This document shows positions 1 through 40,577 of a DNA stretch of 40,577 nt, piece after piece. The stretch's first letter is position 1; every line of letters starts with the position of its first letter. The position numbers and the translations under genes were made by a program. The stretch is taken from IMG/VR virus record IMGVR_UViG_3300044628_001004, positions 1 to 40,577 of that record; one strand, written 5' to 3'. This stretch comes from a virus. The notes beneath the pieces were generated by a model that was given only the letters and a program-made list of their open reading frames with translations, ran no database searches and was not told the DNA's origin.

Positions 1-929
1 CTCCGCCTCCGCCTCCCCCTCCGCCTCCGCCGCCTCCAGAAGAATGTCCGATTGGACAGGTAAAAGGTTCTGATGGTGTTTGCCGGCCAATTATTGTATT
101 ACCGCCTCCTCCGCCTCCGCCGCCCCCTCCTCAGCCTCCACCTACCATTTTTACGCCCGTGACTACCACACCTTACACGTTCGTGAAGCCCGAACCCGGC
201 AACTTGATCCTGCGCGATTACGGCAAGGAGTTTGGCACGACCTCCGAGGCGATGCGGGCGCAGGCCGATCCCATCCTTCGCCTATATGAGGACATCATTC
301 GCCGGTACACGCCGGAGTCGATGACTCAGCTTGCTGGCACTGCTCAGGATCGCCTAGGGGCTGATCTGGCCGCTTTGCAGGCCGTGGAGCAGGGCCAGCT
401 ATCCGCTGAGGATACCCGCCGTGCCCAGCAGTCCGCCCGTGAGGCTTATGGCGCCCGTGGAATGCTGTTCTCGCCTGGAGCGGTGGGAGCGGAGATCCTA
501 AACCGGCAAGCCATCCAGGACGCCCGGGAGGCCGAGGCTCGCGCCAACTACCAGCAGTCCATCCAGAACATCGCTAATGCGGCCCAACTGCAGACGGGCA
601 ACATCTTCCAGCCGATCTCCAGCCTGCTGTCGCAGACCTTCAGCCCGACCAGTCAGTACGCTAACGAGGTCTACGACTACAACGTCAATGCCTACAATGC
701 ATACCAAGTGGCGCTAGAGAATCGCCAAGCATATGCGGAAGCTGCTCGTCAGGGTCGGCAGGATGAGTTTCTGCGTGCTTTCAGCGGCTTTTTGGCGAAC
801 AACGGAATTACGAACACGATGGATCAACTTCGCCGCATCTACAACGGCATTTTTGGATCAACCCCTGGCACGGGTACTGGCACTGGTACTGGCACTGGCA
901 CACCTGCCGCTGGCGGTGGTCGAGGCTAA
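1..929 (+). CDS. Internal virion protein, C-terminal part (continues from 39455 across the circular join)
   Basis: The frame is open from base 3 and is in phase with the open frame running off the right edge, so this is the second part of a protein of about 683 residues. It opens with 12 prolines, then a 13-residue Cys mini-motif (ECPIGQVKGSDGVC), then a second proline tract, then an alpha-helical domain from about base 159 rich in Ala, Gln and Arg, with ARGMLFSPGAVGAEILNR, a stretch I associate with podovirus internal virion proteins. It ends in a Gly-Thr repeat and a Gly-rich tail. Two further large virion genes follow. Role in the internal core or genome ejection is inferred from position and composition. 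Starting at the ATG-like codon at 159 would discard the proline region and I do not favour it. Confidence 0.75.
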   Translation, partial: PPPPPPPPPPPPEECPIGQVKGSDGVCRPIIVLPPPPPPPPPPQPPPTIFTPVTTTPYTFVKPEPGNLILRDYGKEFGTTSEAMRAQADPILRLYEDIIRRYTPESMTQLAGTAQDRLGADLAALQAVEQGQLSAEDTRRAQQSAREAYGARGMLFSPGAVGAEILNRQAIQDAREAEARANYQQSIQNIANAAQLQTGNIFQPISSLLSQTFSPTSQYANEVYDYNVNAYNAYQVALENRQAYAEAARQGRQDEFLRAFSGFLANNGITNTMDQLRRIYNGIFGSTPGTGTGTGTGTGTPAAGGGRG

Positions 930-944
930 CGCGAGGCACATCCT

Positions 945-2441
945 ATGGCTTACCAACCTGTTCAACGAGATGCCGGTCGCATCCTTTACGAGTCGGCGAT
1001 GCGTAGCGCGCAAACGCGTGCTGGCGCCCTGACTGATTGGACCAACACCCTCTACGAACGTCAAAAGCAGCAGGAGGCTTTGGCCCAAGCCAAGGCGGAG
1101 GAAGACAAGGCGTTCAACTCCAAGCTGAAGGCGCTGGAGGCCCTGCTTCAGTCGCACAAGGACAAGTTCAAACTGGATGAGGCCCAGCTCAAGCAGTTCC
1201 TGTCCACGGACCCCAGCGAGAGCCCCAAGAACCGCTACGGCCGCATTGCTGGCTTTGTGGAGGGGACGATGAAGGCAGCGGAGCTGGAGAAGACGCAGGC
1301 GGAAGCCCTTAAGGCAAAGACGCCTCCTCCGATGGAAGGCAGGCCGATGACAATGCAGGAGATTGAGGATCTGCGTAAACGAGGATATGATGTAAACGTA
1401 GTTCCGACCAACGATCCTAACGTCGGATTTGTTAAGGGGTTTAGTCCGAGGGCTGACCCAGCGGATATGGCGCCGCTTGTTCTAAACCGAAACGGTGTTA
1501 CTACTGTCGTTGATCCTCGTAACCCTACCAAAATCCTTGCTGAATATCCTAACATTTCCGTTGGGCAGGGCCAGATGGTGGTACAGCAAGGAGCTGGTGC
1601 TCCAGCCGCTCCTCCGGTCAGCTTGCCCCAGTTCCTCCCGTCTGGATCTATGCGTCCGGGTGCCACGCCGTCGCCGCAAGCTCAGGCGGCTGCTCAGTTT
1701 GCTGGGCCTGCGCGGCCTGCACCTGTGGCTGCTGCGCCTGCTCCGGCTCCTGCGGCAGAGGCTGGGTTGCCTCGCATCGTAAACCTTCCAGGCGGAGTTC
1801 CGGCCGAAGCGGCCAAGAAAGAACGCGAAAAGGAAGTATTGCGTTACGACCGTGAGATTAAAAATGCGCGCACTGCGTTAACCCAATTGGGTGATATTCA
1901 AACCCTGTTGGAAAAGCCTGTTGGGAAACTTGAACCGGAACCCACGGGACGATTCCCGACAGTTCGGCAGGCGCTTTCTGCAAAAGCTACGGATCTTGCC
2001 GCAAAGATTAAAGGCGTTCGTGACATCATTCAGTTCAAAGAGCTGCAAGAGCTTAAGGCTAGTGGCACTACGCTGGGACAGGTTGCCGTGCGAGAACTGG
2101 AATCCTTGAGCAACTTGCTGGGTAATTTGGATCCGAATCAAAGCGGGCCACAATTTAAGGAGCAAGTTAATCGCGTTCAGACTGAGTTTGAAAACACCCT
2201 GCGCCGACTGGAGGCGCTTAGGTCGGATTTGGTGGAAGGAAAAGACGAGATGTCCGAAAGGACGTCCAAGCTCTTTTCCGAAACTCAACCCGTGCGTAAG
2301 AAGATCCAGCCCGGAGGAACGCCAGGGATGAGCAATTTTGCCATGCCTGAAGCCGACTTCAGTGCATTTGAAGGACGTGTCGTTGAGAAAGCCGGCAAGA
2401 AATATCGAATCGTCAACGGGTTCCCACAACCAATCGACTAA
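945..2441 (+). CDS. Internal virion / core protein
   Basis: The 498-residue product starts with a helical, Ala/Gln/Lys-rich region (about residues 1-130) expected to form coiled coil, followed by a middle section, a low-complexity Ala-Pro linker at about 225-280, and a second helical domain at about 285-465. The C-terminus contains a short aromatic segment around KKYRIVNGFPQPID. Size, order and position between two other large virion proteins fit the internal core proteins of podoviruses, which are ejected with the DNA. The ATG at 945 is preceded by CCT and has no Shine-Dalgarno sequence. Its last base overlaps the next start codon. No enzymatic motif is visible. Confidence 0.6.
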   Translation: MAYQPVQRDAGRILYESAMRSAQTRAGALTDWTNTLYERQKQQEALAQAKAEEDKAFNSKLKALEALLQSHKDKFKLDEAQLKQFLSTDPSESPKNRYGRIAGFVEGTMKAAELEKTQAEALKAKTPPPMEGRPMTMQEIEDLRKRGYDVNVVPTNDPNVGFVKGFSPRADPADMAPLVLNRNGVTTVVDPRNPTKILAEYPNISVGQGQMVVQQGAGAPAAPPVSLPQFLPSGSMRPGATPSPQAQAAAQFAGPARPAPVAAAPAPAPAAEAGLPRIVNLPGGVPAEAAKKEREKEVLRYDREIKNARTALTQLGDIQTLLEKPVGKLEPEPTGRFPTVRQALSAKATDLAAKIKGVRDIIQFKELQELKASGTTLGQVAVRELESLSNLLGNLDPNQSGPQFKEQVNRVQTEFENTLRRLEALRSDLVEGKDEMSERTSKLFSETQPVRKKIQPGGTPGMSNFAMPEADFSAFEGRVVEKAGKKYRIVNGFPQPID

Positions 2442-4198
2442 TGGCCGCTAAACTTCCCGAAGGTTTCACGTTGGTAGATGAGCCGGCAGCTCCGGCCCCG
2501 AGCCCTGCTCCGCAGGCAAAGCTGCCCGAGGGCTTTACGTTGGTGGCCGAGGAGAAGGCGGAAAAGGAATCGCCTGTCAGATTCAGTGCTCCCAGCAACA
2601 TGATTGAGGTTGAACACCCCGATCCACGGATCGGCGTTCAACGGTTCAAATTCGGGACGCCAGACGATCAGATCCTGCGTGACATCAACCGCAAGGAAAT
2701 CGAACTCGCCAAGATTGATGTCGCTAGTCCGCAGCTAAGGATTCGGGAGGAATGGCAGAAAATCGAGGACGCGAAGGATCGTGGCGAGATTGATGCCATT
2801 CAAGCGCAGGGAATGCAGATGCGGCTGATGACGGAAATGCCGATCACCCAAGCCGGTGCGGCGATGGCTGCACGCATTGGTTTGCCGCTTGTTGGGGAAA
2901 GCCTTCTCAGCAAACGCGGGCTGGGGGCGGTTGGACGTGTTGGCGGGTCCATGATTGGGGAAGCGGTCGCTCTTGGGCTTGAGGATGAGCCGATTACTGC
3001 CGGGAAGATCTTGGGAGCCGGCATCAGCAGCGCCCCAGGTGGTGTAACGGGATCGTTTGCCAAGACCCTGCGAAACTTCATGGGGGCCAGTGCCCTAGGC
3101 AAGGCAACCGAAGAGGCGGTTGACCAAGAAGCCTTACTCTCATTCAAAAAGGCAGCCGAGGCTGCGGCTGAAGGCGGCGCTGGTGCGGCCGGGCTGAAGC
3201 TGCTGAGTACCGCCGGCCGCAAGGTCGCTGGATCTTTGGCTCGAAAAGGTGAGTATGCCCTAATTAAAACCATGATTGGGGCCAACGATCTCGGAGTGAT
3301 CGTCGATCCTACGATCTATTCCAACGCGGTTCCGAAAACGGGACTCGTCAAGATCGCGGGCGGGAACACCAAGTTCCAAGAAGCCGCCAGCCGAATCAAT
3401 GAAGTCAAAGTCCGGGAGGCGGCGGAGTCCATTCTCGGCGTTCCGGCCAACACTTCCTTCGACCGTGCTTTCTTTTTTCAGCAGCGGAAGTTGCTGGCGC
3501 AGCCGTATGAAGCGATTGCCGCTCTCAGCAATGATGCCAAAACTGCGCTGAAGGATTGGCGTCAGGCCAACGAAACCTTCGTTAACTCGACTCGCGCTGC
3601 CGCTCGGGAGACCAACCCGAAATCACGCATCGAATTGCGGGATGCCGCGCAGGCAGCCAAGACGGAAGCCGATAATGCCTTTAAGCTTATCGAGTCCGAA
3701 GCCATGCGAACCGGCAACGGCTACATGGTTAAGGATCTAACGGAGGCGCGAAAGCAGTTGGCCCGGCTTCATGCGATTGATGCTGCGGTCAACACATCGT
3801 CTGGTCGCATCGAATACCCAGAGGTATGGGGCGTCATGCGCGAGGAGCTTCGGGTGCCATTCGATGGCAAACTGGAACAGTTGGCCCGAATCTCCGCGAC
3901 GATGCCAGAGGTTCTTCGCAGTGGTCCCGCTCTGCGTCGAGCGCAGCCAATCAAAGGACTCAAGGACATGAGCTTTGGCGAAACTGTTTCTGCGGCCACG
4001 GCGCTTCCTATCAAGGCTCTGATGGCGGGTCCGCAGGCTGCAGCGCAGGCAACCCTGATGAGCCCATTCTATCAGCGATCCATCACTCAAGGAATGATGG
4101 GCAACCGTCCCGGTATTCCGCAGCAGCTTGGGCGTTTCCTCGCTTCCGAATATGCCACGCAGGCTATGGAAGAGCCGCGTCCCGTACCCTACCGCTGA
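2441..4198 (+). CDS. Large internal virion protein with Gly/Ala-rich hydrophobic core
   Basis: This is a 585-residue protein starting at an ATG that overlaps the previous stop. The N-terminus carries two copies of a short motif, AKLPEGFTLVDEP and AKLPEGFTLVAEE, separated by an Ala-Pro linker. A conserved-looking segment follows (EVEHPDPRIGVQRFKFGTPDD), then helices and a long Gly/Ala-rich, membrane-friendly region at about residues 135-280. The remainder is helical. Duplicated PEGF-type motifs at the N-terminus are seen in other phage internal proteins, where they may mark cargo or assembly signals; that role is inference. The hydrophobic section would suit a protein that crosses the host envelope during ejection. 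Confidence 0.6.
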   Translation: MAAKLPEGFTLVDEPAAPAPSPAPQAKLPEGFTLVAEEKAEKESPVRFSAPSNMIEVEHPDPRIGVQRFKFGTPDDQILRDINRKEIELAKIDVASPQLRIREEWQKIEDAKDRGEIDAIQAQGMQMRLMTEMPITQAGAAMAARIGLPLVGESLLSKRGLGAVGRVGGSMIGEAVALGLEDEPITAGKILGAGISSAPGGVTGSFAKTLRNFMGASALGKATEEAVDQEALLSFKKAAEAAAEGGAGAAGLKLLSTAGRKVAGSLARKGEYALIKTMIGANDLGVIVDPTIYSNAVPKTGLVKIAGGNTKFQEAASRINEVKVREAAESILGVPANTSFDRAFFFQQRKLLAQPYEAIAALSNDAKTALKDWRQANETFVNSTRAAARETNPKSRIELRDAAQAAKTEADNAFKLIESEAMRTGNGYMVKDLTEARKQLARLHAIDAAVNTSSGRIEYPEVWGVMREELRVPFDGKLEQLARISATMPEVLRSGPALRRAQPIKGLKDMSFGETVSAATALPIKALMAGPQAAAQATLMSPFYQRSITQGMMGNRPGIPQQLGRFLASEYATQAMEEPRPVPYR

Positions 4199-4201
4199 CC
4201 T

Positions 4202-4336
4202 ATGCCCTTCAAATCGAAGAAGCAGTCCGCTGCGTGTTTTGCCTCCGGCGGCTTTGGTGGTGCGGTCAACTGCCTCAAGTGGGCCAAGTCCACCCAGTAC
4301 AAGAAGCTTCCCACCCGCGTTAAAAAGAAGAAGTAA
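4202..4336 (+). CDS. Small Lys-rich peptide
   Basis: A 44-residue frame starts at an ATG preceded by CCT, three bases after the previous stop, and ends TAA. It is strongly basic at both ends, with a Gly/Ala/Cys-containing middle (FASGGFGGAVNCLKW) and a KKKK terminus. Small basic peptides of this type occur between phage structural and lysis genes; DNA or RNA binding is possible but unproven. It fills a gap in an otherwise tightly packed operon, which supports it being real. Confidence 0.5.
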   Translation: MPFKSKKQSAACFASGGFGGAVNCLKWAKSTQYKKLPTRVKKKK

Positions 4337-4344
4337 TTTCCCCT

Positions 4345-4563
4345 ATGAAGATCAAGAATGGTAAGCTCCCCCGGTCCAACTATGGTCCGTGCTCCTGCAA
4401 TCCCTCCGAGGACAGCCCGATGTCGGAATACCTGCCTGATCGTGTGCAGGCCCCGATGCGGAAGGAAGTCCCCGTCACGGCCATTGGCCCCAAAATGAAG
4501 TACTCCGACAAGGGGTACAAGTCCCCCCGCGCCGAGCGTGAGGAGATGGAGGACGAGGATTGA
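4345..4563 (+). CDS. Small hypothetical protein
   Basis: The 72-residue frame starts at an ATG preceded by CCCCT. The N-terminal half carries Cys residues (GPCSCNP), the C-terminal part is rich in Lys then in Glu/Asp (EREEMEDED). The stop overlaps the start of the holin-like gene. I do not recognise the family. Tight packing with neighbours on both sides supports coding. Confidence 0.5.
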   Translation: MKIKNGKLPRSNYGPCSCNPSEDSPMSEYLPDRVQAPMRKEVPVTAIGPKMKYSDKGYKSPRAEREEMEDED

Positions 4564-5000
4564 GCCTTTGGGACGTCCTCTTCAACGCTGCCGGTGGTGG
4601 CGTCATTGGCTCCCTGCTGCATCTGGGTTCCTCTTGGTTTGAGACCTGGAGGAAGAAGAAGGATGCGGAGGTGGAGATAATGCTGCTGAACGCCAAAGTG
4701 GCGGCAGCGGAGAAGCAGGCGGCGTGGAGTGCCTTTACCGAGAGCCAGAAAGCCGGGCAGGGCCTGACCGCGATCCCAGAGGGGGTGGCCGGCTGGATGA
4801 AGACCTTGTACGTCGGGGTGGATGCCCTAAGGGCAGTAACCCGTCCCGCTCTGACGTGGATCGGGGTGGCCTTGCTGGCTTCCGTCTATTTTGCCGCGAC
4901 GCCCGACCAACAGGCCACGATGCAGGACGAAGTGCAATTCGGCTGCTGGACTATGATTTTCTGGTTCTTCGGAGCCAGGTACAACCGCCCAACCAAATGA
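4560..5000 (+). CDS. Putative holin, GTA-holin/3TM-like
   Basis: The 146-residue product starts at TTG in a TTGA overlap with the preceding stop. It has a Gly-rich N-terminal hydrophobic segment (NAAGGGVIGSLLHLGSSW), a central Lys/Glu/Ala helical stretch containing EKQAAWSAFTESQ, then RPALTWIGVALLASVYFAA and a second hydrophobic stretch ending WTMIFWFFGARY. This order resembles the 3TM holin family associated with gene transfer agents and many phages. It would form the membrane lesion for lysis. The next gene is a small membrane protein, consistent with a holin pair. Assignment rests on motif memory and hydropathy. Confidence 0.55.
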   Translation: MSLWDVLFNAAGGGVIGSLLHLGSSWFETWRKKKDAEVEIMLLNAKVAAAEKQAAWSAFTESQKAGQGLTAIPEGVAGWMKTLYVGVDALRAVTRPALTWIGVALLASVYFAATPDQQATMQDEVQFGCWTMIFWFFGARYNRPTK

Positions 5001-5227
5001 GCCAGGAAGAGCTGTCATCCATCAAGGAAGCACTGACCCGCATCGAGAAAGCCTTGGTAGGCGATCCCGAGATGGGCCACACTGGAATCGCCGAGAGGCT
5101 CAAGTCCGTGGAGGCGCAGGCGCGGGAGACCGACCGGAAGCTCCTGATCTGGAGCGGCGTCTTTACGGGCGGTTGGATGCTGATCTCCCTTATGCTAACG
5201 TGGCTCAAAGGTAAGCTTTTCCCGTGA
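4997..5227 (+). CDS. Small membrane protein, XhlA-like holin partner
   Basis: The 76-residue frame starts at the ATG of an ATGA overlap. An N-terminal amphipathic helix (residues 1-48, including a Lys/Glu-rich stretch and DRKL) leads to one clear transmembrane segment near the C-terminus (LLIWSGVFTGGWMLISLMLTW) and a short basic tail. This layout matches haemolysin XhlA-type and related phage lysis accessory proteins. Position right after the holin-like gene supports a lysis role. A spanin role is unlikely because there is no periplasmic domain. Confidence 0.5.
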   Translation: MSQEELSSIKEALTRIEKALVGDPEMGHTGIAERLKSVEAQARETDRKLLIWSGVFTGGWMLISLMLTWLKGKLFP

Positions 5228-6174
5228 CCGACTGGAGCGCAGTGCAGCGGGACGAGTCCCGCAAGGTGTACGAGGCCGAGGTGGCTGGCCTCAAGAAAGA
5301 GCTGGCGGTAGCGCAGCAGGCGCTGGAGAACGCCACCAAAGCACGGAAGACCAAGACTACCGCTGCCCCCGCCCCCCGCAAGCGGTCAAGCTCGGATGTG
5401 GTCCGGGTGATCATCCCCGACACCCACGGCTGCTTGGCCGATCAAAAGGCCATTGCGGCGATGCTGGCGGACATCAAGCTCTTGGACCCGCAGGAGATCA
5501 TCCTCCTCGGCGATCACGTCGATTGCGGCGGGTTCTTGGCCCAGCATCACGTAATGGGCTACGTGGCCGAGACGGACTACACGTATGAGGAGGATTTGGC
5601 GGCGGCCGCATCTTTTCTCGATGCCTTGCGTCTGGCTGCCCCGAATGCCCGTATTGAGTACCTAGAGGGCAATCACGAGCGGCGGGTGGAGACTTGGTGC
5701 GTAACCCAGGTGCTTCGCCACCAGAAGGACGCGGAGGGCCTCCGCCGGCTGCTGGCCCCAGAGTTCCGGCTACGGCTGAAGGACCGGAACATCGCCTACT
5801 ACCGGCAGGGTGAGTTCTATGACGGGTTGCCCGTTCCCGGCGTCATCAAGCGCGGGAAGGTGTTTTTCTTCCACGGGGTGAGTACCGCGAAGAATGCGGT
5901 TTCCGCAACTGTTGATAAGATCGCCGGCAACTGCGTGTTCGGTCACACCCACCGGGCGCAGAGCAATGTGGTGCGGCGGATCGCCACCGGCATTGTGGGG
6001 GCCTGGAATCCCGGCTGCCTGTGCCAGCTTCAGCCCCTTTGGCAGCACACCGCCCCCACCGACTGGTCCCACGGGTACTCGGTGCAACTGGTGGCCCAGA
6101 CGGGTACTTTCCTCCACCTCAACATACCAATCATCGAGGGCGAGAGTCACTTCGCTGCCCTCCTAAAGCTGTGA
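5224..6174 (+). CDS. Calcineurin-like metallophosphoesterase
   Basis: The 316-residue protein starts at GTG in a GTGA overlap. Residues 1-55 form a helical, Lys/Ala-rich extension. The catalytic domain shows all the metal-binding motifs: D-x-H at 66-68, GDxxD at 96-100, GNHE at 149-152, an FHG His at 217 and GHTH at 240-243. The family hydrolyses phosphoester bonds with two metal ions; the substrate cannot be told from sequence. It lies directly after the membrane lysis pair, which is an unusual place for such an enzyme. It could process nucleic acid ends, nucleotides or proteins. Confidence 0.88.
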   Translation: MTDWSAVQRDESRKVYEAEVAGLKKELAVAQQALENATKARKTKTTAAPAPRKRSSSDVVRVIIPDTHGCLADQKAIAAMLADIKLLDPQEIILLGDHVDCGGFLAQHHVMGYVAETDYTYEEDLAAAASFLDALRLAAPNARIEYLEGNHERRVETWCVTQVLRHQKDAEGLRRLLAPEFRLRLKDRNIAYYRQGEFYDGLPVPGVIKRGKVFFFHGVSTAKNAVSATVDKIAGNCVFGHTHRAQSNVVRRIATGIVGAWNPGCLCQLQPLWQHTAPTDWSHGYSVQLVAQTGTFLHLNIPIIEGESHFAALLKL

Positions 6175-6473
6175 ACTGGAATGCGTTAGTCGAAGCTCAG
6201 AATCGTAAGACGTATGTGCTGCCGCCCGGCTGGGATAGCCGTGATGCCATTGCCGAGCAGCTTGAATGCAGCCCTGACCGGGTGCGGGTGCTGCTGGGGC
6301 CAGCCCTGCGGGCCAAGACGGTCGAGACCTCGGTGTTCCCAGTTTGGGACGAGGTGACCAAGAAGGTGGTGCGGATCACGGCCTACCGCCGCCGGGCTAC
6401 AGACGCTCCAAAAGGATCTCCGTCCGCCGCTCCTTGTTCTTCGCCTTCTGCTGGCGGAAAACGAAGTCGATAG
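6171..6473 (+). CDS. Small basic hypothetical protein
   Basis: The start is GTG in a GTGA overlap with the phosphoesterase stop, giving 100 residues. The core (about 1-72) looks like a small helical, possibly winged-helix domain (DAIAEQLECSPDRVRVLLGPAL), followed by a Ser/Pro/Lys-rich tail. The last 77 bases lie antisense to the 3' end of the resolvase gene, so the tail may be an extension read from the opposite gene. DNA binding is a guess. It ends the + strand late block. Confidence 0.5.
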   Translation: MNWNALVEAQNRKTYVLPPGWDSRDAIAEQLECSPDRVRVLLGPALRAKTVETSVFPVWDEVTKKVVRITAYRRRATDAPKGSPSAAPCSSPSAGGKRSR

Positions 6474-6755
6474 AGCCGGGGTCGTCATCCGGGATCAGGC
6501 CCTCGTAGCGCATCGCATCGAGGAGGGGTTTGCAGCCCCCGGCCCCGTTGTCTACGTCGAGGAGCTTGGCCCCGTAGCGGGTGATCGTAACGCGATAGCG
6601 AGGGCCTTCTGCGCCTCCTGCTTGATCCGGGTCATTATCCAATGATGCCTGCCTAGCATCGTGTTTAGGCTTGGGGTGGTGTAGCCGGTTAACGTAATCC
6701 GCAGTGGGAACGAGTCGGATCCGCGAAATGGTTTGTTTACCTTGCGTGGCTTCAT
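6397..6755 (-). pseudogene. rusA: RusA-like Holliday junction resolvase, split by a frameshift
   Basis: Two frames each carry half of a RusA-type protein. The first begins at the ATG at 6755, in an ATGA overlap with the upstream gene, and encodes an N-terminal strand and loop with PSLNTML, then HHWIMTRIKQEAQKAL, typical of RusA. The second frame, entered near 6597-6610, continues RYRVTITRYGAKLLDVDN, then GGCKPLLDAMRYEGLIPDDDP, carrying the D-x-D-N and DDD acidic residues of the active site. A shift of one base back (or two forward) joins them. I see no classic slippery heptamer. It could be a real inactivating mutation, recoding, or a consensus error. RusA resolves branched DNA. Confidence 0.7.
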
Positions 6756-7006
6756 TTTTGAGGTCCGAATGGGACATTGAGGGCAGGTGGGTTATAGGAG
6801 GAGTACGTCTTGGACTTAGGCCGGAAGTCGGGGGGTGGTTCGCCCCGCAGCCGATAGAAGTTACAGACCTGCCAGGTGTACGGATAGGAGAGATGGAATC
6901 GTTTGGCTATCTCCGGGCATTTCACGCCTTCCCAGTAGAGGCGCCTCATCTCCGCCACTATCTGGGGGGTCGTCCTGCTGCGGTACTTGTACGGTGCTTT
7001 CGCCAC
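6752..7006 (-). CDS. Helix-turn-helix protein
   Basis: The GTG start at 7006 has a good GGAG ribosome site about eight bases upstream, giving 84 residues. A homeodomain/resolvase-like HTH is visible at about residues 13-50 (TPQIVAEMRRLYWEGVKCPEIAKRF, then HLSYPYTWQVCNFYRL), followed by a Pro-rich tail. It should bind DNA, either as regulator or replication accessory. Its first 146 bases overlap the 3' end of the upstream gene in another frame, which is a long overlap; the stop overlaps the resolvase start. Confidence 0.6.
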   Translation of the reverse strand: MAKAPYKYRSRTTPQIVAEMRRLYWEGVKCPEIAKRFHLSYPYTWQVCNFYRLRGEPPPDFRPKSKTYSSYNPPALNVPFGPQK

Positions 7007-7535
7007 GGTCTAGTTCTCCTATGATGTATTTCTGCGCTGCGCTGTCTAGGCTAGTCCACGGGCGGTCAGCCCAGGTGGGATCCTGAGCGTTCTCCCGCAC
7101 CCACTCCCGCCAGCCAGGTGGTTCCCAGACCTTGGGGGCCGGCTTGGCAAAGGAAGTGGCCCCGGTGCCGTTAAAGGCGATTGGACGCTCGGCAGTGGCC
7201 TTGTTAAGCCAGTTGACGAACCGCATCCGGCTGACGCCCACATTGCGGACGGAGGCCCAAGCCTGCGCCTTCCCCAGCTCCCGGCGGATGTCGATGCCAG
7301 CATAGGTCGGGTCCGCCTCCAGTTCAGCCAGCCAAGCGTCATCAATTTGAGTGGGTTTGCGTTTAACTTGGGACTTCTTGATGGCGAAGGAGTTGTACAC
7401 TTCCTGCACTGCATCCAGCCATTCATCCCGCTTCAGCCTGCGCCCCAACGACTTAGCCTTTAAGGCGCAGGCATCAAAGGCTGCCTCAGCGAAGGTGGGC
7501 GCTATAGATGTTTGTAACCCGTTGTCCGTAGTCAT
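6861..7535 (-). CDS. Replication-organiser-like protein
   Basis: The 224-residue frame starts at ATG. The middle contains YAGIDIRRELGKAQAW followed by a RFVNWLNKA segment. This is the signature I associate with C-terminal domains of phage primosomal or replisome-organiser proteins. A Trp-rich section follows (PPGWREWVRENAQDPTW). The last ~45 residues are low in recognisable character and overlap the HTH gene downstream, so the authentic end may be shorter or the overlap may be real. With no polymerase or helicase visible in the genome, this protein is a candidate for recruiting host replication factors. Confidence 0.55.
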   Translation of the reverse strand: MTTDNGLQTSIAPTFAEAAFDACALKAKSLGRRLKRDEWLDAVQEVYNSFAIKKSQVKRKPTQIDDAWLAELEADPTYAGIDIRRELGKAQAWASVRNVGVSRMRFVNWLNKATAERPIAFNGTGATSFAKPAPKVWEPPGWREWVRENAQDPTWADRPWTSLDSAAQKYIIGELDRGESTVQVPQQDDPPDSGGDEAPLLGRREMPGDSQTIPSLLSVHLAGL

Positions 7536-7896
7536 CTTTCGTCTTCAGTCGTCGTTTCATACCCTCGTAGCCCCACCGCCAGCGCATCGCGATCAGGTAC
7601 GGTGTAGGGCGGATCCCGTCCCGCTCCAGCCGCTGGCAGGTCTCTAGAATGATCACAAAGGCCGTTTCCTTGGCTTTTGCGGGGTTTTGAGCCATCCGGT
7701 AGGGCAGGCGGCTGTACTGGCGCCAAGTGGCTGCCGTATAGCCATAGAGGCCCCCCGGCCGGCGCCAGGGGTTCCGCTCCACCTCCCCGATGGCGTAAAG
7801 CAGGGTGTGCTGGTCAATGCCCCACTTCTCCGCTGCCTCCAGCCGGGGGACGGCTAGGGGCAGGAGGAGGATGGGCAGGAGGTGCCGGAGCGTCAT
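7486..7896 (-). CDS. Secreted lytic-transglycosylase-like protein
   Basis: The 136-residue product has a typical signal peptide (MTLRHLLPILLLPLAVPRLEA). The mature part starts with a helical segment containing LLYAIGEVE, whose Glu would be the catalytic acid in a transglycosylase/lysozyme fold, then GGLYGYTAATWRQ, a Gly-Tyr-containing turn typical of SLT-type domains, and a long helix ending WRWGYEGM. It would cut peptidoglycan in the periplasm. It is the only endolysin candidate visible in the window. It sits in the early - strand operon, away from the holin-like genes. The family is inferred from pattern, not from a search. Confidence 0.5.
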   Translation of the reverse strand: MTLRHLLPILLLPLAVPRLEAAEKWGIDQHTLLYAIGEVERNPWRRPGGLYGYTAATWRQYSRLPYRMAQNPAKAKETAFVIILETCQRLERDGIRPTPYLIAMRWRWGYEGMKRRLKTKDDYGQRVTNIYSAHLR

Positions 7897-8102
7897 TTGA
7901 GGACGCCGGTTTCCCGGCGGAGTTCAAGGAGCAGCTCCTTCTCGGAGTCCGAGATGTAGTGTTTCCTTAGCCCCATCCGGTTGGCCCTGGCCCGGATGTG
8001 CTTGGGCTGGGCGCGGGTCTCGATGGCGATGTTCTTCAGCGGCGTGAAGGAGAGCAGCATCCGCTCTGCCACGTCCGCCTTGGGTGCGCGGGGATAGCTC
8101 AC
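7893..8102 (-). CDS. Small putative DNA-binding protein
   Basis: The GTG at 8102 makes a GTGA overlap with the preceding stop and gives 69 residues. The sequence reads as a helix-turn-helix of the type found in short phage regulators: VAERMLLSFTPLKNIAIETR, then KHIRARANRMGLRKHYI. The last residues are acidic/basic helix. A longer frame begins upstream, but the overlap pattern favours this start. Function otherwise unknown. Confidence 0.55.
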   Translation of the reverse strand: MSYPRAPKADVAERMLLSFTPLKNIAIETRAQPKHIRARANRMGLRKHYISDSEKELLLELRRETGVLK

Positions 8103-8419
8103 GGCTGCTCCTCCTTCGGTTGGTGCCACGGGTCACGGCATAGAGCCATCTCACCATTGAAGTTGGTGATGATGTAGCCGGCCTTGATGATGAGTTTCTC
8201 TAGCGCGGCGTTTGCACGCTCCAGTTGTTTTACCTTCCCGAGTAGGGGAGGCACGCAAGTGCAATGTTGCTCGTCGGATCGATGATCTAGGGCGTGCGCT
8301 ACCGCATTCTCCCAGTCGTCTACTTTTTCCCGCAGTGCGGCGTTCTCGCGTTGTAGGTCAGCGATAGTGTCACGGAGCGCCGCTTCCCGGGCATTGGCGC
8401 ATTCTTGATGGATGGTCAT
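8099..8419 (-). CDS. Coiled-coil hypothetical protein
   Basis: The 106-residue frame has an ATG start in an ATGA overlap. Residues 8-50 form a clear coiled coil (ADLQRENAALREKVDDWENA). The middle carries HCTC, a possible metal site with a nearby His, then a second short coil (VKQLERANAALEKLI). Small coiled-coil proteins like this are common in phage early operons. No family is recognised. Confidence 0.55.
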   Translation of the reverse strand: MTIHQECANAREAALRDTIADLQRENAALREKVDDWENAVAHALDHRSDEQHCTCVPPLLGKVKQLERANAALEKLIIKAGYIITNFNGEMALCRDPWHQPKEEQP

Positions 8420-8619
8420 TGTTTTCCTTCTTCTTGAGCTGCGAGGCGGGCGTATTCCACGACGGCCCGGGTGCTCTCAGCGGTTGAATTGTCTCGATAG
8501 GCGTGGGCGAGCCGCTTGGCGCAGTTCTTCCACGCTTCCAGTCTGGCTCTCAGGATCTCCAGGTCGTCCGGCTTAGGCGCGATGGCGGGAGCCCGAAACC
8601 TCTCATTGTGCAGGGGCAT
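8416..8619 (-). CDS. Small helical hypothetical protein
   Basis: The 67-residue frame starts at ATG and overlaps both neighbours. It is mostly helical and rich in Ala/Arg (DDLEILRARLEAWKNCAKRL). Tight overlap within the operon supports coding. I do not recognise it. Confidence 0.5.
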   Translation of the reverse strand: MPLHNERFRAPAIAPKPDDLEILRARLEAWKNCAKRLAHAYRDNSTAESTRAVVEYARLAAQEEGKQ

Positions 8620-8884
8620 CGGCGGGCACCTTGATTAGTTTAGTGTACGCCTTTACGGCACCCGACAGGATCTTGTCGTCATCCTTGGTCAGGCCGTCCA
8701 CGAACTGTTCAGCCACTTCCCGCCAGCGGTCGCGGGAAGCGCGGATCTTCTCGTTCTCCGCCGGCAGGGTCTGCCGCTTGGTCAGTTCCTCAATGGCGTG
8801 GACAAGGGCCTTGGCCTCGATCCTGGAGCCATACGGGGCTACCATCAGCCGGAGGATAGCGACAGCGTCTTGGGTCGTTTCCAT
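8603..8884 (-). CDS. Small helical hypothetical protein
   Basis: The ATG at 8884 overlaps the preceding TAA by one base and gives 93 residues. It is helical throughout (AVAILRLMVAPYGSRIEAKA), with a charged central segment. The longer upstream extension of this frame lacks sensible composition and would cover two other genes. Unknown function. Confidence 0.5.
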   Translation of the reverse strand: METTQDAVAILRLMVAPYGSRIEAKALVHAIEELTKRQTLPAENEKIRASRDRWREVAEQFVDGLTKDDDKILSGAVKAYTKLIKVPADAPAQ

Positions 8885-8988
8885 TATTCGTCGTAGTCGG
8901 GTCCGTTGTCGGACTGGATCACGATGCCCACGATTACGCCGATCAGGAAGGCCAGCCCAAGGCCGATCAGGGTAAATGCAGTGCTCAT
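8884..8988 (-). CDS. Tiny single-pass membrane protein
   Basis: A 34-residue frame runs from the ATG at 8988, with four bases shared with the upstream gene's stop region. It has one strong transmembrane helix (FTLIGLGLAFLIGVIVGIVI) and an acidic C-terminus (SDNGPDYDE). Proteins of this size and shape occur in phage early regions, where some modulate host membrane enzymes. It closes an otherwise empty interval in a continuous overlap chain, which supports it. Confidence 0.5.
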   Translation of the reverse strand: MSTAFTLIGLGLAFLIGVIVGIVIQSDNGPDYDE

Positions 8989-9287
8989 AGGCTGCCTCCC
9001 TCGTACCAGCGGGTAATGATGCGGGCGTGGGCCGAGGGGCTCTTTGCCTTCTCGTACTGGGCCACCAAGCGCCGCGCTCTGGCGAACTGCCGGCAGACGG
9101 CCCCGGTCTGGTTGGGCCGAGGCGGCGGACCAATCACGGCCACCACTTCCTCCGCCGTAAACGAGCCGGCCGCCTTCAGCAAGGCACCAGCCATTGCCTC
9201 GAAATCCTCCTGCCATTGCAGGGGGGTGTTGGATAGGGCCAGCGCGCAGCCAGCTTCCTTGAGCAGTTCTCCCGTAGTCGTCGTCAT
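8985..9287 (-). CDS. Hypothetical early protein
   Basis: The ATG at 9287 follows a strong GGAGGA ribosome site eight bases upstream, which fixes the start and gives 100 residues. The C-terminal half contains FTAEEVVAVIG, then NQTGAVCRQFARARRLV and SAHARIITRW; this arrangement is familiar from short phage proteins next to recombination genes but has no function I can name. It follows the ssDNA-binding gene after 13 bases. Confidence 0.5.
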   Translation of the reverse strand: MTTTTGELLKEAGCALALSNTPLQWQEDFEAMAGALLKAAGSFTAEEVVAVIGPPPRPNQTGAVCRQFARARRLVAQYEKAKSPSAHARIITRWYEGGSL

Positions 9288-9300
9288 CGGAAATTCCTCC

Positions 9301-9954
9301 TTAGAACGGCACGTCTTCCGAGATCTCAGGAGCCTTGTACTGAGGCTCCAGTTGGGCAGGGGGCACCGGCGTGCCAGTGGTGAACTCCACGTACTCGGTT
9401 GCCTTGCTGCATACATCGCACAGCCACTGCGGGATGCCTTCCGGCCACTCCACGTCCCGGTGGCCGAGCTTACGTGCCTCGGTGATGGCATCGAGGACGC
9501 TGAAGTTGACCAGGTTGTTCTCAGCCTTCCGCACTGGCATTCCCTTGGGCAGGGCCACGACGCCGGCTACTTCCGCGTGCGTGCCACGGGGGCTGTCCTT
9601 GTGGACGATGTTCACCAGGCAGTTCTTGCCGACGATATTCGACATCTCGAAACCGGCCAGCTCCGCAGTGGTGAACGGGCGACCGCGCCAGCCCTCCAGG
9701 TCTTTCCGCAGCGTGCCCTTCTCGTTGAGGGTCGCCGTGTACCGCTTGGAAATCCCACGGGGGAGATCCTTGCCTTGGACGGTGATGCGTTCCTCCGGGA
9801 CTTCCCAGAGCAGGGCCAGCTTGCGCTTGGGGCCAAACTTTTCGGACACCTGGGTGCCGAGATCGACGATGCCGTAACAGACGGCGTGATGGGTGCCAGC
9901 GGGCACCGGCTCTGACTTGGCGCCGGACGGGCCGGCAGTGACTACGATGGGCAT
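9301..9954 (-). CDS. Phage single-stranded DNA-binding protein
   Basis: The 217-residue product has a beta-rich OB-like core with AVCYGIVDLGTQ at the start, LALLWEVPEERI, SKRYTATLNEKGTLRKDLEG and FEMSNIVGKNCLVNIVHKD, as in the phage SSB family. It ends in an acidic tail finishing SEDVPF. Acidic tips ending Pro-Phe are the protein-interaction peptide of SSBs. It coats ssDNA and probably partners the PD-(D/E)XK nuclease encoded just upstream in the operon. Start ATG at 9954. Confidence 0.75.
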   Translation of the reverse strand: MPIVVTAGPSGAKSEPVPAGTHHAVCYGIVDLGTQVSEKFGPKRKLALLWEVPEERITVQGKDLPRGISKRYTATLNEKGTLRKDLEGWRGRPFTTAELAGFEMSNIVGKNCLVNIVHKDSPRGTHAEVAGVVALPKGMPVRKAENNLVNFSVLDAITEARKLGHRDVEWPEGIPQWLCDVCSKATEYVEFTTGTPVPPAQLEPQYKAPEISEDVPF

Positions 9955-9973
9955 TGTGTTTTCGGTTTTCTGA

Positions 9974-9989
9974 CCGGCGGGATTGCCGG
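9974..9989 (-). other. Short hairpin between two early genes
   Basis: A perfect CCGGC/GCCGG stem with a six-base loop lies between the stop of the upstream 82-residue gene region and the SSB start. No T-run follows in either direction, so I do not call it a terminator. It may shape translation or mRNA stability. Confidence 0.3.
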
Positions 9990-9990
9990 A

Positions 9991-10239
9991 TCAAAGTTTG
10001 AGGCTGGAGGCGATGTGATGGCCGGCGGCTTCCGCCGCCTCGTGCATTACCTGTGCGCCTATCTCGCTGATGACATCTGATGCGTGATGCTTGCAGGCGT
10101 CCAGCATATTGGCGTGGACTAACGTAAACATCAGTTGCGTGTCGGGTTTGCGGTCGGAATTGGGTTTTGCCCCGGCGGGGTCCACGTCGTCGCCAACGTA
10201 GACCGTCGCCGCGACCTTTAGCTCGATGCGGAGGTTCAC
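9991..10239 (-). CDS. Hypothetical early protein
   Basis: The GTG at 10239 makes a GTGA overlap with the nuclease stop, giving 82 residues. It begins with beta strands (LRIELKVAATVYVGDDVDPA) and ends with a helix rich in Ala and His (MHEAAEAAGHHIASSL). No family recognised. Its position between nuclease and SSB suggests an accessory role in recombination. Confidence 0.5.
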   Translation of the reverse strand: MNLRIELKVAATVYVGDDVDPAGAKPNSDRKPDTQLMFTLVHANMLDACKHHASDVISEIGAQVMHEAAEAAGHHIASSLKL

Positions 10240-10991
10240 TGCGGGGGGCGGTAGCTCTTGAGGTACTGCCAGATCTGGACGCAGGACTGGAAGGTCTTCC
10301 AGGCTTCGACCAGATCCTCGTAGCTGTGCCAGACGACCTCCACCCGGCCTTTCTCAGTGGTGCTGATGTAGACGTTGGCCCCGATCTCCGGGACGTGCCC
10401 AAACTTGGCGACCCCGTAGGCTGCGATCTGGAGGGGCTCAGTCTCCCACGGGGTGCAGGCGATGCCGGGCTTGGTCTTGCGGCTCTTGAAGTCCAGGATG
10501 CCCGTCTGCCCGTTGCGGGTGATGACCGCATCAGTGGTGCCAGCGTAGCCGACCTGGGCATTGACCAGCCGCAGCTCGTGCTCGTTGAAGCTGATGCCCT
10601 CCCGTTCGATCAGACGGGCGACGGGCTCCACGTAGGTGTCCATACCCGCTTCGATGGGGGCGCCCTTAAAATGGGCTTCTAGGGCGGCGTGGATGGCGGT
10701 GCCGAGGTCGGCAGCGTCACTCACCTGTTCGAAGGCTTTGGTCAGGATATGCTGGTGATAGCCATCGAACGGCTCGCCTCCAGCCGGGGGGCAGTTGTAG
10801 CAGGCCAGCGAGACCTGCTCCAGCTTCCAGTCCATCAACTGCGGCTTGTCGAGGATGCCCAGCACCGTCGTCACTGACGGGTACAGACCCATCTTGCGGG
10901 CGTCCGCGATGGTCGTTTTGCGGGTACCGCCACCCTTGGCCTTCGGAACCTCAAAGACAGCCTCGCCGGCCTTGTTGTACCAGTGGCTCAC
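10236..10991 (-). CDS. PD-(D/E)XK nuclease, RecB/Cas4/exonuclease-like
   Basis: The GTG at 10991 overlaps the upstream stop (GTGA) and gives 251 residues. Motifs of the RecB-type nuclease fold are in order: LYPSVTTVLGILDKP near the N-terminus, GTAIHAALEAHF (motif His), then YAGTTDAVI followed by GILDFKSRKTK, which supplies the D...D-x-K catalytic core, and LQIAAYGVAKF (Q-x-x-x-Y). It probably degrades or processes DNA ends for recombination-dependent replication, with the SSB encoded downstream. No recombinase gene is evident beside it. Confidence 0.8.
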   Translation of the reverse strand: MSHWYNKAGEAVFEVPKAKGGGTRKTTIADARKMGLYPSVTTVLGILDKPQLMDWKLEQVSLACYNCPPAGGEPFDGYHQHILTKAFEQVSDAADLGTAIHAALEAHFKGAPIEAGMDTYVEPVARLIEREGISFNEHELRLVNAQVGYAGTTDAVITRNGQTGILDFKSRKTKPGIACTPWETEPLQIAAYGVAKFGHVPEIGANVYISTTEKGRVEVVWHSYEDLVEAWKTFQSCVQIWQYLKSYRPPQ

Positions 10992-11209
10992 AGGGCACCT
11001 CCCTTGAGGGCGATGCGCTTGGCCTCCGAGACGGCATCCTGCGCGGCGGACCGCATCATCGAGCGGAAGCTTTCGCGGGTGTAGGGATGGACGCTGTCGG
11101 GGATGGACCAGCGGGCGGCAGTGCGGAAGGCCACAGCGCGTCCGATGGAGCGTTGGACCCAAGGGTCGCGATTAAAGATGCGGCGGAGGGTGAGGGTAGT
11201 CGTCGTCAT
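10988..11209 (-). CDS. Small basic hypothetical protein
   Basis: The 73-residue frame starts at ATG four bases after the previous stop. It is Arg-rich (LTLRRIFNRDPWVQRSIGRA) with a helical C-terminus. It overlaps the nuclease start. The basic character suggests nucleic acid binding; nothing more can be said. Confidence 0.5.
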   Translation of the reverse strand: MTTTTLTLRRIFNRDPWVQRSIGRAVAFRTAARWSIPDSVHPYTRESFRSMMRSAAQDAVSEAKRIALKGGAL

Positions 11210-11213
11210 TGTC

Positions 11214-11330
11214 TTAGTCCTTGTTGGTTGTGGGTTTGTACTGTTCGTTGGCTTCTATCTCTGCGAGGAGGCGGGCGAGCCTTACGGCTTCGTCGCCTTC
11301 GAAAGGATCTTCGTATCGGATGTCGGGCAT
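11214..11330 (-). CDS. Very small acidic protein
   Basis: The ATG at 11330 gives 38 residues with an acidic start (MPDIRYEDPFEGDEA) and a helix (VRLARLLAEIEANEQ). It overlaps the 3' end of the ribbon-helix-helix gene by 49 bases. No ribosome site is obvious. It is supported by tight spacing to the next gene only, so confidence is modest. Confidence 0.35.
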   Translation of the reverse strand: MPDIRYEDPFEGDEAVRLARLLAEIEANEQYKPTTNKD

Positions 11331-11509
11331 TGGGAGAGCGCCTGGCTGATGATGAGCCGGCAGACGTTGGCGCGGGTCCGCTGCTGGCTCTGGGCGAGCT
11401 GATCGATCTTGTTCCACAGCATCGGGCCGAGTTCGACCGTGACCAAGTGACGGGATCGTTTGGTAGCTTGCACGGGATGAGGGATGAGCAAGCCCTGCAC
11501 GCCTTGCAA
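11282..11509 (-). CDS. Ribbon-helix-helix regulator
   Basis: This frame encodes a ribbon-helix-helix fold: a short strand (HLVTVELGPM), helix A (LWNKIDQLAQSQQRT) and helix B (RANVCRLIISQALSQ). The start is uncertain: TTG at 11509, or an internal GTG that places Val-Gln-Ala-Thr-Lys at the N-terminus. It is the first gene of the - strand operon, the usual place for an autoregulatory repressor. RHH dimers bind short palindromes or tandem sites; the likely operator is in the gene-free stretch immediately upstream. Confidence 0.55.
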   Translation of the reverse strand: MQGVQGLLIPHPVQATKRSRHLVTVELGPMLWNKIDQLAQSQQRTRANVCRLIISQALSQCPTSDTKILSKATKP

Positions 11510-11637
11510 GCAAAATGTGAGTTAACCCTAAAAAAAGTTCTTGAGACCATCCCAACAGCCGGCACCGTCCGTCCATCGCTGCGTAGTGGTAGCGGAACTA
11601 GATTTTCCCGTAGTCGTCGTCTAAGTCGAAAGGAAAG

Positions 11638-11674
11638 CCCGGATTCGTGTCCACTACCACGGTCCGGGTTTTTT
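11638..11674 (+). terminator. Rho-independent terminator-like hairpin (+ strand)
   Basis: A CCCGGA/TCCGGG stem (11638-11643 with 11663-11668) carries an inner CGTG/CACG stem and an eight-base loop, followed directly by six T. A complementary CTACCAC/GTGGTAG pairing between its loop side and 11586-11592 could form an alternative structure. No + strand gene lies just upstream, so it either stops an antisense or leader transcript or bounds the structured RNA that follows. Confidence 0.6.
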
Positions 11675-11676
11675 CC

Positions 11677-12190
11677 TTCTCGGAGTCCAAGGAACCGTGA
11701 GCGGCCACCCTGACAGGGAGCCCTGCCACGATCTAAGAGCTTGATCTGAGCTGCAACCCGTAGCCGCGAACGCGGCCCAAAGGGCAGTCTTAAGACCATA
11801 AGAGCCCCCAGGCGTCGTCCCAGAGTCAAAGGCATTGGCCTTTCGGTGGTGCGGTACTCACCCGAATCCGCACTGTTAACCGAGGACGGCGGCAATCCCT
11901 GGGGGTTGCGTTGGAGGACGCACAGATCTAGCCCAATCGGCAGCGGAAACGATCACCCGTCCGCATAAGAGTGAAGGTCAAACCTAGTGAGCCGAGGGAC
12001 CAGCGGTGTGCTTGAGGCACCTCCGAGCCGCCCCCTCAGTCGAAGCGACACCCCATCCAAGGCGCGTTAGAGCCCGTCGCAGACAGCTTATCCTCCTGCT
12101 GGGGGTGAGCTGTCTTCGCACCGTTGCCCAAGCCAAAACGCGGTAAGAACCCAGCCTTGACTACCAGCTTGACAAACGCTTGCTGAGTGT
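11677..12190 (+). ncRNA. Candidate large structured noncoding RNA
   Basis: About 510 bases hold no credible gene but many local helices: 11763-11767 with 11772-11776; 11849-11854 with 11868-11873; 11892-11897 with 11904-11909 (or, as an alternative, 11907-11911 with 11918-11922); 12005-12009 with 12017-12021; 12039-12042 with 12046-12049; and a 15-pair stem at 12081-12096 with 12101-12115 capped by TGCT. Several helices contain G-T pairs that become A-C mismatches on the other strand, so the + strand is the likely RNA. Large ornate RNAs such as GOLLD and ROOL are known from phages; I cannot say whether this belongs to either. No tRNA is seen nearby. Confidence 0.55.
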
Positions 12191-12198
12191 ACCCGCCA

Positions 12199-12495
12199 AT
12201 GGCATTCGAAAGGACATTTCAGTTCCTGAGAAACACCCTAAACGCCCCTGTGAAGGTGCAGCTCAACGGGGTGCAGGCGGAGATTGGAGCCCTCATCAAT
12301 GTGGTGGGGGTGGGGCTGGGCCTGAGCCTGTCTACGGACGGGGAGGGCGTGACGACCCTGACGATGACGGGTGGGTACAGCCAGGTGGATGGCGGGGTGC
12401 CGGGGAGCATTTACACCGGGCCGATGAACATCGACGGGGGCTACTACAACTCTAACTTCGGCAGCACACCCACTTTCAGCGGAGGAACACCATAA
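12199..12495 (+). CDS. Small fibre-associated protein
   Basis: The ATG at 12199 is preferred over an upstream in-frame start because of the MAFERTFQFLRNT N-terminus. The 98-residue protein is beta-rich with Gly- and Thr-rich turns (GVTTLTMTGGYSQVDGGVPG). It ends with GGAGG that serves as ribosome site for the next gene, with TAATG overlap. Position just before a large fibre suggests a fibre or baseplate connector. Confidence 0.5.
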   Translation: MAFERTFQFLRNTLNAPVKVQLNGVQAEIGALINVVGVGLGLSLSTDGEGVTTLTMTGGYSQVDGGVPGSIYTGPMNIDGGYYNSNFGSTPTFSGGTP

Positions 12496-14642
12496 TGGCC
12501 GTACAGATTCAACTCCGGCGGGGCACCGCCTCCCAATGGACCAGTGCGAACCCGATCCTTGCCGAGGGCGAGATGGGCGTGGAATTGGACACGGGCAAGT
12601 GGAAGTTTGGCAACGGCACGGGCACTTGGTCCGTCTTGGCCTATGGGTCGGGGGCGGCGCTGCTGGATGGTGATAAGGGGGACATATCGGTCTCAAATAC
12701 CGGCACTACGTGGCTGATCGATGCGGGTGCGGTGACCTATGCGAAGATGCAGGCAGTCAGCACCACCTCGAAGGTGCTGGGCTCCAGCAGCACCTCCACC
12801 ACTATCCAGGAGCTGACCCTGGGAACTGGTCTAAGCCTGTCTGGGACTACGCTTACGGCTACGGGGGCGACGGTGGCTAACGGTGACTATGGGGACGTGA
12901 CGGTTTCGTCCACTGGCACGGTTTGGACTATCGATAATGGGGTTGTGACGTATGCCAAGATGCAAGTGGCCTCGACCACGTCGCGGCTGATTGGGGCTTC
13001 GTCGACGTCTACGACTCTCAGGGAACTGAGCCTGGGCACGGGCCTGAGCCTTTCCGGCACTACTCTCAGTGCCACGGGTGGGGTGACGGACGGCGATAAG
13101 GGGGATATAACGGTCTCGTCCAGTGGCGCGAGTTGGGTTATCGATTCCGGTGCAGTTACTTACGCAAAACTGCAGACGGCCTCGACGAATTCTAAGCTGC
13201 TCGGAACGTCTTCGACTTCGACGACGTTTGCTGAGTTGACGCTCGGCACGGGCCTGAGCTTGTCGGGAACGACCCTGACCGCCACTGGTGGCGTGACTGA
13301 TGGGGACAAAGGCGACATCACCGTATCGGGCACCGGATCGAGCTGGGTCATTGATAATCAAGCAGTTACCTACGCCAAGATCCAGAACGTCTCCGCTACG
13401 GATAAGCTCCTGGGCCGGTCCACGGCAGGGGCGGGCAGCGTGGAGGAGATCACCTGCACGGCTGCCGGCCGGGCGATCCTGGATGACGCTGATGCCTCCG
13501 CCCAGCGGACGACCCTAGGCCTCGGCACCCTTGCCACCCAGTCTGGTACGTTCTCAGGCACTAGCAGCGGCACCAACACGGGTGATCAGACGATTACCCT
13601 GACCAGCGACGTTACGGGGTCGGGCACGGGGTCATTCGCGACCACTATTGCGGCTGGGGTGGTCAGCACCTCCAAGCTGGGCGGGGACATCACGACAGCC
13701 GGCAAGGCCCTGCTGGACGATGCGGACGCTGCCGCCCAGCGCACCACCCTTGGGCTGGGGACGTTGGCTACGCAGTCGGGTACGTTTTCTGGTACATCTA
13801 GCGGAACCAACACCGGCGACCAAACCATCACCCTGACGGGGGATGTCACAGGTAGCGGTACGGGTAGCTTCGCCGCCACCATCGCCAATGATGCCGTGAC
13901 CAACGCCAAGCTGGCGAATATGACGGCCAGCACCATCAAGGCCCGCGTTACGGGCTCTACGGGTGATCCCGAGGATGCCACGCTTTCTCAGGTGCTCGAT
14001 TTAGTCGGGTCTGCCGCGCAGGGCGACATCCTCTACCGCGGTGCGTCTACGTGGACACGACTGGGCGCTGGCACCAGCGGTCAATACCTCAAGACACAGG
14101 GCACGGGTGCCAACCCAACTTGGGCTGCGGTGACCGCTTCTGGTGGCGGATCGACCAACGTCTGGATTCCGGCCTCCGCGTGGATCCCGCGCACCACCAC
14201 CGGCGCTGGCATCGACTCCCGCGAGCAGGCTACCAACCGGATCAACACGGACGAGCTGCTCTTCGACGCTGGCACGGATGAGTTCGCTCAGGCGATGATC
14301 GTGATGCCGAACAACTGGAACGCCGGGACCGTTACGGCCAAGTTCCATTGGACGGCCTCTACGGGTTCCGGTGATGTGGTGTGGGGCTTGCAGGGCCGGG
14401 CGTATGCCAACGACGATGCGTTGGATCAGGCGATGGGCACGGCGCAGACGGCCACCGACACCCTGACAGCCACGAACGACGTGGACATCTCCCCGGCCAC
14501 CTCCGCCATCACCCTTGGGGGAACGGCGGCCTCTGGCAATCCGGTCATCTTCCAAGTGTACCGGGACGCGGATGCGGCGGGCGACACCCTTGGTGCAGAC
14601 GCCCGTCTGCTGGGCGTTGAGATCTCATACACGGCAAGCTGA
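12495..14642 (+). CDS. Repeat-rich tail fibre / receptor-binding protein
   Basis: The 715-residue protein starts with the RRGTASQWTSANPILAEGE module and a VELDTGKWKFGNGTGTW segment, the virion-attachment domain common in phage fibres. A shaft follows of about four copies of a ~67-residue repeat (GDKGDITVSS...VTYAKLQ...LTLGTGLSLSG) and two copies of a repeat with LLDDADAAAQRTTLGLG and TNTGDQTITL. The C-terminal ~150 residues (from VWIPASAWIPRTT) form the probable receptor-binding head. It should be trimeric and exposed. A clear GGAGG site precedes the ATG. Confidence 0.85.
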   Translation: MAVQIQLRRGTASQWTSANPILAEGEMGVELDTGKWKFGNGTGTWSVLAYGSGAALLDGDKGDISVSNTGTTWLIDAGAVTYAKMQAVSTTSKVLGSSSTSTTIQELTLGTGLSLSGTTLTATGATVANGDYGDVTVSSTGTVWTIDNGVVTYAKMQVASTTSRLIGASSTSTTLRELSLGTGLSLSGTTLSATGGVTDGDKGDITVSSSGASWVIDSGAVTYAKLQTASTNSKLLGTSSTSTTFAELTLGTGLSLSGTTLTATGGVTDGDKGDITVSGTGSSWVIDNQAVTYAKIQNVSATDKLLGRSTAGAGSVEEITCTAAGRAILDDADASAQRTTLGLGTLATQSGTFSGTSSGTNTGDQTITLTSDVTGSGTGSFATTIAAGVVSTSKLGGDITTAGKALLDDADAAAQRTTLGLGTLATQSGTFSGTSSGTNTGDQTITLTGDVTGSGTGSFAATIANDAVTNAKLANMTASTIKARVTGSTGDPEDATLSQVLDLVGSAAQGDILYRGASTWTRLGAGTSGQYLKTQGTGANPTWAAVTASGGGSTNVWIPASAWIPRTTTGAGIDSREQATNRINTDELLFDAGTDEFAQAMIVMPNNWNAGTVTAKFHWTASTGSGDVVWGLQGRAYANDDALDQAMGTAQTATDTLTATNDVDISPATSAITLGGTAASGNPVIFQVYRDADAAGDTLGADARLLGVEISYTAS

Positions 14643-15394
14643 TGAGAGCTCGGCAGCGACATCTCAATAAGAGCCTGCGCGAGACGGCGTGCGCGTTTGA
14701 CTCGCGTTTTCTGAGCGGGTTTAGCGACGGAAACGAAGTCGATACGTGGACCGACTTGTCCGCAAATGGCCGTAATGCGACGCAAGCAACGTCAGCGAAT
14801 CGTCCGACCTACAAGACGGCAATTCAAGGCGGGAACCCGATTCTGCGTTTTGATGGGACGAATGACATCCTTCAGACATCGAGTTTTGCAAACGGGTCGC
14901 AATGTACGGCAATACTTGTGTTGAGTTCTGCGAGCTGGGCGTCTCCCACTAGCTATCGGCACTCATTTGTTCACGGATACGGAGCGACTAGCCCTACGAC
15001 GTCGGGTTCAGCATTTGCCGTTCAGGCAAACTCAGGATTTAACTATTGGGCCACGAACGATGTTTTTGCTTACGGGAATGGATATCAAAGCACTTCCCCA
15101 TATGCTACTGGTGCACCAGCTAGCGGAAGTGATTTCCGCATAATCTCAACTGTGTTTTGGACTTCGCTTTCGCGTATTTACGCGAATGGAGTTCGGTTAA
15201 GTACGAGGGCCGAGTCTACAGCAGCAGTTAATTCATTTACAAGGGATGCGGCGATTGGCGCGCCTTTGTCTGCTGGCGAGCGATGGAACGGAGATATTGC
15301 AGCCGTAATCTACTACACTTCAAACATAGGAGAGCCTATGCGTTCCCGTATTGAGCGATCCAACGCGCTAGCCTTTAAAATCGCCTGCTCTTAA
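14642..15394 (+). CDS. LamG/concanavalin-like fibre or adhesin domain protein
   Basis: The ATG overlaps the fibre stop by one base. The 250-residue protein has an N-terminal FDSRFLSGFSDGNEVDTWTDLS segment, then GNPILRFDGTNDILQT, SSFANGSQCTAILVL and IYANGVRLS, matching the strand pattern of LamG/concanavalin lectin-like domains that bind sugars. Its bases look more A/T-rich than those of the neighbouring fibre gene, suggesting separate acquisition. It probably sits at a fibre tip and contributes to host range. Confidence 0.65.
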   Translation: MRARQRHLNKSLRETACAFDSRFLSGFSDGNEVDTWTDLSANGRNATQATSANRPTYKTAIQGGNPILRFDGTNDILQTSSFANGSQCTAILVLSSASWASPTSYRHSFVHGYGATSPTTSGSAFAVQANSGFNYWATNDVFAYGNGYQSTSPYATGAPASGSDFRIISTVFWTSLSRIYANGVRLSTRAESTAAVNSFTRDAAIGAPLSAGERWNGDIAAVIYYTSNIGEPMRSRIERSNALAFKIACS

Positions 15395-15397
15395 TTT

Positions 15398-15796
15398 ATG
15401 CCCACGTATCTAACCCTTGACTGCGAACTGCGGGCGGAGACCGACCCGCAGACCATCGCCAACCTAGAGCGCAAGGGATGGGTGGTCACGGTGCCTCCGT
15501 CCTACGATCCCGCCACCGAGCAGCCTCCCGTCTGGGAAAACTGCGGCTGGGTGGTTAAGCCGCTGCCGCCTCCGCAGCCGTACCGCGTGTCTAAAGACAC
15601 CATCGTGTCGCGGGTGCTGGCTGCCGGAAAGCTCAACGACCTGATCACTCTGACGAACGGCCTGCCCGAGGATCAGGCGTATCTCTGGAACAACTTCGCT
15701 TGGTTTTGGGATACCAATCCGACCATCATCGCGATGTGCCAGCAACTCGGCCTTGACCCTGCGGTGATCCTCGCGCCCGACCCTTATCTAACCTAA
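15398..15796 (+). CDS. Hypothetical protein, possible fibre assembly or tip
   Basis: The 132-residue frame starts at an ATG after TTT, without Shine-Dalgarno. The N-terminal third has a Glu/Thr-rich strand region with a Cys, the middle is Pro-rich (KPLPPPQPYRVSKD), and the C-terminal helical part contains LPEDQAYLWNNFAWFWDTNP. This layout resembles phage fibre-assembly or attached domains. Its stop overlaps the next ATG. Confidence 0.5.
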   Translation: MPTYLTLDCELRAETDPQTIANLERKGWVVTVPPSYDPATEQPPVWENCGWVVKPLPPPQPYRVSKDTIVSRVLAAGKLNDLITLTNGLPEDQAYLWNNFAWFWDTNPTIIAMCQQLGLDPAVILAPDPYLT

Positions 15797-16182
15797 TGAA
15801 ACGCATACTCGCCTCATTCCTGCTAGCTGTTACCGCCTCCGCTCAGACGAGCGATTTGCTGACCGTCAATGTCGGACAACAGATCGCGTTCTCCGCCACG
15901 GCTGAAGGTACGCCTCCGCTTACTTGGCAATGGAGCAAGAACGGCACTCCAATTGCCGGAGCGACAAACGCCACGTTCACCATCGCCTCGGCGGCCACCA
16001 CCGACTCCGGCGCGTACCGCGCCAAGGCTGCCAACTCAGCGGGAAGCGCGGACTCCAATGTTGTCAACATTATCGTCGCGACCCCAACGATTGCGCCCAA
16101 AAATGTTGTGGTGAGCGTGCTAGTGACGACTCCCACGCAGGGGGCCAATTCGGGATCTCGCCCGCGTTCGCCCAAGGATTGA
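15796..16182 (+). CDS. Secreted Ig-like domain protein
   Basis: The 128-residue product has a signal peptide (MKRILASFLLAVTASAQ) then one immunoglobulin-like domain: VNVGQQIAFSATAEGTPPLT, WQWSKNGTPIAG, then ATFTIASAATTDSGAYRAKA and NSAGSADSNVVNIIV. The Trp, the D-S-G-A-Y tyrosine corner and the terminal N-V-V are classic. The TPPLTWQWSKNGTPIAG style is typical of Verrucomicrobia and related bacteria, which hints at the host. A signal peptide on a phage Ig protein is unusual; it may act on the host surface, or be capsid- or fibre-attached if the leader is not cleaved. Confidence 0.75.
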   Translation: MKRILASFLLAVTASAQTSDLLTVNVGQQIAFSATAEGTPPLTWQWSKNGTPIAGATNATFTIASAATTDSGAYRAKAANSAGSADSNVVNIIVATPTIAPKNVVVSVLVTTPTQGANSGSRPRSPKD

Positions 16183-16186
16183 CCTG

Positions 16187-16738
16187 ATGAATTCCGTCAT
16201 CGGCTCCCTCCCCCACCACCAATACGTGTGGGTGGACACTGCCGTGACGCATCGAGAGCCCCAAGGGTTCCTTCCCGCCGTCTGGTTCGGCCTGGTGTCG
16301 TTTCCTGGCCGGATGTGGGGCTGCAACGTTCTCTTTGAAAACGGAGCCATTTACCGCAATGTACCGCTTCACGCCCTGGCCTCCTCTCCAGAACCCGCCT
16401 GCGTCGATTGGACGGCCCAGGAAGCCCAGCAGTGGGACTGTTACGGCCACGCCTGGTCCGCCGTCCGGTACGACTACCTCCGCAGCCTCCGCTGCCAGGT
16501 CAAAGCCAAGGACAGCAGCCACCGGGGCAGCTACCTGTTCACTGCCGCCCCGATAGGAGACGGCTTCACCGAGGCCCCGGAGCAGGGTAAGGAGTTCGTC
16601 TTCGTCCAACTGGAGAACGGCCGGTACAGCGTGCAGCCGACCGACCGCATCATTTTCGAGGACCGTTCCTTCACCCGGCACAACTGGGAATGGCCTACGG
16701 GATTCAAGCGCCAGACCGAGATCTATTCCTGCGAATAA
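16187..16738 (+). CDS. Hypothetical protein
   Basis: The 183-residue frame starts at ATG four bases after the Ig-gene stop. The protein is rich in aromatic residues (VWVDTAVTHREP, then WFGLVSFPGRMWGCNVLFEN) with several Cys/Trp and a conserved-looking PLHALASSPEP segment. It looks like a compact beta domain often encoded beside phage fibre genes. No catalytic motif recognised. Confidence 0.55.
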   Translation: MNSVIGSLPHHQYVWVDTAVTHREPQGFLPAVWFGLVSFPGRMWGCNVLFENGAIYRNVPLHALASSPEPACVDWTAQEAQQWDCYGHAWSAVRYDYLRSLRCQVKAKDSSHRGSYLFTAAPIGDGFTEAPEQGKEFVFVQLENGRYSVQPTDRIIFEDRSFTRHNWEWPTGFKRQTEIYSCE

Positions 16739-16739
16739 T

Positions 16740-16919
16740 ATGCCCACGAAATCCAAGGTCAACGAAGCCGGGGTTTACACCAAGCCGGGCCTGCGAAAGC
16801 AGCTATTCGAGCGCATCAAGGCTGGCGGCAAGGGCGGGCGCCCAGGGCAATGGAGCGCCCGTAAGGCGCAGTTCCTCGCTCGGATGTACAAGTCTGAAGG
16901 CGGAGGGTACAAATCGTGA
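16740..16919 (+). CDS. Small basic DUF5872-like protein
   Basis: A 59-residue frame starts at an ATG after TAA-T with no ribosome site. It carries the segment GGKGGRPGQWSARKAQFLARMY, followed by a GGGY terminus, which I recognise as the DUF5872-type motif found in phages and large DNA viruses (K-G-G-x-P-G-x-W-S-A-R-K-A-Q). The strong positive charge suggests nucleic acid binding or packing within the virion. Its stop overlaps the next start. Confidence 0.6.
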   Translation: MPTKSKVNEAGVYTKPGLRKQLFERIKAGGKGGRPGQWSARKAQFLARMYKSEGGGYKS

Positions 16920-17149
16920 AGCCCACCCAGCAGTCCCTGCGCGACTGGACGAACCAGCAATGGCGCACCAATACGGGCAAGCCCTCGCTCAAGGGTGGTG
17001 GAAGGTATCTGCCTGATGCAGCCTGGCGGTCTCTCACCGGAGCCGAGAAGGCAGCCACGAACAAGGCCAAGCGGCAGGCCACCCGCGCCGGCAAGCAGTT
17101 CGCCAAGCAGCCGGCCAAGATCGCCGCGAAAACGGCCCGCTATCGATGA
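16916..17149 (+). CDS. Small basic conserved phage protein
   Basis: The GTG in a GTGA overlap gives 77 residues. The sequence shows SLRDWTNQQWRT, GGGRYLPDAAWRSL, AEKAATNKAKRQAT and a KQFAKQPAKIAAKTARYR end, matching a family of short Lys/Arg-rich proteins in podoviruses encoded next to the previous motif family. Likely virion or nucleoid-associated; function unknown. Confidence 0.55.
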   Translation: MKPTQQSLRDWTNQQWRTNTGKPSLKGGGRYLPDAAWRSLTGAEKAATNKAKRQATRAGKQFAKQPAKIAAKTARYR

Positions 17150-17328
17150 AAGACTGGGTCGATGCCGACTTCCGCCTGCCCACCACCCACGACTTGCCCG
17201 TGGAGGTGATCCTGCGTTCCGGCTCGCAGGATGTTTGGCACTCGATCTCGATGGACTGGCGGGAGGTCGCCCGCTGGCGCAGAAGCAATCAACCCAAGCA
17301 ACGCAATGGCCTTCGCCAACGCACATAA
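17146..17328 (+). CDS. Short hypothetical protein
   Basis: The ATG overlaps the previous stop (ATGA) and gives 60 residues: a beta-strand pattern (LPVEVILRSGSQDVWHSISM) followed by an Arg-rich tail. It overlaps the next gene by 23 bases. The overlap start is its main support. Confidence 0.45.
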   Translation: MKDWVDADFRLPTTHDLPVEVILRSGSQDVWHSISMDWREVARWRRSNQPKQRNGLRQRT

Positions 17329-17545
17329 CATCGAGGACAGCGGCTACACGTTCCGGCTGGGATGCCTGTCCGTAAACGTGAACGGTAAGCGCCTCCCGGC
17401 GCCGATGGAGGGGTTCGCAGTGCATTTGCTCCCGGATCTCCGGCTGAAGGTCGCCTGGTACAAGTCGGTGCGCTGGATCTGGTCAGTCGAGCTACAGGGC
17501 ACGTTCCTGTGCTGGCGCGGTTTCCTCAGCCTCTTCAAACAATGA
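17306..17545 (+). CDS. Short hypothetical protein
   Basis: The ATG at 17306 gives 79 residues with a beta-rich middle (YTFRLGCLSVNVNGKRLP) and aromatic C-terminal region (WYKSVRWIWSVELQGTFLCW). The stop overlaps the next ATG. An upstream extension exists in the same frame but would overlap the preceding gene more. Confidence 0.45.
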   Translation: MAFANAHNIEDSGYTFRLGCLSVNVNGKRLPAPMEGFAVHLLPDLRLKVAWYKSVRWIWSVELQGTFLCWRGFLSLFKQ

Positions 17546-17796
17546 TCACCTATCGCGGCGAAAAGTTCAGCGGCTACAACAAGCCCAAGCGCACCCCAGG
17601 TGCCAAAAAGAAGTCCGCCGTCCTCGCCAAGAAGGGCACCAAGGTAGCCCTCGTGCGGTTCGGCGACCCGACGATGTCCATCAAGAAGGATAAACCGGCT
17701 AGGAAGAAAAGCTACTGCGCCCGCTCTGAAGGCCAGGGCAACACGGGCAACATCTTCAGCGCAAACTACTGGAGCAGAAAAAAATGGGAGTGCTAA
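17542..17796 (+). CDS. Small Lys-rich conserved phage protein
   Basis: The ATG at 17542 (ATGA overlap) gives 84 residues. It includes KFSGYNKPKRTPGAKKKSAV, a VALVRFGDP strand and a C-terminal KKSYCARSEGQG...ANYWSRKKWEC. This arrangement (strand R-F-G, then K-x-x-x-x-R, then YW-x-x-K-x-W) is a familiar short-phage-protein family of unknown role. The 3' end overlaps the endonuclease gene by 13 bases. Confidence 0.6.
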   Translation: MITYRGEKFSGYNKPKRTPGAKKKSAVLAKKGTKVALVRFGDPTMSIKKDKPARKKSYCARSEGQGNTGNIFSANYWSRKKWEC

Positions 17797-18290
17797 GCTC
17801 AGTTCCAGACCGGGCGGAAGCCACATACACCTGCTCGGATTGTAGCAGGGTGCTATCGGCTGAACAGTATTACTGGCACAAGAAAGGCCATCGCCATTCA
17901 CGGGCGTGTAAAGCGTGCTATCAACTAAAACGCCGTCCATATAAAATCGCCTATATGGCTGGAGTAGGTAAGATAAAACAACGGGAGCGATATGATCCTG
18001 AGAAGCGTTCCCAAAGCATCGTAAAAAGCTACGGGATCTCGTTGGAGCAGTATGATCACCTGCTGGCTGCTCAGAATGGTGGATGCGCCATCTGCGGATC
18101 CAAAGAAGCCAAAACCAAACGTAACGGGCGATTCTGCTTGGATCACAATCACCACACGGGTGAGGTCCGAGGATTACTGTGCGCCCCGTGCAATCGCGGT
18201 GTTGGCTTGCTGGGAGATGACCCGGAGCGCCTCAAAAAAGCCTCCGACTACCTTTTGACGCCGCCGAGCCGAAAGGCTTGGAGCTGTTAG
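17784..18290 (+). CDS. Endonuclease VII-type HNH/zinc-ribbon nuclease
   Basis: The 168-residue product has an N-terminal zinc ribbon (YTCSDCSRVL and CKACY) and a C-terminal endonuclease VII domain: GGCAICGSKEA, CLDHNHHTGEVRGLLC, APCNRGVGLL and GDDPERLKKASDYL. The DHNH-x-T-G-x-x-R-G-x-L-C core and Cys pairs are diagnostic. Such enzymes either resolve branched DNA or act as homing nucleases. With RusA split, it could be the working resolvase. It ends the + strand fibre block; its A/T-rich bases differ from the neighbours, suggesting mobility. Confidence 0.85.
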   Translation: MGVLSSVPDRAEATYTCSDCSRVLSAEQYYWHKKGHRHSRACKACYQLKRRPYKIAYMAGVGKIKQRERYDPEKRSQSIVKSYGISLEQYDHLLAAQNGGCAICGSKEAKTKRNGRFCLDHNHHTGEVRGLLCAPCNRGVGLLGDDPERLKKASDYLLTPPSRKAWSC

Positions 18291-18292
18291 AA

Positions 18293-18331
18293 ACAGGGCC
18301 GTTCGCTTGGTTTGCCGCTATGCGGCCCTGT
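18293..18331. terminator. Terminator-like hairpin between convergent genes
   Basis: A perfect nine-pair stem (ACAGGGCCG at 18293-18301 with CGGCCCTGT at 18323-18331) encloses a 21-base loop. It lies just after the endonuclease stop and 26 bases beyond the stop of the - strand HTH gene. On the - strand TTTCT follows; on the + strand no T-run does. It most likely ends the - strand operon and may act both ways. Confidence 0.55.
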
Positions 18332-18356
18332 CCCCCAGATCTCGGGTCACGCGCAA

Positions 18357-18587
18357 CTACTGCGCTGTAGGGCGTTCCGAGTCAAGCATCTTGTCCAGCA
18401 TCGCCTGGATGCGGGCAAGGCGGGCCAAGGCGGCCTCCTGCATCAGGATGTGCGGCGCCGGATTGAATTCGTTAGGCTTCTCCCAGTACTGGTAGCAGCG
18501 GCGGCTGAGGGATAGGGCCTGCGCGGTCTCAGACTGAGAAAAGCCGAGCTTCAAGCGGGCTGCGCGGAGTTGTTGAGCAAAGGTCAT
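18357..18587 (-). CDS. Cro/CI-type HTH regulator
   Basis: The ATG at 18587 overlaps the methyltransferase stop (ATGA) and gives 76 residues. An xre-type HTH is clear: FAQQLRAARLKLGFSQSETA followed by QALSLSRRCYQYWEK. The C-terminal helix (ALARLARIQAMLDKML) may allow dimerisation. It is last in a - strand operon whose start lies at the first short-repeat array, so autoregulation through that array is a natural guess. Confidence 0.75.
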   Translation of the reverse strand: MTFAQQLRAARLKLGFSQSETAQALSLSRRCYQYWEKPNEFNPAPHILMQEAALARLARIQAMLDKMLDSERPTAQ

Positions 18588-19183
18588 AGGGTTCCCCATT
18601 GTTGAGCCATAGCGGTTGCGATGCCGGAGTAAGTCTCGCTGCGGATCTTCCAGCGATCCGCGCTCGGTCCTAGCCGATTCTGGCCCGAATCCGTCTGGTT
18701 CGCCCACCGGGGCTTACCATCCACCATCCGGGGCGAGATAATGGCTGTAGGACGAAGCAATGGCAGTTCCTTGAGCCACAGGCAGGTTGCCTTGCTGGCA
18801 TCGTGCCCAAACTGCCACGGCTGGATCGTCTGGTCCGGCTTGCGGATGCGGGTCGAAATGCACCCGACCGGATTCTCAATTGCCACCCGTGGAATCGGGC
18901 AGGATAAAAGCGTGCGGACGAAATCGAGTGCCGCCTCCGTCTTGGCCTGGCGCCCCTCCACCCGCTTGTTCCAGTGTAACCCGCTGCTGCACAAGTACGT
19001 GCAAGGCGGATGCGCTACCATCAGATCCCAGCCCTGCCCCAGTAACGGGACAACGTCGCCCTGGATATGGTACGCAGGATCTGCGTCGCAGGGCAACAGG
19101 TCGCAGGACCAAGCATCGTGACCGGCAGCGCGGAAGGCGTCCCGCACCCTGCCGGAGTATTCGCAGGCAACTAGGATTTTCAC
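18584..19183 (-). CDS. DNA methyltransferase-like protein (C5-MTase fold)
   Basis: The GTG at 19183 gives 199 residues. It opens with a Rossmann-type strand (KILVACEYSGRVRDAFRAAG), then HDAWSCDLLP, WDLMVAHPPCTYLC with the catalytic-style HPPC at 58-61, and IPRVAIENPVGCIS, corresponding to the ENV motif of cytosine methyltransferases but reading ENP. The C-terminus contains RKPDQTIQPWQFGH and ATCLWLKELP. This is a widespread phage family usually labelled cytosine methyltransferase. A specificity domain is not evident and activity is uncertain. The repeat array ends 14 bases upstream of the start. Confidence 0.7.
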   Translation of the reverse strand: MKILVACEYSGRVRDAFRAAGHDAWSCDLLPCDADPAYHIQGDVVPLLGQGWDLMVAHPPCTYLCSSGLHWNKRVEGRQAKTEAALDFVRTLLSCPIPRVAIENPVGCISTRIRKPDQTIQPWQFGHDASKATCLWLKELPLLRPTAIISPRMVDGKPRWANQTDSGQNRLGPSADRWKIRSETYSGIATAMAQQWGTL

Positions 19184-19197
19184 AGGTCAAAAATTTT

Positions 19198-19323
19198 GGA
19201 GTAAAATCGGCTGGGGTAAATCAAAAGCGCAAAAACTGCGCGGGTAGAAGTTCAACTACTGAAATCCCCTGGGGTAAAATGCCCCGGGTAAAATGGCCTG
19301 GGGTAAATCGGACGGGGTAAAAT
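19198..19323 (-). repeat. Short-repeat array 1, unit GGGGTAAA(A)T with 5-base spacers
   Basis: On the + strand, clear units are at 19198-19207, 19213-19221, 19271-19280, 19286-19294, 19300-19308 and 19314-19323, each separated by five unrelated bases where adjacent. Degenerate units fill the gap at 19227-19236, 19242-19250 and 19256-19265 in the same rhythm. On the - strand the unit reads ATTTTACCCC. The array stops 14 bases before the methyltransferase start codon, so it is its 5' leader or promoter region. Mixed 9- and 10-base units break any constant reading frame, arguing against coding. Confidence 0.85.
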
Positions 19324-19455
19324 CAGCCAAGGCGATTGCGTGCGTTTAAACGGGCGATCCCGTGCGGGCAGGGTCAAGGGCCGGGCTGGGCCCGGAAAGC
19401 CTTGGAAAACGCAAGGAATGGCCCCCAGGCGAAGGCCCAAGGGCTAAGGGTTGGG
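19324..19455. other. Gene-free stretch with hairpin
   Basis: Between array 1 and the next stop codon there is no credible gene. A CCGGGC/GCCCGG hairpin with a three-base loop lies around 19382-19396 and may help end the transcript of the two small - strand genes. A partial repeat-like TTGGGTTAAGA sits at 19451-19461 at the end of the next gene. Confidence 0.35.
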
Positions 19456-19680
19456 TTAAGAATGACCTAGCGCAGCAAATGCTTCGTCATCCGTAAGGAT
19501 TCGGTCCTCGCTTAGGTCCAGGTAGGCGTGCCGCCCTTGTTTCGGGTTGAAACAGTAAAGCAGACGGCGCCCCGTGCGGGCGGTAAATGGCAATTCCATC
19601 CCCCCGTGCGCGGGAACCCAGGTGTCGCTTTTGAGCGAGACCGCGAACGAATAAGAGGCGGAAACGGCGGGCGTGCTCAC
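19456..19680 (-). CDS. Small conserved phage protein
   Basis: The GTG at 19680 overlaps the preceding stop (GTGA) and gives 74 residues. It contains TWVPAHGGMELPFTARTGRR and LLYCFNPKQGRHAYLDL, a pattern I recall from many short phage proteins without known role, followed by an acidic C-terminal helix (LTDDEAFAALG). It is second in a two-gene unit headed by array 2. Confidence 0.6.
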   Translation of the reverse strand: MSTPAVSASYSFAVSLKSDTWVPAHGGMELPFTARTGRRLLYCFNPKQGRHAYLDLSEDRILTDDEAFAALGHS

Positions 19681-19877
19681 AATTCAGCCCCCGTAAGTGC
19701 GTAGTGGAAAGCCTCGACCCTGGAGCCGAAAAACTCGGATTCCAGATCCCACCCCTCGGAAACGTAATAGTTGCCGGACTCTTCGTCGAACGTAATGCAG
19801 GCGAGCAGGTCGCCCTTAGGCGTGCGTACTTCCCATTGCGTGTCGTCCGTCTGGTGCAGGATGTTTTCGGGATGCAT
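19677..19877 (-). CDS. Small acidic hypothetical protein
   Basis: The ATG at 19877 gives 66 residues, beta-rich and acidic (TQWEVRTPKGDLLACITFDE then GNYYVSEGWDLESEF). Array 2 lies directly upstream, ending 15 bases before this start, the same arrangement as for the methyltransferase gene. A longer upstream frame reads into the array and is not used. Unknown function. Confidence 0.55.
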   Translation of the reverse strand: MHPENILHQTDDTQWEVRTPKGDLLACITFDEESGNYYVSEGWDLESEFFGSRVEAFHYALTGAEL

Positions 19878-19892
19878 TGTTATGGTTTGTTT

Positions 19893-20004
19893 TGGGTTAA
19901 ATCCGCCGGGGTAAAATCCGGCGGGGTAAATTGAACGGGGCAAAATCGGTTGGGGTAAATGGCCAGGGGCAAAATGAGCCAGGGTAAATCCCTGCGGGTC
20001 AAAT
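19893..20004 (-). repeat. Short-repeat array 2, strictly alternating 10- and 9-base units
   Basis: Eight units occur on the + strand at 19893-19902, 19908-19917, 19923-19931, 19937-19946, 19952-19960, 19966-19975, 19981-19989 and 19995-20004. After the first, lengths alternate 10, 9, 10, 9, 10, 9, 10 and every spacer is exactly five bases with variable content. The consensus is GGGG(T/C)AAA(A)T. The double period is 29 bases. On the - strand this is ATTTTACCCC/ATTTACCCC. The array ends 15 bases before a - strand start codon. Confidence 0.9.
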
Positions 20005-20136
20005 GAGCCAGCGGCAGCGGCCGCAGGTAGGGCGCAAGGGTTGGCGGGTTGGCTCCGGCGGGTTTCGGGGTGGCGAATAAGGGCGCAAGTAAGGGCGCCC
20101 CGTCCAAGGGCGCCCCGTAGGGTTGCGGGTGGCGGG
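20005..20136. other. Gene-free G-rich stretch with short repeats
   Basis: This interval upstream of array 2 contains two copies of AAGGGCGCCCCGT around 20090-20118, each with a GGCGCC palindrome, and several GGCGGGTT words. I see no gene or clear promoter. Confidence 0.4.
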
Positions 20137-20892
20137 TTAGCTTAGGGCAACGGCGCTTGCGGCCCCGCTGCGGGATCCGTGCGGGTTAATCCAGATCGAT
20201 GGCAGCGTGCGGCCGGTAGGCGGCCGGAACGGCTGGCCAGCCATCCGAAAGCGGCCGTCACAAAGCTTGCACTTTTCGCACGTCAACCCCTTGGCGTCAC
20301 TAAGGCATTCAACCGTCCCGGCGGGCTGAATTGGGGAAACGTGAAATGAGCGAAACCCGGCGCGGGTTGCGGCTTTGAAGGAGTCCGCCGTTTCCGTGCT
20401 TGCCATAAAGTAGCGGGCATAAGCGGCCGCTTGCGGGTTGCTTTGCCAATCGTGAAAGTACCCCGTCCATCCGTCCGAAACGGCGGCAATGGCGGACACG
20501 ATAGGCAAGGGTAACAACGTAGGGTTGCCATAAGCGCCAAACCTCACTTTGCGGCCGGAGAATAAGGTCGCGAAATCCGCCGGGGTTGCGTCGGGGTAAA
20601 TGCCGCGATGATAGCCACGCCATATGGCAAGCGGCGCCTGTCCTACGTTAACGTAACAGCCCTTGCCGCTGGCAAACGGGCAACCGCGGCAAACGGTCGC
20701 GGCATCGAGGCCACTCTGGACGGCGGCAACGGGGTTTGTTTCGGTCAGTAGGAACCAGACTTGCACCATATTGCCCGTCTTGCGGTTGGCGGTCTCGAAC
20801 GTGGCAATGGCTACGTAGTCGCGGCCGGAGACGTTGCCCCGGTGCAGCACGGCGCCGGTGGCGTTTTCCAGGGTGGGTTTTTCGGTTGTCAT
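20137..20892 (-). CDS. Conserved phage protein with Cys clusters (DUF7227-like)
   Basis: The 251-residue protein starts at ATG. A mid-N-terminal segment (NRKTGNMVQVWFL then LDAATVCRGCPFASGKGCYV) has a C-x2-C-P and later Cys, followed by NVGQAPLAIWRGYHRGIYP. Near the C-terminus is CEKCKLCDG, a C-x2-C-x2-C cluster. Four to six Cys like this suggest zinc or iron-sulphur binding. I associate the CYVNVGQ-x-P-x-A-x-W-R pattern with a widespread phage family of unknown function. It may be read together with the tiny membrane-protein gene upstream. Confidence 0.65.
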   Translation of the reverse strand: MTTEKPTLENATGAVLHRGNVSGRDYVAIATFETANRKTGNMVQVWFLLTETNPVAAVQSGLDAATVCRGCPFASGKGCYVNVGQAPLAIWRGYHRGIYPDATPADFATLFSGRKVRFGAYGNPTLLPLPIVSAIAAVSDGWTGYFHDWQSNPQAAAYARYFMASTETADSFKAATRAGFRSFHVSPIQPAGTVECLSDAKGLTCEKCKLCDGRFRMAGQPFRPPTGRTLPSIWINPHGSRSGAASAVALS

Positions 20893-20910
20893 TTTATCGG
20901 GTTTTGAGGG

Positions 20911-21006
20911 TTAAGCTGCGTAAGCAAAGCCGAGGGCAAGCGCCACTAGTAGCAGCGCGCACAAAACATAGTCAGTAAACGTAGCGGGTTCGCGTTCGTA
21001 TTTCAT
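20911..21006 (-). CDS. Tiny single-pass membrane protein
   Basis: A 31-residue frame from the ATG at 21006 has GGAG right before the start and encodes a charged N-terminus (MKYEREPATF) and one transmembrane helix (YVLCALLLVALALGFAYAA). It lies 18 bases upstream of the Cys-cluster gene. Small size limits confidence, but the ribosome site and hydropathy support it. The 142 bases to the divergent + gene presumably hold promoters; none is convincing. Confidence 0.45.
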   Translation of the reverse strand: MKYEREPATFTDYVLCALLLVALALGFAYAA

Positions 21007-21148
21007 CTCCGCCACTCTTCCGCCCCTCCGTCCCTTAGACAAGCGCAACCCTTGCGCCACCCTTAGTCAGTAGACAGGCTTATGCCAGGCCCCCGCCCCA
21101 TAAGTTTTCCCTCGACATAGTCCCCCTCCCCCTTTGCAACTCTCCCCA

Positions 21149-22060
21149 ATGGACACAGTTTCCCCCACCGTAGAAACCCACCCGCAAGGCAAGGGCGGCC
21201 GCCCGTCCCACCGGAACAAGGCTGGCCAGCGGGCTTGGCACAAGCGCCTAGTGGCGGCCGGCCGCCTTGAGGAAGCGGCCGAGTGGGCGAAGGCCTGCAA
21301 CCTTCTGCCCCCGCCCGTGCCGCCGGCCGCCCCCGCCCTACGGGCGACCCCGGCCGCCGCCCACCCCGCCCCCGCCCCGGCCGCCCCGGCGCCCACCCCG
21401 GCCGGCCCTACCAGCCCAGCGGCCGCCCCGACAGGGGGGGAGGGGGTCAACCAGGCTGGGGGGCTGGAGAATGGGCATACTTCTACCGCCTGTGGTCAAA
21501 TTTTGCAGTGCGAGTCACCTGCTGCTGGGCCTGCCGTAGCCGCTGAGGCTCATTTAAGCCTCCCTGCCGATTCGCTGGCGCTCATCGTTGCCTCCCCTAA
21601 GGGGGAGGTGGAGGGGGTTGAGGGAGGTCGTCAAGCCGGAAGTAGTAGCAGTGCTGATGCTGAGGGGGTTAAGGTAGAAGAATGTTTGGGTGGGTGGCCG
21701 GCGGAGGTGGAGGGGGTGGTGGGGATTCGGTGCAGGAACAAGTGGTATGTGGAGGTGCAGGTGGGGGAGAAGAAATGGGCGAAGGCGGAGATTGGGGGGC
21801 GGGTGCTGACGTATGCGGAGAGGAGGATGGTGCGCCGGGTGTGGGTGAGTGCGGATGGGAGGGATGCGGAGTATGAGTTCGTGGATCGGCCCGTGGAGGT
21901 AAGACCCGTGGAGCCCGAGCCCGTAATTGAGCCTGTAGCTGCTCTTCCGGCGGCTGTGGTGGAGGAGCCTGCGCCGGCGGCGGAACCCGACTACAACCCG
22001 TCTGCGACAGACTTTATGGAGCAGGCCAGGAACGCGGCGTATGCCGCCTATAGCCGATGA
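21149..22060 (+). CDS. Pro/Ala-rich two-domain protein upstream of small-terminase-like gene
   Basis: The ATG at 21149 gives 303 residues. The N-terminus is basic and helical (GKGGRPSHRNKAGQRAWHKR), followed by ~60 residues of Pro/Ala linker, then a folded section at about 190-250 (VGIRCRNKWYVEVQVGEKKW, RVLTYAERRMVRRVWV) and an acidic, Pro-rich C-terminus. Base use shifts strongly within the gene, from C-rich to G-rich codons. The basic head could bind DNA, perhaps in packaging, given the next gene. The family is not recognised. Confidence 0.5.
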   Translation: MDTVSPTVETHPQGKGGRPSHRNKAGQRAWHKRLVAAGRLEEAAEWAKACNLLPPPVPPAAPALRATPAAAHPAPAPAAPAPTPAGPTSPAAAPTGGEGVNQAGGLENGHTSTACGQILQCESPAAGPAVAAEAHLSLPADSLALIVASPKGEVEGVEGGRQAGSSSSADAEGVKVEECLGGWPAEVEGVVGIRCRNKWYVEVQVGEKKWAKAEIGGRVLTYAERRMVRRVWVSADGRDAEYEFVDRPVEVRPVEPEPVIEPVAALPAAVVEEPAPAAEPDYNPSATDFMEQARNAAYAAYSR

Positions 22061-22602
22061 GCCTAAAGAAAAACCCGCACAGTCCCAAGAAGAGCTACCA
22101 GCCGCAGAAGCTGATCAATGCAGTCGCTCAGGCGACGATTGAGACCAAGGGGATCGGCATCGCCAAACACGGCCTGCTTAAAGAGGTTAGCCGGGACGAC
22201 CGGCTGATGCTGCAGCGGGTGGTCGGGATGAGCGTCGAGGAGTTTAACCAGCGGCTGATGGGCAAGCTCGACTGCTTGGCTGACAAGATCCTCGACCGAA
22301 TGCTGGATACGGTGGATGAAACCCCGCTTAACAACCTGGGGTTCAACCTGTCCGTGGCGATGGACAAGCGTCAGCGGATGGCCGGGGCGGCTGCGGTGGG
22401 CAACGCCAACGTCAATATCCAGGTCAACAACTACGGTGGGATGAGCAAGGAGGAGATCCTTGCCAAGCTGACGGGCAAATTCGCCACCGCAGACGTCACC
22501 CAGCCTGCTCCCGTGGAGGCCGAGGTGGTCCCGCCACCTGAGCCTAAGCCCACCCGCCAGCAGATGATGGCGGATGCGCTGAAGGGGGATGACGCAGCCT
22601 AA
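22057..22602 (+). CDS. Possible small terminase subunit or DNA-binding protein
   Basis: The ATG overlaps the previous stop (ATGA) and gives 181 residues. The protein has a basic N-terminus, a long helical core (LDCLADKILDRMLDTVDETP, LNNLGFNLSVAMDKRQRM), then VNIQVNNYGGMSKEEILAKL and a Pro-rich tail. The helical core with a conserved N-L-G-F and D-K-R-Q pattern recalls phage HTH/small-terminase-associated proteins. It is separated from terL by an opposite-strand block, so the call is tentative. Its stop overlaps the convergent HTH stop. Confidence 0.45.
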   Translation: MSLKKNPHSPKKSYQPQKLINAVAQATIETKGIGIAKHGLLKEVSRDDRLMLQRVVGMSVEEFNQRLMGKLDCLADKILDRMLDTVDETPLNNLGFNLSVAMDKRQRMAGAAAVGNANVNIQVNNYGGMSKEEILAKLTGKFATADVTQPAPVEAEVVPPPEPKPTRQQMMADALKGDDAA

Positions 22603-22829
22603 GCCTTGGACCGGCTTAGGTAGTAGTGGACCAGATCCCGCTTGATGCCGAGGAGGTCCGAGATCCGCTGCTGAGTCATCCCGTTTTTGTAGAGCTGCTG
22701 CACCCTGACTCTTAGGTGCCCCGCCTCGGCCCGAGACCGCCGGCCATAGGTGGAGGCCAGCTTGTCCCGGATTTTACGCTCCGTCTCCTTGATCTCGTAG
22801 CGGGTGGGGATGCCGATGATGGGACTCAT
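22599..22829 (-). CDS. Helix-turn-helix protein
   Basis: The ATG at 22829 overlaps the methyltransferase stop (ATGA) and gives 76 residues. The C-terminal half is a clear HTH (RVQQLYKNGMTQQRISDLLG followed by IKRDLVHYYLSR), similar to resolvase or sigma-like helices. The N-terminus is charged helix. Probably a regulator or a DNA-recognition subunit; it is last in a - strand trio. Confidence 0.65.
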   Translation of the reverse strand: MSPIIGIPTRYEIKETERKIRDKLASTYGRRSRAEAGHLRVRVQQLYKNGMTQQRISDLLGIKRDLVHYYLSRSKA

Positions 22830-23413
22830 ACCTTCATCAGCCAGAACTGGTGCTGGGTAGAGGGCAGGATGACCGCCTCCCGACGGAAGATGGTGTAGAA
22901 CGCATCAATCGCCAGCCTAGGGTTGTCCAGCGGGTTGGCCTCCTGCCGGGGCCTTTCCGTCCAAGTGTAGTCGTCGAAGGCCAAGTACCCACCCGGCTCC
23001 AGGATTTGCCACGCCAGCACCGCATCGGTCAGCACATCCTTGGCGAGATGGCTGCCATCGATGTAGATGAAGTCGAAGCGGCTGTAATCCTTGCGCTGTA
23101 CATACTCAGCAAGTTTGTAAACCGACTCGTCCGCATCGACCAAAAGCGGGCCGCCCTGCCCGTAGTTGGTGTTGCGGACAAATCGTTCCCAGACGGCCTG
23201 CATTTTAATGCCAAGATGTTCTACGCTGCCTTTCCACGTATCGATGCCGACGATATAATCGAACGCCATATGGTCGAGCAGCCAGCAGGTGGCCTGGCCT
23301 TCATAGCAGCCGATTTCGATGGCCTTCTTAAACTGCGCCTTCCTTGGCAGTAGGTTGTTGACGAAATTGGTCTCCGCCGTCTGCTGGAACCAGTCGTTGG
23401 TGAACTCCCTCAC
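22826..23413 (-). CDS. Class I SAM-dependent methyltransferase
   Basis: The GTG at 23413 (GTGA overlap) gives 195 residues. Motif I is visible (AIEIGCYEGQATCWLLDHM), with DYIVGIDTWKGS carrying the acidic ribose-binding residue, FDFIYIDGSHLAKDV and LEPGGYLAFDDYTW. This is the layout of the Methyltransf_24-type family acting on sugars or small molecules. Next to a glycosyltransferase gene, modification of a surface glycan or of phage glycoprotein is plausible. No DNA-methylation motif is seen. Confidence 0.8.
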   Translation of the reverse strand: MREFTNDWFQQTAETNFVNNLLPRKAQFKKAIEIGCYEGQATCWLLDHMAFDYIVGIDTWKGSVEHLGIKMQAVWERFVRNTNYGQGGPLLVDADESVYKLAEYVQRKDYSRFDFIYIDGSHLAKDVLTDAVLAWQILEPGGYLAFDDYTWTERPRQEANPLDNPRLAIDAFYTIFRREAVILPSTQHQFWLMKV

Positions 23414-24276
23414 TTGGCTGCCTCCTTCTGCGCCAGCATTTCAGCCTTAATGGCCTTGATTTCGTCCTTCCGCCACGGCTCAGACAGCATTTCTAGGAGC
23501 TGCGGGGTTTCGATGGGCAGGGCCACCTTGCCCGAGTGGGCCATAATGAGTTTTGTATCGACGTGGATATCGATGCCGGCCTTTTGCACGAGGTCGCAGA
23601 ACCAGTAGTCCTCCGAGACGAACACGTTGGGCTCATCGTACTTGAGGTCCACCAGTCGTTTGATGCGCTCGACCATAATGTCATTGTTTTTGGCCGGCTC
23701 ACCGAGTGTCTCACGGATAGTTTCCAGCCGGCGTTCCGGCGTGCCCGGCCCCTGCAGCCCCATCGGGAAGAACTCGTGCAGCGGATGCGGCGGGTGATTG
23801 GGGTCCACCAAGATCCCCCGGCGCCAGGAGTTCAGCTCCGCGATGCGCTTAAACACGCTCATCTTCATCTTGGAAAAGCCTAGGGCCGACCGGGACACCT
23901 TTTGCAGCCCTTCCTCGTTGGCGTGCTCACCGGGAATCAGGTGCATATGCCAGTGCGTCTTGAGCGAGCGGGTGGCGTAGATAGCGCAAACGATGTCGAC
24001 GTCGTGCTTGAGCAGCCGCAGCAACGCTCCGGCCGTGACGTCCTCGCCGTGCTGCTCAGCCAACACGTCCTTGTCCCACCAGACTAGCTCGTCGAACTTG
24101 TGCTCAAAGGCGTAGGCCACGAGTTCGTTCCGCGCCTGCTGCACTGCCGGCCCCTCCAAGAGGCACCAGTCCAGTTTGACGTCAGGAATCTTGGCGGCAG
24201 CCAGTTGCAGGCTGGTCTTGAAGTAGCTGCGGGGAATGTCGCCCTTTAGCGGCGTGGCAATGAGGATGCGTTTCAT
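23410..24276 (-). CDS. Glycosyltransferase (GT-A-like)
   Basis: I choose the ATG at 24276 (MKRILIATPLKGDIP) because it matches the usual family start; an upstream ATG at 24333 would add 19 residues. The 288-residue protein has AVQQARNELVAYAFEH, DELVWWDKDV with a D-x-D-like metal site, DIVCAIYATRS and later SEDYWFCDLVQKAG, the acceptor-side E-D motif of many GT-A enzymes. The donor sugar is unknown. With the methyltransferase it forms a small surface- or DNA-modification unit. Confidence 0.7.
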   Translation of the reverse strand: MKRILIATPLKGDIPRSYFKTSLQLAAAKIPDVKLDWCLLEGPAVQQARNELVAYAFEHKFDELVWWDKDVLAEQHGEDVTAGALLRLLKHDVDIVCAIYATRSLKTHWHMHLIPGEHANEEGLQKVSRSALGFSKMKMSVFKRIAELNSWRRGILVDPNHPPHPLHEFFPMGLQGPGTPERRLETIRETLGEPAKNNDIMVERIKRLVDLKYDEPNVFVSEDYWFCDLVQKAGIDIHVDTKLIMAHSGKVALPIETPQLLEMLSEPWRKDEIKAIKAEMLAQKEAAK

Positions 24277-24368
24277 AGAGGAAACCGCACGGTGGTCCAC
24301 GGACGCAGTGCCGGAAACGTCAAAGTCAGGCATTTCTATGGATATTAGCGCATCTTATAAGGTTTATG

Positions 24369-24408
24369 GCCGGTTTTAGTCACTTGCTTCAGTCCCTGCC
24401 GGTTTTAG
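24369..24408. promoter_or_regulatory. Pair of GCCGGTTTTAG direct repeats in a divergent gap
   Basis: Identical 11-base words lie at 24369-24379 and 24398-24408, spaced by 29 bases start to start, between the divergent glycosyltransferase and terminase-side genes. The second ends three bases before the ATG at 24412. They may be operator or promoter elements for the packaging/capsid operon. Confidence 0.45.
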
Positions 24409-24411
24409 CAG

Positions 24412-24615
24412 ATGGAAATGGTAACCAAACGCTGCGTGGATGAGTGGCTCATTGAGCCCGACATCGAAGGAGCGCGGGAATACGCCCGTTTGTCCATCAT
24501 CGCCGAGCCCGCCGGCCTAAACGTGGACGGCCAAGGCATTATCCCGTGGGAACAACTCCTTTCCGCCCGTCAGTCTTACGCCGTAAACCTTAAAAAGCGC
24601 AATGCCACTCGGTGA
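24412..24615 (+). CDS. Small protein preceding terL
   Basis: The ATG at 24412 gives 67 residues: KRCVDEWLIEPDIEGAREYA, then a short beta segment (LNVDGQGIIPWEQLL) and a basic end. It overlaps the terL start by 14 bases, consistent with translational coupling. It is shorter than usual small terminases. Unknown role in packaging is likely from position only. Confidence 0.5.
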   Translation: MEMVTKRCVDEWLIEPDIEGAREYARLSIIAEPAGLNVDGQGIIPWEQLLSARQSYAVNLKKRNATR

Positions 24616-26242
24616 CGTACACTTTGCGGATGATTTTACGCCCACTTTTGGCATCCCGTGGGTGCCGATCCCGGAGCGGGACGACTTGGCCGCCTGGCCG
24701 CAGGACAAGCTGATCGAATACCTCGCTTTCCGGGAGGAGCGAAACAAACAGGCGTTGGATAACCCCGTGGGTGCCGGTTGGACCCTGCCGATGTGGCAGG
24801 AAGTGATGGCAAACTGGGGCAAGTACCAGAACCACATCATCTTAGGTGGCAATCGATCGTCAAAATCGATTTTTGCCAGCCGGTTATGCGTGTGGGCTTG
24901 CGGCAGCATCCCCTCTGCCGAGGTCCGGGCCTATCACGTCAACGAAGACCGGAGCATCGAGGATCAACAGCGGATGATCTATGATGCCCTGCCCATCGGC
25001 ATCCGCCGGCTGCCCACCAAGAAGGGCCTAAACCACTCCGTCCAGTACACTCAGAAGAACGGGTTTACCGACAACATCTGCATTCTGCCCCCGCTGTCCG
25101 GGGCCGTGCGCGGTGGGTCGATCAAGTTCAGTAACTACCGTGCTTACGCCAACGACGCTCAGATTGCCGAGGGCTACAAGGCCCACCTGATTTGGTGCGA
25201 CGAAGAATGCCCGCAGAAGATGTGGGAGACGCTGCAATACCGAACGAGCGATTTCCACGGACGCATCCTGCTGACGTTTACCACCCTAACGGGCTGGACG
25301 CCGCTGGTGCAGGACATCCTAGGCAAGACGAAGACCCTGAAAAAGCGGTTTGCCCCGCTGGTGGGCAAAGAACTGCCCATTATGCAGGAGTCGCTGTCCC
25401 GACCCAACACGGCAATCTACTACTTCTGGACGGAGGACAACGCCTTCCTTGATACGTCCGACTTCACCAAAAAGCTGCTGGGCCGCCCCCGCGATGAAGT
25501 GCTGGCCCGGGCGTATGGCATCCCCACCAAGTCCATCACTTCAGTGTTTCCAGGATTCAACAAGGAGGTTAACGTCATCCCATATGAAACCCTACCTTTC
25601 GTCCGTGACCCAAGCTATCCGGTCACTCGGTATATGGCTTTGGACCCTGCTGGATCGAAGAACTGGTTTATGCTCTGGGTCGCCATCGACGCCGCCGGCA
25701 CCTGGTGGGTCTACCGCGAGTGGCCCGACTATGACGACTGGGCACTGCCCGGCAGCGGAGCCGAAGGCAAACCCGGTCCCGCGCAGAAAGGCTCCAAGAA
25801 AGGCATCCGTGACTACGTCGAGCTTATCGAGCAATGTGAGGACGGTGAAACGATTCAAGAAAGGCTCATTGACCCGCGCCTCGGTGCGGCGGAAAGGCAG
25901 TCCGCCGAAGGGGCAACCACCATCATCTCCGAGCTGGACGACGTGGGAATGACGTTCATCCCCGCCCCCGGCGTGGAGATTGAGAACGGCCTGCAGCTCA
26001 TTAATGGCCTCCTGTCCTACGATGAGAGTAAGCCCATTACCGCCCTTAACGGCCCCCGGCTCTACATCTCTGACCGCTGCCAGAACCTGATTTACTCAAT
26101 GGGTGAGTATACAGCCAAGGGCGGCAAGGAAGAGGCGACCAAAGATCCAGTGGATTGCCTGCGTTATCTGCTCGTCGCCAACTGCGAGTTTATGGACCCG
26201 CAGGCAATGCAGCAAACCGACAACCGGACGTGGAGCTATTAA
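24602..26242 (+). CDS. terL: Terminase large subunit
   Basis: The 546-residue protein contains the ATPase Walker A as GGNRSSKS (about 82-89), Walker B as HLIWCDEE (about 194-201), and a coupling-type ILLTFTTLTGW segment. The nuclease part begins MALDPAGSKNWFML with its first acidic residue, followed by a longer C-terminal RNase-H-like domain including RLIDPRLG and a D-P-V-D-C-L-R-Y near the end. It drives packaging into the prohead through the portal encoded next. Family length and motif order are normal for phages that package by this motor. Confidence 0.93.
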   Translation: MPLGDVHFADDFTPTFGIPWVPIPERDDLAAWPQDKLIEYLAFREERNKQALDNPVGAGWTLPMWQEVMANWGKYQNHIILGGNRSSKSIFASRLCVWACGSIPSAEVRAYHVNEDRSIEDQQRMIYDALPIGIRRLPTKKGLNHSVQYTQKNGFTDNICILPPLSGAVRGGSIKFSNYRAYANDAQIAEGYKAHLIWCDEECPQKMWETLQYRTSDFHGRILLTFTTLTGWTPLVQDILGKTKTLKKRFAPLVGKELPIMQESLSRPNTAIYYFWTEDNAFLDTSDFTKKLLGRPRDEVLARAYGIPTKSITSVFPGFNKEVNVIPYETLPFVRDPSYPVTRYMALDPAGSKNWFMLWVAIDAAGTWWVYREWPDYDDWALPGSGAEGKPGPAQKGSKKGIRDYVELIEQCEDGETIQERLIDPRLGAAERQSAEGATTIISELDDVGMTFIPAPGVEIENGLQLINGLLSYDESKPITALNGPRLYISDRCQNLIYSMGEYTAKGGKEEATKDPVDCLRYLLVANCEFMDPQAMQQTDNRTWSY

Positions 26243-26280
26243 CTTGCCTTGGAAGGGGCTTACGCATAGCGCCCTAAGCA

Positions 26281-28443
26281 ATGAGTTCCATCGACTCCCT
26301 CCAGACTTCCGTCCCCAACGATCCGAGTCTGCAACTGGCCCCGTCCGGCGACAACGCTCCTGATTTTAACCTGATCTGCAAGGCTTTTGAGGACTGCGTT
26401 GCCGACAACCAGCCCTACGTCGATCAGTGCCGCGTCAACTACCAGACCCGGTACGCCATCTGGAACGGCCAGTCAGCGGACGGGAAGAAGCATTCCCGCG
26501 AGGGCAGCAAGACGAGCCCCACGCCTTGGGACGGCGCGTCCGATCTGCGCGTCTTCCTCGTTGATAACATCATCAACAAAAAGGTGGCGATGGAGTGTAT
26601 GGCTTTCCAGCGGGCCAACCTCTCAGCGGTGCCGGTTGGCACCAACGATATGGAGCGGTCCAACCTCGTGACCAACTTTATGCGCTGGCTGATCCAGACG
26701 CAGATTCCAGAGGTGCATCGGGAGGTGGAGATTGCCGCCAACTATATGAACGAGAAGGGACTGGCCGTGATGGGTCAGTTCTGGGAGAAGCGCCGGGAGA
26801 AGGTGCTGGTCAATGTCCGGCTGGAGGATCTCCAGCTCCAGTTCCCGCAGATCGACATTGTTGCCCTGATCGAGGACAAGGCCGCCGAGGAGGACTTGAA
26901 GTCCATCTTTGAGGAGCAGTACGGTTGCAGCCGGGCCAAGGCGACCAAGATGCTCAAGGAATTGCGGAAGACTGCAGAGACCACGGTGCCAGTGGAGGGG
27001 CCGGAGCGGTCCTACCCCGTCCTGCGGGCGTTCAACCTAGATGAAAACCTGTTCATCCCGTCGTTCTCGCTGGATCTGGAGCGGGTGCCTGGCATCTACC
27101 GGGTAGAGTATTTTACCGCCGAGCAGCTCCGGCAGTTGGTGCGCGATGACGGCTGGGACAAGGACTGGGTGGAAAAGGCGATTGAGACGCAGCGTGGCCG
27201 GCTGATCACCATCAGCCCCTCCGAGTACACGCAACCCATCAGCCGTTCGTTCGTCTACACGCAGCAGCGGTTCACGGACAAGATTGGCATCGTCTACGCC
27301 TATCAGCGTTTGTCCGACGAGGATGGTGTGCCGGGCATCTACTGCACGGTCTTCAACCCGCAGATGCCGCCGGACGACAAACAATCGGGCTTCGCCAAGC
27401 ACGGCCTTCTCGGTTACGCCCACGGCGAGTATCCGTTTGTCCTCTATCGCCGCGAGTACTTGAGCCGCAAGCTGCACGACAGCCGGGGCGTCCCCGAGCC
27501 GGGCAAGCCGTGGCAGGATCAGATCAAGGCGCACAAGGACAGTCGCATCGACGCCGCGTCCCTCGCCATCCTTCCGCCCATCTGCTACCCGCAGGGCCGC
27601 CCGCCGGGCCGCTGGGGTCCAGGTGCGCTTATCTCCGAGCGCCGGCCGAACGAGTATCACTACGCCGACCGGCCGATTCCGGATATGAACACGGAGAACT
27701 CCGAGTCGCTCTTGGAGTCCTCGTTTAAGGAGTACAACGGCTTTGCCGCGCAGAAGGGCGATCCTTCCGTTGACCCGATCTACAATCAATGGGAGATCAA
27801 CAAGTTCCTGACCTGCCTGTCCAAGAGCTTCCGCCAGATCTGGAAGCTCTATAAGCAGTACGGCAAGGAGCAGGTCGTTTTCCGCGTGATGGGCGTCAAG
27901 GACGCGGACACGATGATGTTTGAGAAAGGTGACGTGAACGAGGAGTTCGACTTCTACCTCTCGTGGGACGTCCAGAGCACCGACTTCAAGTCGATGGCGG
28001 AAAAGTGGACGGCCATTATCCAAGGCGCCCAGTCGCTCGACCGCGATGGCGTCTGCGACTGGTCGGCGCTCTTCCAAGCGTTTGTCTCCTCCATCGATCC
28101 CAACATTGCCGAGCGCATCATCCGCCCGGTCAAGGCGGGCCAGCAGCAGGTGGTCAACGACGAGCAGCAGGATCTGGCGCAGATCTTTGCCGGCATCCCG
28201 AAGAACATCCGCATTGGCACGCCGCCGCAGCTCGGCCTGCAGGTCATCCAGCAGTACCTGCAGCAGCCGGACGTCCAGCAGCGGTACTCGCAGGACCAAG
28301 CGTTCCGCGAACGCATCGACGCCCGCGCCAAGCAGTACCAGTTCCAAGAGCAGCAACAGCAGAACGCCACCATTGGTCGTCTAGGCGCCCAGATGCCTGG
28401 CCCGATGCCGGCTACCACCTCACCTCGCAATGTCTCCTCGTAA
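26281..28443 (+). CDS. Portal protein
   Basis: The 720-residue protein follows terL after 38 bases. Recognisable segments include TSPTPWDGASDLRVFLVDN, NLVTNFMRWLIQTQIPE, GEYPFVLYRREYLSRKL and an Ala/Gln-rich helical C-terminus with QQYLQQPDVQQRYSQDQ. These fit the large portal (head-tail connector) of podoviruses. It forms the dodecameric DNA channel and nucleates head assembly. The 3' end overlaps the next small gene by 14 bases. Confidence 0.88.
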   Translation: MSSIDSLQTSVPNDPSLQLAPSGDNAPDFNLICKAFEDCVADNQPYVDQCRVNYQTRYAIWNGQSADGKKHSREGSKTSPTPWDGASDLRVFLVDNIINKKVAMECMAFQRANLSAVPVGTNDMERSNLVTNFMRWLIQTQIPEVHREVEIAANYMNEKGLAVMGQFWEKRREKVLVNVRLEDLQLQFPQIDIVALIEDKAAEEDLKSIFEEQYGCSRAKATKMLKELRKTAETTVPVEGPERSYPVLRAFNLDENLFIPSFSLDLERVPGIYRVEYFTAEQLRQLVRDDGWDKDWVEKAIETQRGRLITISPSEYTQPISRSFVYTQQRFTDKIGIVYAYQRLSDEDGVPGIYCTVFNPQMPPDDKQSGFAKHGLLGYAHGEYPFVLYRREYLSRKLHDSRGVPEPGKPWQDQIKAHKDSRIDAASLAILPPICYPQGRPPGRWGPGALISERRPNEYHYADRPIPDMNTENSESLLESSFKEYNGFAAQKGDPSVDPIYNQWEINKFLTCLSKSFRQIWKLYKQYGKEQVVFRVMGVKDADTMMFEKGDVNEEFDFYLSWDVQSTDFKSMAEKWTAIIQGAQSLDRDGVCDWSALFQAFVSSIDPNIAERIIRPVKAGQQQVVNDEQQDLAQIFAGIPKNIRIGTPPQLGLQVIQQYLQQPDVQQRYSQDQAFRERIDARAKQYQFQEQQQQNATIGRLGAQMPGPMPATTSPRNVSS

Positions 28444-28717
28444 ACGCAACCTCCTCACCGCCCGCGAACGGGTCGAACTGCTCCAGGTCGCCTTGGTGCG
28501 CCTCGCACCCACCGAGGCGTTCCAGGAGTTTATCGACCACTTGCGAGAGATCCAGCGCAACACGCTGCTGGATCTGATGAACGATGTGACCGTGGCTGAT
28601 GAGAAATTAACCGCTGCGGCGGTGGGCGAACTGCGGGCCTATGAGGCTATCATCAACCTGTTTGATGACTATGTAGCCACGCAGGTGCAGCAGGCAGTAG
28701 GAGATGATCAGGGATAA
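28430..28717 (+). CDS. Small helical protein after portal
   Basis: The 95-residue frame starts at ATG inside the portal gene's end. It is fully helical (ARERVELLQVALVRLAPTEA, EFIDHLREIQRNTLLDLMND), with no known motif. Genes in this slot are often head or scaffold accessory proteins. Coupling to the portal and a normal codon pattern support it. Confidence 0.55.
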   Translation: MSPRKRNLLTARERVELLQVALVRLAPTEAFQEFIDHLREIQRNTLLDLMNDVTVADEKLTAAAVGELRAYEAIINLFDDYVATQVQQAVGDDQG

Positions 28718-28723
28718 GATAGC

Positions 28724-28762
28724 CTAATACCGCTTGACATAGGGTCGGGTTATAATCACGGC
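28724..28762 (+). promoter_or_regulatory. Candidate promoter upstream of scaffold and capsid genes
   Basis: The stretch contains TTGACA (28734 region) and TATAAT (28750 region) separated by only 11 bases, too short for a normal sigma-70 promoter. Alternatively, TAATAC...ATAGGG over 20 bases matches a T7-type promoter at 14 of 20 positions, but no phage RNA polymerase gene is visible. The long leader of the scaffold gene makes a promoter here likely; its type is unresolved. Confidence 0.4.
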
Positions 28763-28814
28763 TGATGGCACTGGGCACCCGCCCTGTCCCGCCCTTGGGG
28801 GCTTTAAACCCACG

Positions 28815-29921
28815 ATGTCTAACGATACAGTCCCAGCCACTTCGCAGCCAGTTGAAGCGCCCCCGGCGCCCGAGACGAAAAGCGATGCACCAAACAGCAA
28901 TCTGAGTGTAGCTCAGGCCGCGCAACGTCTGCTTAATATGCAGGCGGAAAACGCACAAGCCCAAGCTAAACTAGCGGAACAGGTTGCACAGCCCGACAAG
29001 GCTGAAGAACCCGCATCCACAGAAGCGGCACCCGCCGAGTCTGTCGAATCCGAGGCCCCCGAGCCCGAGGCGCAAGCCACGGAACCGGAAGCCGAAGAGG
29101 ACTCAGTTCCTTCTCAGATCTCGCCAGAGATTCAGAAGAATATCAACAAGCGCATCGGCAAGGAAGTCGCGAAGCGCAAGGCCGTTGAGGCCCAGTTGAA
29201 TGAACTCAAGCTGGAGATGGCTCGGCAGTCGCAGCAACAGCAGCAGGCGCAACCTGCTCCGGTGCCGATTGCCCCCCTGCCGCAAGGCACGGTGCCACTC
29301 GCCCAGATTGAGGACTACAACGGTCTCCAGTCCTTAGCCCAACAGGCCAAGGAAGCCAAGCGGTTCGCGCAGCAGCAGCTCGCCAAGACCAACTTTGAGC
29401 CCATTCAGCTTGAAGGACAGTTATTGGATCGGGAGGCGCTGAACACCATCATCATCAACGCTGAAAAGACGTTGGAGGATGATATCCCTGCCAGGACGCA
29501 GTTTCTGCAGCAACGCGGTCAAGCTCAACAACTTGCTTACGAGAAGTTCCCCTTCTTGAAGGACAAGTCCACTCCCGAGTACGTCGCGGCCCAGCAGGCT
29601 TACCTGCAAATGCCGTGGCTAAAGAACCTTCCCAATGCGGAATGGATCATCGGGGTGCAGATTGAGGGGCTCAAAGCGTTGCAGGCCAAGGAGAAGGGTA
29701 AAGCCAAGCCGACAAAGCCTGGCGTCATCCCCTCCAGCAAGCCGCCCAGCAGTCAAACCGTTGCCACTTCTGGAAGTTCCGAAAGCCGCGTTCCGTCTTC
29801 CACGAAGTCGGCGACGCAGGTTGAGGCTCTCCGGCAGCATCTGTCCAAGAAGGGTGGAGTCACGACAAACGAAGCAGTCCAATTCCTCCTGGCCCGAGAA
29901 GCGGCCAAACAAACTCGTTAA
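28815..29921 (+). CDS. Scaffold-like protein
   Basis: The 368-residue protein is acidic and helical at the N-terminus (Ala/Gln/Glu-rich, with PEPEAQATEPEAEEDSVPS), followed by RISPEIQK-like NINKRIGKEVAKRKAVEAQL coiled coil, a Gln-rich stretch, and a basic Ser/Lys-rich C-terminus. Such proteins are typical scaffolds encoded just before the capsid gene and lost from the mature head. Length and position fit. No protease motif is visible. Confidence 0.75.
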   Translation: MSNDTVPATSQPVEAPPAPETKSDAPNSNLSVAQAAQRLLNMQAENAQAQAKLAEQVAQPDKAEEPASTEAAPAESVESEAPEPEAQATEPEAEEDSVPSQISPEIQKNINKRIGKEVAKRKAVEAQLNELKLEMARQSQQQQQAQPAPVPIAPLPQGTVPLAQIEDYNGLQSLAQQAKEAKRFAQQQLAKTNFEPIQLEGQLLDREALNTIIINAEKTLEDDIPARTQFLQQRGQAQQLAYEKFPFLKDKSTPEYVAAQQAYLQMPWLKNLPNAEWIIGVQIEGLKALQAKEKGKAKPTKPGVIPSSKPPSSQTVATSGSSESRVPSSTKSATQVEALRQHLSKKGGVTTNEAVQFLLAREAAKQTR

Positions 29922-29931
29922 ACATTAGTTT

Positions 29932-30933
29932 ATGGCTCTTAGCACTACTTACAACGTCGCGGGTGATCGTGAAGATCTCACCGACTTCCTTACCATCCTC
30001 GCCCCCGAGGATACCCCGAAGGTTTCCACCTTCGCGAAGACCAAGCGGATGACCAACGCCTATCAGGAGTGGCAGGTTGACTCCCTTTCGCCCGTCAGCT
30101 TTGGCGGCGTGCTGGAAGGTCAGGATGTCCTCGCCTTCTCCAATCAGGCCGTCAACCGCGCCCGTATCGGCAATTACGTCCAGCAGTTCCGCGAGCAGTG
30201 GATGGTTTCCCGCTTGCAGGAGGCTTCGGATGTGGCCGGTGTCGCCAGCGAGGTCGCGAACGCCAAGATGAAGGCGATGCGCGAACTGAAGCGGTCCATC
30301 GAGGCTTGCATCGGTTCCGACAATGATCGCCAGCAGGAGGCGCCCCCGGCCCCCTACAAGCTGCGCGCTCTCGGCAAGTGGATCAGCGCCACCCCTGGCA
30401 CTGATGTTCCTGCCGCGTTCCGCACTCCGGCGGGCAACATTGATGCGACCGCCACTGGCTCCCTCGGTGAGTCCGCGTTTAACGACGTGTTCCAGTCGAT
30501 CTTCCAGCAGGTTGGTGGTCGCCGGTCCTACACCCTGTTCGCCGGCCCGAATCTGAAGCGGGCGATCAGCAAGTTCCAGCGCCAGGAAGGCGCGTCTGGC
30601 ACCACGAAGACCTATCAGGTCACGCAGGATGCCTCCTCGCACAAGATCGACCTAGACGTTACGGTCTATGTCGGTGACTTCCACACCGTGACGGTCGTTC
30701 CCGACCTGTTCAACGGTATCGCGGACGGCGCTGATCCCTCGACCACCACCAACCAGCAGAAGGCCCGTGGCTACGTCATTGACCCCGAGCTGGTCGGTAT
30801 CGGCTATATGCTGGGTATCGAGTCGAACGAGCTGCCGGACCTCGGCGGTGGTCGTCGCGGGTTCATCCTCGCGGCCCTCACCCTCCTGGTGAAGAACCCC
30901 CTCGGTCTCGGCAAGTTTGCCGGCACCAGCTAA
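29932..30933 (+). CDS. Major capsid protein, SU10/DUF5309 type
   Basis: The 333-residue product begins STTYNVAGDREDLTDFLTIL, APEDTPKVSTFAKT, then NAYQEWQVDSLSPV, which match the start of the SU10/DUF5309 capsid family. It continues RARIGNYVQQFREQWMVSRL and, later, YTLFAGPNLKRAISKFQRQE, RGYVIDPELVGIGYML. The fold is HK97-like. It should form the head. It has no Shine-Dalgarno, only TTT before the ATG, which is notable for a highly expressed gene. Confidence 0.88.
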   Translation: MALSTTYNVAGDREDLTDFLTILAPEDTPKVSTFAKTKRMTNAYQEWQVDSLSPVSFGGVLEGQDVLAFSNQAVNRARIGNYVQQFREQWMVSRLQEASDVAGVASEVANAKMKAMRELKRSIEACIGSDNDRQQEAPPAPYKLRALGKWISATPGTDVPAAFRTPAGNIDATATGSLGESAFNDVFQSIFQQVGGRRSYTLFAGPNLKRAISKFQRQEGASGTTKTYQVTQDASSHKIDLDVTVYVGDFHTVTVVPDLFNGIADGADPSTTTNQQKARGYVIDPELVGIGYMLGIESNELPDLGGGRRGFILAALTLLVKNPLGLGKFAGTS

Positions 30934-30957
30934 CCCTCAACCTAGGAGGAAATCACA

Positions 30958-31425
30958 ATGGCTGATACTGCTGTCACTATCTCCCGCGCCCGCACCTCGC
31001 AGCTCTCGCTGCAGGAGCAGGCTCGCGGCTTCTCCCACAAGTACACCGTCAAGAGTGCTGACGTGGCGCTGGGCACCGGGTCCTCGGACACGGTGACCGT
31101 CACGCTGGGCACGCTGCCGGCGAAGTGGGCCGTCAACAACGCGCTGGTGAACATCTCGACTGCCTTCGCGGGCACGACGGCGTTCACGGTCGTTGTTGGC
31201 ACCACCACCACGACCAACAGTTTCATCACCTCGCAATCGGTGCTGACGGCTGGTGTTCTGGCCGGTGTCCCGACGACCGCCACGGTTCGCACCGCGACCG
31301 CTGCCGCCAATATGGTGGCCGTGTTCACGAATGCGACGGGTGGTAGCCCGTCCGCCCTGACGGCGGGTGAGCTGGACATCTACCTGAACATCATCGATCT
31401 CACGACGATCGATAAGCTGGGTTAA
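30958..31425 (+). CDS. Head decoration-like protein
   Basis: A strong AGGAGG ribosome site lies nine bases before the ATG, in contrast to nearby genes. The 155-residue protein is beta-rich with Thr/Val/Ala repeats (GSSDTVTVTLGTLPAKWAVN, TTAFTVVVGTTTTTNSFI). Position directly after the capsid gene and the strong ribosome site suggest an abundant head decoration protein. A terminator-like hairpin follows. Confidence 0.6.
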   Translation: MADTAVTISRARTSQLSLQEQARGFSHKYTVKSADVALGTGSSDTVTVTLGTLPAKWAVNNALVNISTAFAGTTAFTVVVGTTTTTNSFITSQSVLTAGVLAGVPTTATVRTATAAANMVAVFTNATGGSPSALTAGELDIYLNIIDLTTIDKLG

Positions 31426-31434
31426 TCCCCACCC

Positions 31435-31472
31435 GGGGGCATCCCGCAAGGGCTCTGCCCCCACCCCCTTTT
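31435..31472 (+). terminator. Terminator-like hairpin with GCAA tetraloop before next start
   Basis: The seven-pair GGGGGCA/TGCCCCC stem (31435-31441 with 31456-31462) encloses CCC/GGG and a GCAA tetraloop; TTTT at 31469-31472 runs directly into the next ATG. It could attenuate transcription after the capsid and decoration genes, allowing lower expression downstream, or stabilise the upstream mRNA end. Confidence 0.65.
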
Positions 31473-31835
31473 ATGGTTCAGTCCGAGCCGCAGATCATCA
31501 CCTCCCTCCCGCCGAACGTCGTCCGCGAGTTCTGGCGCGAAATGGAAGAGGGCTTGCCTGCCGAGAAGGTGCAGGCTGGTCTGCGTCAGGTTGAACAAGC
31601 CAAAGTTATGGCGGCTCAGGGCTCGACCAAGATCGATGGCCTTGGGCAGATGGCGGCAAAGATTGATGCCCGCCTGTTCTTCCGCCTTCAGCAGCAGCAC
31701 GGCAACCAGGTTCACGAGTGGATGCCGGAGTATCTGAAGGACAACCCCGATATGTGCGCTAAGGGCTACCGCCCCAAGGTGAATCCCGCTAGGCGCGGGA
31801 TTACTGGTGGCTGGTACGCCAACAAGGACACTTGA
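31473..31835 (+). CDS. Hypothetical head-tail region protein
   Basis: The 120-residue frame starts right after the hairpin T-run. It is helical (NVVREFWREMEEGLPAEKVQ, AAKIDARLFFRLQQQHG) with a basic C-terminus (PKVNPARRGITGGWY). Gene order suggests a head-completion or connector accessory role. No family is recognised. Confidence 0.55.
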   Translation: MVQSEPQIITSLPPNVVREFWREMEEGLPAEKVQAGLRQVEQAKVMAAQGSTKIDGLGQMAAKIDARLFFRLQQQHGNQVHEWMPEYLKDNPDMCAKGYRPKVNPARRGITGGWYANKDT

Positions 31836-33148
31836 GGACGACCCCGTACAGCAAGGCGTTGGCACAGATTTGCGGCCTGATCGGCGTACCGACCAGCCGC
31901 CTGTCCACCGAGCTGGCGGATAGCATCAATGTCCTCTTTAACGCCAACGTCCGCCAGATCTGGGGTGCGGGCAATTGGCCCGATCTGTCGATTTGGGGTG
32001 AAGCGCGGTTTGCGGGTAACGTCCTGACCTACCCCAATGACCTGGCGCAGTCCAGTTATTGGACGGCCACTAACGCTTCGATTACGGCCAATTCGATCAA
32101 CAATCCGGCCGATAACCGCACCACGGCATCAAAAGTCCTAGAAACGGCCGCAACGGGCGAGCATAAGGTGGCGCAGGCGGTTACTGGGTTCCCTTCGACG
32201 GACTATCAGGTAAGCGTGTACGCCCGCCCAAGTGGCCGGGACTACATCCGGTTGGCAGTCAACGACGGGACGACGACGTTCAGCACCTTTTTCAACGTGC
32301 AGGCTGGTACGATTGGCACGCAGGCCAACGTCACCTCGGCCAACATTCAACAGTGCCCTAACGGCTTCTTCCTCTGCACGATCACGTACACGACGGGAGC
32401 GGCCTGCACCTCGCAGACGTATAGCCTAAACGTCTCGACGGACGGTAGCACGATTTCCTACGCGGGTGACATCACCAAGGGCGTGTACGCTTGGGGTGCC
32501 CTGATGGTGCAGCAGACCAACGTCTCGCCCAACCAGTTTATTGTTCCCTACGAACAGACTGGCGAAAAGGTGATCGACGTTCTGTTCCAAGCTTGGGTGG
32601 ATAACCCAGCGATGGTGACCTACCCCCGCCCGCAGGGATATGTCGTTACGGACACGGGGTTCCAGATGATTTCCACGGCTGGTGGATTTATGGGGACGAA
32701 TGGGTACGTCTCGTACAATACCAACCCTGCCAATCCGGTCTACCTTTTCTACCGCCGTGCCCCTCTGAACTACTCCGGCGATACGTTTAGCGCCACGGCT
32801 ACCTATGTGGCCGACCAGTACATCTACTACACGCGGACAACGGGGGCGCTGACAGGTACGTCAGATTACTGGAAGTGCCTGAGCGCGACCACGGCAGGCC
32901 AGGATCCCGAGGATACGCCGTCTAAGTGGGAACTGCAGGAACTGCCGGAAGCCCTCAGCGGCGTGCTGGTCTGGCAGACCTTTGGCGACTGGCTGGTGCA
33001 GGACGGCCAGATGGACAAGGCCACTCAAGCTTACCAGACGGCGGAACTGAAGAAGTTGAACGAATGGGATCGCATTGAGCGGCAGATGCCTGACAACTTC
33101 CAGATGCAGGTCTTTACTCACACTACGTCTCAGAATCGAAGCTGGTAA
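31832..33148 (+). CDS. Head-tail adaptor with an inserted carbohydrate-binding-like domain
   Basis: The start is TTG in a TTGA overlap. Residues 1-65 and 239-438 form the adaptor (helical QIWGAGNWPDLSIWGEARF; later LVWQTFGDWLVQDGQMDKA). Between about 66 and 238 is an inserted beta-sandwich: LAQSSYWTATNASITANS, TDYQVSVYARPSGRDYIRLA, NGFFLCTITYTT and GVYAWGALMVQ, a pattern widespread in phage carbohydrate-binding modules. The insert would point outwards on the connector ring and could touch host glycans. A second shorter aromatic segment (YYTRTTGALTGTSDYWKC) near 325-345 may be another small module. Confidence 0.75.
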   Translation: MRTTPYSKALAQICGLIGVPTSRLSTELADSINVLFNANVRQIWGAGNWPDLSIWGEARFAGNVLTYPNDLAQSSYWTATNASITANSINNPADNRTTASKVLETAATGEHKVAQAVTGFPSTDYQVSVYARPSGRDYIRLAVNDGTTTFSTFFNVQAGTIGTQANVTSANIQQCPNGFFLCTITYTTGAACTSQTYSLNVSTDGSTISYAGDITKGVYAWGALMVQQTNVSPNQFIVPYEQTGEKVIDVLFQAWVDNPAMVTYPRPQGYVVTDTGFQMISTAGGFMGTNGYVSYNTNPANPVYLFYRRAPLNYSGDTFSATATYVADQYIYYTRTTGALTGTSDYWKCLSATTAGQDPEDTPSKWELQELPEALSGVLVWQTFGDWLVQDGQMDKATQAYQTAELKKLNEWDRIERQMPDNFQMQVFTHTTSQNRSW

Positions 33149-33160
33149 CCCACCCACCTT

Positions 33161-33481
33161 ATGGCCTCGTTTAATCTCAATAACATCTTCCCGAAGCCGG
33201 CCATCTATCGTGGCAGTTCGGTGGCTGACCAACGGCTTACGGTCAGCAGCTCGGCGGTCCAGCTCTCGGCCTTTGGCGATACCACCAATATGGTGATGTT
33301 CGACATTCAAGACGCCGATGTGATGTGTACGATTGACGGCAGTACGCCCACCGCCAGCAACGGCCACCGTCTCTATCAGGGCCGCGCCTATACCTGGAGC
33401 ACGGCAATGGCGCAGGCTGCTAAGTTCATCCGTCAGGCTGGCACCGATGCGGTGATCCACGCCAGCGAGTGCCAGTTGTGA
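33161..33481 (+). CDS. Small structural hypothetical protein
   Basis: The 106-residue frame starts at an ATG after TT, no Shine-Dalgarno. It has beta-type stretches (NMVMFDIQDADVMCTIDGST) and a helical end (AMAQAAKFIRQAGTDAVIHA). In similar phages, short proteins here decorate the tail or fibre base. Its stop overlaps the following GTG. Confidence 0.55.
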   Translation: MASFNLNNIFPKPAIYRGSSVADQRLTVSSSAVQLSAFGDTTNMVMFDIQDADVMCTIDGSTPTASNGHRLYQGRAYTWSTAMAQAAKFIRQAGTDAVIHASECQL

Positions 33482-33672
33482 ACGTACTTGCCTCCGAGTT
33501 TGGCAGTGCTCTGAACGTCCTCGGCCAACGTATTGGCGAGGCGGACAACTACGGCACGGACTATCCGCTCTTCCTCAACACGGGAGTGCTGCTGATTGGT
33601 GGCACGACCGACAAAATCCTCACCTCAACTGGCGATAGCCTCAAGTGGGTTGCGCCGTATCCTGGACCCTAA
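33478..33672 (+). CDS. Small structural hypothetical protein
   Basis: The GTG at 33478 overlaps the previous stop (GTGA) and gives 64 residues. It is helical at the start (LASEFGSALNVLGQRIGEAD) then beta (LFLNTGVLLIGGTTDKILTS). It could be an adaptor to the following fibre gene. The overlap start is preferred to an upstream GTG. Confidence 0.5.
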   Translation: MNVLASEFGSALNVLGQRIGEADNYGTDYPLFLNTGVLLIGGTTDKILTSTGDSLKWVAPYPGP

Positions 33673-33678
33673 TCTGTT

Positions 33679-34806
33679 ATGGCTGACACACGCATCAATG
33701 CCCTGAGCACCGCCACCAGTTCTGTCGGGGACGACTTTGTGCCGATTGACGGGACGACGAACGGCACGCGGAAGCTGTCTGCCTTCAGCCCGAGCTTTGG
33801 CGGCAACGCCACGGTGGGCGGGACGCTGACGGTGAGCGGAAGCAGTAACTCTACGGTAGCCGGAAATGTGGTTGGTTCCAAAGCCATTCTGGCTACTGGA
33901 AACATTGGTTCTCCGGGATCAACTGGGCTTACGGCATTCATTGATGTCGATACCGGAAACAGCGTCAGCCGTGTTGGCTCATACAACTTCACCACTTCCG
34001 CTTGGTCGGAGCTTCAGATCAATGGCGGCGGAGGTAATGTTAAGGTTGGCAATCCTAGCAGCGTTCTAACCGTCAACGGCACCACCGCCTCCACCACCAC
34101 CTCGACCGGCGCTCTGGTGGTTAGTGGCGGGGTGGGCGTGGCGGGAGCGATGTGGGTTGGGGGAACCAACTCAAACATTGTTCACGCAACAAATCCCACG
34201 TTCAACTTGTACGAAGCGTCAACGTTGACTGCGTCGTTGCAGACTTTTTCGGGAGACGTTTACCTACAAGCGAGCACGACAAAAGACATTATTTTCCGCA
34301 CTTCCGGCTCAACCGAAATGGGCCGCTGGACTGGTGCAACAAAGGCTTTAAGCGTTCTGAGCACCACCGCCTCCACCTCCACCTCCTCCGGTGCGCTGGT
34401 GGTGAGCGGGGGCGTGGGGGTGGCGAAGGAAATGTACCTCGGCGGCGGTTTGTTGAACGTCGCCAAGGGCGGTGCCGGAGCTACGATTGAGATTAACGCC
34501 GATTCGGGCTTTGCCTCAAAGCTGGCGATGCAGCGGGCGGCCACTAATCGCTGGACGCTGGAAGTTGATAGCTCGGATGTGCTGACACTCAAGAGCCTCG
34601 GCACGACTGCGGCTCTGACGATGACCGGCACGACCTCCGCTGAGTTTGTCGGAAGTATTAAGACTGCCGCGCCTTCTGGTGGAACTGCCGCTAACTGGAA
34701 GCTTGGCACCGTCGCCAGCGTTTCCCCGACCTCGCCCAATCGAACCATAGAAGTCGATATCGGCGGCACGATCTACTACATCCACGCAAAGACGACGAAC
34801 AACTAA
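33679..34806 (+). CDS. Tail fibre with repeated shaft motifs
   Basis: The 375-residue protein starts ADTRINALSTATSSVGDDFV, a common fibre attachment head. It contains two copies of a shaft element: TTSTGALVVSGGVGVAGAMW and STSSGALVVSGGVGVAKEMY, joined to Gly-rich beta repeats (NATVGGTLTVSGSSNSTVAG). The last part (TAANWKLGTVASVSPTSPNR) is a compact terminal domain. It is exposed and probably trimeric. No enzymatic motif is visible. Confidence 0.8.
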   Translation: MADTRINALSTATSSVGDDFVPIDGTTNGTRKLSAFSPSFGGNATVGGTLTVSGSSNSTVAGNVVGSKAILATGNIGSPGSTGLTAFIDVDTGNSVSRVGSYNFTTSAWSELQINGGGGNVKVGNPSSVLTVNGTTASTTTSTGALVVSGGVGVAGAMWVGGTNSNIVHATNPTFNLYEASTLTASLQTFSGDVYLQASTTKDIIFRTSGSTEMGRWTGATKALSVLSTTASTSTSSGALVVSGGVGVAKEMYLGGGLLNVAKGGAGATIEINADSGFASKLAMQRAATNRWTLEVDSSDVLTLKSLGTTAALTMTGTTSAEFVGSIKTAAPSGGTAANWKLGTVASVSPTSPNRTIEVDIGGTIYYIHAKTTNN

Positions 34807-34815
34807 TCTTTCCCT

Positions 34816-35478
34816 ATGAACACCGTCATCGCCATCGCCCCCGTTTCCGTCTGGGACCAGAAGGTCTCAGCGGCGCGGCGTTGGCGACGCGGTGAGTTCA
34901 ATGAGGAACTAGGCAAGTACTTCTGGCAGTACCGCAGCGATGCCGCAAAAAGCGAGCGATGGGTGACTAAGGAGCAGTTGGATCATTATCGCGCCTATGA
35001 GCAGGCCAAGGGCGCGGAGTGGTATTCCGAGCACAAGGAGCAGCATCTCAAAAACGGGTTAGCTTGGCAGAGGTCTAACAAGGACAAGGTGCGCCAGATC
35101 ACCCGTAAATGGAGATCAGCAAACTTGGAAAAGGATAAGGCTTCGGCGCTAGCTTGGCGAATTAAGCACAAGGAGTATCTGAAGGAGAGGGGTCGCCGCT
35201 ACGCTAAGATGCATCCAGATCGGATGCGAGCTGCTGCAATGAAGCGCATTTCATTGAAGCGCGCCGCGACGATCTCGCTGCGATTTATTGCCGGATTTTA
35301 CGAGATGGCGGATCGAGTCGGTAAATGTCTTGGCATCGCGTTTGAGGTAGACCACATCCATCCGCTTTCAAAGGGCGGAAGCCATTGCGCCGAGAACCTT
35401 CAGCTTTTGCCGAAGTACTGGAACATCCGCAAAGGCAATCGCCTCAACTTCCCGCTTCCCTCCTGCTATCTAACCTAA
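34816..35478 (+). CDS. HNH homing endonuclease
   Basis: The 220-residue product has a helical, Lys/Arg-rich body and a C-terminal HNH motif: AFEVDHIHPLSKGGSHCAEN followed by LQLLPKYWNIRKGNR, with the D-H, H and N-x-x-N ligands in place. Its first ~14 residues (MNTVIAIAPVSVW) closely match the start of the next gene (MNNEIAIQPVSVW), which suggests insertion of the endonuclease into, or with a copy of, that gene's 5' end. The gene uses more A/T than its neighbours. It is likely a selfish homing element. Confidence 0.85.
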   Translation: MNTVIAIAPVSVWDQKVSAARRWRRGEFNEELGKYFWQYRSDAAKSERWVTKEQLDHYRAYEQAKGAEWYSEHKEQHLKNGLAWQRSNKDKVRQITRKWRSANLEKDKASALAWRIKHKEYLKERGRRYAKMHPDRMRAAAMKRISLKRAATISLRFIAGFYEMADRVGKCLGIAFEVDHIHPLSKGGSHCAENLQLLPKYWNIRKGNRLNFPLPSCYLT

Positions 35479-35488
35479 CCTTTGACCT

Positions 35489-35743
35489 ATGAATAACGAA
35501 ATCGCCATTCAACCCGTGAGCGTGTGGACTGCTACCGGCACCAAGACTGCCGTTAAATTCTTTCCGAGATATATCAATTACCAGAACGGTCCCGCCGTTG
35601 CCGACTGCCAGCTCCTTGACGCTGCCGGTGCGGAGGTTGCCTCCCAGCTTGTCAACGCCACCGAGGCCCAGACGGCTACGTGGACCAGCGACGATGCGTT
35701 CTACAAGGTGCTGGCCCAGAACGCTGGCCTGACCCCGCTCTGA
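35489..35743 (+). CDS. Small structural hypothetical protein
   Basis: The 84-residue frame starts at an ATG after CCT. The N-terminus mirrors the HNH gene; the rest is beta-rich (YINYQNGPAVADCQLLDAAG, VASQLVNATEAQTATWTSDD). It is next to nozzle and fibre genes and could be a small tail protein. Its ATGA stop overlap couples it to the following 49-residue gene. Confidence 0.55.
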   Translation: MNNEIAIQPVSVWTATGTKTAVKFFPRYINYQNGPAVADCQLLDAAGAEVASQLVNATEAQTATWTSDDAFYKVLAQNAGLTPL

Positions 35744-35892
35744 TGCGCTCCAAGGAACTGATCAAGGCTGAGATCGTCAGCCAGCTCCAGCAGCAGTCCC
35801 TCGCCATCCTCGTTGACACGCTCACCGAGGCCCAAGCGAGGATTGCTGAGCTGGAGGCCAAGCTCCAAGAGCTGCAGAAGCCCAAGGACTGA
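35743..35892 (+). CDS. Small coiled-coil protein
   Basis: The ATG overlaps the previous stop by one base and gives 49 residues. It is one long amphipathic helix (TLTEAQARIAELEAKLQELQ) with charged ends, likely an oligomer. An in-frame start upstream exists but lies inside the neighbour. Unknown role, perhaps a chaperone or tail linker. Confidence 0.5.
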   Translation: MRSKELIKAEIVSQLQQQSLAILVDTLTEAQARIAELEAKLQELQKPKD

Positions 35893-35903
35893 GCTGTGCC
35901 ACG

Positions 35904-38417
35904 ATGGACCGTTACCGATCATACGGTGAGAAAGACGACCGGCCAAAGGAGGTCGGTGACGGTGCCTTCATTGGGGTGGACGAGTACAACGCGGCCGAGA
36001 ACATTCGTCCTGGTAACGTCCAGAAGGCCGTAAACCACGACTTTGCGGCTCAGGATGCCAACACTCGCGGCGGGTTTGTGTGCCTGCCGGAGTTGGGTGC
36101 CGCAGCATTTGGACAGAAATGGGACACAGGGCCTGTCTTAGCAGACAATCTTACGGATGTAGCCTATGGGCAGGATTTGTTTGTAGCCGTCGGATCCTCC
36201 AGCATTTTTACCAGCCCGGATGCGGTTACTTGGACGCCACGCACCAGTCCTATCGCCGTTTCGTTTTCAGATATCGCGTTTTTTGGAGGCGTTTTTATTG
36301 CGGTAGGCGGTGGCTCTAGTGACCGAATTGTCAGGTCAACTGATGGCATCAATTGGTCTACGGTCACAACGCCACCGGCCGTCACAAGCACAATCAACGG
36401 CGTTTCCTATGGAGGTGGCAAATGGGTGGCCGTTGCTGCAGGCAAGTCTGCCGTCAGCACGGACAACGGTTTGGTTTGGACGACCTATACCAATAGCGTT
36501 CTAAGCTTAGCCAATGGCATCAGTTATGCCAATGGTGTGTTTGTAGCCACGATTCTTGCTGGCATTGCGTATTCTACCGATGGTCAGAATTGGACCGAGG
36601 TTACAATACCAGCCACTGGTATTCCGAACGACGTTTGTTTTTTCAGTAATAAGTATTTTATGGTGACGACGAATGGAGAAATCTATTCGTCACCCAGCGG
36701 GGCTGTTTGGACTCAAGAACGCGGGCCATCGGCTGTTGGGTACACGTTTCGTTCTATCCTTGCTGCTCCTGGTTACGCGCTTGCCATTGGGCACAACAAC
36801 ATAACCGTAACTACCCAAGTCCTGTATTCAATCAACGGCACGACTTGGTTGGAAACCACGGATGTTCCGACTGCGGATATCTGGCAGGCAACCTACGGAG
36901 CAGGTAAGATTGTTGCTGTAGGATTGGCTGGTGCGATTATCTACAGTTCTAGTGTCGTAACGGCTATTTATGGCTCTGGCCTATTTTCGGACCCGTTGGA
37001 AAAGGATCGTCCGTGGATTATGGCCGTGGCTACGGACAAAGTCGGGTTCTTTGCCTTTGGCAAAGCCAGCAAGACGGTCAGCCTAGGCAGTTATCGGGTC
37101 ACTGAACAGTCTACCATCGTCCAGGCTAACAACTACGTGTACCTGTTCCGTGGCGAGGACGATACCCCGCTGCGCTGGGACGGATCTTGGGATAACGCTT
37201 TCGAGCTGGTGCCCAACACTACGCTGCCTTCGTCTTTCTCCAGCATCCCCAACAGCAACCAGGCCACCTTCTACCAGAACCGGCTGTGGGTGCGGGATGG
37301 CAAGGACAGCATTGCAGCCTCGGATGTGTTGGCGTTCACGGACTTCGACCCGCAGGCCAACGAGTTCAACCTCAACACGGGTAACTCGGACTACATCGTC
37401 ACTACGTTCCCGTTTGGAACCAACTCGCTGGTCGTCTTCAAGAACAAGTCGATCTTGGTGCTGAACAACGTCGAGGGTTCTTTGCTGGACGTAACCTCGA
37501 CCGAAGTGACCCGCCAGGTAGGTGCGATTGGCATCAACGCCGTCACCTCCATCGGGCCGGATCTGGCCTACGTCAGCTACGGGAACATCAACCTGCTGAC
37601 GCTCACCAGCACCAACAACGCCCTCCAGCACAAGACCCTCCCGCTCTCCGCCCGGATTCGGAAGATAATGAACCGGGTCAACTGGGAGGTCGGGTACAAG
37701 ATTTCCCTAGGTTACTGGAGCAACAAGCTGTACGTGGCCCTGCCGCTCGATAACAGCCAGTTCTGCAATGCGGTGGTGGTGTACAACTTCATCACCGAGC
37801 AATGGTTCGGGGAATGGAACTTTAGCCCTGACCTCAATATGTGCATCCAAGGCTGGCAGGTGACCGACTACCTCGGCCTGCAGCGCCTGCACGCCATTAC
37901 TGAGGACGGTCGGATCTTCGTCACGGACGAGGGCCAGAACGATATCAGCGGGACGACGGTGTCTGAGATCTCGACCGAGCTGGTGACGCGGGCTTACGTC
38001 GTTGAGGAGGGCAACCACTTCCAGCGGCGTATCTACCTGGATCTGGCGACCAACCGGCCGCAGTTCTCCTGCGCGGCCTACACCGAGGGAGCCAGTGAGG
38101 AGTCAGTGCTGGTGACGGACCAGACCTACAGTCGTGCGGATAGCTGGAAATGGGCGGATAGCGCCTATGACCTGACGAACGCCAACGACGACTACAACCG
38201 GGCCTACCGTAAGGACTACTCGACTGGGCCAGCGTCCGTGCAGACCGGCAGCGGCTTTGAGCCTGAGATGCTGCAGGAACTGCGCCTGCCTCTCTTGGTG
38301 CGCCGGCAGGGCCGCTTAAGCTGGATCAAGGTTACTAACACCCAAGGCTTTATTAGCGTTATGTCCCTCGCGTTTGAGACCCGCTCCGGTCAACGCGCCA
38401 ACTTCGTCCAAGTCTAA
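35904..38417 (+). CDS. Tail nozzle-type protein with an inserted beta-propeller-like domain
   Basis: The 837-residue protein begins and ends with nozzle sequence (RPGNVQKAVNHDFAAQDANT; later SIAASDVLAFTDFDPQANEF, VTTFPFGTNSLVVFKN, GSLLDVTSTEVTRQVGAIGI), resembling phage tail tubular/nozzle proteins. Between about residues 80 and 350 lies a repeat with roughly seven motifs of the form VAYGQDLFVAVG, FGGVFIAVGGGSSDRIVRST, VSYGGGKWVAVAAGKS, each ending in DG-x-x-W or similar, as in seven-bladed propellers. The insert presumably projects from the tail and may bind receptors. Confidence 0.75.
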   Translation: MDRYRSYGEKDDRPKEVGDGAFIGVDEYNAAENIRPGNVQKAVNHDFAAQDANTRGGFVCLPELGAAAFGQKWDTGPVLADNLTDVAYGQDLFVAVGSSSIFTSPDAVTWTPRTSPIAVSFSDIAFFGGVFIAVGGGSSDRIVRSTDGINWSTVTTPPAVTSTINGVSYGGGKWVAVAAGKSAVSTDNGLVWTTYTNSVLSLANGISYANGVFVATILAGIAYSTDGQNWTEVTIPATGIPNDVCFFSNKYFMVTTNGEIYSSPSGAVWTQERGPSAVGYTFRSILAAPGYALAIGHNNITVTTQVLYSINGTTWLETTDVPTADIWQATYGAGKIVAVGLAGAIIYSSSVVTAIYGSGLFSDPLEKDRPWIMAVATDKVGFFAFGKASKTVSLGSYRVTEQSTIVQANNYVYLFRGEDDTPLRWDGSWDNAFELVPNTTLPSSFSSIPNSNQATFYQNRLWVRDGKDSIAASDVLAFTDFDPQANEFNLNTGNSDYIVTTFPFGTNSLVVFKNKSILVLNNVEGSLLDVTSTEVTRQVGAIGINAVTSIGPDLAYVSYGNINLLTLTSTNNALQHKTLPLSARIRKIMNRVNWEVGYKISLGYWSNKLYVALPLDNSQFCNAVVVYNFITEQWFGEWNFSPDLNMCIQGWQVTDYLGLQRLHAITEDGRIFVTDEGQNDISGTTVSEISTELVTRAYVVEEGNHFQRRIYLDLATNRPQFSCAAYTEGASEESVLVTDQTYSRADSWKWADSAYDLTNANDDYNRAYRKDYSTGPASVQTGSGFEPEMLQELRLPLLVRRQGRLSWIKVTNTQGFISVMSLAFETRSGQRANFVQV

Positions 38418-38419
38418 CT

Positions 38420-38758
38420 ATGTACCAGTTCAAGATGCCGTCCAATTTGGTGCAGCGGGGTCAGCCGGTGCCGCAGTTCCCCGGTATGCAGCAGACGCCC
38501 GCAATGCCTCGGATGGCAGCCGCGCCGCAGGCTCCGGCGGCTCCCCAAGCTCCGAGCCTCAATGACCTGATGGCCTACTACAACCCGCAGGCGATGGCTC
38601 CAATGGCGCCCACCGCCCCGATGGCACCGCAGGCTCCCCGCCTTCCTTCCTTGGAGTCGATGGGGCCGATGGGGATGGGAATGCCGGCGTATGGCAGGAT
38701 GCCCTCGTATGGCTCGTCGATGCCACAATCGTCTGGCCCTTCGTTCTTCACGCTGTAA
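38420..38758 (+). CDS. Pro/Met/Ala-rich small protein
   Basis: The 112-residue frame starts at an ATG after CT. It is dominated by low-complexity sequence (MAAAPQAPAAPQAPSLNDLM, PTAPMAPQAPRLPSLESMGP) with a Tyr/Gly-rich end. Disordered virion or linker proteins of this type are common near tail genes. No domain is recognised. Confidence 0.5.
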   Translation: MYQFKMPSNLVQRGQPVPQFPGMQQTPAMPRMAAAPQAPAAPQAPSLNDLMAYYNPQAMAPMAPTAPMAPQAPRLPSLESMGPMGMGMPAYGRMPSYGSSMPQSSGPSFFTL

Positions 38759-38770
38759 ACCGCTGTTCCT

Positions 38771-39448
38771 ATGGCTAACGTCACTCCAGGCTACACCTTC
38801 ACGGGGACCACGGACCCGATCACCTACACCAAGCTTAACTTGCTTGGTCAGCCGACGGTTTCCATCGGCAATGATGAGGTGACCTCGTCGATGATTGCCA
38901 GCAGTGTCACGCTGGAAACGCCTTCGGTGACTGGCGGGCTTACGGTGACATCAGGTGGGCTCACCGTCACGGCTGGCGGGGCTACGGTGACTGCTGGTGG
39001 CCTTACGGTCACGGCAGGTGGTCTGACGGTTTCGGCCAATGGCGCCAGCGTGGCTGGTGGTCTGACCGTTAGCACTGGTGGCGCCACGATCTCGGCCGGT
39101 GGCATCACGCTGGGTGCCAGTACTCCGATCAATATGGCAGCCACGACGGAAACGTTTGGCGGCACGATTGCACTGACGTTTGGTGCGGAAAAGGGGAACA
39201 CACGGCTCATTCCTTGCAGCTCCAACACTGCAGCTACGATTAATGCTGCAACGGTTCCGAGTGCGGGTTACATCCTAATTCTGCGCTTTACTACGGATGC
39301 TACTGCTTCCAACGCCATCACGTTTGGCACGAACTTCAAAGACACTGGCACGTACAACCTTAACAGTGCCAATCATTGGTATACAGCCACGTTTGTGTCG
39401 GATGGTCAGTATTTGATTGAAGTCTGCCGTTCTGGCTCGGCCGCGTAA
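38771..39448 (+). CDS. Fibre-like protein with seven-residue repeats
   Basis: The 225-residue protein contains about nine tandem seven-residue repeats (GGLTVTS, GGLTVTA, GGATVTA and relatives) at about 38934-39120, typical of a beta-helical or triple-spiral shaft. Before it is an attachment region (NVTPGYTFTGTTDPITYTKL); after it a compact terminal domain (ALTFGAEKGNTRLIPCSSNT). Likely a short side fibre or spike. Confidence 0.7.
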   Translation: MANVTPGYTFTGTTDPITYTKLNLLGQPTVSIGNDEVTSSMIASSVTLETPSVTGGLTVTSGGLTVTAGGATVTAGGLTVTAGGLTVSANGASVAGGLTVSTGGATISAGGITLGASTPINMAATTETFGGTIALTFGAEKGNTRLIPCSSNTAATINAATVPSAGYILILRFTTDATASNAITFGTNFKDTGTYNLNSANHWYTATFVSDGQYLIEVCRSGSAA

Positions 39449-39454
39449 ATCCTG

Positions 39455-40577
39455 ATGTTTGAGGAAGATCAGTTATTCGGCGGCCAAGATCAGGGCATCT
39501 TTGATGCGCCTGCACTGAAGACTGACTACATTCAGCAACTATCGGCTGCGCCCAGTATTTTTGATAGTCCTTCCATTGCAGCTACACCCGTTGGCCCGAT
39601 CAGACCAAGCGGTGGGTCTGGCACCGTCGGCGGCGCAACGGTTATCGGAGCGGATGGCGGCGCAGGAAATCGTGCAATTCAGTCGCAGATTGATGCACTC
39701 AACCAGGAGCTGACGCAGATCGATCCAAATGACCCCGAATCGCAGGTGCGGATCAATTCGATCAACAACAACATCTTCAATCTGAATCAGCGGATGAACC
39801 AGTTGTTGGGCACCTACACGCCCAACGTCGTTCAGCCCAACCCCAACGTCACGCCGACCACACCGACGACTCCCGGAACGTCTGTAGGCCCAATTAATCC
39901 ATCGCCGGGGGCCGCCAAGTCGCCCATTGATTTGGCCGTCGAGCGGAATGTTGCCTCAGCGCGGGCCAAGGTTGGCGGCCGCGATTTGACCGATAACGAG
40001 ATCGCAATGGCGGTCAATGGGGCGATGCTGGAGGTGTACGGCCCGCCGGACCCGACGAAGAAGCAGGATAACATCTTCACGATTTTCAAAGACGGCGTGC
40101 CGCTGATCATTCCTTTGCCGATTGATCCGGCGCTGGCGGCCTTGCTCAGTCTTGGCAGCATCTTTGCCGGTGGCATTCCGAGCCTGTTTCCCAGCGGAAG
40201 TACTCCGGCTGGCGTGACTGGCGGAACGCCCGGTGGTGCTGCCGGAGGCACAGCCGGAGGGACCACGGGAGGTACTGGTACCTCGACTGGAGGCGGGACG
40301 ACTACCACTAATAACGAAAACCCGATGCCGGAAGAGGCTCCGCCGGCGAATACCGAATGGGTGCTGGTCAATGGCGTCTGGCAGGCCGTTCCGATTGCCC
40401 CACCCCCCAATCAGCCGCCTGGGCCAAACAAGGAATGGAAGCGGGTTGATGGCATTTGGATTCTTGTGCCTAAGCCGGATTGTCCTCCCGGCAAATCGCG
40501 GGATGCATCGGGCGAATGCGTGGATACTCCTCCGCCCCCTCCGCCCCCTCCGCCCCCGCCTCCCCCGCCACCTCCCC
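39455..40577 (+). CDS. Internal virion protein, N-terminal part (continues at base 1)
   Basis: The ATG at 39455 opens a frame of 374 codons to the window edge; one base remains, which combines with bases 1-2 to keep the frame open to 929. The N-terminus is Gly/Ser-rich with a short helix (AIQSQIDALNQELTQIDPND), then a conserved-looking helix (RAKVGGRDLTDNEIAMAVNG) and a hydrophobic segment. Toward the edge are two Trp mini-motifs (EWVLVNGVWQAVP, EWKRVDGIWILVP) and a Cys mini-motif (DCPPGKSRDASGEC), then 16 prolines. Joined length is about 683 residues. Confidence 0.75.
   Translation, partial: MFEEDQLFGGQDQGIFDAPALKTDYIQQLSAAPSIFDSPSIAATPVGPIRPSGGSGTVGGATVIGADGGAGNRAIQSQIDALNQELTQIDPNDPESQVRINSINNNIFNLNQRMNQLLGTYTPNVVQPNPNVTPTTPTTPGTSVGPINPSPGAAKSPIDLAVERNVASARAKVGGRDLTDNEIAMAVNGAMLEVYGPPDPTKKQDNIFTIFKDGVPLIIPLPIDPALAALLSLGSIFAGGIPSLFPSGSTPAGVTGGTPGGAAGGTAGGTTGGTGTSTGGGTTTTNNENPMPEEAPPANTEWVLVNGVWQAVPIAPPPNQPPGPNKEWKRVDGIWILVPKPDCPPGKSRDASGECVDTPPPPPPPPPPPPPPPP

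Follow-up and report, generated by a model that had tools for sequence, protein, structure and literature searches.

What does a dense row of short direct repeats do in an intergenic gap of a phage genome, and what might read it? This question is raised by a virus record of 40,577 nt (hereafter the window, i.e., the whole stretch of DNA that was analyzed), which carries two such arrays. An initial annotation of this DNA had described one of them (array 2) as eight alternating 10- and 9-base units, and had put forward protein-binding iterons, a partition or replication site, or an RNA leader. Judging from sequence comparisons, we favor, with slightly better than even confidence, head-to-tail operator arrays that are bound by a sequence-specific protein controlling the gene block; among the readings proposed initially, protein-binding sites appear the likeliest, while a folded RNA leader is not supported.

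Results

Structure of array 2

Array 2 (19894-20004) is read on the minus strand, where its eight head-to-tail units have the gene-strand consensus ATTT(T)RCCCC; in plus-strand form, they are 9 or 10 nt long and follow GGGGYAAA(A)T. The units are GGGTTAAAT (unit 1; start 19894), GGGGTAAAAT (unit 2; 19908), GGGGTAAAT (units 3 and 5; 19923 and 19952), GGGGCAAAAT (units 4 and 6; 19937 and 19966), AGGGTAAAT (unit 7; 19981), and CGGGTCAAAT (unit 8; 19995). Their last four bases (AAAT) are 100% identical and the first five bases 77% identical, with an imperfect G block in three of the eight units. All spacers are 5 nt long (CCGCC, CCGGC, TGAAC, CGGTT, GGCCA, GAGCC, and CCCTG), and GAGCC follows the last unit; unit-by-unit mapping confirmed the number of units and the constant spacing that had been described. 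The T residues at the unit ends lie at 19902, 19917, 19931, 19946, 19960, 19975, 19989, and 20004, i.e., in steps of 15, 14, 15, 14, 15, 14, and 15 nt, a strict alternation with a 29-base double period. Short GC-rich repeats are also present beside this array.

The spacers are fixed in length and free in sequence, as had been claimed: their pairwise identity is 0.31, compared to 0.33 expected from spacer composition, and adjacent spacers are not more alike than distant ones. This is relevant to slippage, which could have produced neutral or selfish tandem repeats in a GC-rich phage intergenic region. The short GC-rich repeats that adjoin array 2 are in line with such an origin; at no lag does the similarity among spacers exceed chance, which argues against it, and with the comparative evidence given below we consider it the least probable of the explanations weighed here.

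The longest chain of similar 8-mers at 14/15-nt steps has eight members (beginning at 19894), versus at most four when the whole window was shuffled 200 times with dinucleotides preserved. The unit itself is not over-represented: GGGGYAAAW, with at most one mismatch, occurs 38 times in the whole window, compared to 33 expected. When the window was scanned with a weight matrix, the best 15 matches were all on the minus strand and 13 of them fell inside the two arrays; the matrix was built from the array units themselves, and only the scarcity of matches elsewhere is informative. The units share a single orientation relative to transcription, and few strong matches lie outside the arrays. Array 2 is thus confirmed as real, and is special in clustering, strand, and spacing, not in genome-wide unit abundance.

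A coding repeat, which the initial annotation had ruled out, is rejected by the 14/15-nt steps and by frame-shifting indels between relatives, and the array lies outside any conserved protein gene. A pentapeptide-repeat coding array was likewise rejected, as it needs a constant 15-nt in-frame period, compared to the 14/15 steps of array 2. For CRISPR, repeats of at least 21 nt and spacers of about 30 nt are expected, versus units of 9-10 nt and 5-nt spacers here. A tRNA search at the array found none.

Array 1 and gene context

Array 1 (19198-19323, minus strand) consists of nine units of the array 2 consensus, three of them degenerate, with unit lengths of 10, 9, 10, 9, 10, 10, 9, 9, and 10 nt and 5 nt in every spacer. 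The alternation is broken in this array and the 5-base gaps are kept; therefore, the constant across both arrays of the window is the gap, not the alternation. Array 1 holds an inverted repeat, GCGCA-N5-TGCGC (19227-19241), which is kept down to G010, a contig of a deeper branch. The degenerate middle of the array (19227-19265; CAGTAG..CTTMTACC-GCGCA-N5-TGCGC) is conserved to the same depth, exceeding the conservation of the neighboring units.

Each array lies directly upstream of a minus-strand gene, within one leftward gene block. In the order of transcription, this block includes a phrog_2554 gene of no assigned function (20137-20892), the upstream neighbor of array 2; array 2; a small gene of 66 aa (19677-19877), with no family in Pfam or PHROGs; another small gene of this operon, encoding 74 aa (19456-19680) and conserved in contig G012; array 1; a DNA methyltransferase gene (phrog_757; 18584-19183); and a gene for a 76-aa XRE/lambda-repressor-like helix-turn-helix (HTH) protein (18357-18587), all on the minus strand. 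Array 2 ends 16 nt from the start codon at 19877, in agreement with the suggested leader location ahead of minus-strand genes. At array 2, a search of the gene strand gave no sigma-70-like promoter. Elsewhere, the window encodes a Mtd_N-type tail fiber (12495-14642), endonuclease VII (17784-18290), terminase (phrog_2; 24602-26242), and major head protein (phrog_1328; 29932-30933). No Shine-Dalgarno sequence precedes the gene starts of the block (e.g., 20892 and 19877 in the window; 5928, 6932, and 7362 in the relative L021); ATG is often preceded by AACCC or AAACC and then an A-rich run, a feature that might point to the host group.

Near relatives

When 2.9 million viral contigs were scanned for the pattern, 40 stretches were returned, most of them of the pentapeptide-repeat type with an invariable period of 15 nt; two contigs, L021 and L030, have the alternating form, and a third relative, L042, was reached via the phrog_2554 gene. 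Both arrays are present in all three, and the strict 10/9 alternation also occurs in L030. The search with fixed spacing that had been suggested for other phages thus recovered relatives that keep the spacing rule, not random units.

Units are conserved and spacers are free between these genomes, as well as within arrays. For array 1 (three genomes), 72 of 77 unit positions are invariant, compared to 27 of 40 spacer positions; for array 2 (four genomes), the numbers are 61 of 76 and 26 of 40. The excess in units is significant for the pooled data (Fisher test, p = 0.0003); for array 2 alone, p = 0.11. Units that evolve slower than spacers favor sites bound by a protein, and argue against slippage. 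The gene behind array 1 varies: the phrog_757 methyltransferase is replaced in L021, where a C5-cytosine-methyltransferase-like gene follows the array, and is absent from L030, where the HTH gene follows directly.

Among 50,697 named phages, megablast of positions 14000-24000 found no close record. The best named-phage tblastn match to the head protein was C75C1 (43% identical), which has no such array within the 30 kb read. The strict alternating pattern was absent from the bacterial and archaeal genomes scanned. A terminase search of genome contigs gave one match (74%), the 7-kb contig L320 (JAURGE010000073.1) of an alphaproteobacterial MAG; it is probably a stray phage contig in its MAG, and is the sole host hint found.

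Deeper branches of the family

Two deeper branches, with terminases 79-83% identical, have arrays at matching syntenic spots, with other unit wording and, again, about 5 free spacer bases and a single orientation. In G010, the contig of L044 with a terminase identity of 83%, the array 2 place is taken by GATTTGAYCC units that recur every 15 nt, and a shorter array at the array 1 place touches the ATG of the HTH gene. In G001 (contig of L213), G003 (L072), G018 (L294), and L211, 11-14 AATTYGAYC units at 13- or 12-nt steps occupy the array 2 place (terminase identity 79% for G001, G003, and G018); in these pooled arrays, the 8 core columns carry about 12 bits, versus about 1 bit in the 4 spacer columns counted. 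G001 and G003 also have a shorter array between the methyltransferase and a convergent gene. No array was found in the stretches scanned of G015 and G016, both of which have a distant HTH homolog.

The core plus about 5 bases gives the observed periods (8+5, 9+5, and 10+5). Because other branches have periods of 15 or 13, the 10/9 alternation is local and not a defining rule: the alternation and the 29-base double period that the initial annotation emphasized hold in array 2 and L030, and do not hold in array 1 or the other branches. What persists in the family is a unit with a short fixed gap, its orientation, and its place; the arrays hold their syntenic place in the array-bearing members even though the downstream gene changes. 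A common helical phasing was rejected, as 13, 14.5, and 15 bp share no phase.

Several more distant arrays were seen. In L051, L054, L056, L057, L059, and L060, arrays of 16/17-bp GTGGATCCGYGGYC units, each with a BamHI-type GGATCC, lie downstream of the phrog_2554 gene, directly past a terminator-like hairpin, at the same relative place. L337 (IMGVR_UViG_3300043449_000698) has a homogeneous 14-bp array of AATTTAAYCSGCC (924-1130), then a shorter second one (1205-1290) before a promoter-like stretch; it has no detectable terminase relationship and may be an independent case of a like kind. L002 (10358-10619) has an array of CCCCGGAAATC with steps of 15, 16, and 17 nt; thus, it is not a simple coding repeat.

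The slippage explanation can draw on L051-L060, whose different and more homogeneous 16/17-bp GTGGATCCGYGG arrays stand at the matching spot. Against it, the spacing is kept as unit length changes, and the two sites have been retained in a family whose terminase identity is 79%.

Surroundings of the arrays and the RNA level

In L211, L213, and G018, the last unit provides TTGACC, followed after 17 nt by GATAAT or GATAAG, with the palindrome CCAGTAGATCAGCTACTGG between the two, immediately past the last unit. One such promoter-like site alone is not significant (0.4 expected in the region), and it recurs in three contigs. L211 has an intrinsic-terminator-like hairpin ahead of the array, and L213 and G018 have palindromes TGTAACG-N5-CGTTACA beside it. 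These surroundings of the 13-bp-lineage arrays support a control region.

They also bear on a reading at the RNA level, in which the array is transcribed and its repeated AUUUUACCCC words are read by a protein or the ribosome in a 5' leader. Units on one strand only, spacing without helical phase (which suits a single strand), and arrays that stop no more than 16 nt short of a start codon (in the window, L030, and L044) are all consistent with such a leader. However, if the promoter-like element past the array in L211, L213, and G018 is used, the array would not be transcribed, and the short array that G001 and G003 have between two converging genes is not the leader of any gene. The folding that had been suggested as a check gave no conserved fold: z-scores were -1.5 and -2.3, two-sided changes occurred in one of 56 predicted pairs among four relatives, and no Rfam family matched. 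We consider an RNA-level leader quite improbable.

Candidate binder

In AlphaFold2 prediction, the 76-aa HTH protein has a lambda-repressor-like fold (mean pLDDT 85.5), with a single HTH domain and one long C-terminal helix. Foldseek matched it to P22 c2, 434 Cro, restriction-modification C-proteins, Aca1, and Aca2 with probabilities near 1, although none of the E-values was below 0.001; the families HTH_3, RstR, and phage repressors were matched below threshold, and the best solved-structure match by sequence is Aca2, a weak one (E = 0.012). If this protein is Aca-like, the small operon genes at 19456-19877 would be candidate anti-defense genes.

Homologs of the HTH gene lie directly behind array 1 in two lineages (L030 and L044/G010), where the array touches or nearly touches the ATG; in the window, the methyltransferase gene intervenes. 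No homolog was found in the array-bearing G001, G003, and G018, of which G001 is apparently complete, its ends overlapping by 28 nt; because array-bearing relatives are without this gene, the XRE protein is only a candidate binder. The reverse combination, a distant homolog with no array detected in the stretches scanned, occurs in G015 and G016 and also speaks against this protein. XRE proteins usually bind palindromes as dimers, and units that are asymmetric direct repeats, not a palindromic operator, count against it as well. For the window lineage, we put this protein forward tentatively, with confidence well short of even. A binder search by gene presence and absence named none; the simple ORF caller was too noisy.

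Discussion

Under the operator reading that we favor, a sequence-specific DNA-binding protein would sit on each asymmetric unit of 8-10 bp, the short constant gap would set the bound molecules side by side in a row, and this row would control transcription into the genes behind, i.e., the two small genes for array 2, and the methyltransferase and HTH genes for array 1. In the window lineage, the most likely binder would be the phage's own 76-aa XRE-type protein, which would then be autoregulated via array 1. We infer a protein ligand and its action on transcription from conserved units with free spacers, from one-way orientation and a kept syntenic place, and from the promoter-like TTGACC-17-GATAAT/GATAAG of three contigs; its possible identity is suggested by the HTH gene directly behind array 1 in L030 and L044. 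Furthermore, one unit is common to both arrays of the window, as expected for a single trans-acting factor, and its wording drifts between lineages; a unit drifting jointly at two sites points to a trans-acting factor that co-evolves with its sites. Against the operator reading are the short array between convergent genes (G001 and G003), which has no obvious promoter-operator role, and the lack of a gene-strand sigma-70-like promoter at array 2.

The main rival is that the arrays are replication iterons, which would bind the initiator of phage replication (as an origin and a second in-cis site, the arrangement of satellite phage P4) and merely lie between genes. Direct, asymmetric repeats in one orientation at two sites, a place that is kept while downstream genes change, and the placement of the short array of G001 and G003 between converging genes are compatible with this explanation. 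So is an AT-rich 60-nt stretch (ranking second in the window) that begins at 19176, beside array 1. Conversely, no initiator gene was recognized beside the arrays, the window contains no DnaA box, there is no GC-skew switch at the arrays, and some family members (G015 and G016) have no array detected in the stretches scanned. Typical iterons are spaced in helical phase, unlike the periods of 13, 14.5, and 15 found here. We consider replication iterons unlikely.

Returning to the operator reading, a more general form of it may apply family-wide, and we suggest it more hesitantly than the XRE candidate: a protein arranged head-to-tail on units of 8, 9, or 10 bp might take its spacing from a fixed gap of about 5 bp and not from the turn of the helix; from one lineage to another, the unit sequence and possibly the binder would be exchanged, whereas place and geometry would be kept. 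Should the small XRE protein prove to be the binder, it would exemplify how a single-domain HTH protein reads direct repeats that are asymmetric and not in helical register; should the arrays serve in replication, they would locate the origin of a phage family known here from metagenomes alone. In both cases, they can help to find the regulator and to recognize members of the family.

Comparison with known systems

The initial annotation knew of no described family of this form, and a literature search for dense fixed-gap repeat arrays in phages, mostly outside subscription journals, found no match either. In iterons (lambda O, plasmid Rep, and P4 type I), one protein occupies a series of short direct repeats; the arrays resemble them in their short direct repeats of one orientation and differ in that no initiator was found nearby and the spacing is out of helical phase. 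The closest working analogue is the stoperators of cluster A mycobacteriophages (L5 and TipsytheTRex), asymmetric 13-mers that lie in promoters and between genes, follow the direction of transcription, and are read by an HTH repressor (PMC9283540). The asymmetric, transcription-oriented sites in intergenic gaps are alike; however, stoperators are more than 20 single sites dispersed over the genome, whereas dense fixed-gap units are confined here to two arrays, and only two of the 15 best sites lie outside them. The stoperator repressor is monomeric, with an HTH and a second DNA-binding domain, whereas the candidate here has a single HTH domain, and another binder is possible. The SAS/ESAS elements of cluster K mycobacteriophages are also asymmetric repeats in one orientation, just upstream of start codons (PMC3203893); SAS occurs singly at the starts of many genes and includes a ribosome-binding core (AGGAG), compared to eight to nine copies at two sites in the arrays, the units of which lack AGGAG on both strands. 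Autoregulated XRE/Aca-type operons (Aca2, C-proteins, and RstR) share the fold of the candidate and, in two lineages, a gene directly behind the putative operator; Aca2 binds inverted repeats as a dimer (PMC8434428), whereas the array sites are direct repeats. By these analogies, the element would work like an operator or iteron array, and would be best placed with the known kind of direct-repeat protein-binding arrays rather than in any one of the named systems compared.
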